DNA of 64,000 nt, taken from the NCBI RefSeq assembly GCF_005869935.1, contig NZ_SZQF01000008.1, positions 124,001 through 188,000 of the forward strand, given 5' to 3'. Origin of the DNA: Winogradskyella algicola. Lineage in GTDB: Bacteria; Bacteroidota; Bacteroidia; Flavobacteriales; Flavobacteriaceae. The notes beneath the pieces were generated by a model that was not told the DNA's origin, did no database searches, and saw only the letters and a list, made by a program, of their open reading frames with translations. This document shows positions 1-64,000 of this stretch, one piece after another (position 1 is the stretch's first letter; each line of letters opens with the position of its first letter). A program made the position numbers and the translations under genes.

Positions 1-2
1 AA

Positions 3-41
3 GAGTTTAATGACGATGCCTTTGAACAAGAAATTACGTAA
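3..41 (+). CDS. C-terminal end of an upstream protein (partial)
   Basis: Only the last 12 codons are in the window, reading EFNDDAFEQEIT then TAA. The frame was picked because its acidic composition looks coding and it ends 51 nt before the next ATG on the same strand. Frame 1 also stays open to position 60, so the choice is not certain. No function can be read from so short a piece. In related genomes the gene before a DUF4097-like protein is often a sigma or anti-sigma factor, but that is only context. Confidence 0.35.
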   Translation, partial: EFNDDAFEQEIT

Positions 42-92
42 TCAAATCAAAAATTCATAAATCAAAAAACGAACAGTTAAATCAAAAAAATC

Positions 93-1664
93 ATGAACAC
101 AATTAGAGTTTTAGTGTTGTGCTTGTTAACCACATTTGGTTATGCACAAAAAAAGTTAAGTAAAATATCACAGTCTATTAAGGTAGATAAAGATGTTGTG
201 GTAGACTTAAACACCAGTTATGCCGAAATTGAAATCGATACATGGAACAGAGATGTCGTAGAAATTGAAGCGTATTTAGAAAGCGATAAACTATCTGACG
301 CAGAGTTAGAAAAAGCTCTTGAAGGATGGAATCTCAAAGTTGATGGTTCTAATAATAAGGTTGTGATTTCTTCTCATGGTGGACGAGCATTAGCCTTTAT
401 GGGAGAAGGAGACTATTCTGCATTATTGAAGGACTTAGAGTTTGAGTTGGCAGATTTTCCAGAAATTCCTGAAGTCATTGTACTACCTGAAATTCCAGAA
501 TTAGCTGCTATGCCGAAGATGCCAGAATTACCAGAGATGCCAGAATTTCCTGAGTTACCTGAATTGCCAGAAGGTATAAAAACTATTAAGTTTGATTACG
601 ATAGATACCAGAAGGACGGGCAAAAATACCTTGAGGAATGGAGCAAGCGTTACGAAAAAGAAGGTGGTAAGGAGCTTCAGAAACGTATGGAAGAATGGGC
701 AAAAAAGTTTGCTGAGTCTGGATACCAGGAAAAAATGGAAAAATGGGGAGAAGAATTTGGTGAAAAGTATGCCAAAGAGATGGAAAAATGGGGAGAAGAA
801 TTTGGTGAGAAGTTTGGCAAGGAATGGGAAGAGAAAATGGAAGCTTGGGGAGAACGCTTTGGCCAACAAATGGAACGACAAGCAGAATTAATGGAGCGAC
901 AAGCTGAGTTAAATAATCGAATTTCCGAACGAACAGCGAAAAAAATTGAGCGTGAAGCATTTTTAGATGCTAAAAGGGAAATTCGTAAGAAAGCTTTGGA
1001 AAGACGCATTGAAGAACGAAAAAAGGGTGTGCAAAAACAAAAAAAACCAAGTTTGGTTAGATATCTAACGCCTAGCCAAAGTAACAGTCTAAGAAAAGTA
1101 ATTAAAATAAAAATCCCTAAAAAAGCGAAATTAAAAACCAATATAAGACATGGTAAGTTAAAAATATCTTCGGTTATTTATAACCTACAAGGAGATATTT
1201 CTCACGCCTTTTTGGTAGCAGACAACATTGATGGAGGAGATACCTCCATCAATGTATCTTATTCGCCAGTAGTTATTAATTCTTGGAATTTAGGTACTTT
1301 AAATCTTAATTATGTCGATAAAGCTCAGATTAAAAATGCAAAGAACTTGGTGTTAAATGCTAAATCTTCTAATATTAATATTGAAACCTTAACCGAAACT
1401 GGTATCATTGATGGTAGTTTTGGTGATCTTACCATTTCTAATCTAGAAGAGACGTTTAAAAATCTCAATTTAGTTTTAGAGAATAGTGATGCTTTTATCA
1501 ACTTACCGCAAAATATAGATTATAGTATGTATTTCAAGGGTAATCGCTCAAAATTCAATAATAAAGCTACGACACAAAAAACGATTAGAAATTATCCTGA
1601 TGGCCAAAGTTCTGACAGAAGCATCGTCGTTAATGCTAAGTTTAGTAATGTTATTATGAATTAA
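93..1664 (+). CDS. Secreted DUF4097-like protein with Pro-Glu and coiled helical repeats
   Basis: A 523-residue protein with a Sec signal peptide (about residues 1-18, ending GYA), so periplasmic or surface exposed. Residues about 125-160 form a PE-rich stretch with repeated [PE]-x-[ILMF]-P-E units. Residues about 165-330 are highly charged and helical, with a 15-residue repeat around the core MEKWGEEFGEK; the first two copies are near identical at DNA level (735-763 and 780-808, 45-bp period). The C-terminal third (about 345-523) is beta-rich and resembles DUF4097/adhesin-like beta-helix domains. The start is an ATG after an A-rich leader. Function is unknown. The helical insert splits what would otherwise be an ordinary DUF4097 protein. 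Confidence 0.75.
   Translation: MNTIRVLVLCLLTTFGYAQKKLSKISQSIKVDKDVVVDLNTSYAEIEIDTWNRDVVEIEAYLESDKLSDAELEKALEGWNLKVDGSNNKVVISSHGGRALAFMGEGDYSALLKDLEFELADFPEIPEVIVLPEIPELAAMPKMPELPEMPEFPELPELPEGIKTIKFDYDRYQKDGQKYLEEWSKRYEKEGGKELQKRMEEWAKKFAESGYQEKMEKWGEEFGEKYAKEMEKWGEEFGEKFGKEWEEKMEAWGERFGQQMERQAELMERQAELNNRISERTAKKIEREAFLDAKREIRKKALERRIEERKKGVQKQKKPSLVRYLTPSQSNSLRKVIKIKIPKKAKLKTNIRHGKLKISSVIYNLQGDISHAFLVADNIDGGDTSINVSYSPVVINSWNLGTLNLNYVDKAQIKNAKNLVLNAKSSNINIETLTETGIIDGSFGDLTISNLEETFKNLNLVLENSDAFINLPQNIDYSMYFKGNRSKFNNKATTQKTIRNYPDGQSSDRSIVVNAKFSNVIMN
735..870 (+). repeat. In-frame 45-bp tandem repeat encoding MEKWGEEFGEK units
   Basis: The unit beginning atggaaaaatgg occurs at 735 and again at 780 with almost identical sequence for about 29 nt. 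A diverged third copy (atggaagcttgg) begins near 837. The period of 15 residues fits an amphipathic helix or coiled coil. Unequal recombination here would change length without breaking frame. Confidence 0.75.
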
Positions 1665-1686
1665 CCATTAAAAAGTTAAATCTGCC

Positions 1687-1707
1687 ATTCTGAATTTATT
1701 TCAGAAT
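1687..1707. repeat. Small hairpin (ATTCTGAA/TTCAGAAT), dispersed repeat family 2
   Basis: Perfect 8-bp inverted repeat with a 5-nt loop, 23 nt after the stop of the secreted repeat protein and followed by cttt. It may act as a weak terminator. Read on the minus strand it matches the hairpin at 8424-8444 (CTGAAATAAATTCAG core followed by GATG/AATG), so it looks like one member of a dispersed family. Confidence 0.5.
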
Positions 1708-1769
1708 CTTTATTAGTTACATTCTTGGCTTAGTAACATTTCTTCCTGTTTTCCATTAAAATAGATTCT

Positions 1770-1777
1770 TATTTTTG
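1770..1777 (+). promoter_or_regulatory. Candidate Bacteroidota -7 box TATTTTTG for the M23 gene
   Basis: TATTTTTG fits the Bacteroidota -7 consensus TAnnTTTG and lies 19 nt before the ATG at 1796. No clear TTTG -33 box is seen at the expected spacing, so this rests on the -7 element and position only. Confidence 0.4.
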
Positions 1778-1795
1778 TGGAAATTTTGTTTTTTT

Positions 1796-2482
1796 ATGAC
1801 CTTATCTTCTTTTGAAGAATTTCTAAAATCGCTTCAAGCACATCCTTTGATTCACCCTAAGATTTCTAAGAATGCTTATGTGCCACTGGATTTATCTATT
1901 CATAATAAAGAATTAGATAGTGTTGACGTATCATCTTCTAAAGCTTTAGAAGCATATATCTGGAATCATTTAAAAAGCAATAATGCTAAAGTGGCCTTTG
2001 GTGGTTATTTAGAACAAAGAGGTATTTATAATCGTAGTGATTATTTTAATACAAATAAACCAGAAGAAGAACGCAATATTCATTTAGGATTAGATCTATG
2101 GATAGAAGCAGGTACAGCTGTTTATGCACCTTTAGAAGGAAAGGTTCATAGTTTTAACAACAATACTAATTATGGTGATTATGGACCAACACTAATTTTG
2201 GAGCATCATATTGAAAACGAAACGTTTTTTACACTATACGGTCATTTAAGTTTAACGTCTATTCAAAGTTTAAAAGTTGGAGTAGAAGTGAAGCAAGGAC
2301 AACGAATAGCAACTTTAGGCACTGCTGAGGTTAATGGAGACTATGCGCCACATTTACATTTTCAGATTATAAGGGATATTCAAAATTATAAGGGAGATTA
2401 TCCAGGAGTAAGTAATCGATTGGATTTAGAATTTTATAAAACGAATTGTCCAGACCCAAATCTACTTCTTAAGTTAGATTGA
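1796..2482 (+). CDS. M23 family metallopeptidase (LytM-type peptidoglycan hydrolase)
   Basis: About 228 residues. The zinc site of the LAS/M23 fold is complete: H96 and D100 in HLGLD, and HLH at 186-188, with the YGH motif near 148-150. M23 enzymes cleave peptide cross-links in peptidoglycan. No convincing signal peptide is visible, so cytoplasmic retention or another export route is possible. The open frame extends upstream to a TTG at 1775, but that codon overlaps the TATTTTTG box, so the ATG at 1796 is preferred. The gene stands alone and faces the NTF2-like gene across a short repeat. Specific substrate unknown. Confidence 0.85.
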   Translation: MTLSSFEEFLKSLQAHPLIHPKISKNAYVPLDLSIHNKELDSVDVSSSKALEAYIWNHLKSNNAKVAFGGYLEQRGIYNRSDYFNTNKPEEERNIHLGLDLWIEAGTAVYAPLEGKVHSFNNNTNYGDYGPTLILEHHIENETFFTLYGHLSLTSIQSLKVGVEVKQGQRIATLGTAEVNGDYAPHLHFQIIRDIQNYKGDYPGVSNRLDLEFYKTNCPDPNLLLKLD

Positions 2483-2494
2483 TGATATAAATGT

Positions 2495-2540
2495 GTCAGT
2501 TCGAGTGTCTCGACGACATGTCGAGATGTATCGAGAACTA
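2495..2540. repeat. Dispersed CGAG-rich intergenic repeat, copy A
   Basis: Begins gtcagttcgagtg and ends tatcgagaacta, the same borders as the left arm of the copy at 8464. Inside is a 7-bp hairpin, TCTCGAC/GTCGAGA, with loop GACAT (2508-2526). It lies between two convergent genes, so it may serve as a bidirectional terminator or RNA-stability element. Confidence 0.6.
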
Positions 2541-3059
2541 GTTAGACGTGAATTTTTCAAAATCATCAATAGCAAAAGCCTCTTGGTATTGGTCTTCATC
2601 TATTGTTCCGCCTTCAGAAGAATCATAATCCATTGTTATTTTCCAAGTGCCTTTACTCTTTTTTAAGAGTACATGAAATTGTCCGTAGTAGGCTTTTTCA
2701 TTGTCCGTACCTTTATTTCTAACTAGTTTATAAATACCTCTCTCGCTAGCATTAGTATCATTGTTTATGCGTTCAAAAAAGCGGAGAGAAATAGTGCTTG
2801 TTTGTCCTGCTGCTTTATCACGTTCAAAACCGGCTTTATAATTGTTTATGTAAGTGTCGTAATCTAAAATACGCTTTCCGCCAGAAACTCTAACCAAATC
2901 TTCAGAATGGATTTCTGCCATTAGCGTATAATCAAGGGTTTCAAAAGCTGTATAAAATTTTTCCCAAGTAGTATTGATGTCTTCTAAATTTGTTTTGGTT
3001 TGAGAGAAACCAAAAACAACAGTCAAACAAACAAAAAATATAGTAATGAGTGTTTTCAT
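2538..3059 (-). CDS. Secreted NTF2-like (SnoaL/DUF4440-type) protein
   Basis: 173 residues with a Sec signal peptide of about 19 residues (ending VFGFSQ), so probably periplasmic. The mature part has the pattern of NTF2-like/DUF4440 proteins: an N-terminal helix with W-x-K-F-Y, a central region ending in the strand YYGQFHVLLKK and a final WKITMDYD strand. These small cone-shaped domains can be enzymes or ligand binders, and no catalytic set is obvious here. Its ATG overlaps the stop of the upstream membrane-protein gene (ATGA), so the two are translationally coupled. Function unknown. Confidence 0.7.
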   Translation of the reverse strand: MKTLITIFFVCLTVVFGFSQTKTNLEDINTTWEKFYTAFETLDYTLMAEIHSEDLVRVSGGKRILDYDTYINNYKAGFERDKAAGQTSTISLRFFERINNDTNASERGIYKLVRNKGTDNEKAYYGQFHVLLKKSKGTWKITMDYDSSEGGTIDEDQYQEAFAIDDFEKFTSN

Positions 3060-3466
3060 GATGCCATATTAATTTGTTTCTCGGCTAAATGCTTGCCAAT
3101 TAAGAAAGCTACTATTACAAGGATACCATCAGAAGCTGAAAACCAAAGTTCTTTTGGAAGCATAATAATGTTAGAAAAGGTAGCTAATAGCATCAATCCA
3201 CCAATAATATAAGATGGAATCATACTCGTTTTAGAGATTAAGGCTGCAATGTACATGCCAACAATTGGCCCAGCAAAATGCGCTATAACAACCATAATTT
3301 TAGATCCTGTAGGTATTTTGTCCATATTGGCTTTTAGCCATTCCATATCCATAGCATTTGCTCCTTCTGGAAGCGGAAAAAGTGTGTGACCTAAAAGTGT
3401 TTCGATAATAAAAACAGTAGCTGATGCAGCTACAAACCCAGCAATTGTTGCTAATACATTTCTCAT
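3056..3466 (-). CDS. Small integral membrane protein (unknown)
   Basis: 136 residues with about four hydrophobic segments (near 6-28, 57-80, 84-105 and 110-130) and one polar loop after the first segment, LPEGANAMDMEWLKANMDK. No catalytic motif is visible. It overlaps the secreted NTF2-like gene by 4 nt (ATGA), so the pair forms a two-gene operon. Not assigned to a named family. The start is an ATG. Confidence 0.65.
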   Translation of the reverse strand: MRNVLATIAGFVAASATVFIIETLLGHTLFPLPEGANAMDMEWLKANMDKIPTGSKIMVVIAHFAGPIVGMYIAALISKTSMIPSYIIGGLMLLATFSNIIMLPKELWFSASDGILVIVAFLIGKHLAEKQINMAS

Positions 3467-3631
3467 GATAGTTTTAGTTTAGTTAGTGGGTTTAAGTTAG
3501 TCAAAAAAAACAAAAATGCTTTTAATGCACTAAACCTAATCGTGTCTATACTTTAGATTCTGAGCATAAAAGACAAATCGTATTCTTATTTATAAGTCAT
3601 AAACAAGGAATTTTATTTAATCGTCTAAAAA

Positions 3632-6247
3632 CTATAGTTTAATAAGTTTTTTGGTTGTTTCTCTATTGTTAGAGCCAATTTTCACAAAATAGAGTCCAGA
3701 ATATAAATGTGAAATATCATAGACGTCTTGTGTTGTGTACTTAGTAATTGTTTTTCCGGAAATATCAATGATCTCAATGTAATCGATACTAATGTTATTA
3801 AATGTTTTAATATTAAAATAGCTGTTAGTAGGATTAGGATATAGTTTTATGGAATTGGATTCATCAAAGTCTTTGAGGCTTAGATTATTTTCAACTATTG
3901 TGGTTTCGTTATTAGTTACAATAGGGAAATTATAATCGAAATAAATCTCAGCTTCATTACTAAAACTATCACCAAGTACTAAAGAATTCAATGTTTTTAT
4001 TTTGAATAATACATAGCCATCATTATTAGCATCGTCAAAAGGCAAGTTTATATTCTCGAATATAAATTCAACAGTATTACCATTTGTTATTCTGGTTGAG
4101 AAGTTGTGGCTAGCATTCATTGGCACTAATGAACTTATATCATATTTAGACAAATCAATATTGTCTTTTACAACAATATTAATGGCATCTGCAGTTCCTG
4201 TGTTTTCAAACCGTATTAAATAATATACATCATCACCAACGTTTTCAGGCAAAATACTATTGCCTTCTAAGCAAGTAATATCATTAGGATCAAATGAATT
4301 AACAGCCTCTTGGTTGAGTGTAAAAATATTATCTTCTGGTGTTTCGTCAGTGTCTAAAGGAAGAATAGAGGCGTTAAATTCTAGTATATCTCCACTATTT
4401 ACTGGGTAATTAGGATCTATTGGCTCGTTTATGTTTAAAACAAAGTCAATCTCACGATTTTCAAAAGGTAAAAGGTCAGTGAAATTCCAAGATAAATTTC
4501 CTTGGTTTTGTAAATCGATATTAGGTACTGCAGAAACAAAGTCCATGTAATCATTATCAAAGCTAAAATCAACACTACCAGAAAGTGTTGTATTTCCTTT
4601 GTTGCTGTAAATAAGTTTGTAAGGCACATCAAAACCTGGTCTAGCTGGTTCTATGGGTACAATAATAACGTCTAAATCGTTATGAACACCATTTGCCGAA
4701 ATGCAAAAATCCTGTACTACTGGCGAACCATCATCAGGAAAATTTAAATTTATTACTGAAGGACTAACAGTCAAAAAATCTGAATTAACCAATAGGCTAC
4801 TCAGTGTATGGTTACCTTCTGGTAATGTATAAGAATAAGTGTTAGAGGTATTGCCATAAAAGATATCGGAATTTGTATTATCTGTAACTGTAAACTGAAC
4901 ATCAAATAGTGGTCCATTTGGCACTGCGCAACCATTACCTAAATCTACTGAAATATCACCAGTTACTTCATAATAATCACCACCCAAAACAAACGTACAG
5001 TAAGGATGTATAACAGCAGGAAAGTCTGTGTTGTTATAACCATTCTCAACTACACTAAGTTCACCGCTATCAACACATATAAACTGAATGTTACTGTCAT
5101 AGCCATTACTAAAATACTGAAGGTCATTACCATTTTTTAGGTTGAGTTCAGTAAGGCTAGAGTTATTCAACGTAACACGCTCAGATATTGTTGTAGATAA
5201 ATCTAAAGGTACATTTGTTGTTAAATTGCTAAGTTGAAAAAACCGTAGTCCTTCAATATTATCAAAGATGATATCATCGGAGGTAATACTGTTTAATTGA
5301 AAAGAGGCATCTAACGAACTATCGATATAAGCAAAATTACTGTTTGTAAGGCTAAAGGATTCATCAATAAAATATGCCCCAATTTCGCCAATATTAACCG
5401 TGTTATTTGCAATTGATACCGAATTAGCTCCACGTATAGTCACATCAACCAATGCTTGATTATTAAATGCTAAATCAAGGTTTGAAGGATCGCTAGAAGC
5501 ATTATCTTGCTGAAAATCTAATGTTCCCAAAGCACCAGAAGCATCACTGCCAGTTAGCGATGTTAAATTATCTGTATATCTAAAAATAAATTCTTCTAGA
5601 ATTGTGTTGTTAGAAATATTTAAAGTAGAACCTGTAAAATCTGCTATTGTGAGATATTTTAAATTTGGCATACCAGATAAGTTAAGTGAACTGTACTCGC
5701 CCGCAAGGATTCTTAATTCCTCAAGATTATTGTGCGTTCCAAAAACTAGATTGTCTGTTAAATGGTAACTCTGAACTCTTACATATTCTAAGTTGGGTAA
5801 ATTTGTTAAATCAAAAAGTGGATCATTAAAACCAGTATTTTGTAAACGAAATTCGGTTAGATTTGGGTTGTTAAACACATAAGTTTCAATATCTGTAGAA
5901 GATAATCTTACCGATTCTAAAGTTGGCCAAACACTTAAGTCTAAATACGTAATGTCTATAGTTGTAACTTCGAGATGGAGGAGGTTACTAAAATTTTCAA
6001 AACCTCCAATATCGTCTATACTATGGGCTAGAGTAGTAAAACTAAAATACAGCACTTGTTCAGCTTCCGTTAACTGAATTTCACCATCATTATTAAAATC
6101 AGCTGTAGAATCTACAGAGCCGTCACCATCTGTATCTACACAATTTCTGGAAGTTAGGTAAAAGAGTAAATCAGGATCATTAAATTGAATATTTTGAGTA
6201 AAACCAAACGATGTGATTAACAAGATAATGAAAGTAATTTTGCGCAT
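3632..6247 (-). CDS. T9SS-sorted surface protein with LRR-like repeats and DUF7619 domain
   Basis: 871 residues. In order: a Sec signal peptide (1-17), a calcium-binding-like DTDGDGSVD segment followed by NNDGEIQLTEAEQ near residues 38-65, leucine-rich-like repeats of the form N-L-x-x-L-x-x-x up to about 420, and beta-sandwich regions. A conserved segment starting near FDPNDITCLEG (about 655-780) matches the Bacteroidota DUF7619 type. The last about 75 residues are a T9SS type A sorting domain (KLYPNPTNSYFNI, then IIDISGKTI and YSGLYFVKI). The protein should be exported by Sec, carried through the type IX system and anchored or released at the surface. A role in adhesion or binding is inference. 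Confidence 0.85.
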   Translation of the reverse strand: MRKITFIILLITSFGFTQNIQFNDPDLLFYLTSRNCVDTDGDGSVDSTADFNNDGEIQLTEAEQVLYFSFTTLAHSIDDIGGFENFSNLLHLEVTTIDITYLDLSVWPTLESVRLSSTDIETYVFNNPNLTEFRLQNTGFNDPLFDLTNLPNLEYVRVQSYHLTDNLVFGTHNNLEELRILAGEYSSLNLSGMPNLKYLTIADFTGSTLNISNNTILEEFIFRYTDNLTSLTGSDASGALGTLDFQQDNASSDPSNLDLAFNNQALVDVTIRGANSVSIANNTVNIGEIGAYFIDESFSLTNSNFAYIDSSLDASFQLNSITSDDIIFDNIEGLRFFQLSNLTTNVPLDLSTTISERVTLNNSSLTELNLKNGNDLQYFSNGYDSNIQFICVDSGELSVVENGYNNTDFPAVIHPYCTFVLGGDYYEVTGDISVDLGNGCAVPNGPLFDVQFTVTDNTNSDIFYGNTSNTYSYTLPEGNHTLSSLLVNSDFLTVSPSVINLNFPDDGSPVVQDFCISANGVHNDLDVIIVPIEPARPGFDVPYKLIYSNKGNTTLSGSVDFSFDNDYMDFVSAVPNIDLQNQGNLSWNFTDLLPFENREIDFVLNINEPIDPNYPVNSGDILEFNASILPLDTDETPEDNIFTLNQEAVNSFDPNDITCLEGNSILPENVGDDVYYLIRFENTGTADAINIVVKDNIDLSKYDISSLVPMNASHNFSTRITNGNTVEFIFENINLPFDDANNDGYVLFKIKTLNSLVLGDSFSNEAEIYFDYNFPIVTNNETTIVENNLSLKDFDESNSIKLYPNPTNSYFNIKTFNNISIDYIEIIDISGKTITKYTTQDVYDISHLYSGLYFVKIGSNNRETTKKLIKL

Positions 6248-6353
6248 ATATAAGTTTAATAGCTTCTAATTCAACAATTAGAATGTTACTCTCAAATCTA
6301 ATGATAATAAATCTATTTTTTGTTTTGAACTATTTTATTTGCCTTAAAACAAT

Positions 6354-6380
6354 AAATCCTGATGTCAGACATCAGGATTT
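6354..6380 (-). terminator. Hairpin terminator (AAATCCTGATGTC palindrome)
   Basis: A 13-nt arm, AAATCCTGATGTC, is perfectly repeated in inverse with a single central base, just downstream of the lipoprotein gene that ends at 6402. The AT-rich flanks give U-rich ends in both directions. The same stem (AATCCTGATG/CATCAGGATT) occurs with a different loop at 8393-8421, so this is a recurrent element. Confidence 0.65.
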
Positions 6381-6401
6381 ATCATTTAATTGTTTGGATT
6401 G

Positions 6402-6941
6402 TTAATTAGGCATAAAGTAATTACCATCGTAGCTGCCAGAGATTACTTGTCCATCGTTTCTGGTAAAAGTGAATGTAAAAGCAATATTGAATTCCGTAAA
6501 ATTGGTAACAGTAACTAATGCGGATTGAGCATACACATCTGATTGCGGATCGTTATTATCAAGTAGAACAGTACCAGGTGTAAATTCACTATTTGTAATG
6601 GTTCCGTCAATTGAGATGTCATAGTCTTCTATCTGACTGTATGTGGTATTCTGAATAGTAGTATCTTCAAAATCAAAGTACACATAACTAATATCACTCA
6701 AATCATTATTGCCTGTAATCTCAGCACTGGTTTTATTAAAAAGGCTAATACTGATTTCGCTTGGATCATTATTTGCAGTATTTTCATCAACAATGATTGC
6801 CGAAACTAAATTGTATGTCGTTCCATTAAAAATAAACTCATTATTTGTTTCATCTGGAACTGAACTCGTATCGTCCGAAGAACATGATACTAAAGCTATA
6901 CTTAGCATTAACGCTAGTATGCGTAATAGATTTGGGTTCAT
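6402..6941 (-). CDS. Lipoprotein of unknown function
   Basis: 179 residues with an N-terminal lipobox ending LVSC (Cys20) followed by SSDDTSS, typical of Bacteroidota lipoproteins destined for the outer membrane. The mature part is rich in N, T, D and beta-branched residues and ends with a beta-hairpin-like NDGQVISGSYDGNYFMPN, similar in style to small flavobacterial lipoproteins found next to T9SS cargo. No domain was recognised. It stands alone, followed by the palindromic terminator. Confidence 0.7.
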   Translation of the reverse strand: MNPNLLRILALMLSIALVSCSSDDTSSVPDETNNEFIFNGTTYNLVSAIIVDENTANNDPSEISISLFNKTSAEITGNNDLSDISYVYFDFEDTTIQNTTYSQIEDYDISIDGTITNSEFTPGTVLLDNNDPQSDVYAQSALVTVTNFTEFNIAFTFTFTRNDGQVISGSYDGNYFMPN

Positions 6942-7019
6942 AATAAATTAATTATAAGTAGGTTATAGTGTAAATATAGGATAAAAAGTTGAAAAGGTAT
7001 TCTCGAAGTTTCAATTAAT

Positions 7020-7166
7020 GGCTTCTAGATACAATCACGCTCCTGCGTGATCACTCGAAGTGCCACCACGGACTATACTAAAACTCACACGTCAGTCGAG
7101 TGAATTTTATGACTGACATGAATAAAATTAGCACTTCGACAAGCTCAGCAGAACTATCGAGAACTA
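7020..7166. repeat. Dispersed CGAG-rich repeat, copy C (rearranged)
   Basis: Contains ggcttctagatacaa...cactcgaagtg, which matches the right arm of the copy at 8520-8564, and ends with agaactatcgagaactat, matching the left-arm border. Several hairpins are nested: ATCACGC/GCGTGAT with loop TCCT (7034-7051), GTCAGTC/GACTGAC (7091-7117) and AATTTTAT/ATAAAATT (7103-7129). Intergenic, no coding potential seen. Confidence 0.5.
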
Positions 7167-7175
7167 TTAAATACA

Positions 7176-7718
7176 TCACTCACATTCAGCCTGAGTAATT
7201 TTATTTTTCCATTGTATCCAATACTCTTGTAAGCCTTCTTTTGTGGTTTTTAGGTCGCTAATATTGAGTTGATGACCTTTCATCAATGCACCTTTGAGTT
7301 GTTCCTTTCTTTGCGAAAGGGCAGGAGCGTGGTTCCAACCGCCAACATGGTCAAAAGAGGTGTAAGCATCACATTTTTTGGCAACATTCACAAACGGAAT
7401 TTTTAAATAATAGGTTACTGTACCAGAACCCATACCTTCCGTGGTCATTTCTATTTTTGAAAAGTCCACTTTACTATACTTACCATCTTTGTATAATGCT
7501 TTTAGTTGGTCTCCAACTTTGGCAGACATGGTATTAGAGAATTGATGTGCTACATCACTGCCATTTATAAATTCTTTGCCTAGGTAGGTGCCTTGGCAGT
7601 TGTTGTCTGTGCAAAAAATGTTGTTGTTTTTATAAGCAATATCAGCAGTACCTTTTTTAGAATCCTTACAATTGAAAAATAAAGCTAAACAAATAAATAA
7701 AGCTATGGTATTCTTCAT
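7176..7718 (-). CDS. Cys-rich lipoprotein of unknown function
   Basis: 180 residues with a lipobox ending LFFNC (Cys17), then a mature domain with further cysteines in a FCTDNNCQG pair, AKKCDAY and the C-terminal QAECE, suggesting disulfides in the periplasm. A central GHQLNISDLKTTKEGLQEYWIQWKN region looks conserved but was not matched to a named family. Its ATG overlaps the stop of the upstream membrane-protein gene, so the two are probably co-expressed. Function unknown. Confidence 0.65.
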   Translation of the reverse strand: MKNTIALFICLALFFNCKDSKKGTADIAYKNNNIFCTDNNCQGTYLGKEFINGSDVAHQFSNTMSAKVGDQLKALYKDGKYSKVDFSKIEMTTEGMGSGTVTYYLKIPFVNVAKKCDAYTSFDHVGGWNHAPALSQRKEQLKGALMKGHQLNISDLKTTKEGLQEYWIQWKNKITQAECE

Positions 7719-8155
7719 TTAGCTAGTTGATTTTTAAGTGTTTTTTCTTTTAGAAATTGATTAATTTTTGGTTGTATATACCAAATACCTACAAAATAAA
7801 ATAGCAATAAAAAAAACTCGTTTGAGAAATCGCTGAACGACACTTCTTTGTCTAGTTCGACAGTTTTTATTGTTTTGGCAATGAAATACATGCAGTAGAT
7901 TATGCAGCACATTGAAAATAAATGTAAAGGAATAAAGAATGGCTGAAATTTTTCAAAATCTTTAACCCAAATACCATCTGAAAAAAAATGGTCTTTAGCA
8001 AATGATGCCAAGAACAATATAGAATAAGCAAAAGAGATGAGAAATGAAACTTTAAACTGTTGAACCTTCATTTTTAAATTGTGTGGTATGAATTTTTGTA
8101 AACCTATACCCATAGACCAAAACCAAGAAAAGAAAAGAATAGCAAAAACAATCAT
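7715..8155 (-). CDS. Four-helix membrane protein (unknown)
   Basis: About 146 residues from the ATG at 8155. A longer frame (172 codons) opens with TTG at 8233, and both starts are possible. Four hydrophobic segments are visible, and the C-terminus KINQFLKEKTLKNQLAK is basic. It is coupled by a 4-nt overlap to the Cys-rich lipoprotein gene downstream. No motif points to a function. The conserved pairing with the lipoprotein suggests a joint envelope role, which is inference. Confidence 0.55.
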   Translation of the reverse strand: MIVFAILFFSWFWSMGIGLQKFIPHNLKMKVQQFKVSFLISFAYSILFLASFAKDHFFSDGIWVKDFEKFQPFFIPLHLFSMCCIIYCMYFIAKTIKTVELDKEVSFSDFSNEFFLLLFYFVGIWYIQPKINQFLKEKTLKNQLAK

Positions 8156-8392
8156 GATGATGGGAAAGAAATAGTATAAATTAAAAAAGTAAAATAAATG
8201 TGATGTGTCTTGAGATTTTTTTAATGAAAACAATTCTTAAAAGATTGAAAACTGAAATATGAGAGGTAGCCCAAGCATTAATAGGAATAACTGCCAGTGT
8301 TTCAATTTTAGAAAAAAGTTTATCATTATGGACTTACATATTGATTAAGTTACAAATTAAACTATTATTTACGGCAAAAGACCTTAGACAAA

Positions 8393-8421
8393 AAAATCCT
8401 GATGTAAACCATCAGGATTTT
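8393..8421. repeat. Hairpin AAAATCCTGATG/CATCAGGATTTT
   Basis: Perfect 12-bp inverted repeat with loop TAAAC. The stem is the same as in the terminator at 6354-6380 apart from the loop, so the two are copies of one element. It could act as a terminator in either direction. Confidence 0.6.
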
Positions 8422-8423
8422 AG

Positions 8424-8444
8424 ATCCTGAAATAAATTCAGGAT
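8424..8444. repeat. Hairpin ATCCTGAA/TTCAGGAT, dispersed repeat family 2
   Basis: Perfect 8-bp inverted repeat with loop ATAAA, followed by GACA. It is related to the element at 1687-1707. It sits directly between the AATCCTGATG hairpin and the CGAG-rich repeat, giving three repeat types in about 170 nt. Confidence 0.55.
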
Positions 8445-8463
8445 GACAATATTTTATTTTTTG

Positions 8464-8564
8464 TCAGTTCGAGTGTTTCGAGTTTACGAGAAATGTATCG
8501 AGAACTATTTTAGTTACTAAGCTTCTCGATACAAAATTCTTTTAGAATTTCACTCGAAGTGACG
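8464..8564. repeat. Dispersed CGAG-rich repeat, copy B (two inverted arms)
   Basis: The left arm runs from gtcagttcgagtg to tatcgagaact. The right arm runs from gcttctcgataca to cactcgaagtgac and is an imperfect inverse of the left. This is the fullest copy in the window and defines the family: copies A (2495) and C (7020) share its borders. It ends 6 nt before the secA stop, so it is probably transcribed in the secA 3' UTR and may form a long hairpin. Confidence 0.6.
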
Positions 8565-8570
8565 TTAGGT

Positions 8571-11500
8571 TTAGTCATTCACCAAAACCCATTCTCCTTT
8601 ATCTATTAATGGAATGGCTTGCTTGTATTTTACGACTTTACTTTCGCCACTCATTACATGCTTGATGGTTACTTTGTCATTACGACCAATTTTTGGTTGC
8701 TCTCTAACAATAGTTTCTACCACTTGTTGCTGTTGGCGAGATGCTCCTTGTCCTGCAGCTCTGCTTTGTGCAGCACGCTCGTCCATATTAGGGATTTCCT
8801 CTTTCTGCGTTTCAAGCTTTTCTTGCTTACGCTTTTTAGCTTCTTGGATGGTGTTTGCAGTTTCTTGAGGAATTTCACCTTTAAATAAGAACGAAATTAC
8901 ATCTTTATTCACCTGATCTATCATCGCTTTAAATAACTCAAAAGCTTCAAACTTATAAATCAATAACGGATCTTTTTGCTCGTGTACCGCTAACTGTACA
9001 GACTGCTTTAACTCATCCATTTTACGTAAATGTGTTTTCCAAGCGTCATCTACAATGGCAAGTGTAATGTTCTTTTCAAAATCATTAATCAATTGCTTAC
9101 CTTTTGTTTCGTAAGCTTTTTCTAAGTCTGTTACAACCTGTAAATTCTTAACACCATCTGTAAATGGCACAACGATACGCTTAAATCTGTCGCGTTGCGT
9201 GTTATACACATTTTCAATTACAGGATAGGCTAAGTCAGCCGCACGTTGCATTTTTTCGCGATAGTGCTTAAAGGCTTCTTTATAGATAACTCCAGCTATT
9301 TCTTGCTCACCCATTTTAGCAAAATCTGCTTCAGAAATTGGTGATGCCATTGAGAAGTAACGGATTAATTCGAACTCAAAGTTTTTGAAATCGTTAGCAG
9401 CTTTGTTACTTATTGCAATACCTTCTGAAGTATCAAAAATCATGTTTGCTAAATCTACACGAAGACGTTCTCCATGTAAAGCATGACGACGACGTTTGTA
9501 AACCACTTCACGTTGCGCGTTCATAACATCATCATACTCTAATAAACGCTTACGAACACCAAAGTTGTTTTCTTCAACTTTTTTCTGAGCACGCTCAATA
9601 GACTTAGAAATCATAGAATGCTGAATAACTTCACCTTCTTTAAGTCCCATTCTATCCATCATCTTAGCGATACGCTCAGAACCGAATAAACGCATTAAGT
9701 TATCTTCTAGAGATACATAGAATTGCGAACTTCCTGGATCTCCTTGACGACCAGCTCTACCACGCAACTGTCTGTCTACACGACGCGAATCGTGACGCTC
9801 TGTGCCAACAATGGCTAGACCACCAGCGTCTTTAACTTCGTCACTCAACTTAATATCTGTACCACGGCCAGCCATGTTAGTAGCAATCGTTACCTGACCA
9901 GCATTACCAGCTTCGGCAACAATCTCTGCCTCACGTTTATGCTGCTTCGCGTTAAGTACATTATGTGGAATCTTACGAATGCTCAGCATTTTTCCTAAAA
10001 GCTCAGAAATCTCAACGTTGGTTGTACCAATTAGTACTGGTCTTCCTGCGTTGGATAATTCTACAACTTCATCGATTACAGCATTATATTTTTCACGCTT
10101 TGTTTTATAAACTAAATCCTCTCTATCGTCTCTAGCAATTGGTCTGTTGGTAGGGATTTCAACCACATCTAACTTGTAGATTTCCCAGAACTCACCAGCT
10201 TCAGTAACCGCAGTACCTGTCATACCAGAGAGTTTGCGGTACATTCTAAAGTAATTTTGAAGTGTAACCGTTGCAAACGTTTGTGTGGCGGCTTCAATCT
10301 TTACGTTTTCTTTGGCTTCAATAGCCTGGTGAAGTCCGTCTGAGTAACGACGACCATCCATAATACGTCCAGTCTGTTCATCTACTATCATTACCTTATT
10401 ATCCATTACCACATACTGTACATCTTTTTCGAAAAGCGCATAGGCTTTTAGTAATTGGCTAAGGGTATGGATACGTTCCGATTTAATACCGAAGTCTCTA
10501 AATAATTCTTCCTTAAGAACTGCTTCTTCTTCTGATGAAAGCCCTTTGTTTTCAATCTTTGCAATTTCAGTTCCCATTTCTGGCATTACGAAGAAATTAG
10601 GATCGTCCTTGCCAGAAAGATAGTCAACACCTTTATCGGTTAATTCAACCTGATTGTTCTTTTCATCTATAACATAGTAGAGTTCTGCATCAACTTTTGG
10701 CATCTCTCTATTGTTATCTTGCATGTAGAAGTTTTCGGTTTTTTGAAGTAATTGTTTCACACCTTCTTCACTCAGAAACTTGATTAAGGCTTTATTCTTA
10801 GGAATACCTCTGTAAACACGTAATAACTGGAAACCACCTTCTTTGGTATCTCCTGATGCAATTAGTTTTTTAGCTTCGGCCAATACACCTACTAAATACT
10901 TACGTTGTACATCAACGATTTGACTTACTTTTGGTTTAAGTACATCAAATTCGTGTTCGTCTCCTTTTGGGATTGGACCAGATATAATCAATGGTGTACG
11001 CGCATCATCAATCAATACAGAGTCTACCTCATCGACGATAGCGTAGTGGTGTGGACGTTGTACTAAATCTTCAGGCGAATGCGCCATATTATCACGCAGG
11101 TAATCGAAACCAAATTCGTTGTTAGTACCGTAAGTGATGTCTGCGTTATAGGCTTTGCGACGTGCGTCTGAGTTTGGTGTGTGATAATCTATACAATCTA
11201 CACTCATACCATGAAACTCAAAAATTGGTGCCATCCAAGCGCTATCACGTTTTGCCAAGTAATCGTTTACCGTTACAAGGTGTACACCTTTTCCAGCAAG
11301 TGCATTAAGATAAACAGGTAATGTGGCTACTAAGGTTTTACCTTCACCTGTTTGCATTTCAGCAATTTTTCCTTGGTGCATTGCAATACCACCAATGAGC
11401 TGTACGTCATAGTGAATCATATCCCAAGTAATGGGTTTGCCAGCTGCATCCCAAGAGTTGGCCCAAATGGCTTGGTCACCATCTAGAGTAACGTAGTCTT

Positions 11501-11930
11501 TTGCGCCAGACACTTCTCTGTCGAACGCATTAGCAGTTACTGAAATCTCAGTATTATGTACAAAACGCTTAGCAGTTTCTTTAACTACAGCAAAGGCTTC
11601 TGGTAAAATATCGTTGAGTACACCTTCTGTTACTTCATAAATTTCGTCTTCTATTTTATCAGCTTCTTGGTAGATATCTTCGCGCTCGTCGATATCTTCT
11701 GTGTCTTCAGCTTTTGCTAAAAGCTCGTTTTGTCTTTCTAGAAGAGGTTTACGTGCATCTGCTATTTTTTGTTTGAACTCCGTAGTTTTAGCTCTTAATT
11801 CATCGTGTGATAAGGCTTCAAGTGCTTGCTCAAAGGTTTTTATTTTGTCTACGATTGGTTTAATGGCACTAACGTCTTGTTTAGATTTATCTCCTACAAA
11901 TACCTTTAGTACTTTATCTAATATGCCCAT
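8571..11930 (-). CDS. secA: Preprotein translocase ATPase SecA
   Basis: 1119 residues. SecA is the motor that drives unfolded preproteins through SecYEG at the inner membrane. Visible are Walker A MQTGEGKT (192-199), DEVD (300-303), the preprotein cross-linking region, the NBD2 motif TNMAGRGTDIKLSDE, the Q-R-x-GRAGRQGDPG motif and the helical scaffold. It is longer than E. coli SecA (901) because of insertions typical of Bacteroidota, including about residues 335-420. The C-terminus ends KHVMSGESKVVKYKQA... without the zinc-binding CXC...CH tail, as usual for this phylum. The start is an ATG, with no partner genes adjacent. Confidence 0.97.
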   Translation of the reverse strand: MGILDKVLKVFVGDKSKQDVSAIKPIVDKIKTFEQALEALSHDELRAKTTEFKQKIADARKPLLERQNELLAKAEDTEDIDEREDIYQEADKIEDEIYEVTEGVLNDILPEAFAVVKETAKRFVHNTEISVTANAFDREVSGAKDYVTLDGDQAIWANSWDAAGKPITWDMIHYDVQLIGGIAMHQGKIAEMQTGEGKTLVATLPVYLNALAGKGVHLVTVNDYLAKRDSAWMAPIFEFHGMSVDCIDYHTPNSDARRKAYNADITYGTNNEFGFDYLRDNMAHSPEDLVQRPHHYAIVDEVDSVLIDDARTPLIISGPIPKGDEHEFDVLKPKVSQIVDVQRKYLVGVLAEAKKLIASGDTKEGGFQLLRVYRGIPKNKALIKFLSEEGVKQLLQKTENFYMQDNNREMPKVDAELYYVIDEKNNQVELTDKGVDYLSGKDDPNFFVMPEMGTEIAKIENKGLSSEEEAVLKEELFRDFGIKSERIHTLSQLLKAYALFEKDVQYVVMDNKVMIVDEQTGRIMDGRRYSDGLHQAIEAKENVKIEAATQTFATVTLQNYFRMYRKLSGMTGTAVTEAGEFWEIYKLDVVEIPTNRPIARDDREDLVYKTKREKYNAVIDEVVELSNAGRPVLIGTTNVEISELLGKMLSIRKIPHNVLNAKQHKREAEIVAEAGNAGQVTIATNMAGRGTDIKLSDEVKDAGGLAIVGTERHDSRRVDRQLRGRAGRQGDPGSSQFYVSLEDNLMRLFGSERIAKMMDRMGLKEGEVIQHSMISKSIERAQKKVEENNFGVRKRLLEYDDVMNAQREVVYKRRRHALHGERLRVDLANMIFDTSEGIAISNKAANDFKNFEFELIRYFSMASPISEADFAKMGEQEIAGVIYKEAFKHYREKMQRAADLAYPVIENVYNTQRDRFKRIVVPFTDGVKNLQVVTDLEKAYETKGKQLINDFEKNITLAIVDDAWKTHLRKMDELKQSVQLAVHEQKDPLLIYKFEAFELFKAMIDQVNKDVISFLFKGEIPQETANTIQEAKKRKQEKLETQKEEIPNMDERAAQSRAAGQGASRQQQQVVETIVREQPKIGRNDKVTIKHVMSGESKVVKYKQAIPLIDKGEWVLVND

Positions 11931-12052
11931 TTTATGTGTTTTTTCAGCTTTTTAACAAGCTGTTTTAATTGCTTAATTTTGAATATACACCAACAAAGTC
12001 CCTAAATTATAGAAACGATAATTTTGATGTAAATTTTCGAACTTTCGAAAAT

Positions 12053-12094
12053 AAAAAAAGTCTCTCAGTTAAGTTAACGCAAGAGACTTTTTTT
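12053..12094 (-). terminator. Rho-independent terminator after the DUF2795 gene
   Basis: Perfect 13-nt arms, AAAAAAAGTCTCT and AGAGACTTTTTTT, around a 16-nt loop, starting 17 nt past the stop of the DUF2795 gene. A and T tracts on either side make it usable on both strands. It separates that gene from secA, which must have its own promoter in 11931-12052. Confidence 0.8.
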
Positions 12095-12110
12095 ATAATA
12101 ATATTATATG

Positions 12111-12332
12111 TTAATATTCATCCTCGTTCCAGAGGTAATCTTCATCTGTTGGATAGTCTGGCCAAATTTCTTCAATAGAATCGTAGGAATCTCCTTCGTC
12201 TTCAATTGATTGTAAATTTTCTACAACTTCTAGAGGTGCTCCGGTTCTAATCGCATAGTCTATAAGCTCATCTTTTGTTGCTGGCCAAGGTGCATCACTT
12301 AAATACGATGCTAATTCTAATGTCCAATACAT
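12111..12332 (-). CDS. DUF2795 family protein
   Basis: 73 residues, very acidic, starting MYWTLELASYLSDAPWPATKDELIDYAIRTGAP in two conserved blocks. This matches the small DUF2795 proteins that sit next to secA in many flavobacteria. The N-terminal half is a predicted helical fold and the C-terminal tail is D/E/Y-rich. Function is not known. It has its own good promoter (12358-12388) and terminator, so it is a single-gene unit. Confidence 0.85.
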   Translation of the reverse strand: MYWTLELASYLSDAPWPATKDELIDYAIRTGAPLEVVENLQSIEDEGDSYDSIEEIWPDYPTDEDYLWNEDEY

Positions 12333-12357
12333 TTGCGTTGTGTGTTTTAATTTTTTG

Positions 12358-12388
12358 CAAAAATAATTTTTTAGCTGAATTATTCAAG
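12358..12388 (-). promoter_or_regulatory. Bacteroidota promoter for the DUF2795 gene
   Basis: Read on the minus strand: CTTG, 19-nt spacer, TATTTTTG. This matches TTG-N19-TAnnTTTG and lies 25 nt upstream of the ATG at 12332. The same CTTG-N19-TATTTTTG arrangement precedes the SurA-like gene at 62161. Confidence 0.65.
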
Positions 12389-12492
12389 AAAAAAATAAAT
12401 TATTTATTCATTAATAAAAAGAACGTGTAATCTTTAACTTCATTAAACCTAAATATAGTATTATTAAGGTTGAATAACTGAATGTTATAAGA

Positions 12493-13068
12493 TTACGATT
12501 CTTTTTGAGGAATCCACTTAATTTCTTCAGCTTTTAAATCATGTGACAACTTCCGTGCCAACACAAAAAGGTAGTCAGAAAGACGGTTGATGTACATTAA
12601 AGTTTCTGGTTGAAAAGGCTCTAAGTCATTAAGATGCGAAGCTAAGCGTTCTGCTCTGCGGCACACTGTACGTGCTATATGACAGAATGACACGGTTTGA
12701 TGGCCACCAGGTAACACAAAATGCGTCATTGGTGGCAGACTCGCTTCCATAGTATCCATTTCCTTTTCTAAACGCTCTATATCTTCGTTGGATATTTTTG
12801 GAATTTTTAAGCGTTGCTCACCATTTTTTAAAGTGGCTTTTTCGGGATCGGTTGCTAAAATAGCACCAATAGTAAATAACCGATCTTGAATATGCATTAA
12901 AGTGTTTTTGTACAACTGGTCAATGTCTTGATCTCTTATAAGGCCTATGTGTGAGTTAAGCTCATCAATAGTGCCGTAACTTTCTATGCGAATATGATGT
13001 TTAGGAACACGTGTACCTCCAAATAGAGCAGTTGTTCCTTTGTCACCTGTTTTTGTGTATACTTTCAT
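12493..13068 (-). CDS. Cob(I)yrinic acid a,c-diamide adenosyltransferase, PduO type
   Basis: 191 residues. The enzyme transfers the adenosyl group of ATP to Co(I) of corrinoids to make adenosylcobalamin. The N-terminus MKVYTKTGDKGTTALFGG is the PduO-type ATP-binding signature. The IESYGTIDELNSHIG block and the C-terminal RLSDYLFVLAR, with the R-R-A-E-R element before it, are the remaining family motifs. Length is normal for the family. It is not next to other cobalamin genes, so it probably serves imported corrinoid for methylmalonyl-CoA mutase or ribonucleotide reductase elsewhere (inference). Confidence 0.93.
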   Translation of the reverse strand: MKVYTKTGDKGTTALFGGTRVPKHHIRIESYGTIDELNSHIGLIRDQDIDQLYKNTLMHIQDRLFTIGAILATDPEKATLKNGEQRLKIPKISNEDIERLEKEMDTMEASLPPMTHFVLPGGHQTVSFCHIARTVCRRAERLASHLNDLEPFQPETLMYINRLSDYLFVLARKLSHDLKAEEIKWIPQKES

Positions 13069-13217
13069 AAAGACAAATTTACGAGTTAAAAGTTGTAAAG
13101 TAAAAAGTTAGCGGAATTGATTAACCGTTTATTTAACTAGTTGTTTATTGGTTAGGTGTTGAGATGTTTATGGATTTATTCGATTTTTTAGTTTCACTAC
13201 TCACTACTCACTACTCA

Positions 13218-13904
13218 CTAATTATAAGTGTCACTTTCAATCATGCCATCACGTAAACGAATAACACGTTTGGCGTGGGCTGCGATATCTTCTTCGTGAG
13301 TCACCATAATTACAGTATTGCCAGAAGCATGGATTTGATCAAATAATTCCATGATTTCTAAAGAAGTTTTTGAGTCTAAATTACCTGTAGGCTCATCGGC
13401 TAAGATGATGGAAGGTTTGTTTACAAGGGCACGACCTACAGCAACGCGTTGTCTTTGTCCTCCCGAAAGCTGATTTGGTTTATGATCCATACGATCAGCC
13501 AAACCAACATCAGTCAATACTTCAGAGGCTCTATCCACACGTTCTTTTTTAGAAGCACCTGCATAAACCATTGGTAAAGCAACGTTTTCTAAAGCTGTGG
13601 TTCTTGGCAATAGATTAAAGGTTTGAAAAACAAAACCTATTTCAGTATTTCTAATATCTGCGAGTTCATCATCTGTCATTTGGCTAACGTCTTTGCCATT
13701 AAGATTGTAAGAGCCAGCAGTGGGTGTGTCCAAGCAACCGAGTAGATTCATTAGTGTAGATTTACCAGAACCAGAAGGTCCCATAATGGCAACATATTCG
13801 CCTCGTTTTATATCTAGATCTATGCCTTTTAGAACATGAACAGTTTCTTGTCCTAATTTAAAATCTCTTATTATGCCTCTTATCTCAATGACGTTGTCGC
13901 TCAT
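13218..13904 (-). CDS. ABC transporter ATPase, LolD/MacB type
   Basis: 228 residues. Walker A GPSGSGKS at 42-49, Q-loop [10 protein letters not shown], signature [15 protein letters not shown] near 142 and Walker [16 protein letters not shown] are all intact, and the H-loop MVTHEE follows. The N-x-L-P and GNLDSKT pattern is the MacB/LolD/FtsE group, which power permeases for lipoprotein release or efflux from the inner membrane. No permease gene is adjacent, so the partner is encoded elsewhere. The start is an ATG. Confidence 0.88.
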
Positions 13905-13992
13905 ATAAAAACTCTGTTGGTTGCTTAAATCCTCTGCAAGATAAAGAATTTAAAAATCAGTTTGTCAATAAGACGTTAAAGTTGTCGGCTTG

Positions 13993-14763
13993 TTACAATC
14001 TTATTCTAAAATGTTCTTTCGCTTGTTCTTTTCTAAAAAATACGAAGCCTAAATAGAAACAATCTACAGTGACAATAACAGCATTGTGAGACTTAATATA
14101 TTCCCAAGCTTCTGTCATTCCTTTAGACCAATAGATGTCGTCAAAAATAAATACCGAATCGTTATGTGCTTTAGGTAAAAGCGCTTCAAAATATTGAATA
14201 GTTGCTTCTTTGTTATGATGGCCGTCAAAATAGATGCAATCGAATTCAGTTTCTTCGATTTTTTTAATTTCAGAAGTAAACGCACCAACTTTAAAACTAA
14301 TATTGTTTATAGATCGATTTTGAAATTGGGATTTGGTAAAATCGGATGTGTTTTTGCAACCTTCAATTGTTAAGATTTTTGAATCTTTGTTAGCAAAAGC
14401 AAAAGCAAAAGCACCCATTCCTAGACTTGTACCCAATTCTAAAACAGAATTTAATTTGAAATACTGAGCAACTCTAAATAGTAGTTTTGCTTCTTTTTTT
14501 GAACTACTAGACGTATTGACCATTTTGCTGACCTTGCGGAAACTACTGTCTAAGGTTTTTGAGCCTTCACCTAAATCCGTTATTTGAAGTATAACGTTTG
14601 AAGTTTTGAGAGCTTTTCTATAATGCTGAAGCTTTTTATATGCATCGTATGTCTTATTGTCGTATAAACATTTGGTAACAAACTGATATACAAAAGGCGA
14701 ATGCACACCGTGTTGGTTGGTGGCTTTAAACAGGAATTTTATATATGCTATTATTTGATACAT
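13993..14763 (-). CDS. Class I SAM-dependent methyltransferase
   Basis: About 256 residues from the ATG at 14763. The longer frame reaches a TTG at 14805, close to the end of the ABC-F gene, and adds an unlikely MRSRHICLL leader. Motif I is VLELGTSLGMGAFAFA, motif II is ILTIEG and motif IV is FDCIYFDGHH, like O-methyltransferase-3 type enzymes. The conserved N-terminal block NQHGVHSPFVYQFV is shared with flavobacterial orthologues. It follows the ABC-F gene by 47 nt and may be co-transcribed. Substrate unknown. Confidence 0.8.
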   Translation of the reverse strand: MYQIIAYIKFLFKATNQHGVHSPFVYQFVTKCLYDNKTYDAYKKLQHYRKALKTSNVILQITDLGEGSKTLDSSFRKVSKMVNTSSSSKKEAKLLFRVAQYFKLNSVLELGTSLGMGAFAFAFANKDSKILTIEGCKNTSDFTKSQFQNRSINNISFKVGAFTSEIKKIEETEFDCIYFDGHHNKEATIQYFEALLPKAHNDSVFIFDDIYWSKGMTEAWEYIKSHNAVIVTVDCFYLGFVFFRKEQAKEHFRIRL

Positions 14764-14810
14764 TATATGAGATTGCCATAGCAGACAAATGTGTCTGCTT
14801 CGCAAAGACT

Positions 14811-16673
14811 TTAACCTTCTAGTTTTTCTGCCAATTCAAACCAACGTAGTTCTTTTTCTTCAATACTATCAATTATAACTTGTAGTTCTTCGGACAGTTT
14901 GTTGATATCTTCTTGTGATAAATTAGGATTATTAAACTTGGCCTCTAAAGCTTTTTTGTCTAATTCCAATGAGCGAATTTTGGATTCTAAATTCTTGTAT
15001 TCCTTTTGTTCGTTGTATGATAGTTTTGCAGCTTCGTTTTGTTTAACAGCTTCAGTATTGTCTGTTTTTTCAGTGTTTTCTATTTGTTTTGGTTGGCTAC
15101 TGTCGTAAGCTCTAAAATCTGAATAATTTCCTGGAAAATCTTCAATAACGCCTTCGCCTCTAAATACAAAAAGATGGTCTACAATTTTATCCATAAAGTA
15201 GCGGTCGTGTGATACAACTAAAAGCACACCTGGGAAATCCATAAGGAAATCTTCGAGGACATTTAGTGTTACAATATCTAAATCATTGGTTGGCTCATCT
15301 AAAATTAAAACATTTGGATTCTGAATTAAAACCGTACATAAGTACAGACGTTTTTGCTCGCCACCACTTAGTTTTTCAACAAAATCATATTGTTTTTTTC
15401 TGTCGAAAAGAAAGCGTTCTAAAAGTTGTTGCGCACTTATTTGCCTCCCTTTTGCTAGTGGAATGTAATCCCCAAATTGTCTAATGACATCAATTACTTT
15501 TTGTTCAGGCTTTACTGTGATACCACCTTGGGTGTAATAACCGATTTTTACAGTTTCGCCAATAACGATTTTTCCACCATCGGCGTTAAGACTTCCGGTT
15601 AATAAATTTAAAAAGGTTGATTTTCCTGTTCCGTTTTTACCAATAATACCGATACGTTCGCCTTTTTTAAACGTGTAATCAAATCCATCTAAAATTTTCT
15701 TGTCTTTAAACGCTTTAGATACATTATGAAACTCAATGATTTTGCTACCAAGACGTTCCATATTAATTTCTAGCTGCACTTGATGGTCCTTTCTACGTTG
15801 ATGCGCTTTCTTTTTTATTTCAAAAAAGTCATCAATTCTACTTTTAGATTTTGTCGTACGTGCTTTGGGTTGGCGACGCATCCAGTCGAGTTCCTTTTTG
15901 TATAGTTGTTTGGCTTTACCGGTTTCAATAGCTTCATTTTCAATTCGAGCTTCCTTCTTTTCAAGATAATACGAGTAGTTACCCTTATAAGTGTAAAGTT
16001 GTCCTTGGTCTAATTCAATTATTTCATTACATACACGCTCTAAAAAGTAACGGTCGTGCGTAACCATAAAAAGCGTTTGTTGGGTTTTGGCAAAGTAATC
16101 TTCAAGCCATTCTATCATTTCTAAATCGAGATGATTCGTAGGCTCATCTAAAATTAAGATGTCTGGTTTGCTTAATAGTGCCTGTGCCAATGCCAAACGC
16201 TTTTTTTGACCACCTGAAAGTGTATTTACTTTTATTGACAAATCGTCTAGCTTTAATTGCGATAGGATTTGTTGGTATTGTGTTTCAAATTCCCAAGCAT
16301 TATTTCTATCCATAGCCTCAAAAGCGAGCTGATAGGCTTCTGTGTCTTCTGGATGTTTAAGTGCTTTTTCGTAGGCTTCAATGACTTTTAAAACAGGAAT
16401 GTCGGATGCAAAAATGGTTTCTTCAATAGTGAGTTTAGGATCTAAATCTGGTTCTTGATCCAAGAATGCCAAACGCAGTTCTTTTCTAACAACAACTTGC
16501 CCTTCATCTGGTGTGTCTTTTCCAGAGAGGATATTGAGAATTGAGGTTTTTCCACTTCCGTTTTTAGCAACAAAAGCAATCTTTTGGTCTTTATGTATGC
16601 TAAATGATAAATCTTGAAAGAGGACTAATTCTCCGTAAGATTTTGATATATTTTCTACGTTGAGGTAATTCAA
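14811..16673 (-). CDS. ABC-F family ATPase, Uup type
   Basis: 620 residues with two ABC domains and no membrane segment. Domain 1 has Walker A AKNGSGKT near 37 and LSGGQKKRLALAQAL; domain 2 has GKNGTGKS and LSGGEQKRLYLCTVL. The interdomain linker is basic, and the C-terminal about 80 residues form a coiled coil starting near EAAKLSYNEQKEYKNLE, as in Uup. ABC-F proteins act on ribosomes, and Uup also binds DNA. The start codon is TTG: translation MNYLNVENISKSYGE from that codon is the normal family N-terminus and no ATG precedes it. Confidence 0.9.
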   Translation of the reverse strand: MNYLNVENISKSYGELVLFQDLSFSIHKDQKIAFVAKNGSGKTSILNILSGKDTPDEGQVVVRKELRLAFLDQEPDLDPKLTIEETIFASDIPVLKVIEAYEKALKHPEDTEAYQLAFEAMDRNNAWEFETQYQQILSQLKLDDLSIKVNTLSGGQKKRLALAQALLSKPDILILDEPTNHLDLEMIEWLEDYFAKTQQTLFMVTHDRYFLERVCNEIIELDQGQLYTYKGNYSYYLEKKEARIENEAIETGKAKQLYKKELDWMRRQPKARTTKSKSRIDDFFEIKKKAHQRRKDHQVQLEINMERLGSKIIEFHNVSKAFKDKKILDGFDYTFKKGERIGIIGKNGTGKSTFLNLLTGSLNADGGKIVIGETVKIGYYTQGGITVKPEQKVIDVIRQFGDYIPLAKGRQISAQQLLERFLFDRKKQYDFVEKLSGGEQKRLYLCTVLIQNPNVLILDEPTNDLDIVTLNVLEDFLMDFPGVLLVVSHDRYFMDKIVDHLFVFRGEGVIEDFPGNYSDFRAYDSSQPKQIENTEKTDNTEAVKQNEAAKLSYNEQKEYKNLESKIRSLELDKKALEAKFNNPNLSQEDINKLSEELQVIIDSIEEKELRWFELAEKLEG

Positions 16674-16728
16674 ACTTTGTTATATTTTATGCAAAGAACG
16701 GAAATAAACCAAAAAGAAACCTAATAGT

Positions 16729-16758
16729 TTTGTTATTGGTGGTGATACATTATATTTG
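16729..16758 (+). promoter_or_regulatory. Promoter of the polysaccharide locus
   Basis: TTTG (16729-16732), an 18-nt spacer and TATATTTG (16751-16758) fit the Bacteroidota -33/-7 consensus. It lies 22 nt before the ATG of the first gene of the locus, in the divergent gap with the ABC-F gene. As 23 genes follow with few gaps, this is the likely main promoter of the locus. Confidence 0.65.
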
Positions 16759-16780
16759 TCAGTAAACATCTATAATACTT

Positions 16781-17581
16781 ATGAGAAGCATCAAGCTCTT
16801 GATTATTGTTCTTAGCAGCATTTTTATCTCGTCATGTATTCCACATAAAGACATCGTTTATTTACAAAATAAAGAGGGAGCTATTAATGATACAATACCT
16901 TATGATTTATCCGAAGTACAGAAGCCTTATCGAATTCAGATTGATGATATTTTAAATATTAGGATTAAAGTTTTAGACCAAAACAATACTCAGATTTTTA
17001 ACCCTATTGGTGAGGCTAATTTAAATGCAGATAGTGCTGAGCGCGCCTATTTTGATGGCTTTACTGTAGATATACATGGTAATATTAGAATTCCTAATCT
17101 AGGTACTTTAAATGTACTTGGTTACACTGCAGATGAAATTGAAAAAATGATTGAGCAAAAGTTGCTAGATGAACAATTTAAAGAAACTGCTAATGTTTTT
17201 GTTACAGTTAAATTGGCTGGGTTGCGATATACTGCAACAGGTGAAATAAATAGCCCAGGGACAGTTACTCTTTTTAAAGAGCGTGTTAATATTTTTGAAG
17301 CTATTGCTAATGCTGGTGAAATTCCTATAACTGGTAATAGAAAAGAAGTGATGATTATTAGGCAATATCCGCAAGGGCAAAAAATACATCATTTAGATTT
17401 AACAGATATCAATGTTATGAAATCACCATACTATTATATACAGCCCAATGATATGATTTACGTAAAACCATTGAAACAAAAATCGACTGGTACGGGAGAA
17501 ACAGCTGTATCAAGTTTAGCCACAATAGCCACCGTAGTATCATTGATTACTTCTGGTGTGTTAATTTTTACAAGACTTTAA
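16781..17581 (+). CDS. Wza-like polysaccharide export outer-membrane lipoprotein
   Basis: 266 residues. The signal peptide ends in lipobox ISSC (Cys19). A Poly_export domain follows (YRIQIDDILNIRIKVLDQ near 48) and then a SLBB domain (YTATGEINSPGTVTLFKERVNIFEAIANAGEI). The C-terminus has a short hydrophobic segment (VSSLATIATVVSLITSGVLIF), as in Bacteroidota homologues. It would form the outer-membrane exit pore for the polymer and pair with the Wzc-like protein, whose ATG lies 3 nt after its stop. First gene of the 29-kb locus. Confidence 0.9.
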   Translation: MRSIKLLIIVLSSIFISSCIPHKDIVYLQNKEGAINDTIPYDLSEVQKPYRIQIDDILNIRIKVLDQNNTQIFNPIGEANLNADSAERAYFDGFTVDIHGNIRIPNLGTLNVLGYTADEIEKMIEQKLLDEQFKETANVFVTVKLAGLRYTATGEINSPGTVTLFKERVNIFEAIANAGEIPITGNRKEVMIIRQYPQGQKIHHLDLTDINVMKSPYYYIQPNDMIYVKPLKQKSTGTGETAVSSLATIATVVSLITSGVLIFTRL

Positions 17582-17584
17582 TAG

Positions 17585-20062
17585 ATGGACTATAAAGATT
17601 TTGAAGATATTGAATCGTTGGAATCTCAACGTGTAGGCTTTGATTTTAAAGGGTTTTTGTTTAAGGCTCTCAATTTATGGAAGTTAGTTTTGTTTTGTAT
17701 AGGCATAGCATTGATAATTGCTTACTTTATTAATGTTAGAAAACAGAACATTTATAGGCTAGATTCCTTAATAACAGTTGAGAATGACCAAAATCCTTTT
17801 TTCACAGCAAATACTAGTATATCATTTAATTGGGGAGGGGTTTCTGGTAAAGTAAGTAGTGTAATTACAGAAGTAAAAACGAGAACTCATAACGAACTTG
17901 TGGTAGATTCTTTAGAGTACTACAAGGAATATTTGAAGCAGGGCAAGTATCATTTGATAGATATTTATAAAGAATCTCCGTTTGAGGTTATTACTAATAA
18001 ATCTCAACCACAGATTATTAATGTTCCTATTAAAATAAAAAATATTGATGGCAGGTCTTTTGAATTATCATGTGAGGTTGAAAATGGAAAAGGGATAACC
18101 CAGAATTTTGATTCAAAGGAAAAAGAGTCAATACGTTTAAAATCTAATTTTTTTAAAAATACATTTAAGTATAATGATACAATTTCACTTCCGTTTTTTA
18201 ATGGTATTGTGAAGTTAAAATCAGATAAAAAACTAAATGGAGAGATAGACTATTTCGTAAGATATTTAAATTTTGACTCGGTAGTTGATAGCTATAAAAA
18301 CACTATTAACATAGCTGCTGCATCGGGCGATGCATCTTCAGTTTTGAGACTTTCTCTTAAAGGAAAAAACAAATCTAAAATTGTTGATTTTTTAAACGCA
18401 ACATCTGCTATACTTAGCAAGACAGAGCTAGCTCGAAAGAACCTTTATGCCACTAATACCATAAAATTTATTGATAGTAGTTTAGGCGATGTTAATGCAG
18501 ATTTAAAGCTTGTTACTGACGAAATGAATGATTTCAGAAAGAAAAACAAGGTCTTCAATGTTGAAGGGGATATTCTTCAAACATCTGATCAATTGAGGAC
18601 ATATGAACAGCAAGAACTTCAAGAAGAATCAAAACTCAATTATTTAAATTCATTAGAAAACTATTTGAGAAATAAAAAGGATTATACACAGATAGCTGCT
18701 CCATCATCTGCCGGTATAACAGAATCTAATATTCTATCTAGTGTTAGTCGTATAATTGGCTTATCTGTAGAAAGAAAGAACCTAGAATATAGTACCAAAG
18801 AAGGATCGATTTTATTTGACGATTTGGATCGGAAAATAGATACAGAGAAAAATGTTTTACTTGAAGCCATTAATTCTACAAGAAATACCATTAGCGTACA
18901 ACTTAATACATTGGCGAGAAAAATTGCAGGTTTAGAGGGAAAACTTATTGATTTACCAGAAGATCAACAAGAGTACTTAAAGATTCAGCGAAAGCTGGAC
19001 TTGAGTAGAGAAGCATATGATATCTACCAGGCAAAAAGAAGTGAAGCGGCAATTGTTAAGGCAGCAAATGTTTCTGATATAACAGTTATTGACGAGGCAA
19101 AAGACATAGGTAATCCGCCAATTGGTCCTAAGAAATCCCTGAATTACATGCTTGCATTAATGATAGGTTTCTTTACACCTATGTTTTTAATATTCATAAT
19201 TTATCTTTTGGATAGTACTATACATGGTTCTGATGAAATCGAAAAGATGTCCAAAATACCAATCTTAGGTGTTGTGGGTAAATATCGCTACAAAAACAAC
19301 CTTGTTGCTTTTGAAAAACCAAAATCCGCTGTGGCAGAGTCTTTTAGAGCTATTAGGTCTAGTTTGCAATTTATTTTTAAAAACAATCCTTCAAAAACAA
19401 AAGCTAGCACTTTAATGGTTACTTCTTCTGTAAGTGGTGAAGGAAAAACATTCACTTCTATAAATATAGCGACTGTTTATGCACTTTCAGGGAAAAAAAC
19501 AATCTTACTAGGGTTAGACTTGCGTAAACCTAAAATCTTCGATGATTTTAATATTACAAATGAAAAAGGAATAGTAAATTATTTAATTGACGATAGTGAT
19601 TTAGCTGAAATTATAACAAATACTCATATTGATAATTTAGATCTCATTACTTCTGGGCCAATTCCTCCTAACCCTTCAGAATTATTAATGAGTGATAGAC
19701 TAAAGCAGTTGATTTCATCTTTAAAGGATCAATATGATATTATTGTTTTAGACACACCACCATTGGGTTTAGTAACAGATGCTTTGGAGTTAACCCAATA
19801 TGCCGATGCCACAATATTTATGGTTAGGTTAGATTATACCAAAAAAGGCATGTTACAGTTGGTAAATGCAAAATACAGAACAGGAGAGTTGAAAAATATA
19901 AGTTTTGTTCTAAATTTCTATAAGCACAAGAGTAACCATAATTATGGTTATGGTTATGGCTATGGTTACGGCTATGGTTATGGGGTTTATGGCAATGCAT
20001 ATCATGAAAGTGATAATCAATCTTTTTTAAAGAAGGCTAAAAATTTCTTCAGACGATTATAA
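17585..20062 (+). CDS. Wzc-like polysaccharide co-polymerase / BY-kinase
   Basis: 825 residues. TM1 at 32-50, a Wzz-type periplasmic domain with a long coiled coil (about 290-500), and TM2 at about 518-545. The cytoplasmic bacterial tyrosine kinase has Walker A VSGEGKT near 617, Walker A' ILLGLDLRKP and Walker B IIVLDTPPLG. These kinases control chain length and export by cycling autophosphorylation of a C-terminal tyrosine cluster. Here the cluster is a perfect (GY)n run: seven Tyr alternating with Gly from residue 787, then two more. It is coupled to the Wza-like gene and faces the exporter genes downstream. Confidence 0.92.
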   Translation: MDYKDFEDIESLESQRVGFDFKGFLFKALNLWKLVLFCIGIALIIAYFINVRKQNIYRLDSLITVENDQNPFFTANTSISFNWGGVSGKVSSVITEVKTRTHNELVVDSLEYYKEYLKQGKYHLIDIYKESPFEVITNKSQPQIINVPIKIKNIDGRSFELSCEVENGKGITQNFDSKEKESIRLKSNFFKNTFKYNDTISLPFFNGIVKLKSDKKLNGEIDYFVRYLNFDSVVDSYKNTINIAAASGDASSVLRLSLKGKNKSKIVDFLNATSAILSKTELARKNLYATNTIKFIDSSLGDVNADLKLVTDEMNDFRKKNKVFNVEGDILQTSDQLRTYEQQELQEESKLNYLNSLENYLRNKKDYTQIAAPSSAGITESNILSSVSRIIGLSVERKNLEYSTKEGSILFDDLDRKIDTEKNVLLEAINSTRNTISVQLNTLARKIAGLEGKLIDLPEDQQEYLKIQRKLDLSREAYDIYQAKRSEAAIVKAANVSDITVIDEAKDIGNPPIGPKKSLNYMLALMIGFFTPMFLIFIIYLLDSTIHGSDEIEKMSKIPILGVVGKYRYKNNLVAFEKPKSAVAESFRAIRSSLQFIFKNNPSKTKASTLMVTSSVSGEGKTFTSINIATVYALSGKKTILLGLDLRKPKIFDDFNITNEKGIVNYLIDDSDLAEIITNTHIDNLDLITSGPIPPNPSELLMSDRLKQLISSLKDQYDIIVLDTPPLGLVTDALELTQYADATIFMVRLDYTKKGMLQLVNAKYRTGELKNISFVLNFYKHKSNHNYGYGYGYGYGYGYGVYGNAYHESDNQSFLKKAKNFFRRL
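19943..19984 (+). repeat. Hexanucleotide (TATGGT)n run coding the Tyr-Gly tail
   Basis: Seven near-perfect 6-bp units (tatggt/tatggc/tacggc) encode alternating Tyr-Gly. Because the unit is 6 bp, slipped-strand changes keep the reading frame and only alter the number of phosphorylatable tyrosines in the Wzc-like kinase. Confidence 0.8.
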
Positions 20063-20081
20063 ATTTTTTAGGATTTAGATT

Positions 20082-20672
20082 TTGATTACTAAAAAACAAC
20101 TTAGAACAAAACGATTATTTGACGTTCTCTTAGTTTTGTTTTTGTTGCCATTTTTAATGGTTCCAATTATTGTTTTAATAGTTATTGCCACAATAGATAC
20201 AAAAAAATACGGTGTTTTTGTTCAGAAACGAGTAGGGCAGCATGGTAAACCTTTTAAAATCTATAAGATAAGAACCCTTAAAGAAGGTACACATCGACTG
20301 GGTCATTTAGACAAAAGCGCAACATCATTTGGTAAATTCCTAAGAAAAACCAAATTAGACGAACTTCCTCAATTATTTAATGTGCTTAGGGGTGATATGA
20401 GTTTTGTTGGTCCTCGCCCTGATATTCAGGGTTTTGCTGATGAATTAGTAGGCGATGACCGAATTATTTTGCTAGTTAAACCAGGCGTAACTGGTGAGGC
20501 AACTCTAAAATATAAAGATGAAGAAAAGGTATTAGAACGTCAAAAAGATCCCGAACACTACAATAGAACGATTATTTGGGTAGATAAAGTGAAAATCAAT
20601 AAAAACTACGTTAAAAATTACAGTTTTTATTTAGATTTGAAACTCATTTTAAAATCCATTTTTAACAGATGA
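20082..20672 (+). CDS. Small initiating phosphoglycosyl transferase (PglC/WbaP-core type)
   Basis: 196 residues: one N-terminal hydrophobic re-entrant helix (about 15-37) and a cytoplasmic Bac_transf domain with QKRVGQHGKPFKIYKIRT, KTKLDELPQLFNVLRGDMSFVGPRP (catalytic D-E) and KPGVTGEATL. It transfers a sugar-1-phosphate from a UDP-sugar to undecaprenyl phosphate to start repeat-unit synthesis. It starts with TTG, 19 nt after the kinase gene, and its TGA overlaps the next ATG (ATGA). A second, larger initiating enzyme ends the locus at 44536. Confidence 0.9.
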   Translation: MITKKQLRTKRLFDVLLVLFLLPFLMVPIIVLIVIATIDTKKYGVFVQKRVGQHGKPFKIYKIRTLKEGTHRLGHLDKSATSFGKFLRKTKLDELPQLFNVLRGDMSFVGPRPDIQGFADELVGDDRIILLVKPGVTGEATLKYKDEEKVLERQKDPEHYNRTIIWVDKVKINKNYVKNYSFYLDLKLILKSIFNR

Positions 20673-21964
20673 TACATTCTGAAGATAAAATTGCAATTAT
20701 TGGATTAGGTTATGTTGGTTTACCACTTGCTGTAGAGTTTGCAAAGCAATTTTTTGTTATTGGTTTTGATATTAATAATCAGCGAATCAATGAGTTAAAT
20801 TCTGGTGTAGACAAAACACTAGAAGTTGACAACGATAACCTTAAATCAGTTTTAACAACCGATTTAAATGCCAATAATGGATTATATATAACTGATAATA
20901 TTGAAGCACTTTCAGTAGCAAATATATATATAGTAACTGTACCTACACCTACAGACGAACTTAAAAGACCGGTTTTCACACCGCTTATTAAAGCCAGTGA
21001 GACTGTGGGTAAGGTTCTTAAAAAGGAAGATATTGTAATTTATGAATCCACCGTTTACCCTGGTGCTACAGAAGATATCTGTATTCCGGTTCTAGAAAAA
21101 ATGTCAGGCCTTATATTCAATAAAGATTTTTATGCTGGTTATTCGCCTGAGCGTATCAACCCAGGAGACAAAAACCATACAGTTACTAAGATTTTAAAAG
21201 TTACGTCTGGCTCAACACCAGAAATTGCAGAAAAAATAGATCAACTTTACAAGAAGGTGATTACTGCAGGCACACATTTAGCTCCTTCAATAAAAGTAGC
21301 AGAAGCAGCAAAAGTGATAGAGAATTCCCAACGCGATATTAATATTGCTTTTGTAAACGAGCTATCTAAAATCTTTAGATTATTGGATATCGATACCAAA
21401 GCTGTTTTAGAAGCAGCAGGTACTAAGTGGAATTTCTTAAAGTTTTCCCCAGGTTTAGTAGGTGGGCACTGTATTGGAGTAGATCCTTATTATTTAGCTC
21501 AAAAAGCAATAGAATCTGGTTATAATCCAGAAATTATTTTAGCAGGTCGTAAAATGAACGATAGTATGGGGAGCTATGTGGCTACAGAAACTGTTAAGAT
21601 GATGATTAATAAAGGCGCAACTATAAAAGGCTCTAATGCATTAGTTTTGGGTATAACCTTTAAAGAAAACTGTCCAGATATTAGAAACTCTAGGGTTATT
21701 GATATTATTGAAGAATTACAATCCTATCATGTTAACGTAGACGTTTATGATCCTTGGGCTTCAGCAGAAGAAGTAAAGCATGAATACGATTTAGACTTGA
21801 AATCCTCTATCGACAATTTACAATCTAATTACGATGCTATTATTTTGGCAGTATCTCACAATGAATTTTTAGAATTGTCTATTGATAATCTTAAGTCAGA
21901 TAAATGTGTCGTTTTTGATGTCAAGTCTCTATTGCCAGTCGATACAGTAGATGCTCGTCTGTAA
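20669..21964 (+). CDS. UDP-HexNAc 6-dehydrogenase (nucleotide-sugar dehydrogenase)
   Basis: 431 residues. The NAD-binding motif is GLGYVGLPLA (12-21), the central domain has VAEAAKVIENSQRDINIAFVNE, the catalytic Cys268 is in GGHCIGVDPYY, and the C-terminal domain starts LGITFKENCPDIRNS. The N-terminal and central motifs resemble the TviB/WbpA group, which oxidise UDP-GlcNAc or UDP-GalNAc to the uronic acid, rather than UDP-glucose dehydrogenases. Its neighbour is a matching 4-epimerase, so the pair probably supplies UDP-GalNAcA or a relative (inference). It overlaps the transferase gene by 4 nt. Confidence 0.88.
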   Translation: MIHSEDKIAIIGLGYVGLPLAVEFAKQFFVIGFDINNQRINELNSGVDKTLEVDNDNLKSVLTTDLNANNGLYITDNIEALSVANIYIVTVPTPTDELKRPVFTPLIKASETVGKVLKKEDIVIYESTVYPGATEDICIPVLEKMSGLIFNKDFYAGYSPERINPGDKNHTVTKILKVTSGSTPEIAEKIDQLYKKVITAGTHLAPSIKVAEAAKVIENSQRDINIAFVNELSKIFRLLDIDTKAVLEAAGTKWNFLKFSPGLVGGHCIGVDPYYLAQKAIESGYNPEIILAGRKMNDSMGSYVATETVKMMINKGATIKGSNALVLGITFKENCPDIRNSRVIDIIEELQSYHVNVDVYDPWASAEEVKHEYDLDLKSSIDNLQSNYDAIILAVSHNEFLELSIDNLKSDKCVVFDVKSLLPVDTVDARL

Positions 21965-21984
21965 TATTAAATACTAATCTTATA

Positions 21985-22962
21985 ATGTACTCAAATCAAT
22001 ATCACAATCAAGATTTATCATCATTAAGTTTTTTAGTTACAGGTGGTGCTGGCTTTATAGGCTCTAATATTGTACAATATTTATTAAAATATGATGCAAA
22101 AAAAGTTCGAGTACTGGATAACTTTTCTAACGGTTATCGCGAAAACTTAACCGAATTTATGGATAACCCTTCTTTTGAATTACTAGAAGGCGATATCAGA
22201 GATTTGGATACTTGTAAGAAAGCCATGAAAGGTATTGATTATGTTACGCATCAGGCAGCCTTAGGATCTGTACCACGTTCTATTAATGATCCTGCAACCT
22301 CAAATGAGGTAAATATTTCAGGATTTTTAAATATGCTCATAGCTTTAAAAGAAAGTAAGACCGTAAAGCGAATGATGTATGCTGCATCAAGTTCTACCTA
22401 CGGTGATAGTAAAGCCTTACCAAAAGTTGAAGATACTATAGGAAAACCTTTATCTCCTTATGCAGTAACAAAATATGTTAATGAGCTTTATGCTGACGTT
22501 TTTGGAAAAACATATGGTACTGACGTTATTGGTTTAAGATATTTTAATGTTTTTGGTCCTAAACAAAGCCCAAATGGAGCCTATGCCGCAGTTATCCCAT
22601 TATTTATGCAAGCACTTAAGGATAATAAGCCATCTAAAATTAATGGTGATGGAGAGCAAACTAGAGATTTTACATTTGTAGATAACGCTGTTCAAGCCAA
22701 TATCAAAGGATTCTTTGCTCCTAAAGAAGCAGCAAACGAAGTTTTTAATGTTGCTTGTGGCGAGCGTATTACAGTAAATTACCTTTGGGATTCACTAAAA
22801 GTTGCAGCAGGTTCTGACTTAGAAGCAGTCTATGGACCACCTAGACAAGGAGATGTAAGAGATTCTTTGGCAGATATTTCTAAGGCAGAAAAACTGTTGG
22901 ACTACAAGCCTCAATATACGGTTAGAGAAGGCTTAAAAATTACTTGGGATTACTTTAATTAG
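21985..22962 (+). CDS. NAD-dependent UDP-sugar 4-epimerase (WbpP/TviC type)
   Basis: 325 residues of the extended SDR fold. GGAGFIG at 20-26 binds NAD. The catalytic Tyr159 and Lys163 lie in SPYAVTKYVNE after the SSSTYGDS serine motif. The N-terminal leader before the Rossmann fold and the AALGSVPRS block resemble WbpP/TviC, which interconvert UDP-GlcNAc and UDP-GalNAc or their uronic acids. It lies 20 nt after the dehydrogenase gene and supports a shared route to an amino-sugar uronate. The exact substrate cannot be read from sequence. Confidence 0.88.
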   Translation: MYSNQYHNQDLSSLSFLVTGGAGFIGSNIVQYLLKYDAKKVRVLDNFSNGYRENLTEFMDNPSFELLEGDIRDLDTCKKAMKGIDYVTHQAALGSVPRSINDPATSNEVNISGFLNMLIALKESKTVKRMMYAASSSTYGDSKALPKVEDTIGKPLSPYAVTKYVNELYADVFGKTYGTDVIGLRYFNVFGPKQSPNGAYAAVIPLFMQALKDNKPSKINGDGEQTRDFTFVDNAVQANIKGFFAPKEAANEVFNVACGERITVNYLWDSLKVAAGSDLEAVYGPPRQGDVRDSLADISKAEKLLDYKPQYTVREGLKITWDYFN

Positions 22963-23040
22963 CATGGGAAATACTTCTATCTTTATTATAGAAATTCTAA
23001 ATAAATAGTATATTAGTAAGACTAATAAAAACACGCTAAA

Positions 23041-23907
23041 TTGTTGAGCAATAAGGAAGATGAATGGCTATATACCATCTCTGCAAAGAGAAAACTCATC
23101 GACTTTAATTTTAAAGAAATTTGGCGTTATAGAGACTTACTGTTTTTGTTTGTAAAACGTGATATTGTCACGCTTTACAAGCAAACCATTTTAGGGCCTC
23201 TTTGGTACCTCATCCAGCCTTTATTTACTTCCATAATTTTCACTTTAATATTTAATAATTTAGGTCAAATACAAACAGGAAGTGTGCCACCGTTTTTATT
23301 CAATCTAGCAGGAATTACAGCATGGAACTATTTTAGAGATTGTCTTAATAACACGTCGAGTACCTTTACAAAAAACCAGAATATATTTGGTAAGGTTTAT
23401 TTTCCAAGAGTAATATTACCAATGTCTATTACTATTTCTAACCTTTTAAAATTTGGTATTCAGTTTCTGATTTTTATTGGTTTTTTTGTGTATTACTCAG
23501 TAATAGGTTTTGAGTTAAGCATTAATTCTAATATAATTTTGTTTCCTATTTATATTGTCATTATGGCAATGCTAGGGCTAGGTTTGGGTATGATTTTTTC
23601 GTCGCTCACTACAAAATATCGAGACTTAACGGTGTTACTGACTTTTGCAGTACAATTGCTTATGTATGTATCTGCAGTGCCCTATCCTATGTCCGAGGCA
23701 AAAGCTAAATTTCCACCGTTGGTAGCTAGAATCGTAGAGTATAATCCTTTAACTCAAATTATGGAAGGATTTAGATATATGCTGCTTGATATTGGCGAAT
23801 TTAATCTTGCCAGGTTTTTATATACATTTTGTATAAGCTTGTTTATATTTTTATTAGGATTGGTTATTTTTAATCGTACAGAAAAAACCTTTATAGATAC
23901 TGTGTAG
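23041..23907 (+). CDS. Wzm-like ABC-2 permease for polysaccharide export
   Basis: 288 residues with six predicted membrane segments and the family motifs FVKRDIVTLYKQTILGPLWY at the N-terminus and VEYNPLTQIMEGFRYML before the last helix. With the ATPase that begins 3 nt downstream it forms an exporter that carries lipid-linked polysaccharide across the inner membrane. The start is TTG after a 78-nt gap with no ATG in frame upstream of the conserved block. Its presence in the same operon as Wza, Wzc and a Wzy-like protein is unusual. Confidence 0.9.
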   Translation: MLSNKEDEWLYTISAKRKLIDFNFKEIWRYRDLLFLFVKRDIVTLYKQTILGPLWYLIQPLFTSIIFTLIFNNLGQIQTGSVPPFLFNLAGITAWNYFRDCLNNTSSTFTKNQNIFGKVYFPRVILPMSITISNLLKFGIQFLIFIGFFVYYSVIGFELSINSNIILFPIYIVIMAMLGLGLGMIFSSLTTKYRDLTVLLTFAVQLLMYVSAVPYPMSEAKAKFPPLVARIVEYNPLTQIMEGFRYMLLDIGEFNLARFLYTFCISLFIFLLGLVIFNRTEKTFIDTV

Positions 23908-23910
23908 AAG

Positions 23911-25191
23911 ATGTCTGATGTAATTCTTAAAGTAGAGCATATAAGTAAACAATATCGACTAGGTCTTGTAGGTACTGGTACACTAAGCCATGATCTAAAG
24001 CGATGGTTATATAAGATACGAGGAAAAGATGACCCTTATTTAAAAGTTGGGGATACTAATGATAGGAGTAAAACTGCTGAGAGTGATTATGTTTGGGCAA
24101 TTAAGGATATTAATTTTGAAGTTAAGCGAGGAGAGGTTCTTGGTATCATAGGAAAAAACGGCGCAGGTAAATCTACATTGCTCAAAATACTCTCTAGAGT
24201 TACTAGTCCAACGACCGGTCAAATAAAAACCAAAGGGCGTATTGCTTCTTTGTTAGAAGTAGGTACAGGCTTCCATCCAGAGCTTACAGGAAAAGAGAAT
24301 ATTTATCTCAATGGTGCTATTTTAGGAATGACCAAAACCGAAATAAAAGCTAAAGAACAGGAGATTGTAGAATTTTCTGGATGCCAACGTTACATAGATA
24401 CACCAGTGAAAAGATACAGTTCTGGTATGCGTGTACGTTTGGCATTTGCAGTAGCAGCGTTTTTGGAGCCAGATATTTTAGTAGTAGATGAGGTTTTAGC
24501 TGTCGGTGATGCTGAGTTTCAAAAAAAAGCCGTCGGTAAAATGCAAGATATATCTAGAGGTGATGGTCGAACAGTTCTTTTTGTGAGTCATAATATGGCA
24601 GCAGTTAAGAGTTTATGTACAAGAGCTATTGTACTAGAGCATGGAAAAGTAGCATACAATGGTAGTACTCAAGATGCTGTAAGTTTTTATTTATCTGATG
24701 GTAACAGAGAAATCATAGATAATCTTTTAGAACGAAAAGACAGAAAGGGTATAGGTGATTTTCTATTTAAAGGGATCTCTATACTTAATGAAGCAAATGA
24801 AAAGCACCTTAATTTACTTTCTGGTGAGTTGTATCGTTTTAGAATTGAATTTTCCACTAAAAAAACTATTATTGACGCTAAAATAAGGGCACGGTTCATA
24901 GATAGTAAAGGACAAATTCGTTTTTTGCTGAATAATTATTTTATTGATACAGTTACTTTAAATTTAGAAAAAACAGATAAAGGTATTGTTGAATATACGA
25001 TAGAAAAACTACCGCTACCAAATGGAAATTATACCATACAACTTACATGTTTTTCAGAAAATGGATTAGAAGACGATCTTGAGAACACAGTAGATTTTAA
25101 CTTAATTGGTGGCGATTTTTTTAATTCTGGTAGAGAACAGTTTTCTAAAGAAGGCGTACTTGTAGAACATAAATTTAAAGTCCTTAAATAA
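23911..25191 (+). CDS. Wzt-like ABC ATPase with C-terminal carbohydrate-binding domain
   Basis: 426 residues. The ABC domain (1-255) has Walker A GKNGAGKS (81-88), signature YSSGMRVRLAFA and Walker B DILVVDEVLAVGD. Residues about 265-426 form the Ig-like Wzt C-terminal domain (ISILNEANEKHLNLLSGE... to DFNLIGGDFFNSGREQ). In E. coli O9a this domain recognises the modified non-reducing end of the finished chain. The long form therefore suggests the exporter checks a terminal mark, which fits the methyl- and sulfotransferases that follow. It pairs with the Wzm-like permease. Confidence 0.92.
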   Translation: MSDVILKVEHISKQYRLGLVGTGTLSHDLKRWLYKIRGKDDPYLKVGDTNDRSKTAESDYVWAIKDINFEVKRGEVLGIIGKNGAGKSTLLKILSRVTSPTTGQIKTKGRIASLLEVGTGFHPELTGKENIYLNGAILGMTKTEIKAKEQEIVEFSGCQRYIDTPVKRYSSGMRVRLAFAVAAFLEPDILVVDEVLAVGDAEFQKKAVGKMQDISRGDGRTVLFVSHNMAAVKSLCTRAIVLEHGKVAYNGSTQDAVSFYLSDGNREIIDNLLERKDRKGIGDFLFKGISILNEANEKHLNLLSGELYRFRIEFSTKKTIIDAKIRARFIDSKGQIRFLLNNYFIDTVTLNLEKTDKGIVEYTIEKLPLPNGNYTIQLTCFSENGLEDDLENTVDFNLIGGDFFNSGREQFSKEGVLVEHKFKVLK

Positions 25192-25197
25192 TATTTA

Positions 25198-25881
25198 ATG
25201 TTAGTTTGCCATAAATACAAATTTATTTTTTTTAAGACACAGAAGACTGCAAGCACTTCAATAGAAATTGCACTTTCATCTTTATGTACTGAGGAAGATA
25301 TTATTACGCCAATATCAAAAAACGATGAAAAGGTAAGACAAGCTTTAGGATATTTAGGACCGAGAAATTATAAAGTGCCTTTAAAAAAATATTCTAAGGA
25401 TGATGTTATAGATTTTATTTTTAAAGGTAAACGAAGGGAGCTTTATAATCATATATCATGTGAAGAACTTATGACTGTAATAGGAGATAAAGTTTTTAAG
25501 GATTATTATAAATTTTGTTTTGAAAGAAATCCTTATGAAAAAGCGTTATCCTTATTTTTTCACGAAGGTGGATATGAAAAATGGACATCGCTTAAAAATT
25601 TTATTGAACAAGGAGGATTAAAGGTCATAAAGGGTTATGACCAATATACGGTAAACAATGTTGTAGCTGTTGATGACGTTTTTAAATATGAAAATATTCC
25701 GACAGCATTAGATGTAATAGCAAAAAAAATAAATCTTCAACAAAAAATAGAATTACCTAAAACAAAACTTAAATCGCAATTTAGAAAAGATAAACGACCT
25801 TATGATGAGGTTCTTTCACAGGAAGAAAAAGATTTAATAGCTACTATTTGGGCACGCGAAATTAAACTAATGGGATACTAA
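25198..25881 (+). CDS. Sulfotransferase family 2 protein
   Basis: 227 residues. The PAPS 5'-phosphosulfate loop is FFKTQKTASTSIE (about 11-23), and the 3'-phosphate motif is FCFERNPYEKALS (about 107-119), in the arrangement of the Sulfotransfer_2 family (carbohydrate sulfotransferases). It starts 6 nt after the Wzt-like gene, within the operon. Expected role: PAPS-dependent sulfation of a sugar in the polymer. It is shorter than many family members and has no membrane segment, so sulfation would occur in the cytoplasm before export. Acceptor unknown. Confidence 0.8.
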   Translation: MLVCHKYKFIFFKTQKTASTSIEIALSSLCTEEDIITPISKNDEKVRQALGYLGPRNYKVPLKKYSKDDVIDFIFKGKRRELYNHISCEELMTVIGDKVFKDYYKFCFERNPYEKALSLFFHEGGYEKWTSLKNFIEQGGLKVIKGYDQYTVNNVVAVDDVFKYENIPTALDVIAKKINLQQKIELPKTKLKSQFRKDKRPYDEVLSQEEKDLIATIWAREIKLMGY

Positions 25882-25888
25882 TACGATT

Positions 25889-26599
25889 ATGAGTTCTATA
25901 TCTAAAAAAGTAAAGCGCCTTTTCTATAAAGAAAAACCGTTAGTAAAAGTCTATTCTCACCCAAGGTCTGGCACACATTTTTTAGAGGCGTTTTTAGCTA
26001 AGAATTTTTATAAAACTAAAGATTTATCCATTGATAAGGTGACTTGGGGACATTGGTCTGATAGAAGAATTAAAGCAGATGGTAACCCATACGGAAAGCT
26101 ATTTGGTAACCATTATTTGGGGTTCGAAAATCAAAATAGTACACCAAAAATATACATTTACAGAGATGGTAGAGCTGTAGCATATTCTATTTGGAAAACA
26201 CCAAACTTTATTTCTAAAGAAGAGGCTGGAATAACATTCAACGATTTTTTAAATAAAAAAATAGATTGGAGCGGTACACCAGCTAGAAAATCTGAGTCAG
26301 AGTATACCATTTTTCAACATTGGGCAAAACATGTAAGTAGTTGGAAAAAACTAGCTGAAAGTGATGAAAATTTATTAATGATTAAATACGAGGATTTAGT
26401 TGACGATCCATACAGTATTTACCAGAAAATTCATAATAAGTTTTTTAGTGAACAGCTTATCCTTAAAACCAATAAGATAGATGTTATAAAAAAACCATTA
26501 GGATTATTACCAAATAAGGGAGTAAAGGATGAATGGACTAAACATATAAATGATCAAAACTCAAGAGCTTATAAGGGCATTGAAAACATTACGGTTTAA
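25889..26599 (+). CDS. Sulfotransferase family 1 protein
   Basis: 236 residues. The PAPS loop is SHPRSGTHFLE (24-34) and the 3'-phosphate motif IYIYRDGRAVAYS (about 88-100), matching Sulfotransfer_1. It is followed by FQHWAKHVSSWKKL and IKYEDLVDDP, also typical of the family. It lies 7 nt after the family 2 sulfotransferase gene. The two are not closely similar to each other, so they probably sulfate different positions. Cytoplasmic, no signal peptide. Confidence 0.85.
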   Translation: MSSISKKVKRLFYKEKPLVKVYSHPRSGTHFLEAFLAKNFYKTKDLSIDKVTWGHWSDRRIKADGNPYGKLFGNHYLGFENQNSTPKIYIYRDGRAVAYSIWKTPNFISKEEAGITFNDFLNKKIDWSGTPARKSESEYTIFQHWAKHVSSWKKLAESDENLLMIKYEDLVDDPYSIYQKIHNKFFSEQLILKTNKIDVIKKPLGLLPNKGVKDEWTKHINDQNSRAYKGIENITV

Positions 26600-26610
26600 T
26601 ATTTGAAATT

Positions 26611-27285
26611 ATGAAGAATAAAATAATCAAGCTTCTGGTAAAACTTCGATTAATTAAAGACCCTAAACGAAAAGAAAAAAGACACGCATTGGTTGGTTCT
26701 TCTAAAAGATGGAAAATAAAACAGGATTTTCAAATAAAATTTTTGAAAGATCAAGGGCTTAAAGAGGACGATGTCTTTCTGGATATTGGTTGCGGTACAT
26801 TAAGGGGAGGTATACCAATAATGAAATTTTTAAATGTAGGTAATTATTATGGCGTTGATATAAGGGAAAATGCTATTGAAGAGGCAAAGAATGAGCTAAG
26901 AGAAGAAAAGCTAACACAAAAGATTGGCGATCTTATTCTGTTTGATAAATTTGAAAACTTACAAATTAATACACGATTTAATAAGATGTTAGCCTTTTCT
27001 GTATTAATTCATTTAAGTGATGATATTCTTTATGAATGTTTGAAGTTTGTAAAGAATAATTTGACCGATGGAGGTGTTTTATATGCAAATGTAAATATAG
27101 GTGATAATGACCAAGGAAGCTGGTTAGAGTTTCCTGTAATGTTTAAAACACTAGATTTTTATAAATCCACATGCGATAAGCTCGGCTTAAAATTTGATGT
27201 ACTTGGTGAGTTGAGAGAACTTGGTCATATAAGTGGTGATGAATTATCAGATAAACAGTTAATGCTAAAAATATATAAAGCCTAA
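26611..27285 (+). CDS. SAM-dependent methyltransferase
   Basis: 224 residues. Motif I is VFLDIGCGTLRGGIPIMKFL, motif II YYGVDIREN, and post-motif KMLAFSVLIHL. The basic N-terminus (KNKIIKLLVKLRLIKDPKRKEKR) could contact membrane or RNA-like acidic partners, but no TM segment is present. Position directly after two sulfotransferases suggests glycan O-methylation or chain capping; the acceptor is not known. Confidence 0.78.
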   Translation: MKNKIIKLLVKLRLIKDPKRKEKRHALVGSSKRWKIKQDFQIKFLKDQGLKEDDVFLDIGCGTLRGGIPIMKFLNVGNYYGVDIRENAIEEAKNELREEKLTQKIGDLILFDKFENLQINTRFNKMLAFSVLIHLSDDILYECLKFVKNNLTDGGVLYANVNIGDNDQGSWLEFPVMFKTLDFYKSTCDKLGLKFDVLGELRELGHISGDELSDKQLMLKIYKA

Positions 27286-27295
27286 TTGTAAATTG

Positions 27296-28510
27296 ATGAG
27301 AAAAGTAACCTACATAACGAGAAGTTTTCCGGTACACTCTCAGACTTTTGTTGTAAATCAAATAGTCAGTACTATAAACAAAGGTTATGATGTAGGTGTA
27401 TTAACTTATAAGTTAAAAAACTTTGACAAATCTTCACAACCATCAAATCTGTCTAACAACGGCATAAAAGATGTCACCGAGATTATAGATTACAAAATAC
27501 CTAAGAATAGATTTTTTCGTTATATAAAAGGGCTTATTCTCTATTTTAAATATTTTAAATATAACCGATTATCTGCATATGCTTCCAAAAAAGAGCATTG
27601 GTTTTTTCAGCCCTATTTGGTCAATTTTTTTATAAAGTATTCAGATGCAGATATATTTCATATACATTTTGCAAATGCAGGTTTAGATATTGCTGCTATG
27701 AAGAAGTTAGGTGTAGTTAAAGCAGAGCTTATACTAACGCTTCATGGATTCTCGGTACATTACAAAAACGAATTAGAAAAAGAAAGGTTAGTTACGACCT
27801 ATCAAAATTTGTTTCAACAGGTAAAGTATATCACAGTTAACTCGCAATATCTACTCAATAAAATAATAAATTTACAATGCGATGAAGTAAAGCTGCGTAT
27901 CATACCAATGGGAGTAGATACGGATTTTTTTACGAGTACTAATAAAAAGTCGATTATCGATAAACCTGTAAAACTTCTCTCAGTGGGTAGGCTAATAGAG
28001 TTAAAAGGCCATAAATATGGTATTAAATCTGTAAAATACCTTGTAGATAATGGGTTGTTGGTTCATTACACTATTATTGGTGTTGGTAGAGAAGAAAAAA
28101 ATTTAAAACAGTTGGTAAAAGATCTAAGTTTAGAGTCTTATGTTACATTTTTAGGTTTAAAAAACCAGCAAGAGTTGAAAGAGCAGTACGATAAGCATCA
28201 CATCTTTTTAATGACATCGATTACAGACAACCAAAACCGTGCAGAAGCACAAGGGCTAGTAACATTAGAAGCACAGTCTATGGGTTTGCCTGTAGTAGCC
28301 TTTAATTCTGGTGGTGTTAAAAGTACGCTTACATCAAGTACAGGTTTTTTAGTTCAAGAAAAATCCATTCGAGATTTTTGTGATGCAATTACAAAATTAT
28401 ACAACGATGACAAGCTTTATTCTAAGATGAGTATTAATGCACAAAAGTTTGTGCACAATAATTTTTCTTTGAGAGAATTAACCAAAAGTGTTGTAGCGCT
28501 TTATGAATAA
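27296..28510 (+). CDS. Glycosyltransferase family 4
   Basis: 404 residues from the ATG at 27296 (a TTG directly before it extends by one codon). GT-B fold. The N-terminal domain has ITRSFPVHSQTFVVNQI. The C-terminal donor domain contains LLSVGRLIELKGHKYGI, a TSITDNQNRAEAQGLVTLEAQSMGLPVVAFNSGG stretch holding the E-x7-E motif, and a C-terminal HNNFSLREL. It begins the long glycosyltransferase run of the locus. Donor and acceptor unknown. Confidence 0.88.
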   Translation: MRKVTYITRSFPVHSQTFVVNQIVSTINKGYDVGVLTYKLKNFDKSSQPSNLSNNGIKDVTEIIDYKIPKNRFFRYIKGLILYFKYFKYNRLSAYASKKEHWFFQPYLVNFFIKYSDADIFHIHFANAGLDIAAMKKLGVVKAELILTLHGFSVHYKNELEKERLVTTYQNLFQQVKYITVNSQYLLNKIINLQCDEVKLRIIPMGVDTDFFTSTNKKSIIDKPVKLLSVGRLIELKGHKYGIKSVKYLVDNGLLVHYTIIGVGREEKNLKQLVKDLSLESYVTFLGLKNQQELKEQYDKHHIFLMTSITDNQNRAEAQGLVTLEAQSMGLPVVAFNSGGVKSTLTSSTGFLVQEKSIRDFCDAITKLYNDDKLYSKMSINAQKFVHNNFSLRELTKSVVALYE

Positions 28511-28534
28511 AAACCAACAAAAGAACTGGCTAAA

Positions 28535-29248
28535 ATGAATATAGAAGAACAAAAATCATTTTACGATAAGTATTGGAGTACAAATAAGTTAATAAACAGT
28601 TTGCAACTTAGGCGATGTGTGAAAATCTTAGAATATTTTACGGTTGTAAAAAGAAAAATACGAAAGCCATTAATTTTAGATTTAGGTTCTGGCGATGGAC
28701 GATTAACTGCATTTCTTGGTCAGTTTGGTATGACAGATGCTGTTGAACTCTCTCAACAGGCTGTTGATAAGGCTAATGAGTTATATCCTCATGTTAATTT
28801 TCAGCAAGGTGATGCTTTAACTTTCGATTTTAGGGATAAAACGTTTGATGTTATTGTTTCTCAAGAAGTATTAGAACACATTGAGGATAAGGATAAATAC
28901 GTTAGTGTTTGCCATAAAGTATTAAAACCAAGTGGCTATTTAATTCTTACCACACCTAATAAAAATGTGTTGGACCATATGACTGATGGCAAAACATGGT
29001 CAGATCAACCCATAGAACTACCCATAAGTAAGGGAGAATTAATAAGGCTTCTAAAACACCAAAATTTTAAAGTTTTGAAATACGAAAGTATTATAATGAA
29101 TTTTGGCAATAAAGGATACTACAAGTTAATTAATAATAAGTATGTTGTTACATTATTCAAAAAAATAGGACTGGCTAAATTTAGAGAGTCTGTTTTATCT
29201 AGTTTAGGCTATGGTCTCCATCATTGTATTTTGGCACAAAAGCAATAG
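28535..29248 (+). CDS. SAM-dependent methyltransferase
   Basis: 237 residues. Motif I is ILDLGSGDGRLTAFL, post-I VELSQQAVDKAN, motif II DVIVSQEVLEHI and post-II GYLILTTPNKN, the Methyltransf_11/UbiE-like layout. It lies between two glycosyltransferase genes, so methylation of the glycan or of a chain terminus is the likely role (inference). A second methyltransferase in the locus is at 26611. Confidence 0.85.
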   Translation: MNIEEQKSFYDKYWSTNKLINSLQLRRCVKILEYFTVVKRKIRKPLILDLGSGDGRLTAFLGQFGMTDAVELSQQAVDKANELYPHVNFQQGDALTFDFRDKTFDVIVSQEVLEHIEDKDKYVSVCHKVLKPSGYLILTTPNKNVLDHMTDGKTWSDQPIELPISKGELIRLLKHQNFKVLKYESIIMNFGNKGYYKLINNKYVVTLFKKIGLAKFRESVLSSLGYGLHHCILAQKQ

Positions 29249-29284
29249 AGGCATTGGTTTTATAAATTGTTAAGTCAGAAGATA

Positions 29285-30289
29285 ATGAAGATTGCTATTG
29301 TAATTACCGCCAAAAATGAAGCTCGTATTTTACGAAGTAACATATTGTACCATAAAGCAATTGGTGTTTGCAAAGCCTTTGTTTATTTTGATAATACAAC
29401 CGATAATGGTAAGTCAAGTATTTCAGATGTAGATATTGTAGAAATGTCTCATTCTGTTGTTGATAAATACCGTAATATAAAAGCCTTGGAAAAGTTTAGT
29501 CAAAAGGCTAAGAATCATCATACCGCCAGGCAATGCCTTAATACCTATGATGCCCTTCAAAAAAGTAAAGCATTGGGTATAGATTGGCTTATATCATTAG
29601 ATGCAGATGAGCTTGTAATTACAGATAAAATTGAAGTTTCAGATTTAAAACGTTTTTTTGGTGAGTTAGACGATTCGGTAGATTTGGTGAATTTTGAGCC
29701 TTATGAAATCTTACAAGATAGACATAGCTACAATAATGTATTTGCCGAGGCTTTATATTTTAAGACTACTCATAAATTTAGCAGAAGAATAGATCAAATT
29801 TATAAATCCTTTTATAACCCATTTGATAAGCGCTATATAAAATTTTCTTTTTGGTACGGACAACATCTAGGGAAAGCAGCCTTAAAAGTGAATTCTAAAC
29901 AAGAAATAATACCAAAAAATGTACATCGCTATACCTATATTGATGGTAATCGAATAAATTCAGTTTCAAATAAAGGTATGTTACATTACCATATGTTCGA
30001 TGCTAAAGATTTTATTAAAAAGTTTAAAAACTTTAAGGATAGACCAAATCACTTCCTCTCAGGAAATAAAGTTGACTCTTTAAAGCTATTGTGCAGAGAT
30101 ATAGTAAATTCAGAAGATTTCACAGAGGAAACGTTAATAGCATATTACAAATCTAATATTATGTTTTCCAAAGGTGAAGTTAAAAAGATGCTAGCTAACA
30201 AAAATAGATTTTTTCTTAAACGAAAAGAGAAAGCAATAATAAAAATTACCAGTGTAAATAAAGTATTTTCTAAATTAATAGCTAAATAG
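29285..30289 (+). CDS. Glycosyltransferase family 2-like protein (GT2_4/GT92-like)
   Basis: 334 residues from the ATG at 29285. The longer frame starts at a TTG at 29267 and adds MLSQKI, not needed by the family. The N-terminus reads MKIAIVITAKNEARILRSNILYHKAIGV and the metal-binding segment is DWLISLDADELV, the DxD-type motif of Glyco_tranf_2_4 proteins. The C-terminal half (LHYHMFDAKDFIKKFKNFKDRPNHF) is also as in that group. The GT-A enzyme would add one sugar in the cytoplasm. Confidence 0.82.
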   Translation: MKIAIVITAKNEARILRSNILYHKAIGVCKAFVYFDNTTDNGKSSISDVDIVEMSHSVVDKYRNIKALEKFSQKAKNHHTARQCLNTYDALQKSKALGIDWLISLDADELVITDKIEVSDLKRFFGELDDSVDLVNFEPYEILQDRHSYNNVFAEALYFKTTHKFSRRIDQIYKSFYNPFDKRYIKFSFWYGQHLGKAALKVNSKQEIIPKNVHRYTYIDGNRINSVSNKGMLHYHMFDAKDFIKKFKNFKDRPNHFLSGNKVDSLKLLCRDIVNSEDFTEETLIAYYKSNIMFSKGEVKKMLANKNRFFLKRKEKAIIKITSVNKVFSKLIAK

Positions 30290-30292
30290 AAA

Positions 30293-31486
30293 TTGAAACC
30301 AAAGCTTAAAATAGTAATATTTGATGGTAGCTTTAAAACCAGACCTTTTATTAATAATGTGATAAAAAGTTTGGGTAAAAAGCATAAGCTATATGTTTTA
30401 GGTTTTGATAACAGCGTAATTAATAAAATAGAAGGAGTTACCTATGTAGATTTAGGTACTCAAAGTAATAAATTGAATTTATTGAAGAGAAGCCTAGTTT
30501 TTGTTTTTAATAATCTATTTAAAAAAAGTGGAATCAAAGATTTTCAAACCTTTATAAAATTAATGCTCCGTTTTGATTCTTCAGGTTTAAAACACTTCAA
30601 TTTTAATAAGGCTTTAGCACAAATTAAACCAGATATAGTGCATGTTCAATGGCTATCGTTATTGCCATACTGTGAAACTATTCTAAATAGTAAGAGTTAT
30701 AACATAGTTTTAAGTCAGCTTGGATACCAATTAAATGTAAGACCATTTGTAGATGCAGAAAACGAAATATACCTAAAGCGCCAGTATCCAAAAATCAGAG
30801 GTTTTCATTCAGTTAGCCATGCCATAAAAGAAAAAAGTAACCTTATATATACATCACTTTCAAAAATAGATAAGGTTATTTATTCAGGTTTTAATTTTAG
30901 TCGTTTTCCAAGTATTTGTCTTTACGAAAAACAAGAAACACTACAACTACTATCTGTAGGGAGACCACATTGGATTAAGGGCTACGACTATATGATAAAA
31001 GCTTGTGAGGATTTAAAAAAGAATCAAATTGATTTCCACTATACCATTGTAGGTGCTAGAGGTAATGAGGAGTTGATATACATGATTAATGATTTAAATC
31101 TTCAGGACTATATTACAATTACACATTCACTGCCGCAAAAAGAAGTTTATCAATTAATGATTAATTCAAGTCTTCTTGTGTTACCAAGTTTGGCAGAAGG
31201 AATAGCAAATGTAGTAATTGAAGCAATGGCAATAGGGCTACCTGTTTTAAGTACGCGTTGTGGAGGTGTTATAGAATTAGTTACAGATAACGAAACAGGA
31301 CTTTTAGTTCCTATAAGAGACGCAAATTCTTTAAGCAAAAAGATTCAAGATTTTCACACATTACCTTTAGATAAAATTAATGCGCTTAGAGTTAGTGCTA
31401 GAGAAAAAGTTGAGAAAAATCACAATATAGAAAAAATGACAACTGATTTTGAAGATCTATATTATAAATGTCTGCAAAATGATTAG
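30293..31486 (+). CDS. Glycosyltransferase family 4
   Basis: 397 residues. GT-B fold with donor-site block LLSVGRPHWIKGYDYMI, the VLPSLAEGIANVVIEAMAIGLPVLSTRCGG stretch carrying E-x7-E, and LLVPIRDANSL after it. The start appears to be TTG, 3 nt after the previous stop, with no in-frame ATG near the family N-terminus (KLKIVIFDGSF). Sugar specificity unknown. Confidence 0.86.
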   Translation: MKPKLKIVIFDGSFKTRPFINNVIKSLGKKHKLYVLGFDNSVINKIEGVTYVDLGTQSNKLNLLKRSLVFVFNNLFKKSGIKDFQTFIKLMLRFDSSGLKHFNFNKALAQIKPDIVHVQWLSLLPYCETILNSKSYNIVLSQLGYQLNVRPFVDAENEIYLKRQYPKIRGFHSVSHAIKEKSNLIYTSLSKIDKVIYSGFNFSRFPSICLYEKQETLQLLSVGRPHWIKGYDYMIKACEDLKKNQIDFHYTIVGARGNEELIYMINDLNLQDYITITHSLPQKEVYQLMINSSLLVLPSLAEGIANVVIEAMAIGLPVLSTRCGGVIELVTDNETGLLVPIRDANSLSKKIQDFHTLPLDKINALRVSAREKVEKNHNIEKMTTDFEDLYYKCLQND

Positions 31487-31498
31487 TTAGATTTTTTA

Positions 31499-32881
31499 AT
31501 GAAAATTATCAAAACAAATATAATTCCAGCGCGTCAGTCCTTCGCAAAAGCTAAAGGCGATCATGTCTTAAACTACGAAGCCATCTGTGTCTTTACAGCA
31601 ATTGGTTTTTTTCTAGATCAAGATACATATTATAAAGATGAAGTTTGTCTAAGGGCAGGAACAATTAATACCATTGATGAATCTGGTTATTTAATAAAAA
31701 GTGAACCTTGGTTTCAGTGGCATCATTCTCCTAGAGATATAAGTTTTAATGATGCTCTCACTGAGTTTACTGTACTTTTTGAATCAATTATAGATAAGCA
31801 AGTGGTGGACAAAAAAGTGATTTTGCCCTTATCAGGTGGTTTAGACTCTAGAACGCAAGCAGCAGCTTTAAACTATCTCAACAAGGATGTTGAGTCTTAC
31901 AGTTATTCATTTGAAAATGGATACAATGAGGCCAGAATATCAAAGCAAATTGCTGATGCTTGTAATTTTCCATATGAATCTTTTAAAATTCCAAGAGGAT
32001 ATCTTTGGAATTGCATTGAAGAATTATCTAAAATAAATCAATGTTACGCAGAGTTTACACATGCTAGGCAAATGGCAGTAGTGGATACGTTAAAGCCGAA
32101 AGGCGATATGTTTTTACTCGGTCATTGGGGCGACGTACTTTTTGATGCTACAACAAAGCAGCAACTTTCAATAGAAGAAGAAGTTAATTTAATCATTAAA
32201 AAAATAGCGAAGCCTGGTGGGTTACAATTAGCAAATGCACTTTGGAAATCTTGGGATTTAGAAGATAATTTTGAATGGTATTTGAGAGATAGAGTTAAGA
32301 GTTTGCTATCCCAAATACATATTAAGAATTCAAGCGCAAAGATCAGAGCGTTCAAATCTATGTATTGGGCACCAAGGTGGACAACCGCTAATTTATCTGT
32401 TTTTGAAAGTGTACATCCTATCTCATTGCCATATTATGATAATAAAATGTGTGAATTTATATGTTCACTTCCCGAAGAGTATTTAGCCGATAGACGACTT
32501 CAGATAGCCTACATACAAAAGAGAAATAAAAAACTTTCAGAAATTGTTTGGCAAGAACAAAAACCTTTTAACCTAAATAATTTTAATCTCAATAAGTCGC
32601 CTTATAATTTACCATATAGAATTAGCAATAAATTGTATAGAATACTTAATAATATTATGGGCAAACCTTATGTTCAGCGTAATTGGGAATTGCAATTTTT
32701 AGGTAAAGCCAATAATGATAATTTAAAAACTCATATTTATAATGATAGCTTTTATACACTAGTCGAGAAACAAATAGTTGATGGTATTTATCAAAGTTTT
32801 AAAGAAGAGGATAATGTACAATTTTCACATCCTTTAAGTATGTTATTAACCTTGTCTTTATGGCAAAAGAATAATAGTTGA
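31499..32881 (+). CDS. Asparagine synthase-like protein (synthetase domain, no glutaminase Cys)
   Basis: 460 residues. The ATP-pyrophosphatase loop is LPLSGGLDSRTQ (about 110-121), followed by the family segments SYSFENGYNEARISKQIAD and FLLGHWGDVLFD. The N-terminal nucleophile Cys2 of class II amidotransferases is absent, so the protein probably uses ammonia or activates a carboxylate for some other amine. Similar proteins recur in exopolysaccharide loci, including those linked to exosortases, where they are thought to amidate uronic acids. The locus makes a uronate precursor, which fits, but the substrate is inference. It overlaps the next gene by 4 nt. Confidence 0.8.
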   Translation: MKIIKTNIIPARQSFAKAKGDHVLNYEAICVFTAIGFFLDQDTYYKDEVCLRAGTINTIDESGYLIKSEPWFQWHHSPRDISFNDALTEFTVLFESIIDKQVVDKKVILPLSGGLDSRTQAAALNYLNKDVESYSYSFENGYNEARISKQIADACNFPYESFKIPRGYLWNCIEELSKINQCYAEFTHARQMAVVDTLKPKGDMFLLGHWGDVLFDATTKQQLSIEEEVNLIIKKIAKPGGLQLANALWKSWDLEDNFEWYLRDRVKSLLSQIHIKNSSAKIRAFKSMYWAPRWTTANLSVFESVHPISLPYYDNKMCEFICSLPEEYLADRRLQIAYIQKRNKKLSEIVWQEQKPFNLNNFNLNKSPYNLPYRISNKLYRILNNIMGKPYVQRNWELQFLGKANNDNLKTHIYNDSFYTLVEKQIVDGIYQSFKEEDNVQFSHPLSMLLTLSLWQKNNS

Positions 32882-33936
32882 GTTTGAAGCGAATTAAAAT
32901 ACTATATACCATTCCAAATTTTAAAACAGCAGGAAGTCAAAATGTTTTACTTTCTATAGTAAGAGGTTTAGATTCGGAAAAATTTGAGGTCTTTATAGCT
33001 GTAGAAAAATTTCCAGAACTTATCCCAAATGATATTTCGGTTTCTAACCAAATACATATTCAATACATTGGTAAGCTTTTAAATGATGTTAAACAGTTTT
33101 CAAGACTATTAAAAACGTATCAAATAGATGTGTGTCATTCTTGGGATTATAAATCCAATTTTGTTGAGGTGATAGGATGTCGATTAAGAGGAGTTAAATA
33201 TTTATATACAAAAAAGAATAATGCCTGGTCTAAGCGATGGTTTTTAAAAAGTATATTGGCCAGTCACATTGCTTATGATAATCCAGAGATGAAATCTCGA
33301 TTTTTTAGTTCATCTTATCTAAAAACTAAAATTAGTTTTATCCCTCACGGAGTTAACTTGGTTAAGTTTAGCTGTGAAGAAAACAAGCCTAAAAAAACTT
33401 TTAACCTTTGTTGTATAGGTAATATAGTAGAAAACAAAAATCAAGCACAAGTCATAGAAGCCTTAATTGAGTTGCCCGATTTTGTTCATTTAAATCTATA
33501 CGGAAAAGAAGATGGAGTTTATAAAACCAATCTCATACAATTTATTGAGAAAAATCACCTTCAAAACCGAGTGTCATTCAATGGCTTTGTAGAGAATGAC
33601 AATATTCCAAAAGTACTCTCTCAACAACATCTTTTTGTTTTAGCATCAAAACAAGAGGGTTTGCCAGTAAGTATTCTTGAAGCTTTGGCATGTGGCGTAC
33701 CAGTGCTAAGTTCTAATTCTGGTGGTGGCGCAGCATATATTCTAAATGAAGGACGAGGTGGTTTCATATTTAATTCTACAACAGATTTAGTAGAGAAGAT
33801 TAAATTATTACTTAATGACAAGATGCTTTACCAACAATTAAGACAACAAGGAATAGAAAATGTAAAATTACGTTTCTCCTTAACAAAAGAGATTAATGCT
33901 TACAAAAATTTATATTTAAAACTTCTTTCAAGATAG
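32878..33936 (+). CDS. Glycosyltransferase family 4
   Basis: 352 residues. The N-terminus reads KILYTIPNFKTAGSQNVLLSIVRGL, with a flexible acceptor loop at TAGSQ. The donor domain has LCCIGNIVENKNQAQVIEAL, then ASKQEGLPVSILEALACGVPVLSSNSGGG and a C-terminal RFSLTKEINAYKNLY. The start is TTG inside the stop of the preceding gene (4-nt overlap). Sugar specificity unknown. Confidence 0.86.
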   Translation: MSLKRIKILYTIPNFKTAGSQNVLLSIVRGLDSEKFEVFIAVEKFPELIPNDISVSNQIHIQYIGKLLNDVKQFSRLLKTYQIDVCHSWDYKSNFVEVIGCRLRGVKYLYTKKNNAWSKRWFLKSILASHIAYDNPEMKSRFFSSSYLKTKISFIPHGVNLVKFSCEENKPKKTFNLCCIGNIVENKNQAQVIEALIELPDFVHLNLYGKEDGVYKTNLIQFIEKNHLQNRVSFNGFVENDNIPKVLSQQHLFVLASKQEGLPVSILEALACGVPVLSSNSGGGAAYILNEGRGGFIFNSTTDLVEKIKLLLNDKMLYQQLRQQGIENVKLRFSLTKEINAYKNLYLKLLSR

Positions 33937-33940
33937 AATA

Positions 33941-34792
33941 TTGAAAACGTTTAACAAACATATTATAGTTGCAGGATCAGCAAGAAGTGGCACTAGTTGG
34001 CTTGCCGAAATTATTGGCTTACAGCACCGCTATAGACTTTTGTTCGAACCAGAGCACGAGTTTCAGACCCAAGAAGGTTATTTGATTTGCGATAAGTTTA
34101 TTTCCCAAGATATTTTACAAAAAGATCAGGAGGAATATTTTAGAAGAGTATTTAGTAACAAAGTAGATAGTGATTGGATTGCACAGATAAGTAACAGAAA
34201 ATTGAAGATGCACTTATGGCCGATTATTCCTAAAAAGTATGTCATAAAATTTGTACGTTGTAACTTAAGTGTTCATTTTATTAATACCTATTTTAAAATA
34301 CCAGTATTGTTTATAATGAGAAATCCTTATGATGTTGTGCTGTCTCAAAATAGGGTGCAATTTAGTTGGTTGTATAACCTTAATCATTTTAAACATCAAA
34401 AACCTATTACCAAAGTTTTAAAAACTAACTATAATTTTAATTGGGAAGAAGCTAATAATTACACAGCCATAGAAAAGTTAACGTTAAGGTGGTGTATAGA
34501 AAACAAAGTCGTTTTTGATTTAAACCCTCTAAATACATCAAAAATTAAAATTGTAAGGTACGAAACCTTAATAGCAGATATTAACTTGTTTTATGACATC
34601 TGTAGATCCTATAATTTAAAACCACTTTCTAATATAGAAGACGTATATCGTAGACCATCTTCTAAAACGCATCCTAAAAGCCCTATTAAAAATGGTAAAC
34701 AATTCAAAACTAATGGAGATAATCAAGCCTTAGAGCAAATTCAAAATATTCTTAACAGGTTTGAGGTAGCCGAATATAATTATCTAAAATAA
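33941..34792 (+). CDS. Sulfotransferase domain protein
   Basis: 283 residues. The PAPS 5'-loop is AGSARSGTSWLAE (about 11-23) and the 3'-phosphate motif is FIMRNPYDVVLSQ (about 125-137). KIVRYETLIAD matches the family's later conserved segment. It is the third sulfotransferase of the locus and is not a near copy of the other two. Start TTG, 4 nt after the preceding stop. Probably sulfates the glycan using PAPS; acceptor unknown. Confidence 0.82.
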   Translation: MKTFNKHIIVAGSARSGTSWLAEIIGLQHRYRLLFEPEHEFQTQEGYLICDKFISQDILQKDQEEYFRRVFSNKVDSDWIAQISNRKLKMHLWPIIPKKYVIKFVRCNLSVHFINTYFKIPVLFIMRNPYDVVLSQNRVQFSWLYNLNHFKHQKPITKVLKTNYNFNWEEANNYTAIEKLTLRWCIENKVVFDLNPLNTSKIKIVRYETLIADINLFYDICRSYNLKPLSNIEDVYRRPSSKTHPKSPIKNGKQFKTNGDNQALEQIQNILNRFEVAEYNYLK

Positions 34793-34798
34793 GTGTTT

Positions 34799-35986
34799 AT
34801 GCGTATAGGCCTTGTAATACCAACTACTCCAAAGTATTCCGAAACCTTTTTTAATAGTAAGATTAAAGGCCTTCTAGAGAATGGATTTGAGGTTATCATT
34901 TTTACCCAAACGATTGCTTCAGATTTTAATCTATGCAAAACAGTAAAAAGTCCAAGAGTGAGTGGCAGCAGATTTTTGGTTGCGTTAAATATGATTAAAG
35001 TCGGTTTTAAATTGTTGTTTCATCTAAACAATGTTATAAAATATTATAAGCTCTTAAAGTCGTCTGGGTTTGCATTAACAACAATCTTCAAAAGGATGTA
35101 CCTAAACAGTCATATATTAAGTCATTCCGTAGATTGGTTGCATTTTGGGTTTGCCACCCAAGCCATAGGAAGCGAGTATGTTGCCAAGGCCATTGGCGCA
35201 AAAATGGCTGTGAGTTTTAGAGGGTTTGACATTAATGTTTATCCGCTAAAATATGAAAACTGTTATCTCGATGTCTGGAAAAACGTGGATAAGGTACATT
35301 CTATATCTCAGTATCTGGTAGAGCAAGCTTACGGTTTAGGATTAAAAAAAGTAATACCCTTCTCTATTATTACACCAGCAGTAGATGATCAAATTTTTAA
35401 AACCATTACATCTAAACAAAACTCAGTAGGTCAAAACCAACTAACAATATGCTCTGTAGCAAGATTAAACTGGATTAAAGACCTAACAACAGCTCTAGAA
35501 ACCATACAGCTTTTAAAAAAGACCTATCCTAATTTACAATACCACATTATAGGAGATGGCGATATTAAAGAAAGAGAGCGCTATCTGTTTTTGGTAAACC
35601 AACTTGGTTTAGAAGATAATGTTGTTTTTCATAGAAAGTTAAGTCATAACGATACTTTAGAACTTGTTGGTAAATCCGATATTTATCTACAAACTAGTTT
35701 AAATGAAGGGTTTTGTAATGCTGTTTTAGAGGCTCAAGCTTTAGGAAGGTTATGTGTAGCCTCTGATGTAGGAGGACTTAAAGAAAACATTATTGATGGA
35801 AAAACAGGATGGTTGGTTAGGTCTCAACAGCCAAACGTTTTTGCCAATAAAATAATAGAAGTTGTACAACTTCCAGAGGCAAAAAAAATAGCTGTTTCAA
35901 ATAATGCAGTTAGTAGAGTTCAAAAAAACTTTACGCTTAGTTATCAAAACTTTAAATTTCTTCAATTTTACAATTGCAAAGAATAA
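34799..35986 (+). CDS. Glycosyltransferase family 4
   Basis: About 395 residues from the ATG at 34799 (a GTG at 34793 adds two codons). RIGLVIPTTPKYSETFFNSKI at the N-terminus resembles colanic-acid type transferases (WcaL-like), with LHFGFATQAIGSEYVAKAIGAKMAVSFRGFDIN. The donor site has CSVARLNWIKDL and QTSLNEGFCNAVLEAQALGRLCVASDVGG. The gene ends with a 65-nt gap before the exostosin-like gene. Sugar specificity unknown. Confidence 0.86.
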   Translation: MRIGLVIPTTPKYSETFFNSKIKGLLENGFEVIIFTQTIASDFNLCKTVKSPRVSGSRFLVALNMIKVGFKLLFHLNNVIKYYKLLKSSGFALTTIFKRMYLNSHILSHSVDWLHFGFATQAIGSEYVAKAIGAKMAVSFRGFDINVYPLKYENCYLDVWKNVDKVHSISQYLVEQAYGLGLKKVIPFSIITPAVDDQIFKTITSKQNSVGQNQLTICSVARLNWIKDLTTALETIQLLKKTYPNLQYHIIGDGDIKERERYLFLVNQLGLEDNVVFHRKLSHNDTLELVGKSDIYLQTSLNEGFCNAVLEAQALGRLCVASDVGGLKENIIDGKTGWLVRSQQPNVFANKIIEVVQLPEAKKIAVSNNAVSRVQKNFTLSYQNFKFLQFYNCKE

Positions 35987-36001
35987 AATTAAATAGTTAG
36001 A

Positions 36002-36019
36002 AATCATTCACTAATGATT
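36002..36019. repeat. Small hairpin in a gap within the polysaccharide locus
   Basis: AATCATT and AATGATT form a 7-bp stem with loop CACT, 16 nt after the stop of the glycosyltransferase gene and followed by an AT-rich stretch. It may attenuate transcription inside the locus, but the stem is weak. Confidence 0.3.
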
Positions 36020-36051
36020 AATTTTACATCAAAGCACATTACTATTTGTTT

Positions 36052-37113
36052 ATGAAATTGTTTTTCCCTAAAAAACACTACGACAGTAATTATAGAAGAC
36101 ATTTATTCGCTTTACTTAAACCATTTATAAAACAAGAGGGATTTACTGATAAAGACAGAATTTTAGGCTATGGTATTTCAGAAGAAGATGTTCATTTTAC
36201 AAGTGAAATACAAAACGCTGATTTTGTAATCTTAACCATGTCTTGGATGTATTATAAAATAACCAAGCAAATTCAAAAGGCCATAGCATTTATTCAAGAA
36301 GCTAATAAATTAGGTAAGAGCGTGATTGTATCTTTACCTAGTGATTTTGGGATTGACATTCCAAAAGATTTGAATGTTATTGTAATAAGAGAACAGGGTT
36401 ATAAATCTAAGTTAAATATTAATCATTACTGTGTGCCAGTATTTATCGAAGATCCTCTAAGGAAATATTATAACCAAGCAACCATATTCAAAAGACAATA
36501 TTATACTCAGCCGACAGTCGGTTTTTGTGGGCAAACAGACAGTAGTAAAATTGAAGCATTAAAAGAGTTGGCTAAAATAGCTGCTAGAAATATCCTTTAT
36601 AATTTTGGTATAAGATACCAAAACCCTCATCAGCTAATAGCAACTAAATATTTAAGGTCACAACTTTTAGAATTATTACAAAATGGCACTTGGGTAAAAA
36701 GTAATTTTATAATACGTAAGCAACACAGAGCAGGTGTAGAGGCCTTAAAAAACAGAGACATTCATAAAACTACATATGAATTTTTTGATAACATAAAAAA
36801 TTCAGACTACGTCTTATGCGTAAGAGGGGTAGGCAATTTTTCAGTGCGATTATATGAAACTTTGGCTATGGGTAGAATACCTATTTTTGTGAACACAGAT
36901 TGTATTCTTCCTCTTGATAATTTTTTAAATTGGAAAGATCATGTAGTCTGGGTAGAGTATAAAGACCGATATCGGGTAGCGGAAAAAGTGGTAGAATTTC
37001 ATAGTAAATTGGATAATGAAAAATTAAATGATTTATTTGAAGCTAATAGAAAACTATGGGAAGACAAATTAAAGTTAAGGACTTACTTTCAAAATTTATT
37101 TCAAAATTTATAA
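36052..37113 (+). CDS. Exostosin-like (GT47-type) glycosyltransferase
   Basis: About 353 residues from the ATG at 36052 (a TTG at 36046 adds two codons). The diagnostic C-terminal block, SDYVLCVRGVGNFSVRLYE followed by TLAMGRIPIFVN, is the donor-binding segment of exostosin/GT47 proteins. The N-terminal half has a GISEEDVHFTSEIQNADFVIL segment. In eukaryotes exostosins build heparan sulfate, and here the protein sits in a locus with three sulfotransferases. Exact sugar not known. Confidence 0.75.
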   Translation: MKLFFPKKHYDSNYRRHLFALLKPFIKQEGFTDKDRILGYGISEEDVHFTSEIQNADFVILTMSWMYYKITKQIQKAIAFIQEANKLGKSVIVSLPSDFGIDIPKDLNVIVIREQGYKSKLNINHYCVPVFIEDPLRKYYNQATIFKRQYYTQPTVGFCGQTDSSKIEALKELAKIAARNILYNFGIRYQNPHQLIATKYLRSQLLELLQNGTWVKSNFIIRKQHRAGVEALKNRDIHKTTYEFFDNIKNSDYVLCVRGVGNFSVRLYETLAMGRIPIFVNTDCILPLDNFLNWKDHVVWVEYKDRYRVAEKVVEFHSKLDNEKLNDLFEANRKLWEDKLKLRTYFQNLFQNL

Positions 37114-37147
37114 TGTTTGTACTTTTGAAAACAAAGTAAGCTGAATA

Positions 37148-37681
37148 TTGAAACAGTTAATATATTTCATAGCAGATATTAAAAGAGCAATCGGAAGAAA
37201 AAAACTTCGGATTTTTACTGTTCTTTTTACCAGATCATTTTGGGGACTTTTTAACTATCGTTTAGAACGTAGTTGCTATGGTTTGTTTGGTCGTTTATAT
37301 CCTGTTATCAGAATAGTCTATCTTCCTTTTTCATTTTTATTTCAAATAATATCCAATGTAGATATACATTATAAAGCTGATATAAAAGGTGGTCTGTTAA
37401 TTCATCATCCTGCTTTAGGTATTGTAATTAATGGTGTGTGTGTTATTGGCGCTAACTTAACGATGACAGGTGGCAATGTACTAGGTGTAAATAAGTCTTG
37501 TAACAAAGGAGATTTTATAATTGGTGATAATTGTAATATTGGAGCCAATGCAACTGTAATAGGACCTTTAAAACTGGGTGATGAAATTAGAGTTGGTGCA
37601 AATGCATGTGTTGTAAATTCCTATATCGATTCTAGAATTGTACTTGTTGGCATACCTGCAAAACCTTTAGAAAATGTTTGA
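37148..37681 (+). CDS. Serine O-acetyltransferase-like hexapeptide-repeat transferase
   Basis: 177 residues. The C-terminal half is a left-handed beta-helix with hexapeptide repeats (VVIGANLTMTGGNVLG, IGDNCNIGANATVIGP, IRVGANACVVNS) and GGLLIHHPALGIVINGVCVIG, where the catalytic His lies. The N-terminal part has a short hydrophobic segment (LYPVIRIVYLPFSFLFQII). In polysaccharide loci such SAT-like proteins acetylate sugars. The start is TTG. The last 8 nt overlap the next gene. Confidence 0.82.
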   Translation: MKQLIYFIADIKRAIGRKKLRIFTVLFTRSFWGLFNYRLERSCYGLFGRLYPVIRIVYLPFSFLFQIISNVDIHYKADIKGGLLIHHPALGIVINGVCVIGANLTMTGGNVLGVNKSCNKGDFIIGDNCNIGANATVIGPLKLGDEIRVGANACVVNSYIDSRIVLVGIPAKPLENV

Positions 37682-38996
37682 GTTTCTTAAGTACATACAG
37701 CCTACACATTACTTTGCATTGCCTTCAAAAACAGCATATGTTTTTCCTAAATATACAAAATTGCCTGTTGAAGTAAAAAATCAGTTACAATCTGATGAAA
37801 ACTATACTTCAGAAAATGCAAAGTTATACGATTTATCTTGGCAAGCGCTACAGTTGGGTTATATAGGTAAAGCTGAAACCTACAGTAGCTTTGAGAATAT
37901 TTCTGTAAATGATAATTATTATTTTTTAAGAAAGTATTTTAGTGCATTCTGGAGTGTTTATGTTTTAATGATTAGAGTATTGAGTTTTAAAAATCCAATA
38001 AAGGAGTTTAAAGGATTTTATAAAAGTAAAAACATTAAGCGTACTCAATACCTTAAGAAACCTATTTCTTATGATGATTGGGATACTTTTGAGTCTTCTT
38101 TAATTGAGAATAACCCCAAGGTTAGCGTCATAATCCCAACACTAAATAGATACAAGTATTTACATGATGTTTTAAAGGATTTAGAGCAACAGATTTACTC
38201 TAACTTTGAAGTAATTGTAATAGATCAATCAGACGTATTTAAAGCCTCTTTCTACGATACTTATGATTTAGATATTACTGTAGAATACCAACAAGAAAAG
38301 GCACTTTGATTAGCACGAAATAGAGCGATTCAATTAAGTAAGGGTGATTTTATTTTATTGTTTGACGATGATAGCAGAGTAGAACCTAATTGGATTTCTA
38401 ACCATTTAAAATGTATCGATTTTTTTAATGCAGACATATCATCTGGTGTTTCGTTGTCCGTTGTTGGGGATAAAATCCCAGAGAACTATTCATTTTTTAG
38501 ACGGTCAGATCAATTAGATACGGGAAATGTTCTCGTAAAAAAGGAAGTTTTTAAAGACATAGGACTTTTTGATAGACAATTTGAAAAACAGCGAATGGGA
38601 GACGGTGAATTTGGCTTAAGAGCTCATAAAAATGGGTTTCTAAATGTTTCTAATCCTTACGCTAAACGAGTACACTTAAAAGTAGGCTCTGGTGGATTGA
38701 GAGAAATGGGAAGTTGGGATGCCTTTAGGCCAAGAAACGTTTTCGCACCAAGACCAATTCCAAGTGTTTTGTACTTGTATCGCAAATACTATGGTAACAA
38801 TAGAGCAAAATTAGAGTTGATGAGGACTGTGCCTTCTTCTGTAATGCCCTATAAATTTAAGGGAAATAAAGCACTTAAGGTTGTTGGTGTATTCTTTTCA
38901 ATTTTAATTTTACCACTGATTTTGTTTCAGGTTTTAAAATCTTGGAGACTGGCTTCTGTTAAACTTAATCAAGGTTCAAAAATAGAGCAGTTATAG
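37674..38996 (+). pseudogene. Glycosyltransferase family 2, interrupted by in-frame TGA
   Basis: A 440-codon frame starting at ATG 37674. The first part (211 codons) reaches the GT2 nucleotide site VSVIIPTLNRYKYLHDVLKDL and breaks at TGA 38307-38309, after QQEKAL. The next codon continues in the same frame with LARNRAIQLSKGDFILLFDDDSRVEP, including the catalytic D-D-D, and a further full domain ending in a TM helix. GT2 enzymes have an ordinary residue at this place, so a point nonsense mutation, a sequencing error or readthrough is likely. A second product from an internal TTG at 38358 is possible but would lack the donor site. Confidence 0.85.
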
Positions 38997-38998
38997 TA

Positions 38999-40078
38999 AT
39001 GAGAATTGTTCAGGTAATAGATCGGTTAGAGGTTGGTGGGGCAGAGCGTGTCCTAGTAGACCTTACAAACTTATTACACGAAAGTGAATATAATGTTAGT
39101 GTAATTTGTCTTTTACAAGAAGGACAGCTGGACGCTCAGTTAGCTTCTGAAATACCAATAACTTACATAAGAAGGAAGCATAAATTTAATCCTATTTACC
39201 TCTTTAAGCTTTACAAAGAACTAGTAAAGTACGATATTATTCATATTCATTTAAGGCAAGTCTTAAGGTATGTGTCGCTACTCTTTTATTTTACTAGATT
39301 GAATAATAATAAGGTTATCATTTTTCACGATCACTTTGGGAAAATTGCTCAAAACAAATCTATTAGTTATAGTCTAAAGCTAGCTATTAAGAAATGCACT
39401 GCCTACATAGGTGTTAGTAGAGAGCTTGTGTCTTGGGCAAAAGAAACAAGGTTAAATGCTAACATTTATAAATTAGCTAATGTTATAAGAAAGAAGGAAA
39501 CTAGAGTAAATAGCCTAAGAAGTCATAATGACAATATAGAAGTTGTAGCGGTTGGTAATTTTAGACCTCAAAAAAATTATGAGTATTTGTTAGATGTTAT
39601 AAAAGATAGTCCAAGTAATTATAATTTTACAATCTATGGACAATCTGTTGATAATGCCTATTTTGAGAAGATTAAAGCACAGATTGAAAAATTCAATATC
39701 GTTGATAAAGTAACTATTATTACCGATTGTAAAGACATTAAAACCCAATTGCATAAGTACGATATAGGTATACACACCGCAAAATCTGAGACAGGTCCTT
39801 TGGTTGCGATAGAATATTTAAGTGAAAATTTGCCTTTTATAGCGTATAATACAGGTGAAGTTGCTGATAAGATAAAATTTGATTTTCAAGAATTTATTCA
39901 AAACGATTTCGAGGTAACCAATTGGTTAAAACAAATGGATAATCTTGTCAAAACTAAAAAGGAAATGGAAATTAAAATAGAATTGTTTTACAATCAAAAT
40001 TTCTCTGAAGAATCTTACCTCAAATCCTGTATTTCTATTTATCAGGAATTGTTAAACCCAACCAAAAAACACAGTTAA
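38999..40078 (+). CDS. Glycosyltransferase family 4
   Basis: 359 residues, GT-B fold. The N-terminus MRIVQVIDRLEVGGAERVLVDLTNLL has the GGAE acceptor loop. The donor domain has VVAVGNFRPQKNYEYLLDVI and GIHTAKSETGPLVAIEYLSENLPFIAY, where the usual E-x7-E is E-x6-E like. ATG start 2 nt after the interrupted GT2 gene. Sugar specificity unknown. Confidence 0.84.
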   Translation: MRIVQVIDRLEVGGAERVLVDLTNLLHESEYNVSVICLLQEGQLDAQLASEIPITYIRRKHKFNPIYLFKLYKELVKYDIIHIHLRQVLRYVSLLFYFTRLNNNKVIIFHDHFGKIAQNKSISYSLKLAIKKCTAYIGVSRELVSWAKETRLNANIYKLANVIRKKETRVNSLRSHNDNIEVVAVGNFRPQKNYEYLLDVIKDSPSNYNFTIYGQSVDNAYFEKIKAQIEKFNIVDKVTIITDCKDIKTQLHKYDIGIHTAKSETGPLVAIEYLSENLPFIAYNTGEVADKIKFDFQEFIQNDFEVTNWLKQMDNLVKTKKEMEIKIELFYNQNFSEESYLKSCISIYQELLNPTKKHS

Positions 40079-41206
40079 TTGAAACTTGCAATTATATCAC
40101 ATACCGAGCATTATAAATTATCAGATGGGACTATAGTTGGTTGGGGACCAACTATAACTGAAATCAATTTTTTAGCTCAGATTTTTGATGAAATATATCA
40201 TATTGCTATGTTTCATAATGCCGAGGCACCAGAGAGCTCGTTACCATATACAAGTAATAAAATAAAATTTATACCTATTGATCCCTCAGGCGGTCATTCG
40301 TTATTAGATAAAATTAAAGTAGCCTTATCTGCGCCAAAAGTTATAAGGACAGTCAATTCAATTTTAAAAAAGACAGACTGTTTTCAATTACGAGCTCCTA
40401 CGGGAATAGGTGTTTTTTTAATTCCTTATCTCACAATTTTTTCAAAAAAAAAGGGATGGTATAAATATGCAGGTAACTGGAATCAAAAATCTCCGCCATT
40501 GGGTTATGCTTTACAACGGTTTATGTTAAAACATCAAAATCGTAAAGTCACTATAAACGGTAGTTGGCCCAATCAAAATGAGCATTGCTTAAGTTTTGAA
40601 AACCCATGTCTTACAGAGAACGATTTAGAAAATGGTATAAGAGTAAGATCAAATAAAAGGAAAGAAGGACTAGTCAATTTTTGTTATGCTGGTAGGTTAG
40701 AGCGACAAAAAGGGGTAGAACGTATTATCAGAGCTTTTAATAATTTAGATGAAGAAATGTCTGATAGAGTGGGTACTGTACACTTGGTTGGTAATGGTTC
40801 TGAGGTAGAATATTTTAAAAACCTTAGTGATGATAGCAAAATTAATTTTGTTTTTCATGGCTTTTTACCGACGGACAAATTATTTCAAATTTATGAAAGC
40901 TCACATTTTTTTATAATGCCAACTACAGCATCAGAAGGTTTTCCTAAAGTTATAGCAGAGGCTATGAATTTTGGCTGTCTCCCAATAGTCTCAAATATAT
41001 CTTCTATAGGACAGTATGTCAAAGATGGTAAAAATGGATTTTTAATTTCACCTGTTAATGAAGGTAATGTTATTAAAGTCATTTCTAAAGCTCTTCTAAT
41101 GCCGTCTGGTAATTTCAGATTATTTGTTATTGAAAACGAAGAAATAGTAAGAAAATTCTCATACATGTATTATGTTGAGCGAATAAAATTGTTATTAAGC
41201 GAATAA
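40079..41206 (+). CDS. Glycosyltransferase family 4
   Basis: 375 residues. N-terminus KLAIISHTEHYKLSDGTIVGWGPTITEINFL; donor domain FCYAGRLERQKGVERIIRAF and MPTTASEGFPKVIAEAMNFGCLPIVSN, then QYVKDGKNGFLISP. The start is TTG directly after the preceding stop. It ends the first block of the locus: 129 nt without genes follow. Sugar specificity unknown. Confidence 0.86.
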   Translation: MKLAIISHTEHYKLSDGTIVGWGPTITEINFLAQIFDEIYHIAMFHNAEAPESSLPYTSNKIKFIPIDPSGGHSLLDKIKVALSAPKVIRTVNSILKKTDCFQLRAPTGIGVFLIPYLTIFSKKKGWYKYAGNWNQKSPPLGYALQRFMLKHQNRKVTINGSWPNQNEHCLSFENPCLTENDLENGIRVRSNKRKEGLVNFCYAGRLERQKGVERIIRAFNNLDEEMSDRVGTVHLVGNGSEVEYFKNLSDDSKINFVFHGFLPTDKLFQIYESSHFFIMPTTASEGFPKVIAEAMNFGCLPIVSNISSIGQYVKDGKNGFLISPVNEGNVIKVISKALLMPSGNFRLFVIENEEIVRKFSYMYYVERIKLLLSE

Positions 41207-41252
41207 TAGTTCATTTGCCTTAGTGAAGAGTTAATTCATTGACTGACAATAT

Positions 41253-41260
41253 TATATTTG
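41253..41260 (+). promoter_or_regulatory. Candidate internal -7 box TATATTTG
   Basis: TATATTTG fits TAnnTTTG and lies 75 nt before the transglutaminase-like gene, in the largest gap within the locus. No good -33 TTTG is seen at the expected spacing. It could start a separate transcript for the last four genes. Confidence 0.35.
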
Positions 41261-41335
41261 TTTAAAATTAGAGAGCCCTACCTTGATAATTTATGATATT
41301 GTGTAGTTAATATTAATAAATTCAATTTCTTTATT

Positions 41336-42145
41336 TTGGCATTAAAAAAAATTTCTTGGGCACTCCGCAGACATCCACTGCTATATTATACCAGATTTTG
41401 GCTACTTTCCAAAAACTCAACAATAAATAGGCTTGAAAAAGAATGTTATAATAGTGAGAATACAAAAGGTGTAATACCCAGTTTTTTTTACGAGATTAAT
41501 GAGAAGATTTTTGAACACGAAAAACCAGACTCTGATTTAGATAAGGCAATTTATATTGCTTTGTGGCTTAGAAAACATATTAAAGGCGGTAAGGGGCTTA
41601 GCCTCGCATCCGACGTAGCTTTAAGAGCTATGATAAACGGAAATGGTGGGGTTTGTAGTGATATGTCTCAGATTTTCAATAATTTTTGTGTAATTAATGA
41701 TATTAGGGTAAGAGAATGGGGAATTACAATAATGCCTTTCGATAAAAAGTATGGCGGACATGCTACCAACGAGATTTTTTCTAAAGAAATTGGAAAATGG
41801 ATTTTGATAGATGTTTCTAAATGTATTCTATTCTATTATAATAATAAACATGAACCGCTTTCACTGTTTGAAGTCTTTACATCAAATCTTTCTCACAAGT
41901 ATTATTCATTTCATAAAAAAATTGAAAGCGATACTCAAATAAAAAATTATTATTACAACAAAAGAGCAACTCCTTTTTTAATTAGTAAGTACAAAAATTC
42001 CGTTTACGATAAATATTTAAGAAAAAATAATTCTAAATATCCAATCTTCTTTGTTCATTTTTATATATACTTGATAGGTAAAAGTTATCAATATAAATTT
42101 CCTCTAAGAGATTATAGAAGAATGTTTAAATCAAGCTTTTCTTAG
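41336..42145 (+). CDS. Transglutaminase-like (cysteine protease fold) protein
   Basis: 269 residues. The catalytic triad is visible: Cys107 in GGVCSDMSQIF, His142 in GGHATNEI and Asp159 in WILIDVSK, in the order of the transglutaminase-like superfamily. There is no signal peptide, so it acts in the cytoplasm or is membrane associated. Members near exopolysaccharide genes are known but their reactions are not established. The start is TTG, and the next gene is the Wzy-like protein, so they probably work together. Confidence 0.75.
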   Translation: MALKKISWALRRHPLLYYTRFWLLSKNSTINRLEKECYNSENTKGVIPSFFYEINEKIFEHEKPDSDLDKAIYIALWLRKHIKGGKGLSLASDVALRAMINGNGGVCSDMSQIFNNFCVINDIRVREWGITIMPFDKKYGGHATNEIFSKEIGKWILIDVSKCILFYYNNKHEPLSLFEVFTSNLSHKYYSFHKKIESDTQIKNYYYNKRATPFLISKYKNSVYDKYLRKNNSKYPIFFVHFYIYLIGKSYQYKFPLRDYRRMFKSSFS

Positions 42146-42167
42146 CTTAAACAATTATGAATAAATT

Positions 42168-43520
42168 TTGAACGACGATAGTAAATATATTTCTCTAATT
42201 CTAGTTCATGTTTTAATAGGCTTTCTTATTTATGCTTTTAAGCCATTATCAAAATTTTATTTTTTTATAGCAGTAATTTTTTTTGCTGGGAATATTATTG
42301 TAGCACCAAAGTCAAAAAAAACCATAGCGGTTATGACTGCTTGTGCCTACTTTGTTGGTGCTGAGGTATTATTTAGAATGACTAAAGGAAGTATAGCGTA
42401 TGAAGCATCTAAATATCTTGTTATACTTTTTGTTTTGCTAGGTATGTTTTTTAAGGGAATTTCAGGTAGAGGCTACCCTTATTTTATCTATTTAATTTTA
42501 TTGGTACCTTCAATTATTATTGCATCATTAGATTTAGATGTTGATGCCAACTTTAGAACCAATTTGGCTTTTGTGCTGAGTGGTCCTGTATGTTTAGGTC
42601 TTGGGTCATTATTCTTTTTGGATAGAAAGGTTAAGCACAAAGATATAATCGAGATGCTGGCTTATTTGTCTATGCCCATAATTACCATGGCAATTTATCT
42701 TATGGTTTTTAATCCTTCAATTAAAGATACGATTAAAAATACAGCTTCAAACTATGTGTCTTCGGGAGGTTTTGGGCCAAATCAAGTTTCAACAATACTT
42801 GGGCTAGGAGTATTTACTTTTACTGTAAGGTTGCTAATAAAGTCGCCTACAATTTTTCTTAAATTATTCAATTCATTTTTTTTAGTTTTAATAGCCTACA
42901 GGGCTATAATTACCTTTAGTAGAGGTGGTGTAGTTGCCGCCATAATTACAATTATAGCGTTTCTCGTTATTTTTTATGCAAAAGCATTACCAAAAGTTAA
43001 AACTAAAATAATTAGTTCGGTAATAGTATTGATAATTACAATGATTGTTTCTTGGTTTATAAGCTCTTCTACTACTATGGGTTTAATTGATAAGCGATAT
43101 ACAAACAGAGATTCTTTAGGTAGAGAAAAACAGGATTTAACAACAGGAAGAGCAGAATTAGTATTCAATGAATTGGAAGGTTTTATTGAAAACCCCTTTT
43201 TAGGTATTGGTGCTAGTAATACAAAATATCATAGAGAGGGCAGATCTGTTGTTACCCACAATGAGCTTACAAGATTGTTGTCCGAACACGGTATTTTAGG
43301 TGTTTTTATTTTGCTAATATTAATTTTTACTCCTTTATCCTATCGAAGTACAAATAGAAAAAACATCTTTTTCTATGCTTTTTTAGCTTTTTGGTTTGCC
43401 ACAATTAATCATTCAGCTATGCGAATTGCAGCGCCGGCTTTTTTTTATGCATTAGCATTATTAGATATAGAATATGAAAAACGTCCTATACGTAGGAAAC
43501 GCATTGTCGCAAAGGAGTAA
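42168..43520 (+). CDS. O-antigen polymerase/ligase-like membrane protein (Wzy/WaaL type)
   Basis: 450 residues with about eleven membrane segments. The large periplasmic loop carries GRAELVFNELEGFIENPFLGIG and THNELTRLLSEHGILGVFIL, the usual Wzy_C/WaaL signature region. Such enzymes polymerise lipid-linked repeat units or ligate glycan to a lipid. The start is TTG, because the ATG at 42157 reads only three codons before a stop. The last 47 nt overlap the next gene. No Wzx flippase is found beside it. Confidence 0.82.
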   Translation: MNDDSKYISLILVHVLIGFLIYAFKPLSKFYFFIAVIFFAGNIIVAPKSKKTIAVMTACAYFVGAEVLFRMTKGSIAYEASKYLVILFVLLGMFFKGISGRGYPYFIYLILLVPSIIIASLDLDVDANFRTNLAFVLSGPVCLGLGSLFFLDRKVKHKDIIEMLAYLSMPIITMAIYLMVFNPSIKDTIKNTASNYVSSGGFGPNQVSTILGLGVFTFTVRLLIKSPTIFLKLFNSFFLVLIAYRAIITFSRGGVVAAIITIIAFLVIFYAKALPKVKTKIISSVIVLIITMIVSWFISSSTTMGLIDKRYTNRDSLGREKQDLTTGRAELVFNELEGFIENPFLGIGASNTKYHREGRSVVTHNELTRLLSEHGILGVFILLILIFTPLSYRSTNRKNIFFYAFLAFWFATINHSAMRIAAPAFFYALALLDIEYEKRPIRRKRIVAKE

Positions 43521-44481
43521 GAATTTAACTTCTGTTGAAATTTTAAGTGTTAGGTTAAAACAGTTCAGCAAAGTGAAAATTGCATCTAGTAAGCAAAATA
43601 AGTTGTTACGAATACTAGATATGGTGTTGTTGCTACTAAAAAACGTAAGCAACACAGATTATGTGCTTATTGACACCTACAGTACCGTAAATTTTTACTA
43701 CGCACTTATAGTCAGTCAGATTTCCAGAATGTTAAGGATAAATTATATCCCAATTCTGCATGGTGGTAATCTAGAGAAGCGGTTGATACAAAATCCAAGG
43801 ATGAGTAAGATGATTTTTAACAATGCATATAGGTTGGTCTCACCCTCACATTTCTTAAAAGAGACATTTAAAAACTATGGATACCAGAATGTAGAATATA
43901 TACCAAATACTATTGAAATAGGTGATTTCGAGTTTTTAAACAGAGATGTGGACATTATAAAATTATTTTGGTTAAGATCTTTTTCTAAAATTTATAATCC
44001 AACGTTAGCTGTTTTAATATTAGATAGTCTTATCAAAAAAGGATATAATACAGAATTATGTATGGTTGGTCCAGATAATGATGGTAGCTTAAAGGAAGTC
44101 AAAAAATTGGTTAAACAGTTAGACCTTAATGTGAGGTTTACAGGTAAGCTATCAAAAAAAGAATGGATTGAGCTCTCTAAAGACTACAATGTTTTTATTA
44201 ATACAACAGATTTTGATAATACACCAGTTAGTGTTATTGAAGCAATGGCATTAGGCTTACCAATTGTATCAACTGACGTGGGCGGTTTACCTTATTTAAT
44301 TTCTCATAATGAAGATGGCCTTTTAGTACCTCCAAATGATGTAGATGCAATGTTAAATGCTATTATAAAACTAAAAGAAGACCAAAACCTTAAAAATAAA
44401 TTAGTGATTAACGCACGTAAAAAAGTAGAAAAGTTCGATTGGAAACAAGTAAAAGTAAAATGGGAAACCCTTTTGTCTTAA
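43474..44481 (+). CDS. Glycosyltransferase family 4
   Basis: 335 residues. It begins inside the Wzy-like gene (47-nt overlap, different frame) at an ATG giving MKNVLYVGNALSQRSKN, a good family N-terminus with an acceptor loop. The donor domain has LFWLRSFSKIYNPTLAV, INTTDFDNTPVSVIEAMALGLPIVSTDVGG and LLVPPNDVDAM. It is the last of ten glycosyltransferases in the locus. Sugar specificity unknown. Confidence 0.86.
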   Translation: MKNVLYVGNALSQRSKNLTSVEILSVRLKQFSKVKIASSKQNKLLRILDMVLLLLKNVSNTDYVLIDTYSTVNFYYALIVSQISRMLRINYIPILHGGNLEKRLIQNPRMSKMIFNNAYRLVSPSHFLKETFKNYGYQNVEYIPNTIEIGDFEFLNRDVDIIKLFWLRSFSKIYNPTLAVLILDSLIKKGYNTELCMVGPDNDGSLKEVKKLVKQLDLNVRFTGKLSKKEWIELSKDYNVFINTTDFDNTPVSVIEAMALGLPIVSTDVGGLPYLISHNEDGLLVPPNDVDAMLNAIIKLKEDQNLKNKLVINARKKVEKFDWKQVKVKWETLLS

Positions 44482-44535
44482 TGAGAAGATAAAAATCAAT
44501 TGATGTTACTATATTTACGGCGTAGCTAACCAACT

Positions 44536-45930
44536 ATGACACACAAAAAAGGCATCCACTTTGAGGTATCAGAACGAAAGATTCTATTACGAATCATGGA
44601 CTTGGTTATGGTGTTTTTGGCCGTTTATTTTCTAAACCTGTATCCAAAGTTCGAATATCTGCGTTTCGATGGTGAGAATATAGTCTCCCTAATTTTGCTT
44701 GCGATGTATATTTTAATTTTCGGTACTATTTTCGAAATCTATGATTTACAGAAAGCCAGTAAGTTAGACTCAACGTTTAGGAATATTGTAATTACAACAT
44801 CTACCGTTGTGTTATTTTATCTATTAACACCTTTCTTATCGCCTTACTTACCTGAAGAGCGTATACAGATTGTATATTTTTATGTAGCCATAATTGTATC
44901 AATTTTACTTTGGCGTTTAGTCTATATAAATCTTATAGAATCGCCTAGATTTTACAAGCGCGTACTTTTAGTTGGAGAAATTTCTAATATTGATGGTTTG
45001 GTTAGAGCGCTCAATACTTCAGATCCTAACTATAAAATTGTTGGTTTTATAAATAGTGAAGCATCTACTCCAGAGTCTGTAAAATTTAAGGGACTAAAAG
45101 AGTTTCAAGCCAAAGATTTTTTGAACGTTATCGAGAAAGAAAGAATATCAGAAGTACTGGTGGCTAGTTTTAATTCTGAAGCTATTATCGCTGAGGTCTA
45201 TCACGATCTAATGATGTTATTAGAGCGAGGTTTTAAAATAAGAGAATATACTCAGGTATATGAAGAGTTACTACATAGAGTTCCTATTCAATTTGTAGGT
45301 AAAGATTTCTATAAATACTTTCCTTTTAGTAGAAGTAATGAGAACAAACTTTATATATTTTTCCAAAGAGCTTTTGATATTCTATTAGCAATTATCGGGC
45401 TAACCGTAGGTGCATTAATTTTACCATTAATAGTTTTAGGAAACCTTTTAGGTAATAAAGGGCCATTATTTTACATACAAGAGCGTATTGGGCGAAATGG
45501 AAAACCTTTTCAAATCATCAAACTTAGAACTATGGTGGTAAATGCAGAGAAAGATGGTGTTAAGTGGGCAAAGAAGGATGATAAGCGTATTACCAAGTTT
45601 GGTAAATTTTTAAGAAGGTCGCGGTTAGATGAAATTCCTCAGTTTTATAATGTTTTAAAAGGTGATATGAGCGTTATTGGTCCAAGACCTGAGCGTCCGT
45701 TTTTTGTTAATGAATTAGCGAGAATTATACCGTTTTATGAAACACGACATATCATTAAACCAGGACTAACGGGTTGGGCCCAAGTAAAGACCAGATATGG
45801 CTCTTCAATAGACGATAGTCTAACAAAATTACAATACGATTTGTATTACATAAAACACAGAAGTGTGTTTCTAGACTTTAATATTGCTATAAAAACTCTA
45901 AGTACAATTTTGTATTACAGAGGCCAGTAA
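44536..45930 (+). CDS. Polyprenyl glycosylphosphotransferase (WcaJ/WbaP type)
   Basis: 464 residues. Four N-terminal membrane helices, a CoA_binding_3-like region (VLLVGEISNIDGLVRAL, about 145-255), a fifth re-entrant helix and the C-terminal Bac_transf domain with QERIGRNGKPFQIIKLRT, RLDEIPQFYNVLKGDMSVIGPRPE and KPGLTGWAQV. It transfers a hexose-1-phosphate to undecaprenyl phosphate. This is the full-length counterpart of the short enzyme at 20082. It is the final gene of the locus, facing the next gene convergently with 2 nt between stops. Confidence 0.92.
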   Translation: MTHKKGIHFEVSERKILLRIMDLVMVFLAVYFLNLYPKFEYLRFDGENIVSLILLAMYILIFGTIFEIYDLQKASKLDSTFRNIVITTSTVVLFYLLTPFLSPYLPEERIQIVYFYVAIIVSILLWRLVYINLIESPRFYKRVLLVGEISNIDGLVRALNTSDPNYKIVGFINSEASTPESVKFKGLKEFQAKDFLNVIEKERISEVLVASFNSEAIIAEVYHDLMMLLERGFKIREYTQVYEELLHRVPIQFVGKDFYKYFPFSRSNENKLYIFFQRAFDILLAIIGLTVGALILPLIVLGNLLGNKGPLFYIQERIGRNGKPFQIIKLRTMVVNAEKDGVKWAKKDDKRITKFGKFLRRSRLDEIPQFYNVLKGDMSVIGPRPERPFFVNELARIIPFYETRHIIKPGLTGWAQVKTRYGSSIDDSLTKLQYDLYYIKHRSVFLDFNIAIKTLSTILYYRGQ

Positions 45931-45932
45931 AC

Positions 45933-47096
45933 TTAGCTCTTAAAGAACTTTACCAAATAAATATATCGTACTGCCAATGCTATAAGAATGGGAACTAATG
46001 CAATCGCAAAGACTTGTACTCCAATAGTCCAGTGTAAAGCCATAAGACAAAGCATAATAATTAAAAATTTAAGGTAACTCCTTACCCAGTTCTTAACATC
46101 ATTTTTTAGTAACTGCCTTATCACTAAAATATTTAAAGGAAAAGCCCAAAGCAGATTGTAATTTTGCCAAGTTGCGGTATGATCGGTACCAAACCACAAG
46201 AACAATAAAAGAATACCTATTATTCCAGATAATGAAAAAAGAGTAATATCTAACCACTTCGTTCTCTTTTGTGTTTTGTAATCTTTATAAGTAATGTAAA
46301 GAATAAAAGAAGCAATTAAACCAAGCAGCACCAAAGGGCTAAAAAGAAAATTAGATGATTCGTTTTCATTTCGTGTTTCATAAAGCGTTGAGGACGACTT
46401 CACCAAATCACTACTTCCATTTATTTTAGAAACCTCAAAAAATGAGTTAATATATTTAGGTAAAAACATATACTCATTAGCCGAAGCTTCTCTGTCTACA
46501 ACAGAACCTAAAGCAATGTCTATTCCTAAGCTTCCCCAAGAATTCTTATCAACATGTTCATAAATAAGCGCTCTAAATGTCTTTTGTTCAAAGTTATTTG
46601 GCTTTTCAAAACTTATAGTATTATTGCTAACGGTAGATAAGACATCTCTAATCTTGGTGGCACAATTATCATAGAAAAAGTCGTAAAGATATTTTCTGTT
46701 TTCAGGTTTGTAGTTGTTTTCTAAATAATTGAAGAGCTTTTGTTTTTGCTCAGTAGATAGATTTAAAACCTGTTCCTCTATCGTTCTGTTTTGTCTTGAA
46801 TAGTAATTGAAGATGTCACCAAAAAAATGTCTGCTTATGAGGTAGTTAAGTTTACCTCTTGCAAATTTTAGGTAAAAGTTTGGAGCATCAAAGTCATACT
46901 GACCGTAGCCATAAACGATATCAATTCCTTTTGCTTTATCTTTAATTCTGAAGGCATTATGTCCAAATGCATCATTTAAACTTTTACCTGGCCCAAAAGT
47001 TAAAACTGAAACTTCGGCATCTGGAGATAACTGAATTTGAAATGCAAAGGAAATTGAAAGAAAGAAAAATGCTAAAAGCGATAGTTTTATTTTCAT
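45933..47096 (-). CDS. DUF4105 (Lnb N-terminal-like) membrane protein
   Basis: 387 residues. Signal peptide (1-18), then a DUF4105 domain with FGPGKSLNDAFGHNAFRI and FFYDNCATKIRDVL, which contain the His and Cys of a papain/NlpC-like fold. Five membrane helices lie in the C-terminal half (about 250-385). In Lactobacillus lipoprotein N-acylation (Lnb) a similar domain moves acyl chains, so an envelope acyl-transfer role is possible; this is from the domain name only. It shares the strand with the PorV/PorQ-family gene 13 nt upstream. Confidence 0.8.
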   Translation of the reverse strand: MKIKLSLLAFFFLSISFAFQIQLSPDAEVSVLTFGPGKSLNDAFGHNAFRIKDKAKGIDIVYGYGQYDFDAPNFYLKFARGKLNYLISRHFFGDIFNYYSRQNRTIEEQVLNLSTEQKQKLFNYLENNYKPENRKYLYDFFYDNCATKIRDVLSTVSNNTISFEKPNNFEQKTFRALIYEHVDKNSWGSLGIDIALGSVVDREASANEYMFLPKYINSFFEVSKINGSSDLVKSSSTLYETRNENESSNFLFSPLVLLGLIASFILYITYKDYKTQKRTKWLDITLFSLSGIIGILLLFLWFGTDHTATWQNYNLLWAFPLNILVIRQLLKNDVKNWVRSYLKFLIIMLCLMALHWTIGVQVFAIALVPILIALAVRYIYLVKFFKS

Positions 47097-47109
47097 CTGT
47101 TGAGCTTAA

Positions 47110-48186
47110 CTATCTAAAAATACTAAAATCTATTTTCAATGAAAAAACATTGGAATACAGCGCAGCACTCTGGTCTCCAATATCAGTAAAAGCGTAATCA
47201 AGTTGAATACCCTTGTATTTAAAACCAACACCAAAATTGGGTTGAAAGGTTAAATCTTCAGAATTATCTATTTGTCTTTCATTCTGAAAATTACCAACTC
47301 CACCTCTTAGAAAAACCAAATCTGTATATCCAAACTCAAAGCCTACTGCAGGATTTATACTTGCAAAAGATGTAGAAATAACATCATTATTTTCTTCAAA
47401 GCGTACATTAAGATTTGCGGCTGCTAATAAGGAATAATCATAGTTAAAAATCCATTTTTTAGACATCCCAACTTCTAATTTTGGAATTGTAATCTCTGTG
47501 GTTTCAGGTAATTCTTGGTTTTGGCCTTCAACAGCACCACTAATTTGTTCAAATTTTTCTTCATCAATAGACCAAGTATTGTAGGTGGTTGTAATATCTC
47601 TTGCCATAAGTCCAAACTTCCAACCAGAATCATTTTCAAATTGAATACCAGCATCCAAGCCAAATCCCCAAGATGATGCAAAATCACCAATAATTCGTCT
47701 AATTACTTTCGCATTTACGCCAAAATTCAATCCATCTAAAGGAAGTTTCCTGGCATACGAAAAGGTTAATCCATAGTCTGCTGTAGAAAAGGTACTTATT
47801 CTGTCGTAGTTGATATTGCCTTCATCATCTATTAATTGTGTAGTATCTAAAATATCGTCAACGCCAAATCTTATAAGCGAAATACCAACAGCACTGCGAT
47901 CATCTATAGGCATACCATAACCAATATAGTTGTAGTTGGCAATATTAGCAAAATAGCTAGAGTGCATTAAGGCGAGTTGGTTATCTTCAAGATGTACCAA
48001 GCCAGCCGGATTCCAATAACCAGAATTAACATCCGAAGTTTGAGAGACCACGGCATTACTCATCCCTAAAGCAGCAGCATCTACACCAATATTCATAAAT
48101 TCATTAGAATATTTCCTAGTAGATTGCGCAAAAGCGATAGAGGTAACAAGTGTTAAGAGAATTACGATGTAATTTTTCAACAGCAA
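47110..48186 (-). CDS. PorV/PorQ-family outer-membrane protein
   Basis: 358 residues: signal peptide ending IAFAQ, then an N-terminal block NEFMNIGVDAAALGMSNAVV and NSGYWNPAGL that mark the PorV/PorQ family, followed by a FadL-like beta-barrel pattern (GVGFKYKGIQLDYAF at the end). PorV and PorQ belong to type IX secretion, PorV as the shuttle for T9SS cargo. Which of these roles it has cannot be told. The start is TTG (MLLKNYIV), as no ATG lies upstream of the signal peptide. Confidence 0.82.
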   Translation of the reverse strand: MLLKNYIVILLTLVTSIAFAQSTRKYSNEFMNIGVDAAALGMSNAVVSQTSDVNSGYWNPAGLVHLEDNQLALMHSSYFANIANYNYIGYGMPIDDRSAVGISLIRFGVDDILDTTQLIDDEGNINYDRISTFSTADYGLTFSYARKLPLDGLNFGVNAKVIRRIIGDFASSWGFGLDAGIQFENDSGWKFGLMARDITTTYNTWSIDEEKFEQISGAVEGQNQELPETTEITIPKLEVGMSKKWIFNYDYSLLAAANLNVRFEENNDVISTSFASINPAVGFEFGYTDLVFLRGGVGNFQNERQIDNSEDLTFQPNFGVGFKYKGIQLDYAFTDIGDQSAALYSNVFSLKIDFSIFR

Positions 48187-48323
48187 AATTTTTTACAAAG
48201 ATGCACAATTTTTCTATGTATTTAACTTTAAAAAGACCTTCTTATTGTTTAACAATATTCACAATTTGAAAAAAATAATAAGCTAAGCACAAATACTTTT
48301 ATATTTTTACAAAAATTATATTT

Positions 48324-49082
48324 ATGAGTTTTAAGCGACACATTCCCAATATAGTTACACTTCTCAATTTATTTTCAGGATGTATCGCTCTAATATTTGC
48401 AGTACACGGTAATTTTATTGTAGCTGCTTTTTTTGTGTTTTTAGGTATCTTTTTCGATTTTTTTGATGGTCTTTTAGCAAGAAAGCTTAACGTGCAGAGC
48501 CCTTTAGGTATACAGTTAGATTCATTAGCGGATTTGGTGACGAGTGGAGTAGTGCCAGGAATTGTAATGTTGAAATTAATAGCATGGTCAGTAGGTGTTA
48601 ATGATGTTTTAACTTATGAAGAAAGTTGGACTGAAACAATGTACTGGAAATCGTTTAACATCTCCTATACGCCTTTAATGGGTCTTTTAATTCCATTAGC
48701 ATCAGCATATAGATTAGCCAAGTTTAATTTAGACGAAGACCAACAAACGTATTTTAAGGGATTACCAGTACCAGCTAATACATTACTGATCTTATCGTTA
48801 CCGCTTATTTTAGAATATCAGAATAATGATTTGATGAATTCTATCATTATTAACAAGTGGTTTTTAATTGGTTTGACACTTATAAGTTGCTATCTCCTAA
48901 ATTCTAATATAAAATTGTTTGCGTTAAAATTTAAAGATTGGAGTTTTAAGAATAACGCAATACGATATATCTTGTTAATTACAAGTTTGGTAATGTTAGT
49001 AGTACTGCACTTTGCTGCAATACCTATCATTATTATTCTCTATATTATTTTGTCCCTAATCGATAAGAAGAATATAAACTAA
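48324..49082 (+). CDS. pssA: CDP-diacylglycerol-serine O-phosphatidyltransferase
   Basis: 252 residues. The CDP-alcohol phosphatidyltransferase motif is DGLLARKLNVQSPLGIQLD, with the D-G-x2-A-R-x8-G-x3-D spacing. It makes phosphatidylserine, the precursor of phosphatidylethanolamine, in the inner membrane; about seven hydrophobic segments agree. ATG start. It is transcribed away from the PorV/PorQ-family gene, and TerC follows on the same strand. Confidence 0.92.
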   Translation: MSFKRHIPNIVTLLNLFSGCIALIFAVHGNFIVAAFFVFLGIFFDFFDGLLARKLNVQSPLGIQLDSLADLVTSGVVPGIVMLKLIAWSVGVNDVLTYEESWTETMYWKSFNISYTPLMGLLIPLASAYRLAKFNLDEDQQTYFKGLPVPANTLLILSLPLILEYQNNDLMNSIIINKWFLIGLTLISCYLLNSNIKLFALKFKDWSFKNNAIRYILLITSLVMLVVLHFAAIPIIIILYIILSLIDKKNIN

Positions 49083-49102
49083 TAAACACAACATTTTAAA
49101 AA

Positions 49103-49906
49103 ATGGCCCAAGTTATTTTTACGCTTTTAATGCTGGTAATGCTTCAGGCGGTACTAGGATTTGATAACTTATTATATATCTCCTTAGAATCTAAAAAAGC
49201 ACCTGTAAGTGAACAAAAACGAGTGCGAAGGGTAGGCATATTAATAGCTATTGCGTTGAGAATTGTTTTGCTGTTTGTGTTGGTGTCATTGATAAAATAT
49301 TTTCAGGAGCCATTTTCATTTTTAACAGGTCATGTAGAAGATGTTGTAGACTTTGCATTTAATGGCCATAGTTTAATAGTCTTAGCAGGAGGCGGATTTA
49401 TCATTTACACGGCAATTAAAGAGATTTGGCATATGATCTCTACAAAAAACCTTACTGTAGATCAAATGGTAACAGGTAAGGGATCTAAGTCAGCTAATGC
49501 CGTTGTGGTAAGTATAGTTGTTATGAATTTGGTTTTCTCTTTTGACTCCATATTAGCTGCAATTGGCTTAACTCGCGAAATTGAAAATTCAACAACTGCT
49601 TTTATTGTTATGGCTATAGCTATTGTATTAAGCGGTCTTTTGATGTTGGTTTTTGCTAATAAGATCTCTACGTTTTTATCTAAAAATAGAATGTATGAGG
49701 TGCTAGGTTTATTTATTCTATTTATTGTGGGTATTATGCTAGTTACCGAAGGAGGACATTTGGCACACCTTAAAATTTTTGGAAATGAGATTGTGCCAAT
49801 GAGCAAGACAACATTTTATTTTGTAATTGCGGTATTGATTATCGTAGATGTTGTACAAGGACGTTATCAGAAAAAATTAATAAAACAAGAAATCACGGAA
49901 AAATGA
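49103..49906 (+). CDS. TerC family integral membrane protein
   Basis: 267 residues with seven to eight hydrophobic segments. The family motifs MLQAVLGFDNLLYISLES near the N-terminus and NLVFSFDSILAAIGLTRE near the middle contain the conserved membrane Asp residues. TerC proteins move metal ions, notably manganese, and are linked to metal loading of exported proteins. The ATG is 20 nt after pssA. Its stop overlaps the next gene by 4 nt. Confidence 0.92.
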   Translation: MAQVIFTLLMLVMLQAVLGFDNLLYISLESKKAPVSEQKRVRRVGILIAIALRIVLLFVLVSLIKYFQEPFSFLTGHVEDVVDFAFNGHSLIVLAGGGFIIYTAIKEIWHMISTKNLTVDQMVTGKGSKSANAVVVSIVVMNLVFSFDSILAAIGLTREIENSTTAFIVMAIAIVLSGLLMLVFANKISTFLSKNRMYEVLGLFILFIVGIMLVTEGGHLAHLKIFGNEIVPMSKTTFYFVIAVLIIVDVVQGRYQKKLIKQEITEK

Positions 49907-50214
49907 AAAAACTAAAACTTAGACCGTTTCTCATCGTTTTTTTTACACTAATGGTGATTCAATTTTTAATTGTCTTTTTGGATGTTCAATTAACTAAAAG
50001 CAAGAGTGATTTAACCTCGGTAACAAATCCGATTATTGCTATTTTTAGTCTACCCATAAGTGCCATACACAGAGGGTTGCCATTTTACGTTAACGAAAGT
50101 TTGTCCGTAAGGGCAGTGTATTGGATTGTGAATTTATTTATACAATCTGCACTAGTGTATTTGGGTATTTTGGGTTTAAAAAGAGTAAGAAGAAAGTTAA
50201 AGAAGTTATCTTAA
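49903..50214 (+). CDS. Small membrane protein (unknown) coupled to terC
   Basis: 103 residues with two hydrophobic segments (about 8-27 and 70-92) and a basic C-terminus, KRVRRKLKKLS. It overlaps the TerC gene by 4 nt (ATGA), so it is translationally coupled. No known domain; possibly a partner or assembly factor of TerC (inference). Ends 1 nt before the lptB stop on the other strand. Confidence 0.65.
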   Translation: MKKLKLRPFLIVFFTLMVIQFLIVFLDVQLTKSKSDLTSVTNPIIAIFSLPISAIHRGLPFYVNESLSVRAVYWIVNLFIQSALVYLGILGLKRVRRKLKKLS

Positions 50215-50215
50215 A

Positions 50216-50956
50216 CTAAAATTCTAACTTCTTTTTGCGAAGCTCAAAGTTCTGACCAAGGTAAACTTTACGAACCATTTCATCACTGGCAAGTTCTTCT
50301 GGTTTGCCAGCTTTTAAGATACCACCTTCAAACATCAGGTATGTTCTATCGGTAATGGCAAGTGTTTCTTGTACGTTATGGTCTGTAATAAGAATACCAA
50401 TATTCTTTTTGGTAAGTTTCGCCACAATACGCTGAATATCCTCTACCGCAACAGGATCTACACCAGCAAAAGGCTCATCTAATAATATAAAGTTGGGATC
50501 GGTAGCAAGTGCACGAGCAATTTCTGTACGACGACGCTCACCACCAGATAGTAAATCACCACGGTTGGTTCTAATATGACCTAGACCAAACTCCTCTATC
50601 AAAGATTCCATTTTTTCGTGTTGTTCTTTTTTACTCAATTTGGTAAGCTGAAGCACACTCAAAATATTATCTTCAATACTTAATTTTCTAAATACAGAAG
50701 CTTCCTGTGCTAAATATCCAATACCGTTTTGGGCACGCTTGTACATTGGATATTTTGTAATGTCAGTATTATCTAGATAAATGTTTCCACCATTAGGTTT
50801 AATAATGCCAACAATCATATAGAACGAAGTCGTTTTACCAGCACCATTAGGACCAAGTAAACCTACAATCTCGCCTTGATTGACTTCAAGAGAAACGTCT
50901 TTTACAACTTTTCGTCCGCTGTAGGACTTCATTAAATGTTCTGCACGTAACTTCAT
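50216..50956 (-). CDS. lptB: LPS export ABC transporter ATPase LptB
   Basis: 246 residues. Walker A GPNGAGKT at 35-42, signature [16 protein letters not shown] and Walker [20 protein letters not shown], then the LptB-typical [18 protein letters not shown]. LptB powers lipopolysaccharide extraction from the inner membrane with LptFG. It is downstream of the CMD, tatC and kpsF genes, an arrangement common in flavobacteria. Start ATG. Confidence 0.94.
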
Positions 50957-51029
50957 ATTATTTCTAAGAACGCTAAAAATAACAAATTCATATAGAACCG
51001 ATTATCTTAAGTCTATATTTATAAAAAGT

Positions 51030-51377
51030 TTAACCTTGATTTTCTAGCGCTTCCCAGTATTCATGCGCTCTTCTCAAATGCGGAATAACAATAGTACCAC
51101 CAATTAAAGTAGCGATACCAAGCGCTTCACTAACTTCGGCTTTTGTTAAACCTTCATTATATGAAGATTCTAAATGATACTTCACACAATCATCACAACG
51201 CAATACAGTCGAAGCTACCAGACCAAGTAGTTCTTTGGTTTTTTTATCTAAAGCACCTTCTGCAAAAGCATTAGTGTCTAGATTAAAAATACGCTTTACA
51301 ATTTTGTTATTATCAGCTAAGATTTTATCATTCATTTTAGAACGATAATCATTAAATTCTTTTACAAGATCAGACAT
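51030..51377 (-). CDS. Carboxymuconolactone decarboxylase (AhpD-like) family protein
   Basis: 115 residues, all helical, with the redox-type motif RCDDCVKYHLE near residues 60-70 (Cys-x-x-Cys followed by H), as in AhpD-like peroxidases, followed by EALGIATLIGGTIVIPHLRRA. Probable cytoplasmic thiol-based antioxidant protein. The ATG overlaps the tatC stop by 8 nt, so it is part of the same transcript. Confidence 0.85.
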   Translation of the reverse strand: MSDLVKEFNDYRSKMNDKILADNNKIVKRIFNLDTNAFAEGALDKKTKELLGLVASTVLRCDDCVKYHLESSYNEGLTKAEVSEALGIATLIGGTIVIPHLRRAHEYWEALENQG

Positions 51378-52194
51378 GTTTTCTTTTTCTATTTTGGTTT
51401 CTAACTACGATAGCAGAAATATAAATACTTGCTTGGTATAATACTAAAATTGGGATAGCCACAATCACCTGACTTGCAATATCTGGTGGAGTAATTATGG
51501 CAGATAATATAAGTACAAGCACCAAAGCGTACTTTCTGTACTTTTTCAAAAATTGCGGTGTTACCAAACCAACTTTCGTTAAAAAATAAATGATAATTGG
51601 TAACTCAAACACAAAACCAGATGCCAATGAAGAAGACCTCACAATGGCAATCACAGAGCTAATATCAAACTCATTAGAAATCTGTTCACTAATCTGATAG
51701 TTAGCCAAGAAGTTAATCGATAAAGGTGTAATAATGTAATACCCGAATAAGACACCAAGGAAAAACAAAAACGAAGCCACAACTATAAATCCTCTTGAGT
51801 TTTTACGCTCATTAGGTTTTAACCCAGGACTTATAAAACTCCATAATTGATACAGTACGTAAGGAAAGGCTACAATAAAACCTGCGTAAATCGATGTCCA
51901 GATATGTGCTGAAAATTGACCTGCAACGGTTCTGTTTTGAATAATAAACGGAAACTTATCGGCACAAAACGTGGTGTCTTCAATACCCAAGAATTGTGAC
52001 ATTTTACACAAACCTTCATACGTAGGGAAATTCATTTGAGTAGGCCCAAAAATGATAACATCAAAAATGAACTTTTTGAATATAAAAGCAAGTGTAGCAG
52101 CAATAACTACTCCTAAGGTTGCTCTAATTAAATGCCATCTTAAATCTTCAAGATGGTCTAGAAAAGACATTTCGTCTACACGCTTCTTCGCCAT
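51370..52194 (-). CDS. tatC: Twin-arginine translocase subunit TatC
   Basis: 274 residues with six membrane helices and the N-terminal motif MSFLDHLEDLRWHLIR with the conserved E and R. TatC binds twin-arginine signal peptides and transports folded proteins with TatA. A long periplasmic first loop (about 50-85, with two cysteines) is Bacteroidota-like. ATG start 1 nt overlapping the kpsF stop. TatA is not in the window. Confidence 0.94.
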   Translation of the reverse strand: MAKKRVDEMSFLDHLEDLRWHLIRATLGVVIAATLAFIFKKFIFDVIIFGPTQMNFPTYEGLCKMSQFLGIEDTTFCADKFPFIIQNRTVAGQFSAHIWTSIYAGFIVAFPYVLYQLWSFISPGLKPNERKNSRGFIVVASFLFFLGVLFGYYIITPLSINFLANYQISEQISNEFDISSVIAIVRSSSLASGFVFELPIIIYFLTKVGLVTPQFLKKYRKYALVLVLILSAIITPPDIASQVIVAIPILVLYQASIYISAIVVRNQNRKRKHV

Positions 52195-53159
52195 TATATA
52201 ATGCCTTCTTTTATTAAATCGTGTAAGTGAACTACTCCAGCGTATTTACCATCATGCTCAACCAATAATTGCGAAATACCAAATTCTTCCATCAATTCTT
52301 TAGCATCAACAGCCATAGCGTCTTCAGCAATACGTCTTGGGTTAGTGCTCATTATATCTTTAGCAGTAAGGTTTGTGATATCATCACTCTTGCTTAGCAT
52401 ACGACGTAAATCGCCATCTGTAATTATACCTACAATGTTGTCATCTTCCACAACAGCAGTAACTCCAAGCATCTTTTCGGTAATTTCTACAATCACTTCT
52501 TTAAGACTAGCGTCTAAATGTACTTCTGGTTTTTGGTTTAGAGATGATAAATCATTAACCCTTAAATATAAACGTTTGCCTAAGGCACCACCAGGATGGT
52601 ATTTTGCAAAATCCTTGCTCGAAAACCCTCTCAATTCTAATAAACAAATCGCTAAAGCATCACCCATAACAAGCTGTGCAGTAGTACTTGTAGTAGGAGC
52701 CAAATTATTAGGACAAGCCTCTTGCTCCACATAAGCATTCAAAACGTAGTCTGCCTGTTGTCCTAAAAACGATTCTTTGTTACCGGTAATAGCAATCATT
52801 TTATTTTTGGCATTCTTTATAAGTGGCACCAAAACTTTAATTTCAGGAGTGTTTCCGCTCTTAGAAATACAAATAACTACATCGTCTTTTAAAATCAACC
52901 CTAGATCGCCATGTATTGCATCTGCAGCATGCATAAAAACAGCAGGTGTTCCTGTAGAATTTAAAGTCGCAACAATCTTGTTAGCTATAATGGCACTTTT
53001 ACCAATACCAGTTATAATAACGCGTCCTTTAGAATTATAGATGAGTTCTACAGCATTGGCAAAATCGTCTGTAAGTAAATCTGACAAATTCCCGATAGCT
53101 TTGCTTTCTAATGCTATTGTGCTTTTGGCAGTCTTTAAAATGGATGACACAGTGTTCAA
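52194..53159 (-). CDS. KpsF/GutQ-type D-arabinose 5-phosphate isomerase
   Basis: 321 residues from the TTG at 53159. The SIS domain has GIGKSAIIANKIVATLNSTGTP and the CISKSGNTPEI motif, followed by two CBS domains. It converts ribulose 5-phosphate to arabinose 5-phosphate for Kdo synthesis. The open frame extends to a TTG at 53285 but the extra 42 residues are not in the family, and a -7 box lies 15 nt upstream of that codon, leaving little leader. No ATG lies near; a GTG at 53150 is an alternative. Head of the kpsF-tatC-CMD-lptB unit. Confidence 0.88.
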   Translation of the reverse strand: MNTVSSILKTAKSTIALESKAIGNLSDLLTDDFANAVELIYNSKGRVIITGIGKSAIIANKIVATLNSTGTPAVFMHAADAIHGDLGLILKDDVVICISKSGNTPEIKVLVPLIKNAKNKMIAITGNKESFLGQQADYVLNAYVEQEACPNNLAPTTSTTAQLVMGDALAICLLELRGFSSKDFAKYHPGGALGKRLYLRVNDLSSLNQKPEVHLDASLKEVIVEITEKMLGVTAVVEDDNIVGIITDGDLRRMLSKSDDITNLTAKDIMSTNPRRIAEDAMAVDAKELMEEFGISQLLVEHDGKYAGVVHLHDLIKEGII

Positions 53160-53299
53160 AACTAATCTTTTAATGTGTTTTTTAGATATAAAGATTTTGT
53201 TATCTTTAAGGTTATGCAAAAGTACGTGAATTTTTTCATTCAAATATTCCAAAATTACTTTGAAAAAATTATAAGTACTTAACAACGTAATTACAGATG

Positions 53300-53307
53300 C
53301 AAAGCTA
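53300..53307 (-). promoter_or_regulatory. Candidate -7 box for the kpsF operon
   Basis: CAAAGCTA, which reads TAGCTTTG on the minus strand and fits TAnnTTTG. It would place the transcript start near 53294. The recQ -7 box is on the other strand, 12 nt away. Confidence 0.45.
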
Positions 53308-53319
53308 AGTTCTAGATGT

Positions 53320-53327
53320 TATATTTG
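53320..53327 (+). promoter_or_regulatory. Candidate -7 box TATATTTG for recQ
   Basis: TATATTTG fits the Bacteroidota consensus and lies 48 nt before the recQ ATG. No clear TTTG -33 box at 19 nt upstream. It overlaps the region needed for the kpsF promoter, so the two divergent promoters may interfere. Confidence 0.45.
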
Positions 53328-53375
53328 TAGTAGAGTTTAGTTTTTTAAAGAAGAAATAAATACGAAAAGGGATTA

Positions 53376-55577
53376 ATGAGTATTGCAGAAATTGACTTAC
53401 ACTCCTCACTAAAAAAATACTTTGGTTTTTCTGGGTTTAAAGGTCTACAAGAAGAAGTTATTAAAAATGTAGTAGAAGGTAATAACACGTTTGTTATTAT
53501 GCCAACAGGTGGTGGGAAATCACTTTGTTATCAGCTACCAGCTTTAATAAAAGATGGTACAGCAATAGTGGTATCGCCACTTATTGCTTTAATGAAAAAT
53601 CAGGTCGATGCTATACGCGCAGTATCTGAAAATGAAGGAGTCGCACACGTTTTAAATTCGTCATTGAATAAAACAGAAGTTAAACGTGTAAAAGATGATA
53701 TTATTAACGGTATCACAAAACTGTTATATGTAGCGCCAGAATCGTTAACTAAAGAAGAATATGTAGATTTTTTGAAGTCTCAGAAAATCTCTTTTATGGC
53801 TGTGGACGAAGCCCACTGTATTAGTGAATGGGGACACGATTTTAGACCAGAATATAGAAACCTGCGTCATATTATAAAACGCATTGGTGATGATATTCCT
53901 ATTGTTGGACTTACAGCAACAGCAACACCTAAAGTGCAGGAAGATATCCTGAAAAGTTTAGGTATGACAGATGCTGTTACTTTCAAAGCATCGTTTAACA
54001 GACCAAACCTTTTTTATGAAGTACGTCCTAAAACAAAGAATGTAGATGCCGATATTATTCGCTTTATAAAGCAAAACGAAGGCAAATCTGGTATCGTTTA
54101 TTGTTTGAGCAGAAAACGTGTAGAAGAGTTGGCGCAAGTACTTCAGGTTAATGGTATAAAAGCTGTGCCATATCATGCAGGTTTAGATGCCAAAACCAGA
54201 GTAAAGCATCAAGATATGTTCTTAATGGAAGATACAGATGTGGTTGTGGCAACCATAGCTTTTGGTATGGGAATAGACAAGCCAGATGTGCGTTTTGTGA
54301 TTCATCACGATATACCAAAAAGTATCGAAAGCTATTACCAGGAAACTGGTAGAGCAGGACGCGATGGTGGCGAAGGTCATTGTTTAGCATTCTATGCGTA
54401 TAAAGACATAGAAAAGCTTGAAAAGTTTATGTCTGGTAAGCCTGTTGCAGAACAGGAAATTGGTCATGCCTTATTGCAAGAAGTAGTCGCATTTGCAGAG
54501 ACTTCCATGTCTAGACGAAAATTCATTCTACATTATTTTGGTGAAGAGTTTGATAATGAAACTGGCGAAGGTGGCGATATGGACGATAATGTTCGTAATC
54601 CTAAAAAGCAGGTAGAAGCTCAAGATGAGGTAAAAATATTGTTGGATACGGTTGATAAGACCAACGAAAAGTACAAAGCTAAAGATTTGGTACAAGTGAT
54701 TATTGGAAAATCTAACGCCTTAATCTCTTCTCATAAAACGGATACCCAACCATTTTTTGGTATTGGTAAAGACAAGGAAGATCGTTTTTGGATGGCGCTT
54801 ATTCGCCAAGTGATTGTTGCAGGGCTTTTAAAGAAAGATATCGAAACCTATGGCGTTTTGCGACTTAGCGATGAAGGTAAAGACTTTTTAAAGAACCCTC
54901 AGTCGTTTATGATGGCAGAAGACCATGTCTACGATGAAGCATCTAACGATGGTATTATTACCAACGCTAAAGGTGGTGGAGCAGTTGCAGACGAGCAGTT
55001 AATGAAGATGCTTAAAGATTTACGTAAGCGTAATGCTAAGAAACTTGGTGTGCCACCATTTGTTATTTTCCAGGATCCCTCCTTAGAAGATATGGCATTA
55101 AAATATCCTGTTACTATAGAAGAACTGTCTAATGTACATGGTGTAGGAGAAAGTAAGGCCAAAAAGTACGGTAAAGATTTTGTAAATCTTATAGCTGATT
55201 ACGTAGAAGAGAATGATATTACCAGACCAGATGATATGGTCGTAAAATCTACAGGAACAAACTCAGCGCTAAAGTTATACATCATCCAAAATGTGGATAG
55301 AAAATTACCATTAGATGATATCGCTTCTGCAAAAGGTATGGAAATGCCAGAGTTTATTAAAGAAATGGAATCTATCGTATACTCTGGTACTAAGCTTAAT
55401 ATTAGTTACTATATCGACGATTTATTGGACGAAGATCAGCAAGAAGAAATCCATGACTACTTTATGGACTCAGAAAGCGACAAAATCTCTGATGCTATTG
55501 AAGAGTTTGATGGTGATTATGACGATGAAGAATTACGTCTCTACCGCATTAAGTTTATTAGTGAAGTAGCGAATTAA
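53376..55577 (+). CDS. recQ: ATP-dependent DNA helicase RecQ
   Basis: 733 residues. Walker A PTGGGKS (43-49), DEAH at 144-147, motif IV-VI region with [17 protein letters not shown] and [10 protein letters not shown], then the RQC domain and an HRDC domain (about 540-625, with [14 protein letters not shown]). The C-terminal about 90 residues are acidic ([15 protein letters not shown]), as in Bacteroidota RecQ. The four cysteines that bind zinc in E. coli RecQ are absent: the matching segment reads [20 protein letters not shown] and no Cys occurs after [12 protein letters not shown] start. Confidence 0.94.
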
Positions 55578-55603
55578 AACATATATTTTGTAAATGAACA
55601 AGG

Positions 55604-55645
55604 TTCCTTTTATCTCATGAATTTTGTGTGATAAGAGGAATTTTT
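55604..55645 (+). terminator. Terminator after recQ
   Basis: TTCCTTTTATC pairs with GATAAGAGGAA (11 bp, one G-T) and is followed by TTTTT (55641-55645). It lies 26 nt after the recQ stop. It overlaps the longest frame of the following small gene, whose start must therefore lie further on. Confidence 0.7.
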
Positions 55646-55683
55646 GTTATTGTATAACTAGTCATTCAACATTAAAGATAGAA

Positions 55684-56262
55684 TTGAAAATATTAGGAAA
55701 TTATATAAAGAATCAAAATATAGCGGAACTAGAGGAGCTAATTGGAAAAAGAATTTGGTTTGCGAGAACATCAAATCTTGGAGCAAATCTTATTGAAAAA
55801 ACATATACAGCAACTCATATTCAAATTCCTTTCTTTTGGAAAGATGTGTTTGGTAATGAAAAATCACGAAATTTTAATTTGAGTGCTCAATGGACAGAGG
55901 ATAATGAAACTCTTTTAGATTATTATGACTTGAAATTAACTGTAACCGACCATGAAAGGTCAATTGGTGACTTTGAAAAAGACGTCAATAGAAGAATAAA
56001 AAAAGGGCTGAACTCAAACATCAATTTTAATGAGTTTGAGATTGAACAAATACAGATACTTTCAAGAAACGAAATTGTGGATAATGAAGGTGAATTGAGA
56101 TATGACGAAGGGATTTTACTAATTAATAAAGACAAGGATAGAATCCTATTTTCAGCCGAACTTAAATGTATCGACCAAGTGGAATTTATTATAGACCCGA
56201 ATGCTATTGAAAAAAGAATAACCGAATTGAAAAAAAGAAAAACGTTGGGTAATAATCTATAA
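55684..56262 (+). CDS. Protein of unknown function
   Basis: About 192 residues from TTG 55684 (MKILGNYIKNQNIAELEELIG). The open frame reaches TTG 55624, but that codon lies inside the recQ terminator hairpin. Charged, soluble, no signal peptide or membrane helix; a C-terminal helix reads EKRITELKKRKTLGNNL. No known motif. Followed by a degenerate CGAG-type repeat remnant at 56277. Confidence 0.55.
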   Translation: MKILGNYIKNQNIAELEELIGKRIWFARTSNLGANLIEKTYTATHIQIPFFWKDVFGNEKSRNFNLSAQWTEDNETLLDYYDLKLTVTDHERSIGDFEKDVNRRIKKGLNSNINFNEFEIEQIQILSRNEIVDNEGELRYDEGILLINKDKDRILFSAELKCIDQVEFIIDPNAIEKRITELKKRKTLGNNL

Positions 56263-56276
56263 CCACAATTACGACG

Positions 56277-56330
56277 GTTTCGACTACCCTTCGACCACAT
56301 TCTGGGCAAGCTCTAGTGAGTCCACTTGGA
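56277..56330. repeat. Degenerate CGAG-type repeat remnant
   Basis: Contains gtttcgactacccttcgac and agctctagtgagtccacttgg, which look like a decayed copy of the CGAG-rich family, with no long exact match. Intergenic, between the unknown gene and the T9SS cargo gene. Confidence 0.3.
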
Positions 56331-56418
56331 ATTGCTAACTCCAGTTCCTAACCAAAAATTATTAACTTTATATAGTTAACTGACGGTTATACGATACCGT
56401 TGTAAAACATTTATAAAT

Positions 56419-57123
56419 ATGAAAACTCTAAATATTCTATTTGTCATCTTTATAAGTATCAATTGTTATTCGCAAGACTCTAGACTTTTTGAACATACAT
56501 GGTACCTTCATGATTTAATAATTAATGGCAATAGTAACGTTCCTCCTGTCAATGAGGAAATAGAATATGTTCCTTTAAACTTTGAAGAAGCCAGTAACAC
56601 TTTTGGTACAGGAGTATGCGCTAGTGGAGGTGGTGAGTTGTCATTTAACGGTATGACTGAATTTAGTTGTGAGTCTATAGTATTTCTGGCTACAGGTTGC
56701 AATACAAACTTCCCTCAAAACCCAGATTATGACTTGCTATATAAAGATTTCTGGTGGGATGGAGAACAAGACCCATTCCAATATGAAATTATTGAAATTG
56801 ATGATACAAGAACACTCATTATAACCTCTATACTTGGTGATCAAGCAATTTATGGTAATAACTTGTTATCATTATCCGAGTTTTCGGAGGATTCAATTCA
56901 GATTCAACCCAATCCAACGGCTAAGTATATTAATATCAGTTTATCTGCTAATATAATATAAAAGAATATTTCTGTATTTGATCTGAGTGGCAGAAGAGTG
57001 CTAAAGATTACAAATAATAAAAGAAGAATAGATGTTAACGATTTGTCCAATGGTATTTATATTCTTTCATTAACTGATACTAGCGGCAAAACGGTTAATA
57101 CTAAGTTTATCAAAACTGAATAA
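56419..57123 (+). pseudogene. T9SS-sorted secreted protein, interrupted in the sorting domain
   Basis: A 234-codon frame from ATG 56419: signal peptide (ending NCYSQ), a domain with several Cys (FGTGVCASGGGELSFNGMTEFSC), then IQPNPTAKYINISLSANII and a TAA at 56959-56961. In the same frame it continues KNISVFDLSGRRVLKI and ends GKTVNTKFIKTE, so the stop lies in the middle of a type A sorting domain, after the PNPT start. Family proteins read on at this place (for example E/K). The upper product would lose T9SS sorting and remain periplasmic. Confidence 0.85.
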
Positions 57124-57176
57124 AAACTGCGTACAACAAGAACTGAGTTAAAAAACCAAGCTTCTTTAGATTAATC

Positions 57177-57563
57177 TTGATACAGAATATATCATTCAAC
57201 CATATCGCACTTTCAGTAAAAGACGTCAATCAATCCGTAGCGTTTTATCAAAAGGTTTTGCAGTTAAAAGAAATCGAAAATACAGCCTCAAGCTCTAAAA
57301 CCAGATGGCTTCAGCTCACAGAGAGTACACAGCTACATTTAATTTCAAGACCAAATGCAGAAATAAAAATTAATAAAGCCGTGCATTTTGCATTAGCAAC
57401 AACACATCTCAACGAATTTATAAACCATTTAGAAACCTTAAATATTGAGTATTCCGACTGGAAAGATACGCCCAACAAAGATTACATAAGAGACGATGGC
57501 GTAAAACAAATTTACTTCCAAGATCCAGATGGGTATTGGATAGAGGTTAATAATGATGAGTAA
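57177..57563 (+). CDS. VOC (glyoxalase/bleomycin resistance-like) family protein
   Basis: 128 residues. The two VOC half-domains are visible: FNHIALSVKDVNQSVAFYQKVL at the N-terminus and VKQIYFQDPDGYWIEVN at the C-terminus, with the His and Glu metal ligands. Members bind a divalent metal and act on small molecules. Start TTG giving MIQNISFNHIAL. Substrate unknown. Confidence 0.87.
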   Translation: MIQNISFNHIALSVKDVNQSVAFYQKVLQLKEIENTASSSKTRWLQLTESTQLHLISRPNAEIKINKAVHFALATTHLNEFINHLETLNIEYSDWKDTPNKDYIRDDGVKQIYFQDPDGYWIEVNNDE

Positions 57564-57574
57564 TCTATTTCGGG

Positions 57575-58009
57575 CTATTTTGTAGACTTCTCAGAAGTGT
57601 ACTTTGTAAATAAAAGTTCCTGCTTTTTAACCTTCAAAATAATCTCAGATAAAGTAGCATTTTGTAACTTTTTAATATCACTCTCTTCAATCTGAAAATC
57701 AATATTAGTAACATAACGCCCTTTTACTTCGGTATGATGCGATTCAAACTCTAGGGAATCAGAGTCTAAGGACAATTCAAAATTCTTTCCTTTAAATGTA
57801 AGCGTAGCGCCATTTTTACATTTAACGTTTAGCGCACCTACAACTATCGTCTGAAAAAAGAAATAGCCGCCCAATTCGTTAAGTCCAGAAAAAAGAACGT
57901 TACTTTCAGAAACACCATAAGCTTCATGTTCTACAGAAGCAATAATAGCATCAATAGTATCTTCGGTAGTTTCAGTTTTATTAAATAGTTTAGAAAGTGA
58001 AAAACCCAT
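57575..58009 (-). CDS. Protein of unknown function
   Basis: About 144 residues from the ATG at 58009 (MGFSLSKLFNKTETTEDTID). The longer frame to 58090 adds a leader overlapping the repeat region and looks spurious. Mostly beta-strand pattern with charged segments (GATLTFKGKNFELSLD, KGRYVTNIDFQIEES), no signal peptide. Conserved-looking but not matched to a known family. Convergent with the VOC gene, 11 nt apart. Confidence 0.6.
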   Translation of the reverse strand: MGFSLSKLFNKTETTEDTIDAIIASVEHEAYGVSESNVLFSGLNELGGYFFFQTIVVGALNVKCKNGATLTFKGKNFELSLDSDSLEFESHHTEVKGRYVTNIDFQIEESDIKKLQNATLSEIILKVKKQELLFTKYTSEKSTK

Positions 58010-58069
58010 AAAATTAAATTTTGGCAAAACTACACAAAAAATTCTGTTGAGATCAGGGATAAAATTTGT

Positions 58070-58150
58070 CACTTCAAGTGAGCTTTTCAACTGAAATGAG
58101 AAAAATTTGTATCGAGAAGCAGGATCTTTACTATAAAAAGTTCTCGATAT
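58070..58150. repeat. Dispersed CGAG-type repeat, copy D
   Basis: Contains cacttcaagtgag, tatcgagaagc and aagttctcgatatc, which match the right- and left-arm borders of the family (cactcgaagtg, tatcgagaact) with some divergence. Unlike the other copies it lies upstream of genes on both sides. Confidence 0.4.
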
Positions 58151-58440
58151 CTAACCGAACATGCTCAAGTACAATAGTAATACCTTAAAACTAGCCATAC
58201 TAATTGCACATTACATCCGCACACCGAGAACAAAACCATTCAGCACAGCAATAAATAGACAAGGTAAAATACATACAAAATTAATATATATGCCAAGTAT
58301 ATGCCGACTTTATGTCGTGTATAAGCCATATTATATGTGGTATTTACTTAGTCTAAGAGTTATAAAAATGCTATATAGATTCATAGATTTCAAGAAAAAA
58401 CACTTCAATACACAAGCTTCTCTCTTCCAACTTAACTTTG

Positions 58441-58448
58441 TATCTTTG
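58441..58448 (+). promoter_or_regulatory. Candidate -7 box TATCTTTG for the cyclophilin-FKBP gene
   Basis: TATCTTTG fits TAnnTTTG and lies 24 nt before the ATG at 58473. No good TTG at -33 is seen at the right distance. Confidence 0.45.
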
Positions 58449-58472
58449 CAGCCTTAAACAAAAGAAAAAACA

Positions 58473-59405
58473 ATGCAAGACGGATTATACGCAAAATTCA
58501 ACACTTCAAAAGGTGAAATCTTAGTCAATTTAGAATTCGAAAAAACACCAGGTACGGTAGGTAACTTTGTAGCTTTGGCAGAAGGTAACTTAGAAAACTC
58601 TGCAAAACCTCAAGGTACACCTTACTATGATGGTTTAAACTTTCATAGAGTTATACCAGATTTTATGATTCAGGGTGGTTGCCCACAAGGAACAGGAACA
58701 GGAAATCCTGGTTATAAATTTGATGACGAAATTCATCCAGATTTAAAACACGATGCACCTGGTAAACTATCAATGGCAAATGCTGGTCCTGGTACCAACG
58801 GTAGCCAGTTTTTTATCACGCATGTAGAAACTCCTTGGTTAGATGGTAAGCATACTGTTTTTGGCAACGTAGTAGAAGGTCAAGACGTTGTCGATGCTGT
58901 AGCGCAAGGTGATAAAATTGAAAGCTTAGAGATTGTAAGAGTAGGCGATGCCGCTAAAGAGTTTAACGCTATTGAAGCGTTTAGAACTTTCGAAGGTGAG
59001 CGCGAAAAGCGTATTGCTGCAGAGCGTGAAGCTGCAAGAGCAGAGTTAGATAAATTAGCTGCAGGTTTTGAAGAAACAGCTTCAGGATTGCGTTATAAGA
59101 TTATTCAAAAAGGTAATGGTAAAAAAGCTGAAAAGGGCAATATGGTATCTGTACACTACAAAGGTCAGTTAGCAGATGGTACTGTGTTCGATTCTTCATA
59201 CAAGAGAAATTCTCCTCTAGATTTCCAAGTTGGTGTAGGTCAGGTAATTCCTGGTTGGGACGAAGGGATCTGTTTACTCAATGTAGGAGATAAAGCGCGT
59301 TTGGTAATTCCTAGCGACTTAGGTTATGGTGCTGCAGGTGCAGGAGGTGTAATTCCACCAAACGCTACTTTGGTTTTTGATGTGGAATTAATGGATACGA
59401 AATAA
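58473..59405 (+). CDS. Cyclophilin-FKBP fusion peptidyl-prolyl isomerase
   Basis: 310 residues. The N-terminal cyclophilin domain (about 1-160) has [43 protein letters not shown]. An alpha-helical linker rich in A, E and R (about 165-200) joins it to an FKBP domain (about 205-310) with [41 protein letters not shown] and [23 protein letters not shown]. Both domains carry normal active-site residues. This is the CFBP dual-immunophilin layout described in Flavobacterium. No signal peptide, so cytoplasmic. Confidence 0.93.
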
Positions 59406-59431
59406 GACGTATTTTCTAATTTTAAATAATT

Positions 59432-59462
59432 AAAAGTCTCACTTAAATGGTGGGACTTTTTT
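59432..59462. terminator. Shared terminator between PPIase and DUF922 genes
   Basis: AAAAGTCTCAC pairs with GTGGGACTTTT (one G-T) around a 7-nt loop and continues into T's. It lies between two convergent genes and reaches the DUF922 stop at 59461, so it mainly serves the PPIase gene. Confidence 0.75.
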
Positions 59463-60009
59463 ATAAATGTGTTTCTATTTCAGCATTAATTTTTTTAATC
59501 CATTCATCGTTTTCTACTACAAGTTGACCATGTTGAGTTTCTGAGTCGTATTGACTTTGTACTTCTCTACATTTTGCCCATAGATTTTGATAAATATCAA
59601 AATAAGAATCAAAATTTGCATCTTTCTGGGCAATTAGTTTTTTGAACTCTTTGTTGATTTTTAAAGCATATAAGCCTGCAATATCAAAATGCAACTGCTC
59701 ATGTTTTAATAAATAATCGCTTTCTCTGTAGACCCAAGAGTGATTGGTGTAAAAATTCGCAACAACATGAAGACTTTCATAATTCTGAATGTTATTATTT
59801 TCATCAACATTTACTTCAGTAGGTAAAATATCTATTTTGTAGGATGTTTGTGCATAAGCTAGGACATCGGTATTTGGGGAACCATTAAAATCTACCCACT
59901 TTAGTTTTACATCTTTCTTCCATGGAATTACTGTTTTTATAGTCAAGCTGTCCTGAGCTAAGCTAAATTGTAATGTAAAAATAATGAGTATATGTAGAGT
60001 TGATTTCAT
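59461..60009 (-). CDS. DUF922 secreted zinc-protease-like protein
   Basis: 182 residues, signal peptide ending SLAQ. The HExxH-type motif LLKHEQLHFDIAGLYA contains H103, E104, H107 and D109, the DUF922 signature of probable Zn-dependent proteases. A conserved segment KWVDFNGSP (about 37-45) is also typical. Likely periplasmic or outer-membrane associated. The activity of DUF922 is not established experimentally for this subgroup as far as I know. ATG start. Confidence 0.82.
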   Translation of the reverse strand: MKSTLHILIIFTLQFSLAQDSLTIKTVIPWKKDVKLKWVDFNGSPNTDVLAYAQTSYKIDILPTEVNVDENNNIQNYESLHVVANFYTNHSWVYRESDYLLKHEQLHFDIAGLYALKINKEFKKLIAQKDANFDSYFDIYQNLWAKCREVQSQYDSETQHGQLVVENDEWIKKINAEIETHL

Positions 60010-60099
60010 AAAGTTTAATTAAAAAATATTTCAAGATAATTAAATTTTAGAAAGATAAGTGTAATTAACCTTATCTTCGCTAGAGCTTAAATTTTATTA

Positions 60100-61239
60100 A
60101 TGACAAACTACGATTATATCATTTTAGGTGCGGGTGCCTCTGGTCTTATGCTGGCATACCGCATGGCATTAGATGATTTTTTTAATGATAAATCGATTTT
60201 AATTATTGATAAAGAAAAGCAAAAAGGTAATGATAGAACTTGGTGCTTTTGGGAAAATGGTGAAGGTGAGTGGGATGACATGCTAACTAAAACCTGGTCT
60301 AAAATCTATTTTGGAAGTGATAGTTATAAAGGCGACATAGAAATATTACCATATCAATATAAAATGATAAGAAGTGAAGATTTTTATGATTCACTTTGGC
60401 AAAAAATTGAAGAAAAAGCCAACATTACTTTCCTTAATGCTGAGGTTGTTAATTTCACTGAACTTAATGATTATGTGCAAATTATAACCAATAACGGAAG
60501 CTACGTAGCTTCTAAACTTTATAATAGCATACATGACGCCAATCTGTATGTTAATCAAAAAAAGTATCCTGTGCTACAGCAACATTTTGTAGGCTGGTTT
60601 ATAAAAACTGAAGACGCAGTTTTTGATGACACTATGGCAACTTTTATGGATTTTACAGTGCCGCAAAACGGTAATACACGTTTTATGTACGTGTTACCTA
60701 TAGATAAAAAAACAGCATTATTTGAGTATACGTTATTTTCTAAAGATTTATTGCAACTTAATGAATACGAAACTGCTATAATTGATTGTTTAAAGAAAAA
60801 TAACATTACTGATTATAAAATTGTAGAAAAAGAAAAGGGATCTATCCCAATGACATCTTTTGAGTTTGCTAAGTTAAACTCTAAACATATACTCAATATT
60901 GGCACGGCTGGTGGTTGGACTAAAGCTAGCACTGGATACACTTTTAGAAATACAACCAAAAAAACTAAAGCATTAGTTGATTTTTTAAAAACTGAAAATG
61001 ATTTGAGTAAGTTTCAAAAAAAATCAAAATTTTGGTTTTATGATTTGCTCTTTTTAGATGTGTTGGCCAATCACAATAGTGAAGGTGCAGCCTTGTTTGC
61101 TTCTATGTTTAAAAAAGCAGATCTAAAAACGATCTTTAAATTTCTAGATGAAGAATCTACCTTCCTAGAAGATCTTAAAGTAATTTTATCTGTTCCGCCA
61201 AAACGATTTATTCAATCTCTTTTAAAGCGTTTGTTTTAA
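60100..61239 (+). CDS. crtY: Lycopene beta-cyclase
   Basis: 379 residues. FAD/NAD-binding GAGASG at 10-15, followed by the family motif DKEKQKGNDRTWCFWE, and the later MPTxR/GxA region read as SIPMTSFEFAKLNSKHILNIGTAGG. It converts lycopene to beta-carotene for carotenoids such as zeaxanthin. Other carotenoid genes are not in the window, so it is probably separate from crtB-crtI. ATG start. Its stop overlaps by 3 bases the end of the small gene on the other strand. Confidence 0.88.
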   Translation: MTNYDYIILGAGASGLMLAYRMALDDFFNDKSILIIDKEKQKGNDRTWCFWENGEGEWDDMLTKTWSKIYFGSDSYKGDIEILPYQYKMIRSEDFYDSLWQKIEEKANITFLNAEVVNFTELNDYVQIITNNGSYVASKLYNSIHDANLYVNQKKYPVLQQHFVGWFIKTEDAVFDDTMATFMDFTVPQNGNTRFMYVLPIDKKTALFEYTLFSKDLLQLNEYETAIIDCLKKNNITDYKIVEKEKGSIPMTSFEFAKLNSKHILNIGTAGGWTKASTGYTFRNTTKKTKALVDFLKTENDLSKFQKKSKFWFYDLLFLDVLANHNSEGAALFASMFKKADLKTIFKFLDEESTFLEDLKVILSVPPKRFIQSLLKRLF

Positions 61240-61475
61240 CTACCAGAATAGACTTGTCCTCTATGTGGTTTTAGCGCATCTCTAATTGGTTTCATTTCTG
61301 ACTCATCAACCACTATAAATGCTATATGATGCATTTCGCTTATAATTTCAACACCAGTTATAATAATATCTAAGTTATTCATCATAATATACTCTTTAAG
61401 GTGTATCAAATGATGCTCGGCAGTTTTTTTACTTGCAGGACCTCTAAAATCCCATATCAATTTTAATTTACGCAT
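61236..61475 (-). CDS. Small conserved protein of unknown function
   Basis: 79 residues: KLIWDFRGPASKKTAEHHLIHLKEYI, then EIISEMHHIAFIVVDESEMKPIRDALKPHRGQVY. Compact alpha/beta pattern with three His. Found as a conserved neighbour type in flavobacteria, no function assigned. Its ATG overlaps the SRPBCC stop by 8 nt, so the two are co-expressed. Confidence 0.65.
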   Translation of the reverse strand: MRKLKLIWDFRGPASKKTAEHHLIHLKEYIMMNNLDIIITGVEIISEMHHIAFIVVDESEMKPIRDALKPHRGQVYSGS

Positions 61476-61923
61476 TAGAAACTGAAGTACCTTTTTCGGT
61501 AAAGTTTTTAAAGTTGGTCATGTATTTTTTAGTTTGTTTCTTAAAAGCGCCTGGCATTAAGAAGAGCATAGCATTCATCATAAAGTTAGTTGGTTGAAAC
61601 TCATTTTTGCTAATCCACTTTGTGTGGCCTTCAGGTGTACCTTCAAAGTAATTTTGCTGAATATTTCTAACTCCTTTGGTGGTATATGTAGCATGAAATT
61701 CATTTGGGAAATCTTGTTTTGTAATAGTTTCAATGAGTTCCATTTTACGCTTTCCAAAATCGTAGTTTAATTTCATTTTGGCACCAAATTTACCTGGTGT
61801 TCCAGAAATATGTTCGGTGCTAATCAAACCTTCTTGCCAATGTTTCATATTCTCGGCAGAGTCCATTTTTTTGACTACTTCCTCTAAAGGTTTTTCAATG
61901 ATAATTTCAGTTGTATATTTCAT
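61468..61923 (-). CDS. SRPBCC (START-like) family protein
   Basis: 151 residues: KYTTEIIIEKPLEEVVKKMDSAENMKHWQEGL and a later FEGTPEGHTKWISKNEFQPT, which is the polyketide-cyclase/START-like layout of a hydrophobic-pocket lipid or small-molecule binder. No signal peptide. Coupled to the small unknown gene downstream (8-nt overlap). Ligand unknown. Confidence 0.82.
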   Translation of the reverse strand: MKYTTEIIIEKPLEEVVKKMDSAENMKHWQEGLISTEHISGTPGKFGAKMKLNYDFGKRKMELIETITKQDFPNEFHATYTTKGVRNIQQNYFEGTPEGHTKWISKNEFQPTNFMMNAMLFLMPGAFKKQTKKYMTNFKNFTEKGTSVSNA

Positions 61924-62061
61924 CTAGAAATTTAAAATGAATTTAAAGATAGATAAAAGCAGTAATACTAAGTTTAATTTATCGACGTTTCTACCTATTT
62001 ACAAGATATAATTAACTTTTTTCAAACAGGTGATATTAAATAAATTAAGATATTGCTATAA

Positions 62062-62092
62062 CTTGTAAAATAAGCGATTTATGTTATTTTTG
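62062..62092 (+). promoter_or_regulatory. Promoter of the SurA-like PPIase
   Basis: CTTG, 19-nt spacer, TATTTTTG: an exact match to the Bacteroidota TTG-N19-TAnnTTTG pattern. It lies 69 nt before the ATG at 62161. Same elements and spacing as the DUF2795 promoter at 12358. Confidence 0.7.
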
Positions 62093-62160
62093 CTCAACCT
62101 CTAAATTGAGGCATTTATAGAATGTAAATGTGAAAATTTAACGAAGAAAATTTAATAAAC

Positions 62161-64000
62161 ATGAAACCTAGATTTAAATGCTTGCTCTTAGTTTTACTAG
62201 CACTAAATGTATCGTTTGCTCAAGAAAAAGATGAAGTGTTACTAAAAGTAGATGGTGAACCTGTGATGACTTCAGAATTTTTAAGAGTTTACAATAAGAA
62301 TTTAGATTTAGTAAAAGATGAAAGTCAAAAAGATGTTGATGGCTATTTAACGTTGTTTACTGAGTACCAACTAAAGCTCAAAGAAGCAAAACGTCTTAAA
62401 CTAGATGAGGATACCAAGTATCAACGAGAGTTTTTGAGGTACAAGAAACAATTGACCAAAAATTATCTTTCTGAGAATAAAGTTACAGATGCTTTAGTAA
62501 AAGAAGCATACGAGCGTAATAGTTTTGATGTTAATGCATCTCATGTATTGGTACGATTAGATGGCAATGCAAAAGATACGTTAGGTGCCTACAATCAGGT
62601 TTTAAAGTTAAGAGAGCGTGTGCTAAAAGAAGGTTTTGATGCTGTAAAAGCCGATGTGCATAACGGACAAACCATCTTTCTCGAGGATTTGGGTTACTTC
62701 TCTGCATTTAAAATGGTTTACGATTTTGAAACAGCAGCTTATAATACTCCGATAGGAGAAATCTCAATGCCTTTTAGAACACAGTTTGGTTATCATGTTG
62801 TAAAGGTTAATGATAAGCGTCCTTCAAGAGGAACTATTACTGCAGCTCATATAATGATTGCCTTACAGCAAAAAGATTCGCTTTTAGACCCAGAAGAGCG
62901 CATTAATGATATTTATAAAAAATTGCAGCAAGGCGAAAAGTTTGAGTCTTTGGCGAAGCAATTCTCAGATGATAAAAGTTCTGCAAGAAATGGTGGTAAG
63001 TTATCTCCTTTTAAAAGCGGTCAGTTAAGTTCAACAATTTTTGAAGATGAGGCTTTTGCTTTACCGAACGATGGTGATGTTAGTAAGCCTTTTAAATCAG
63101 AATATGGTTGGCACATAGTAAAGCGTATAGAACATAAGCCAATCCAATCTTTTGAAGAACTAAAACCAGCAATAGAGTCGAAGGTGAAAAGAGATTCTAG
63201 ATCTCAGCTTATTAATGAATCAATGGTAGATGAGTTAAAGAAACGCTATCAAATTTCATACAATCCTGAAGCTAAAAAATATTTTGAAGCACTTTTAGAC
63301 GGTAATTATTTTACACGCTCTTGGAGATTGCCAGAGGAATTTGAAACTGATAAGACAGTCTTTACAATTGGTAACCGATCATTTACGTATAATGAGTTTG
63401 GTCGTCACCTCATGTCTGCTCAGCAAGCTTACGCTAATAAAAAGGGTGATTTTTCTGTAATTATAGATAAAGAATTTGATAAATTTTTTGAAACTTCAAT
63501 CCTTCAATACAGAGAAGATAATCTAGAGCTAGAAAATAAAGACTTTGCAAATATTCTAAAAGAATATAGAGATGGATTATTGTTGTTTGATTTAATGGAA
63601 AAAGAAATCTGGAACAAAGCATCAAAAGATTCTGTTGGTTTAGAAGCGTATTATCAAAAGCACAAAGCTAAATACCAATGGGATGAAAGAGTTGAGGTGG
63701 TAATAGCAACTGCTGCGAACGAGGACGTTGCTAAAAAAGCATTAAAGATGATGAAAAAAGGGAAGTCTGAGGAAGCTATTAGAAAAGCTTTAGATACAGA
63801 TTCTCAGAAAAATATCATATTCACTAAAGGTGTTTTTAATACAAACGATCCAAAGCTTCCGGCTAATCTTAAGGTGGAACAAGGTGTTTCCGAAATATAT
63901 GAGCATAATGACGCGTTTCATGTTATAGATATTAAGTCTGTATTACCAGCAGGAAATAAAACGCTAGATGAAGCTATGGGTAATGTTATTAACGATTATC
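62161..64000 (+). CDS. SurA-like peptidyl-prolyl isomerase (partial, runs off the window)
   Basis: 613 codons are present with no stop up to the end of the window. Signal peptide ends NVSFAQ, so periplasmic. Two PpiC/parvulin domains are visible: one with FDVNASHVLVRLDGNAKDT and GYFSAFKMVYDFETAAYNTPIGEIS, the next with ITAAHIMIALQQKD and LAKQFSDDKSSARNGGKLSPF. A third region (about 385-613) is diverged, with YQWDERVEVVIATA. SurA-type proteins chaperone outer-membrane proteins. ATG start after a good promoter. Confidence 0.9.
   Translation, partial: MKPRFKCLLLVLLALNVSFAQEKDEVLLKVDGEPVMTSEFLRVYNKNLDLVKDESQKDVDGYLTLFTEYQLKLKEAKRLKLDEDTKYQREFLRYKKQLTKNYLSENKVTDALVKEAYERNSFDVNASHVLVRLDGNAKDTLGAYNQVLKLRERVLKEGFDAVKADVHNGQTIFLEDLGYFSAFKMVYDFETAAYNTPIGEISMPFRTQFGYHVVKVNDKRPSRGTITAAHIMIALQQKDSLLDPEERINDIYKKLQQGEKFESLAKQFSDDKSSARNGGKLSPFKSGQLSSTIFEDEAFALPNDGDVSKPFKSEYGWHIVKRIEHKPIQSFEELKPAIESKVKRDSRSQLINESMVDELKKRYQISYNPEAKKYFEALLDGNYFTRSWRLPEEFETDKTVFTIGNRSFTYNEFGRHLMSAQQAYANKKGDFSVIIDKEFDKFFETSILQYREDNLELENKDFANILKEYRDGLLLFDLMEKEIWNKASKDSVGLEAYYQKHKAKYQWDERVEVVIATAANEDVAKKALKMMKKGKSEEAIRKALDTDSQKNIIFTKGVFNTNDPKLPANLKVEQGVSEIYEHNDAFHVIDIKSVLPAGNKTLDEAMGNVINDY

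Follow-up and report, generated by a model that had tools for sequence, protein, structure and literature searches.

AsnB-like proteins in polysaccharide loci

Proteins related to asparagine synthetase B (AsnB) are encoded beside glycosyltransferases in XrtA/PEP-CTERM exopolysaccharide loci, and the known or proposed uronamide enzymes WbpS and WbqG belong to the TIGR03108 family (PMC7468200). Amide-linked amino acids and hydroxy acids occur in marine bacterial polysaccharides, including GalNAcA amide-linked to D-Ala and diNAc-mannuronoyl-L-Ala (PMC3210612). Searches of the open-licence PMC literature revealed no enzyme for these amide-linked residues, and none of the titles, abstract beginnings and papers covered described an AsnB-like protein that lacks the glutaminase and is encoded in such a locus.

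The window, referring to the whole 64,000-nucleotide stretch of Winogradskyella algicola DNA analysed here, carries a polysaccharide locus encoding such a glutaminase-less protein, termed C0 (Table 1). We propose, with a probability of roughly 45%, that C0 belongs to the asparagine-synthetase-B superfamily as a candidate amide synthetase, driven by ATP, which would decorate the repeat unit with an amine and would not draw on ammonia from glutamine. As in the XrtA/PEP-CTERM loci, an AsnB-like protein is located beside transferases, while the C0 locus differs in having no exosortase and in the family to which its AsnB-like protein belongs.

Table 1. Coordinates of the features of the C0 locus within the window
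Feature	Coordinates	Strand	Remarks
TviB-like nucleotide-sugar dehydrogenase (uronate precursor)	20669..21964	+	562 bits vs TviB cut-off 592; over general nucleotide-sugar dehydrogenase cut-off
TviC-like C-4 epimerase	21985..22962	+	318 bits vs cut-off 760
Wzm/Wzt-type ABC exporter	23041..25191	+	Two genes, 23041-23907 and 23911-25191
GT4 glycosyltransferase C10	30293..31486	+	Just upstream of C0
C0, glutaminase-less asparagine-synthetase-like protein, 460 aa	31499..32881	+	SGGLDSR PP-loop, residues 112-118; LGHWGD loop, 207-212
GT4 glycosyltransferase in C2 (partner) slot	32878..33936	+	Divergent type; 49% to G073, ~31-33% to common type
Sulfotransferase-like protein, cluster C20	33941..34792	+	PF00685
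GT4 glycosyltransferase C1	34793..35986	+	Clustered in 21/21 C0 loci of the family sample
Exostosin-like glycosyltransferase C23	36046..37113	+	PF03016
Hexapeptide acetyltransferase	37148..37681	+	
GT2 glycosyltransferase C5	37674..38996	+	Core gene; in-frame stop at 38307-38309 in the W. algicola assembly
GT4 glycosyltransferase	38999..40078	+	
GT4 glycosyltransferase C3	40079..41206	+	
C21, transglutaminase-like protein	41336..42145	+	Optional accessory; PF01841; Cys107-His142-Asp159
Wzy-like polymerase C6	42168..43520	+	PF04932 (Wzy_C)
GT4 glycosyltransferase C4	43474..44481	+	
Polyprenyl glycosylphosphotransferase C7	44536..45930	+	Initiating enzyme; TIGR03025 over cut-off

Sequence and family of C0

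The first-pass annotation had described C0 as a synthetase PP-loop protein devoid of the Cys2 glutaminase, and the profile scan bears this out: the PP-loop reads LPLSGGLDSR, conforming to the SGGxDS pattern, and PF00733 matched with an E of 2.9e-7, whereas no GATase domain was matched at E 0.001. Only ~4 open codons precede the ATG (a frame of 464 versus 460 aa), so that no N-terminal domain has been overlooked. C0 lacks the Cys2 glutaminase domain that defines AsnB members and scored 36.7 bits against TIGR01536, the glutamine-dependent AsnB model, below its curated cut-off of 267.1. With TIGR03108, the XrtA/PEP-CTERM amidotransferase model of the WbpS/WbqG group, it reached 26.3 bits versus a curated cut-off of 816.9, so that membership of the exosortase-associated amidotransferases is not supported. 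One unnamed PHROGs family was matched. The PP-loop Asp (D116) and the second-loop Asp (D212) are conserved, and dN/dS was 0.10-0.12 against three close relatives (dS of at least 1); conservation and the dN/dS rule out a pseudogene or broken gene.

All 80 named C0 loci kept lack the glutaminase domain and encode open frames of 459-510 aa with SGG[LI]DSR and GH[WM]GD motifs. In the wider class including C0 the changes are linked, as SGGxDSR replaces SGGxDS(S/P/G) and GHxGD mostly replaces G(E/D)GxDE. Among 158 distinct AsnB-like frames, Arg followed the PP-loop in none of the 50 with Cys2, and Cys2 was found in none of the 106 with Arg. The long relatives L178 and L179 (603-604 aa) carry an N-terminal region without Cys, unmatched by Pfam GATase in L178, and both keep HWGD; they come from another family, where their neighbouring genes have the transferase clusters of the C0 loci as best matches, at 30-43% identity. 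In nine long Arg-class relatives, the loop His is replaced by Gln in two and the loop was not found in four. Tentatively, these previously unnamed, glutaminase-free Arg/His-type AsnB homologues (SGGxDSR ... GHxGD) might be dedicated glycan amide ligases of Bacteroidota, each with its own glycosyltransferase, supplying the missing enzymology for the amino-acid- and hydroxy-acid-amide linkages of marine bacterial polysaccharides.

Association with a partner transferase

The family sample comprised 149 genomes, 21 with C0, in every case without a glutaminase domain, and 128 without it. The partner GT4 (C2) was present in 19 of the 21 C0 genomes and in none of the other 128 (search at E 1e-40), and C0 is thus genetically tied to a single GT4, as well as to an operon for a repeat unit of the Wzy type. 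The partner slot of the window and of genome G073 is occupied by a divergent GT4 beyond the reach of the C2 search. Most of the transferase-Wzy core is kept without C0 in two genomes, which assigns C0 a decorating, non-essential role. The GT2 gene C5, interrupted by a stop in the W. algicola assembly, is intact in genomes G034 and G107.

Absence of an exosortase from the locus

No exosortase was matched in the locus, in agreement with the first-pass remark and with independence of the locus from exosortases. A genome-wide search for exosortase and PEP-CTERM proteins had also been suggested. TIGR02602 (exosortase) found none in the own genome, its control being positive in one of 14 genomes and under the cut-off, and PF09721 gave one sub-threshold match (23.4 bits, cut-off 25.7). 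The latter is an XrtX-like protein with 118 bits against NF046081 (cut-off 170) and 51.7 bits against the general exosortase/archaeosortase model TIGR04178 (cut-off 23). It is encoded on a separate contig of 4,967 bases (contig C6), while the C0 locus lies well inside a 223-kb contig (C43); an exosortase link of the locus was rejected, since this is the sole exosortase-type match of the genome. The PEP-CTERM model matched nothing in the own genome and its control was likewise unmatched in every genome, which makes this absence uninformative.

Comparison with known structures

The predicted structure of C0 (pLDDT 94.3) gave VIA Z values of 24.2 with TsnB9, 20.7 with CarA, 19.6 with human ASNS and 18.4 with beta-lactam synthetase. 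Residues 1-460 of the model align from chain residue 114-136 onward of the known structures, whose first ~115-135 residues are missing in C0. CarA came first in Foldseek and was the top but weak phmmer match in the PDB (E 0.025), and the C0 profile matched solved structures weakly, with TsnB9 best (E 0.0013) and CarA at E 0.0032. The hydroxyamidotransferase TsnB9 of the trichostatin pathway is thus closest both in structural Z and by profile, yet it is only 11% identical over the aligned residues and retains its N-terminal part.

C0 shares the synthetase fold, the PP-loop and the second-loop Asp with AsnB and ASNS, and differs from them in lacking the glutaminase domain and in its motifs: where they have SGGxDSS and G(E/D)GxDE, C0 has SGGxDSR and GHxGD. 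His209 aligns with Tyr345 in the GYGSD of CarA and with the acid of the canonical SGDGGDE, the counterpart in AsnB presumably being Glu348. C0 therefore lacks the catalytic Tyr of the Tyr-Glu dyad of beta-lactam and carbapenam synthetases (Tyr348 in the former), although the model shares with these enzymes a synthetase fold without a working glutaminase. A non-ammonia amine as nucleophile may be logic common to CarA, beta-lactam synthetase and C0, while the first two retain an N-terminal domain and the Tyr, and C0 has neither and sits in glycan assembly. The catalytic Lys, presumably Lys449 in AsnB and Lys443 in beta-lactam synthetase, could not be placed in C0; in the W....P motif of the C0 family, the residue near its expected position is mostly K/R, and also M, Q or H.

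The transglutaminase-like protein C21

C21 matches PF01841 just above the cut-off (25.3 versus 23 bits), and three other PF01841 proteins of the genome each outscore it. Its Cys107, His142 and Asp159 are invariant in nine aligned sequences, and a gap of 23 bp separates its gene from the Wzy_C gene that follows, in line with the earlier reading of a Cys-His-Asp protein preceding a Wzy-like gene. C0 and C21, paired in the first-pass annotation, do not form a unit, as C21 was present in only six of the 21 C0 genomes, all at one syntenic site, and in two of the other 128 (Fisher p 9e-5, an enrichment only), which rules out an obligate partnership. Conservation and dN/dS likewise exclude C21 as a pseudogene. 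The structure model built from seven sequences reached a pLDDT of 38, phmmer found no match in the PDB at E 1, and no PHROGs family was matched. A distant relative in locus L089 of G148 was found by scan beside an aminotransferase, a MurB-like protein, a sigma factor and one GT2; the G147 locus of another distant relative has similar gene sizes.

Alternative functions of C0

The first-pass annotation had considered amidation of uronic acids. Carboxylate-amide chemistry in a polysaccharide locus is retained from that idea, and a simple uronamide as the default is not. A uronamide synthetase, with C0 amidating a hexuronic acid such as GalNAcA using free ammonia or ammonia from a glutaminase encoded elsewhere, is rather unlikely. 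Uronate-type genes do occur in the locus, where TviB-like and TviC-like scores under their specific cut-offs make GalNAcA a putative precursor; TviB was found in 21/21 C0 genomes versus 99/128 others, a weak association (Fisher p 0.014), and lies on a different contig from C0 in eight of 20 C0 relatives. Ammonia is a possible nitrogen source for asparagine synthetases and for PesC, a canonical enzyme of the AsnB-like type (PMC13060819, preprint), and canonical Cys2 AsnB genes are present in the W. algicola genome. WbpS, WbqG and other TIGR03108 members resemble C0 as PF00733-type proteins of polysaccharide loci, but C0 falls far under their cut-off and has no Cys2. A canonical glutamine-type gene, C22, with MCG at or near its start and a GDGxDE loop, stands beside C0 as a separate gene in the loci of nine out of 20 relatives. 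Of 64 named loci, in a sample overlapping with the first, 22 have a canonical AsnB-like gene within 10 kb and the other 42 have none within that distance; C0 is retained wherever such a gene occurs in the locus. The loop acid residue kept in all nine C22 proteins is His in C0, which also argues against uronamide synthesis. Slightly less probable still is that C0 N-acylates an amino sugar with a hydroxy acid of non-sugar origin. Malate or 2-hydroxyglutarate, analogues of the aspartate used by AsnB, would be activated by adenylation and coupled to the amine of the sugar, with C2 then glycosylating the hydroxyl. This would account for the tight pairing of C0 with its transferase, and such linkages have precedent in the 2-hydroxyglutar-5-yl amide of the Flexibacter maritimus O-polysaccharide, from the same bacterial group, and in malyl amides of Pseudoalteromonas and Vibrio (PMC3210612). 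However, no aminotransferase was matched by NCBIfam among the 30 ORFs at 16781-48186 of the window locus, the one locus covered, so a free-amine sugar is apparently not made there.

The loss of the canonical acid motif and the glutaminase could suggest a pseudo-enzyme with a structural or regulatory role, limited to ATP binding; this is improbable, as 56 aligned sequences show no variation in the PP-loop, the GHxGD core or many polar residues, and C0 is under purifying selection. AsnB-like and transglutaminase-like superfamilies occur together in lasso-peptide clusters (McjB/McjC), from which C0 could be read as an AsnB-like cyclase and C21 as a transglutaminase-like leader protease. AsnB-family lasso cyclases are named in PMC13060819 (preprint). 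Such a pair is scarcely credible here: neither protein had a lasso-named match at E 0.001 in the model libraries scanned, the two genes lie 8.5 kb apart with transferases between them, and C21 is missing from 15 of the 21 C0 genomes.

Proposed function and implications

C0 has no nitrogen-supplying half, has a rebuilt active site and travels with one transferase, and it therefore probably forms an unusual amide bond in a surface polysaccharide rather than a simple uronamide. As the proposed amide synthetase, C0 would adenylate a carboxylate, and the nucleophile attacking the acyl-AMP would be an amine and not ammonia released from glutamine, with His209 predicted to stand where CarA and beta-lactam synthetase have the catalytic Tyr. 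Least certain are the substrates: the carboxylate may be a uronic acid, given the UDP-GalNAcA-type genes of the locus, and the amine an amino acid or other small amine, so that the sugar on which the partner transferase acts would carry a uronoyl-amide. C21 may act separately in a minority of strains as an optional Cys-His-Asp acyl- or amine-transfer enzyme modifying the same repeat unit.

The C0 family provides a sequence-recognisable candidate enzyme with a closely bound partner transferase, which makes the origin of these amide linkages a directly testable question. Uronamide synthesis should be read from the AsnB-like gene of a polysaccharide cluster only when its product has both Cys2 and the acid loop.

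A glutaminase-free asparagine-synthetase-like family

The 460-residue protein C0 of the polysaccharide locus matches only the synthetase domain PF00733 in Pfam, and because only about four open codons precede its ATG, the glutaminase domain is truly missing, which bears out the first-pass description of a synthetase-type protein without glutaminase. The main result is a linked change around the active site, in which Cys2 is lost and an Arg follows the PP-loop. Among 158 distinct AsnB-like frames from the loci examined, Cys2 is present in 50, none with the Arg, and the Arg in 106, none with Cys2, while two carry neither; 97 of the 106 Arg frames are of the short C0 type, so the 158 are not independent events. 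The nine long Arg-class proteins lacking Cys2 carry His (three) or Gln (two) in the second loop, and a pattern search found no such loop in the other four.

The best long example of this Cys2-less Arg class comes from another family (L178 and L179; 603 and 604 aa), whose frames lack Cys2 and retain HWGD. In a profile of seven sequences led by these two, the N-terminal part lines up with the glutaminase region of canonical proteins, and a Pfam scan of L178 gave no GATase match. In profile comparisons C0 matched the long Arg class at E 1.9e-44 versus 1.4e-15 for canonical proteins. The likely history of C0 is loss of Cys2 first and deletion of the domain later. His209 of C0 aligns with Tyr345 of the carbapenam synthetase CarA in two weak searches (E 0.025 and 0.0032); in the profile alignment it stands opposite the acidic residue of the canonical loop. 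Some C0 loci (L064, L148) hold a second, long Arg-class frame without Cys2 (545 and 626 aa).

C0 is a conserved family and not a decayed gene. Searching 149 family genomes, one per genus, gave 28 genomes with a match at E 0.001 or better, comprising 21 with full-length orthologues of the same size (own genome counted) and seven with partial matches no stronger than E 1e-14. A second sample, which overlaps the first, came from scanning named genomes and retained the best 80 of 310 relatives. The closest of these, from Winogradskyella and a Flavobacteriaceae genome, are 75-80% identical, which points to a host near Winogradskyella. None of the 80 has the N-terminal domain (their full open frames run to 459-510 aa), and each contains both SGG[LI]DSR and GH[WM]GD. 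Values of dN/dS were 0.10-0.12 against three close relatives, at dS of 1 or more. Across 395 phylum genomes, 44 matched at E 0.001 and only seven were full-length (own counted; E below 1e-150), all with GHxGD; G201 and G393 hold long relatives at about 1e-85.

Predicted structure

An AlphaFold2 model of C0 from a 56-sequence alignment reached a mean pLDDT of 94.3. Foldseek returned carbapenam synthetase first (E 3e-11), followed by the hydroxyamidotransferase TsnB9, beta-lactam synthetase and asparagine synthetases. VIA-align superimposed the model on TsnB9 (Z 24.2, rmsd 3.2, 393 aligned), CarA (Z 20.7, 3.6, 329), human ASNS (Z 19.6, 4.3, 320) and beta-lactam synthetase (Z 18.4, 3.5, 316), with other PP-loop enzymes at Z 10.7 and below. 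Model residues 1-460 match the chains of these four enzymes from residue 114-136 onward, so some 115-135 N-terminal residues of the parent fold are missing.

Locus content and partner glycosyltransferase

The window covers G000:C43:124001-188000. Ten glycosyltransferase genes and a polyprenyl glycosylphosphotransferase surround C0 and the transglutaminase-like C21, along with a Wzm/Wzt exporter, TviB/TviC-like genes, and methyl- and acetyltransferases. Three sulfotransferase-like genes in the window make it probable that the polymer is sulfated.

Coordinates of the features discussed
Feature	Positions	Strand	Remarks
C0	31499-32881	+	ORF
Divergent GT4 in the C2 slot	32878-33936
Sulfotransferase-like genes (three)	25198-25881, 25889-26599, 33941-34792		PF03567, PF00685
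GT2 (C5), interrupted	37674-38996	+	in-frame TGA at 38307-38309
C21	41336-42145	+	PF01841, 25.3 bits (cut-off 23)
XrtX-like gene	L218 112-708		G000:C6, 4,967-bp contig outside the window
MBOAT O-acyltransferase (C12)	L060 14182-15606		PF03062
Protein of about 300 aa after C12	L060 15612-16502

Ortholog clustering of the window with 20 relatives' loci gave a usual order, seen in most loci, of C0, C2 (GT4), C1, C5 (GT2), C8 and C3, then Wzy, C4 and the glycosylphosphotransferase, followed on the opposite strand by Lnb-like (13 genomes) and PorV2-like (14 genomes) genes. C12 recurs in 14 relatives' loci and is absent from the window locus; in many cases the next gene encodes a protein of some 300 aa (C28 in six loci), and the one scanned had no Pfam match. 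An exosortase-family (XrtX-like) gene lies elsewhere in the genome, and the 136-aa ORF after it has no NCBIfam match.

C0 and its partner GT4 are gained and lost together. With one C2 member as query (E 1e-40), C2 was found in 19/21 C0 genomes versus 0/128 others of the family sample (Fisher p 4e-22); the two misses, the window and G073, carry divergent GT4s that are 49% identical to each other, the window's being closest in the sample to that of G073, and about 30-33% identical to the common type. Counting the divergent type, a gene best-matching C2 lies less than 10 kb from C0 in all 64 named loci with full flanks, the remaining 16 of 80 being too short and dropped. C5 (E 1e-50) occurs in 20/21 C0 genomes versus 3/128 others, of which G047 and G054 keep most of the core with no gene best-matching C2, and G008 stops at a contig edge. 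Such joint coming and going is expected if one protein makes what the other uses. The full-length canonical AsnB-like C22, which has GDGxDE and begins with MCG or has it close to its start, is present in 9/20 relatives' and 22/64 named loci: C0 neither depends on it nor takes its place.

The GT2 gene is interrupted by a stop where 18/18 aligned relatives have Trp, and no internal stop occurs in any of 53 named loci with both halves readable in one frame. Purifying selection is still seen in both halves (dN/dS). The stop reflects either a recent loss of this step in the strain or an assembly error, so the strain may not produce the polymer that the locus encodes.

An optional transglutaminase-like protein and candidate substrates

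The Cys-His-Asp set of C21 and its position before the Wzy-like gene, both noted in the first-pass annotation, hold up: Cys107, His142 and Asp159 are invariant in nine aligned sequences, the gap to the Wzy_C gene is 23 bp, and dN/dS is 0.02-0.06. Structure prediction gave no usable model of C21. Its pairing with C0 was a mismatch, as C21 occurs in 8/149 family genomes and in only six of the 21 with C0. It directly precedes Wzy in all six and in G262 of the phylum sample; 60 of 395 phylum genomes match its alignment at E 0.001, none better than 3.9e-11 beyond the own genome and G262. C21 is best treated as a tailoring enzyme for this polymer, and an optional one.

Amidation of uronic acids had been proposed from the presence of precursor genes. 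TviB/TviC-like genes are indeed present, but both score below those models' own cut-offs, so UDP-GalNAcA can only be presumed. A TviB-like gene occurs in 21/21 C0 genomes versus 99/128 others (Fisher p 0.014), and in 20 C0 relatives lies on the same contig within 45 kb in 12 and on another contig in eight. A uronate is therefore a plausible candidate substrate.

Such chemistry has precedents. P. gingivalis needs WbpS to form the uronamide in its linking sugar, and WbqG was reported to be necessary for the uronamide in E. coli O121 (PMC7468200). In marine polysaccharides D-alanine is found amide-linked to GalNAcA, and diNAc-mannuronoyl-L-alanine, malyl amides and a 2-hydroxyglutaryl amide also occur (PMC3210612). 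What N-type ATP pyrophosphatases join to an acyl adenylate is ammonia, an amine or a thiol (PMC6594144); the portions of these three sources covered here hold no description of C0. An amide synthetase mechanism is likely for C0, with candidate substrates only. The class itself is real and conserved, consisting of glutaminase-free amide synthetases tied to a glycosyltransferase, to which a C21-type accessory is optional, and the divergent GT4 in the C2 slot represents a natural exchange of transferases, which could alter which sugar is added.
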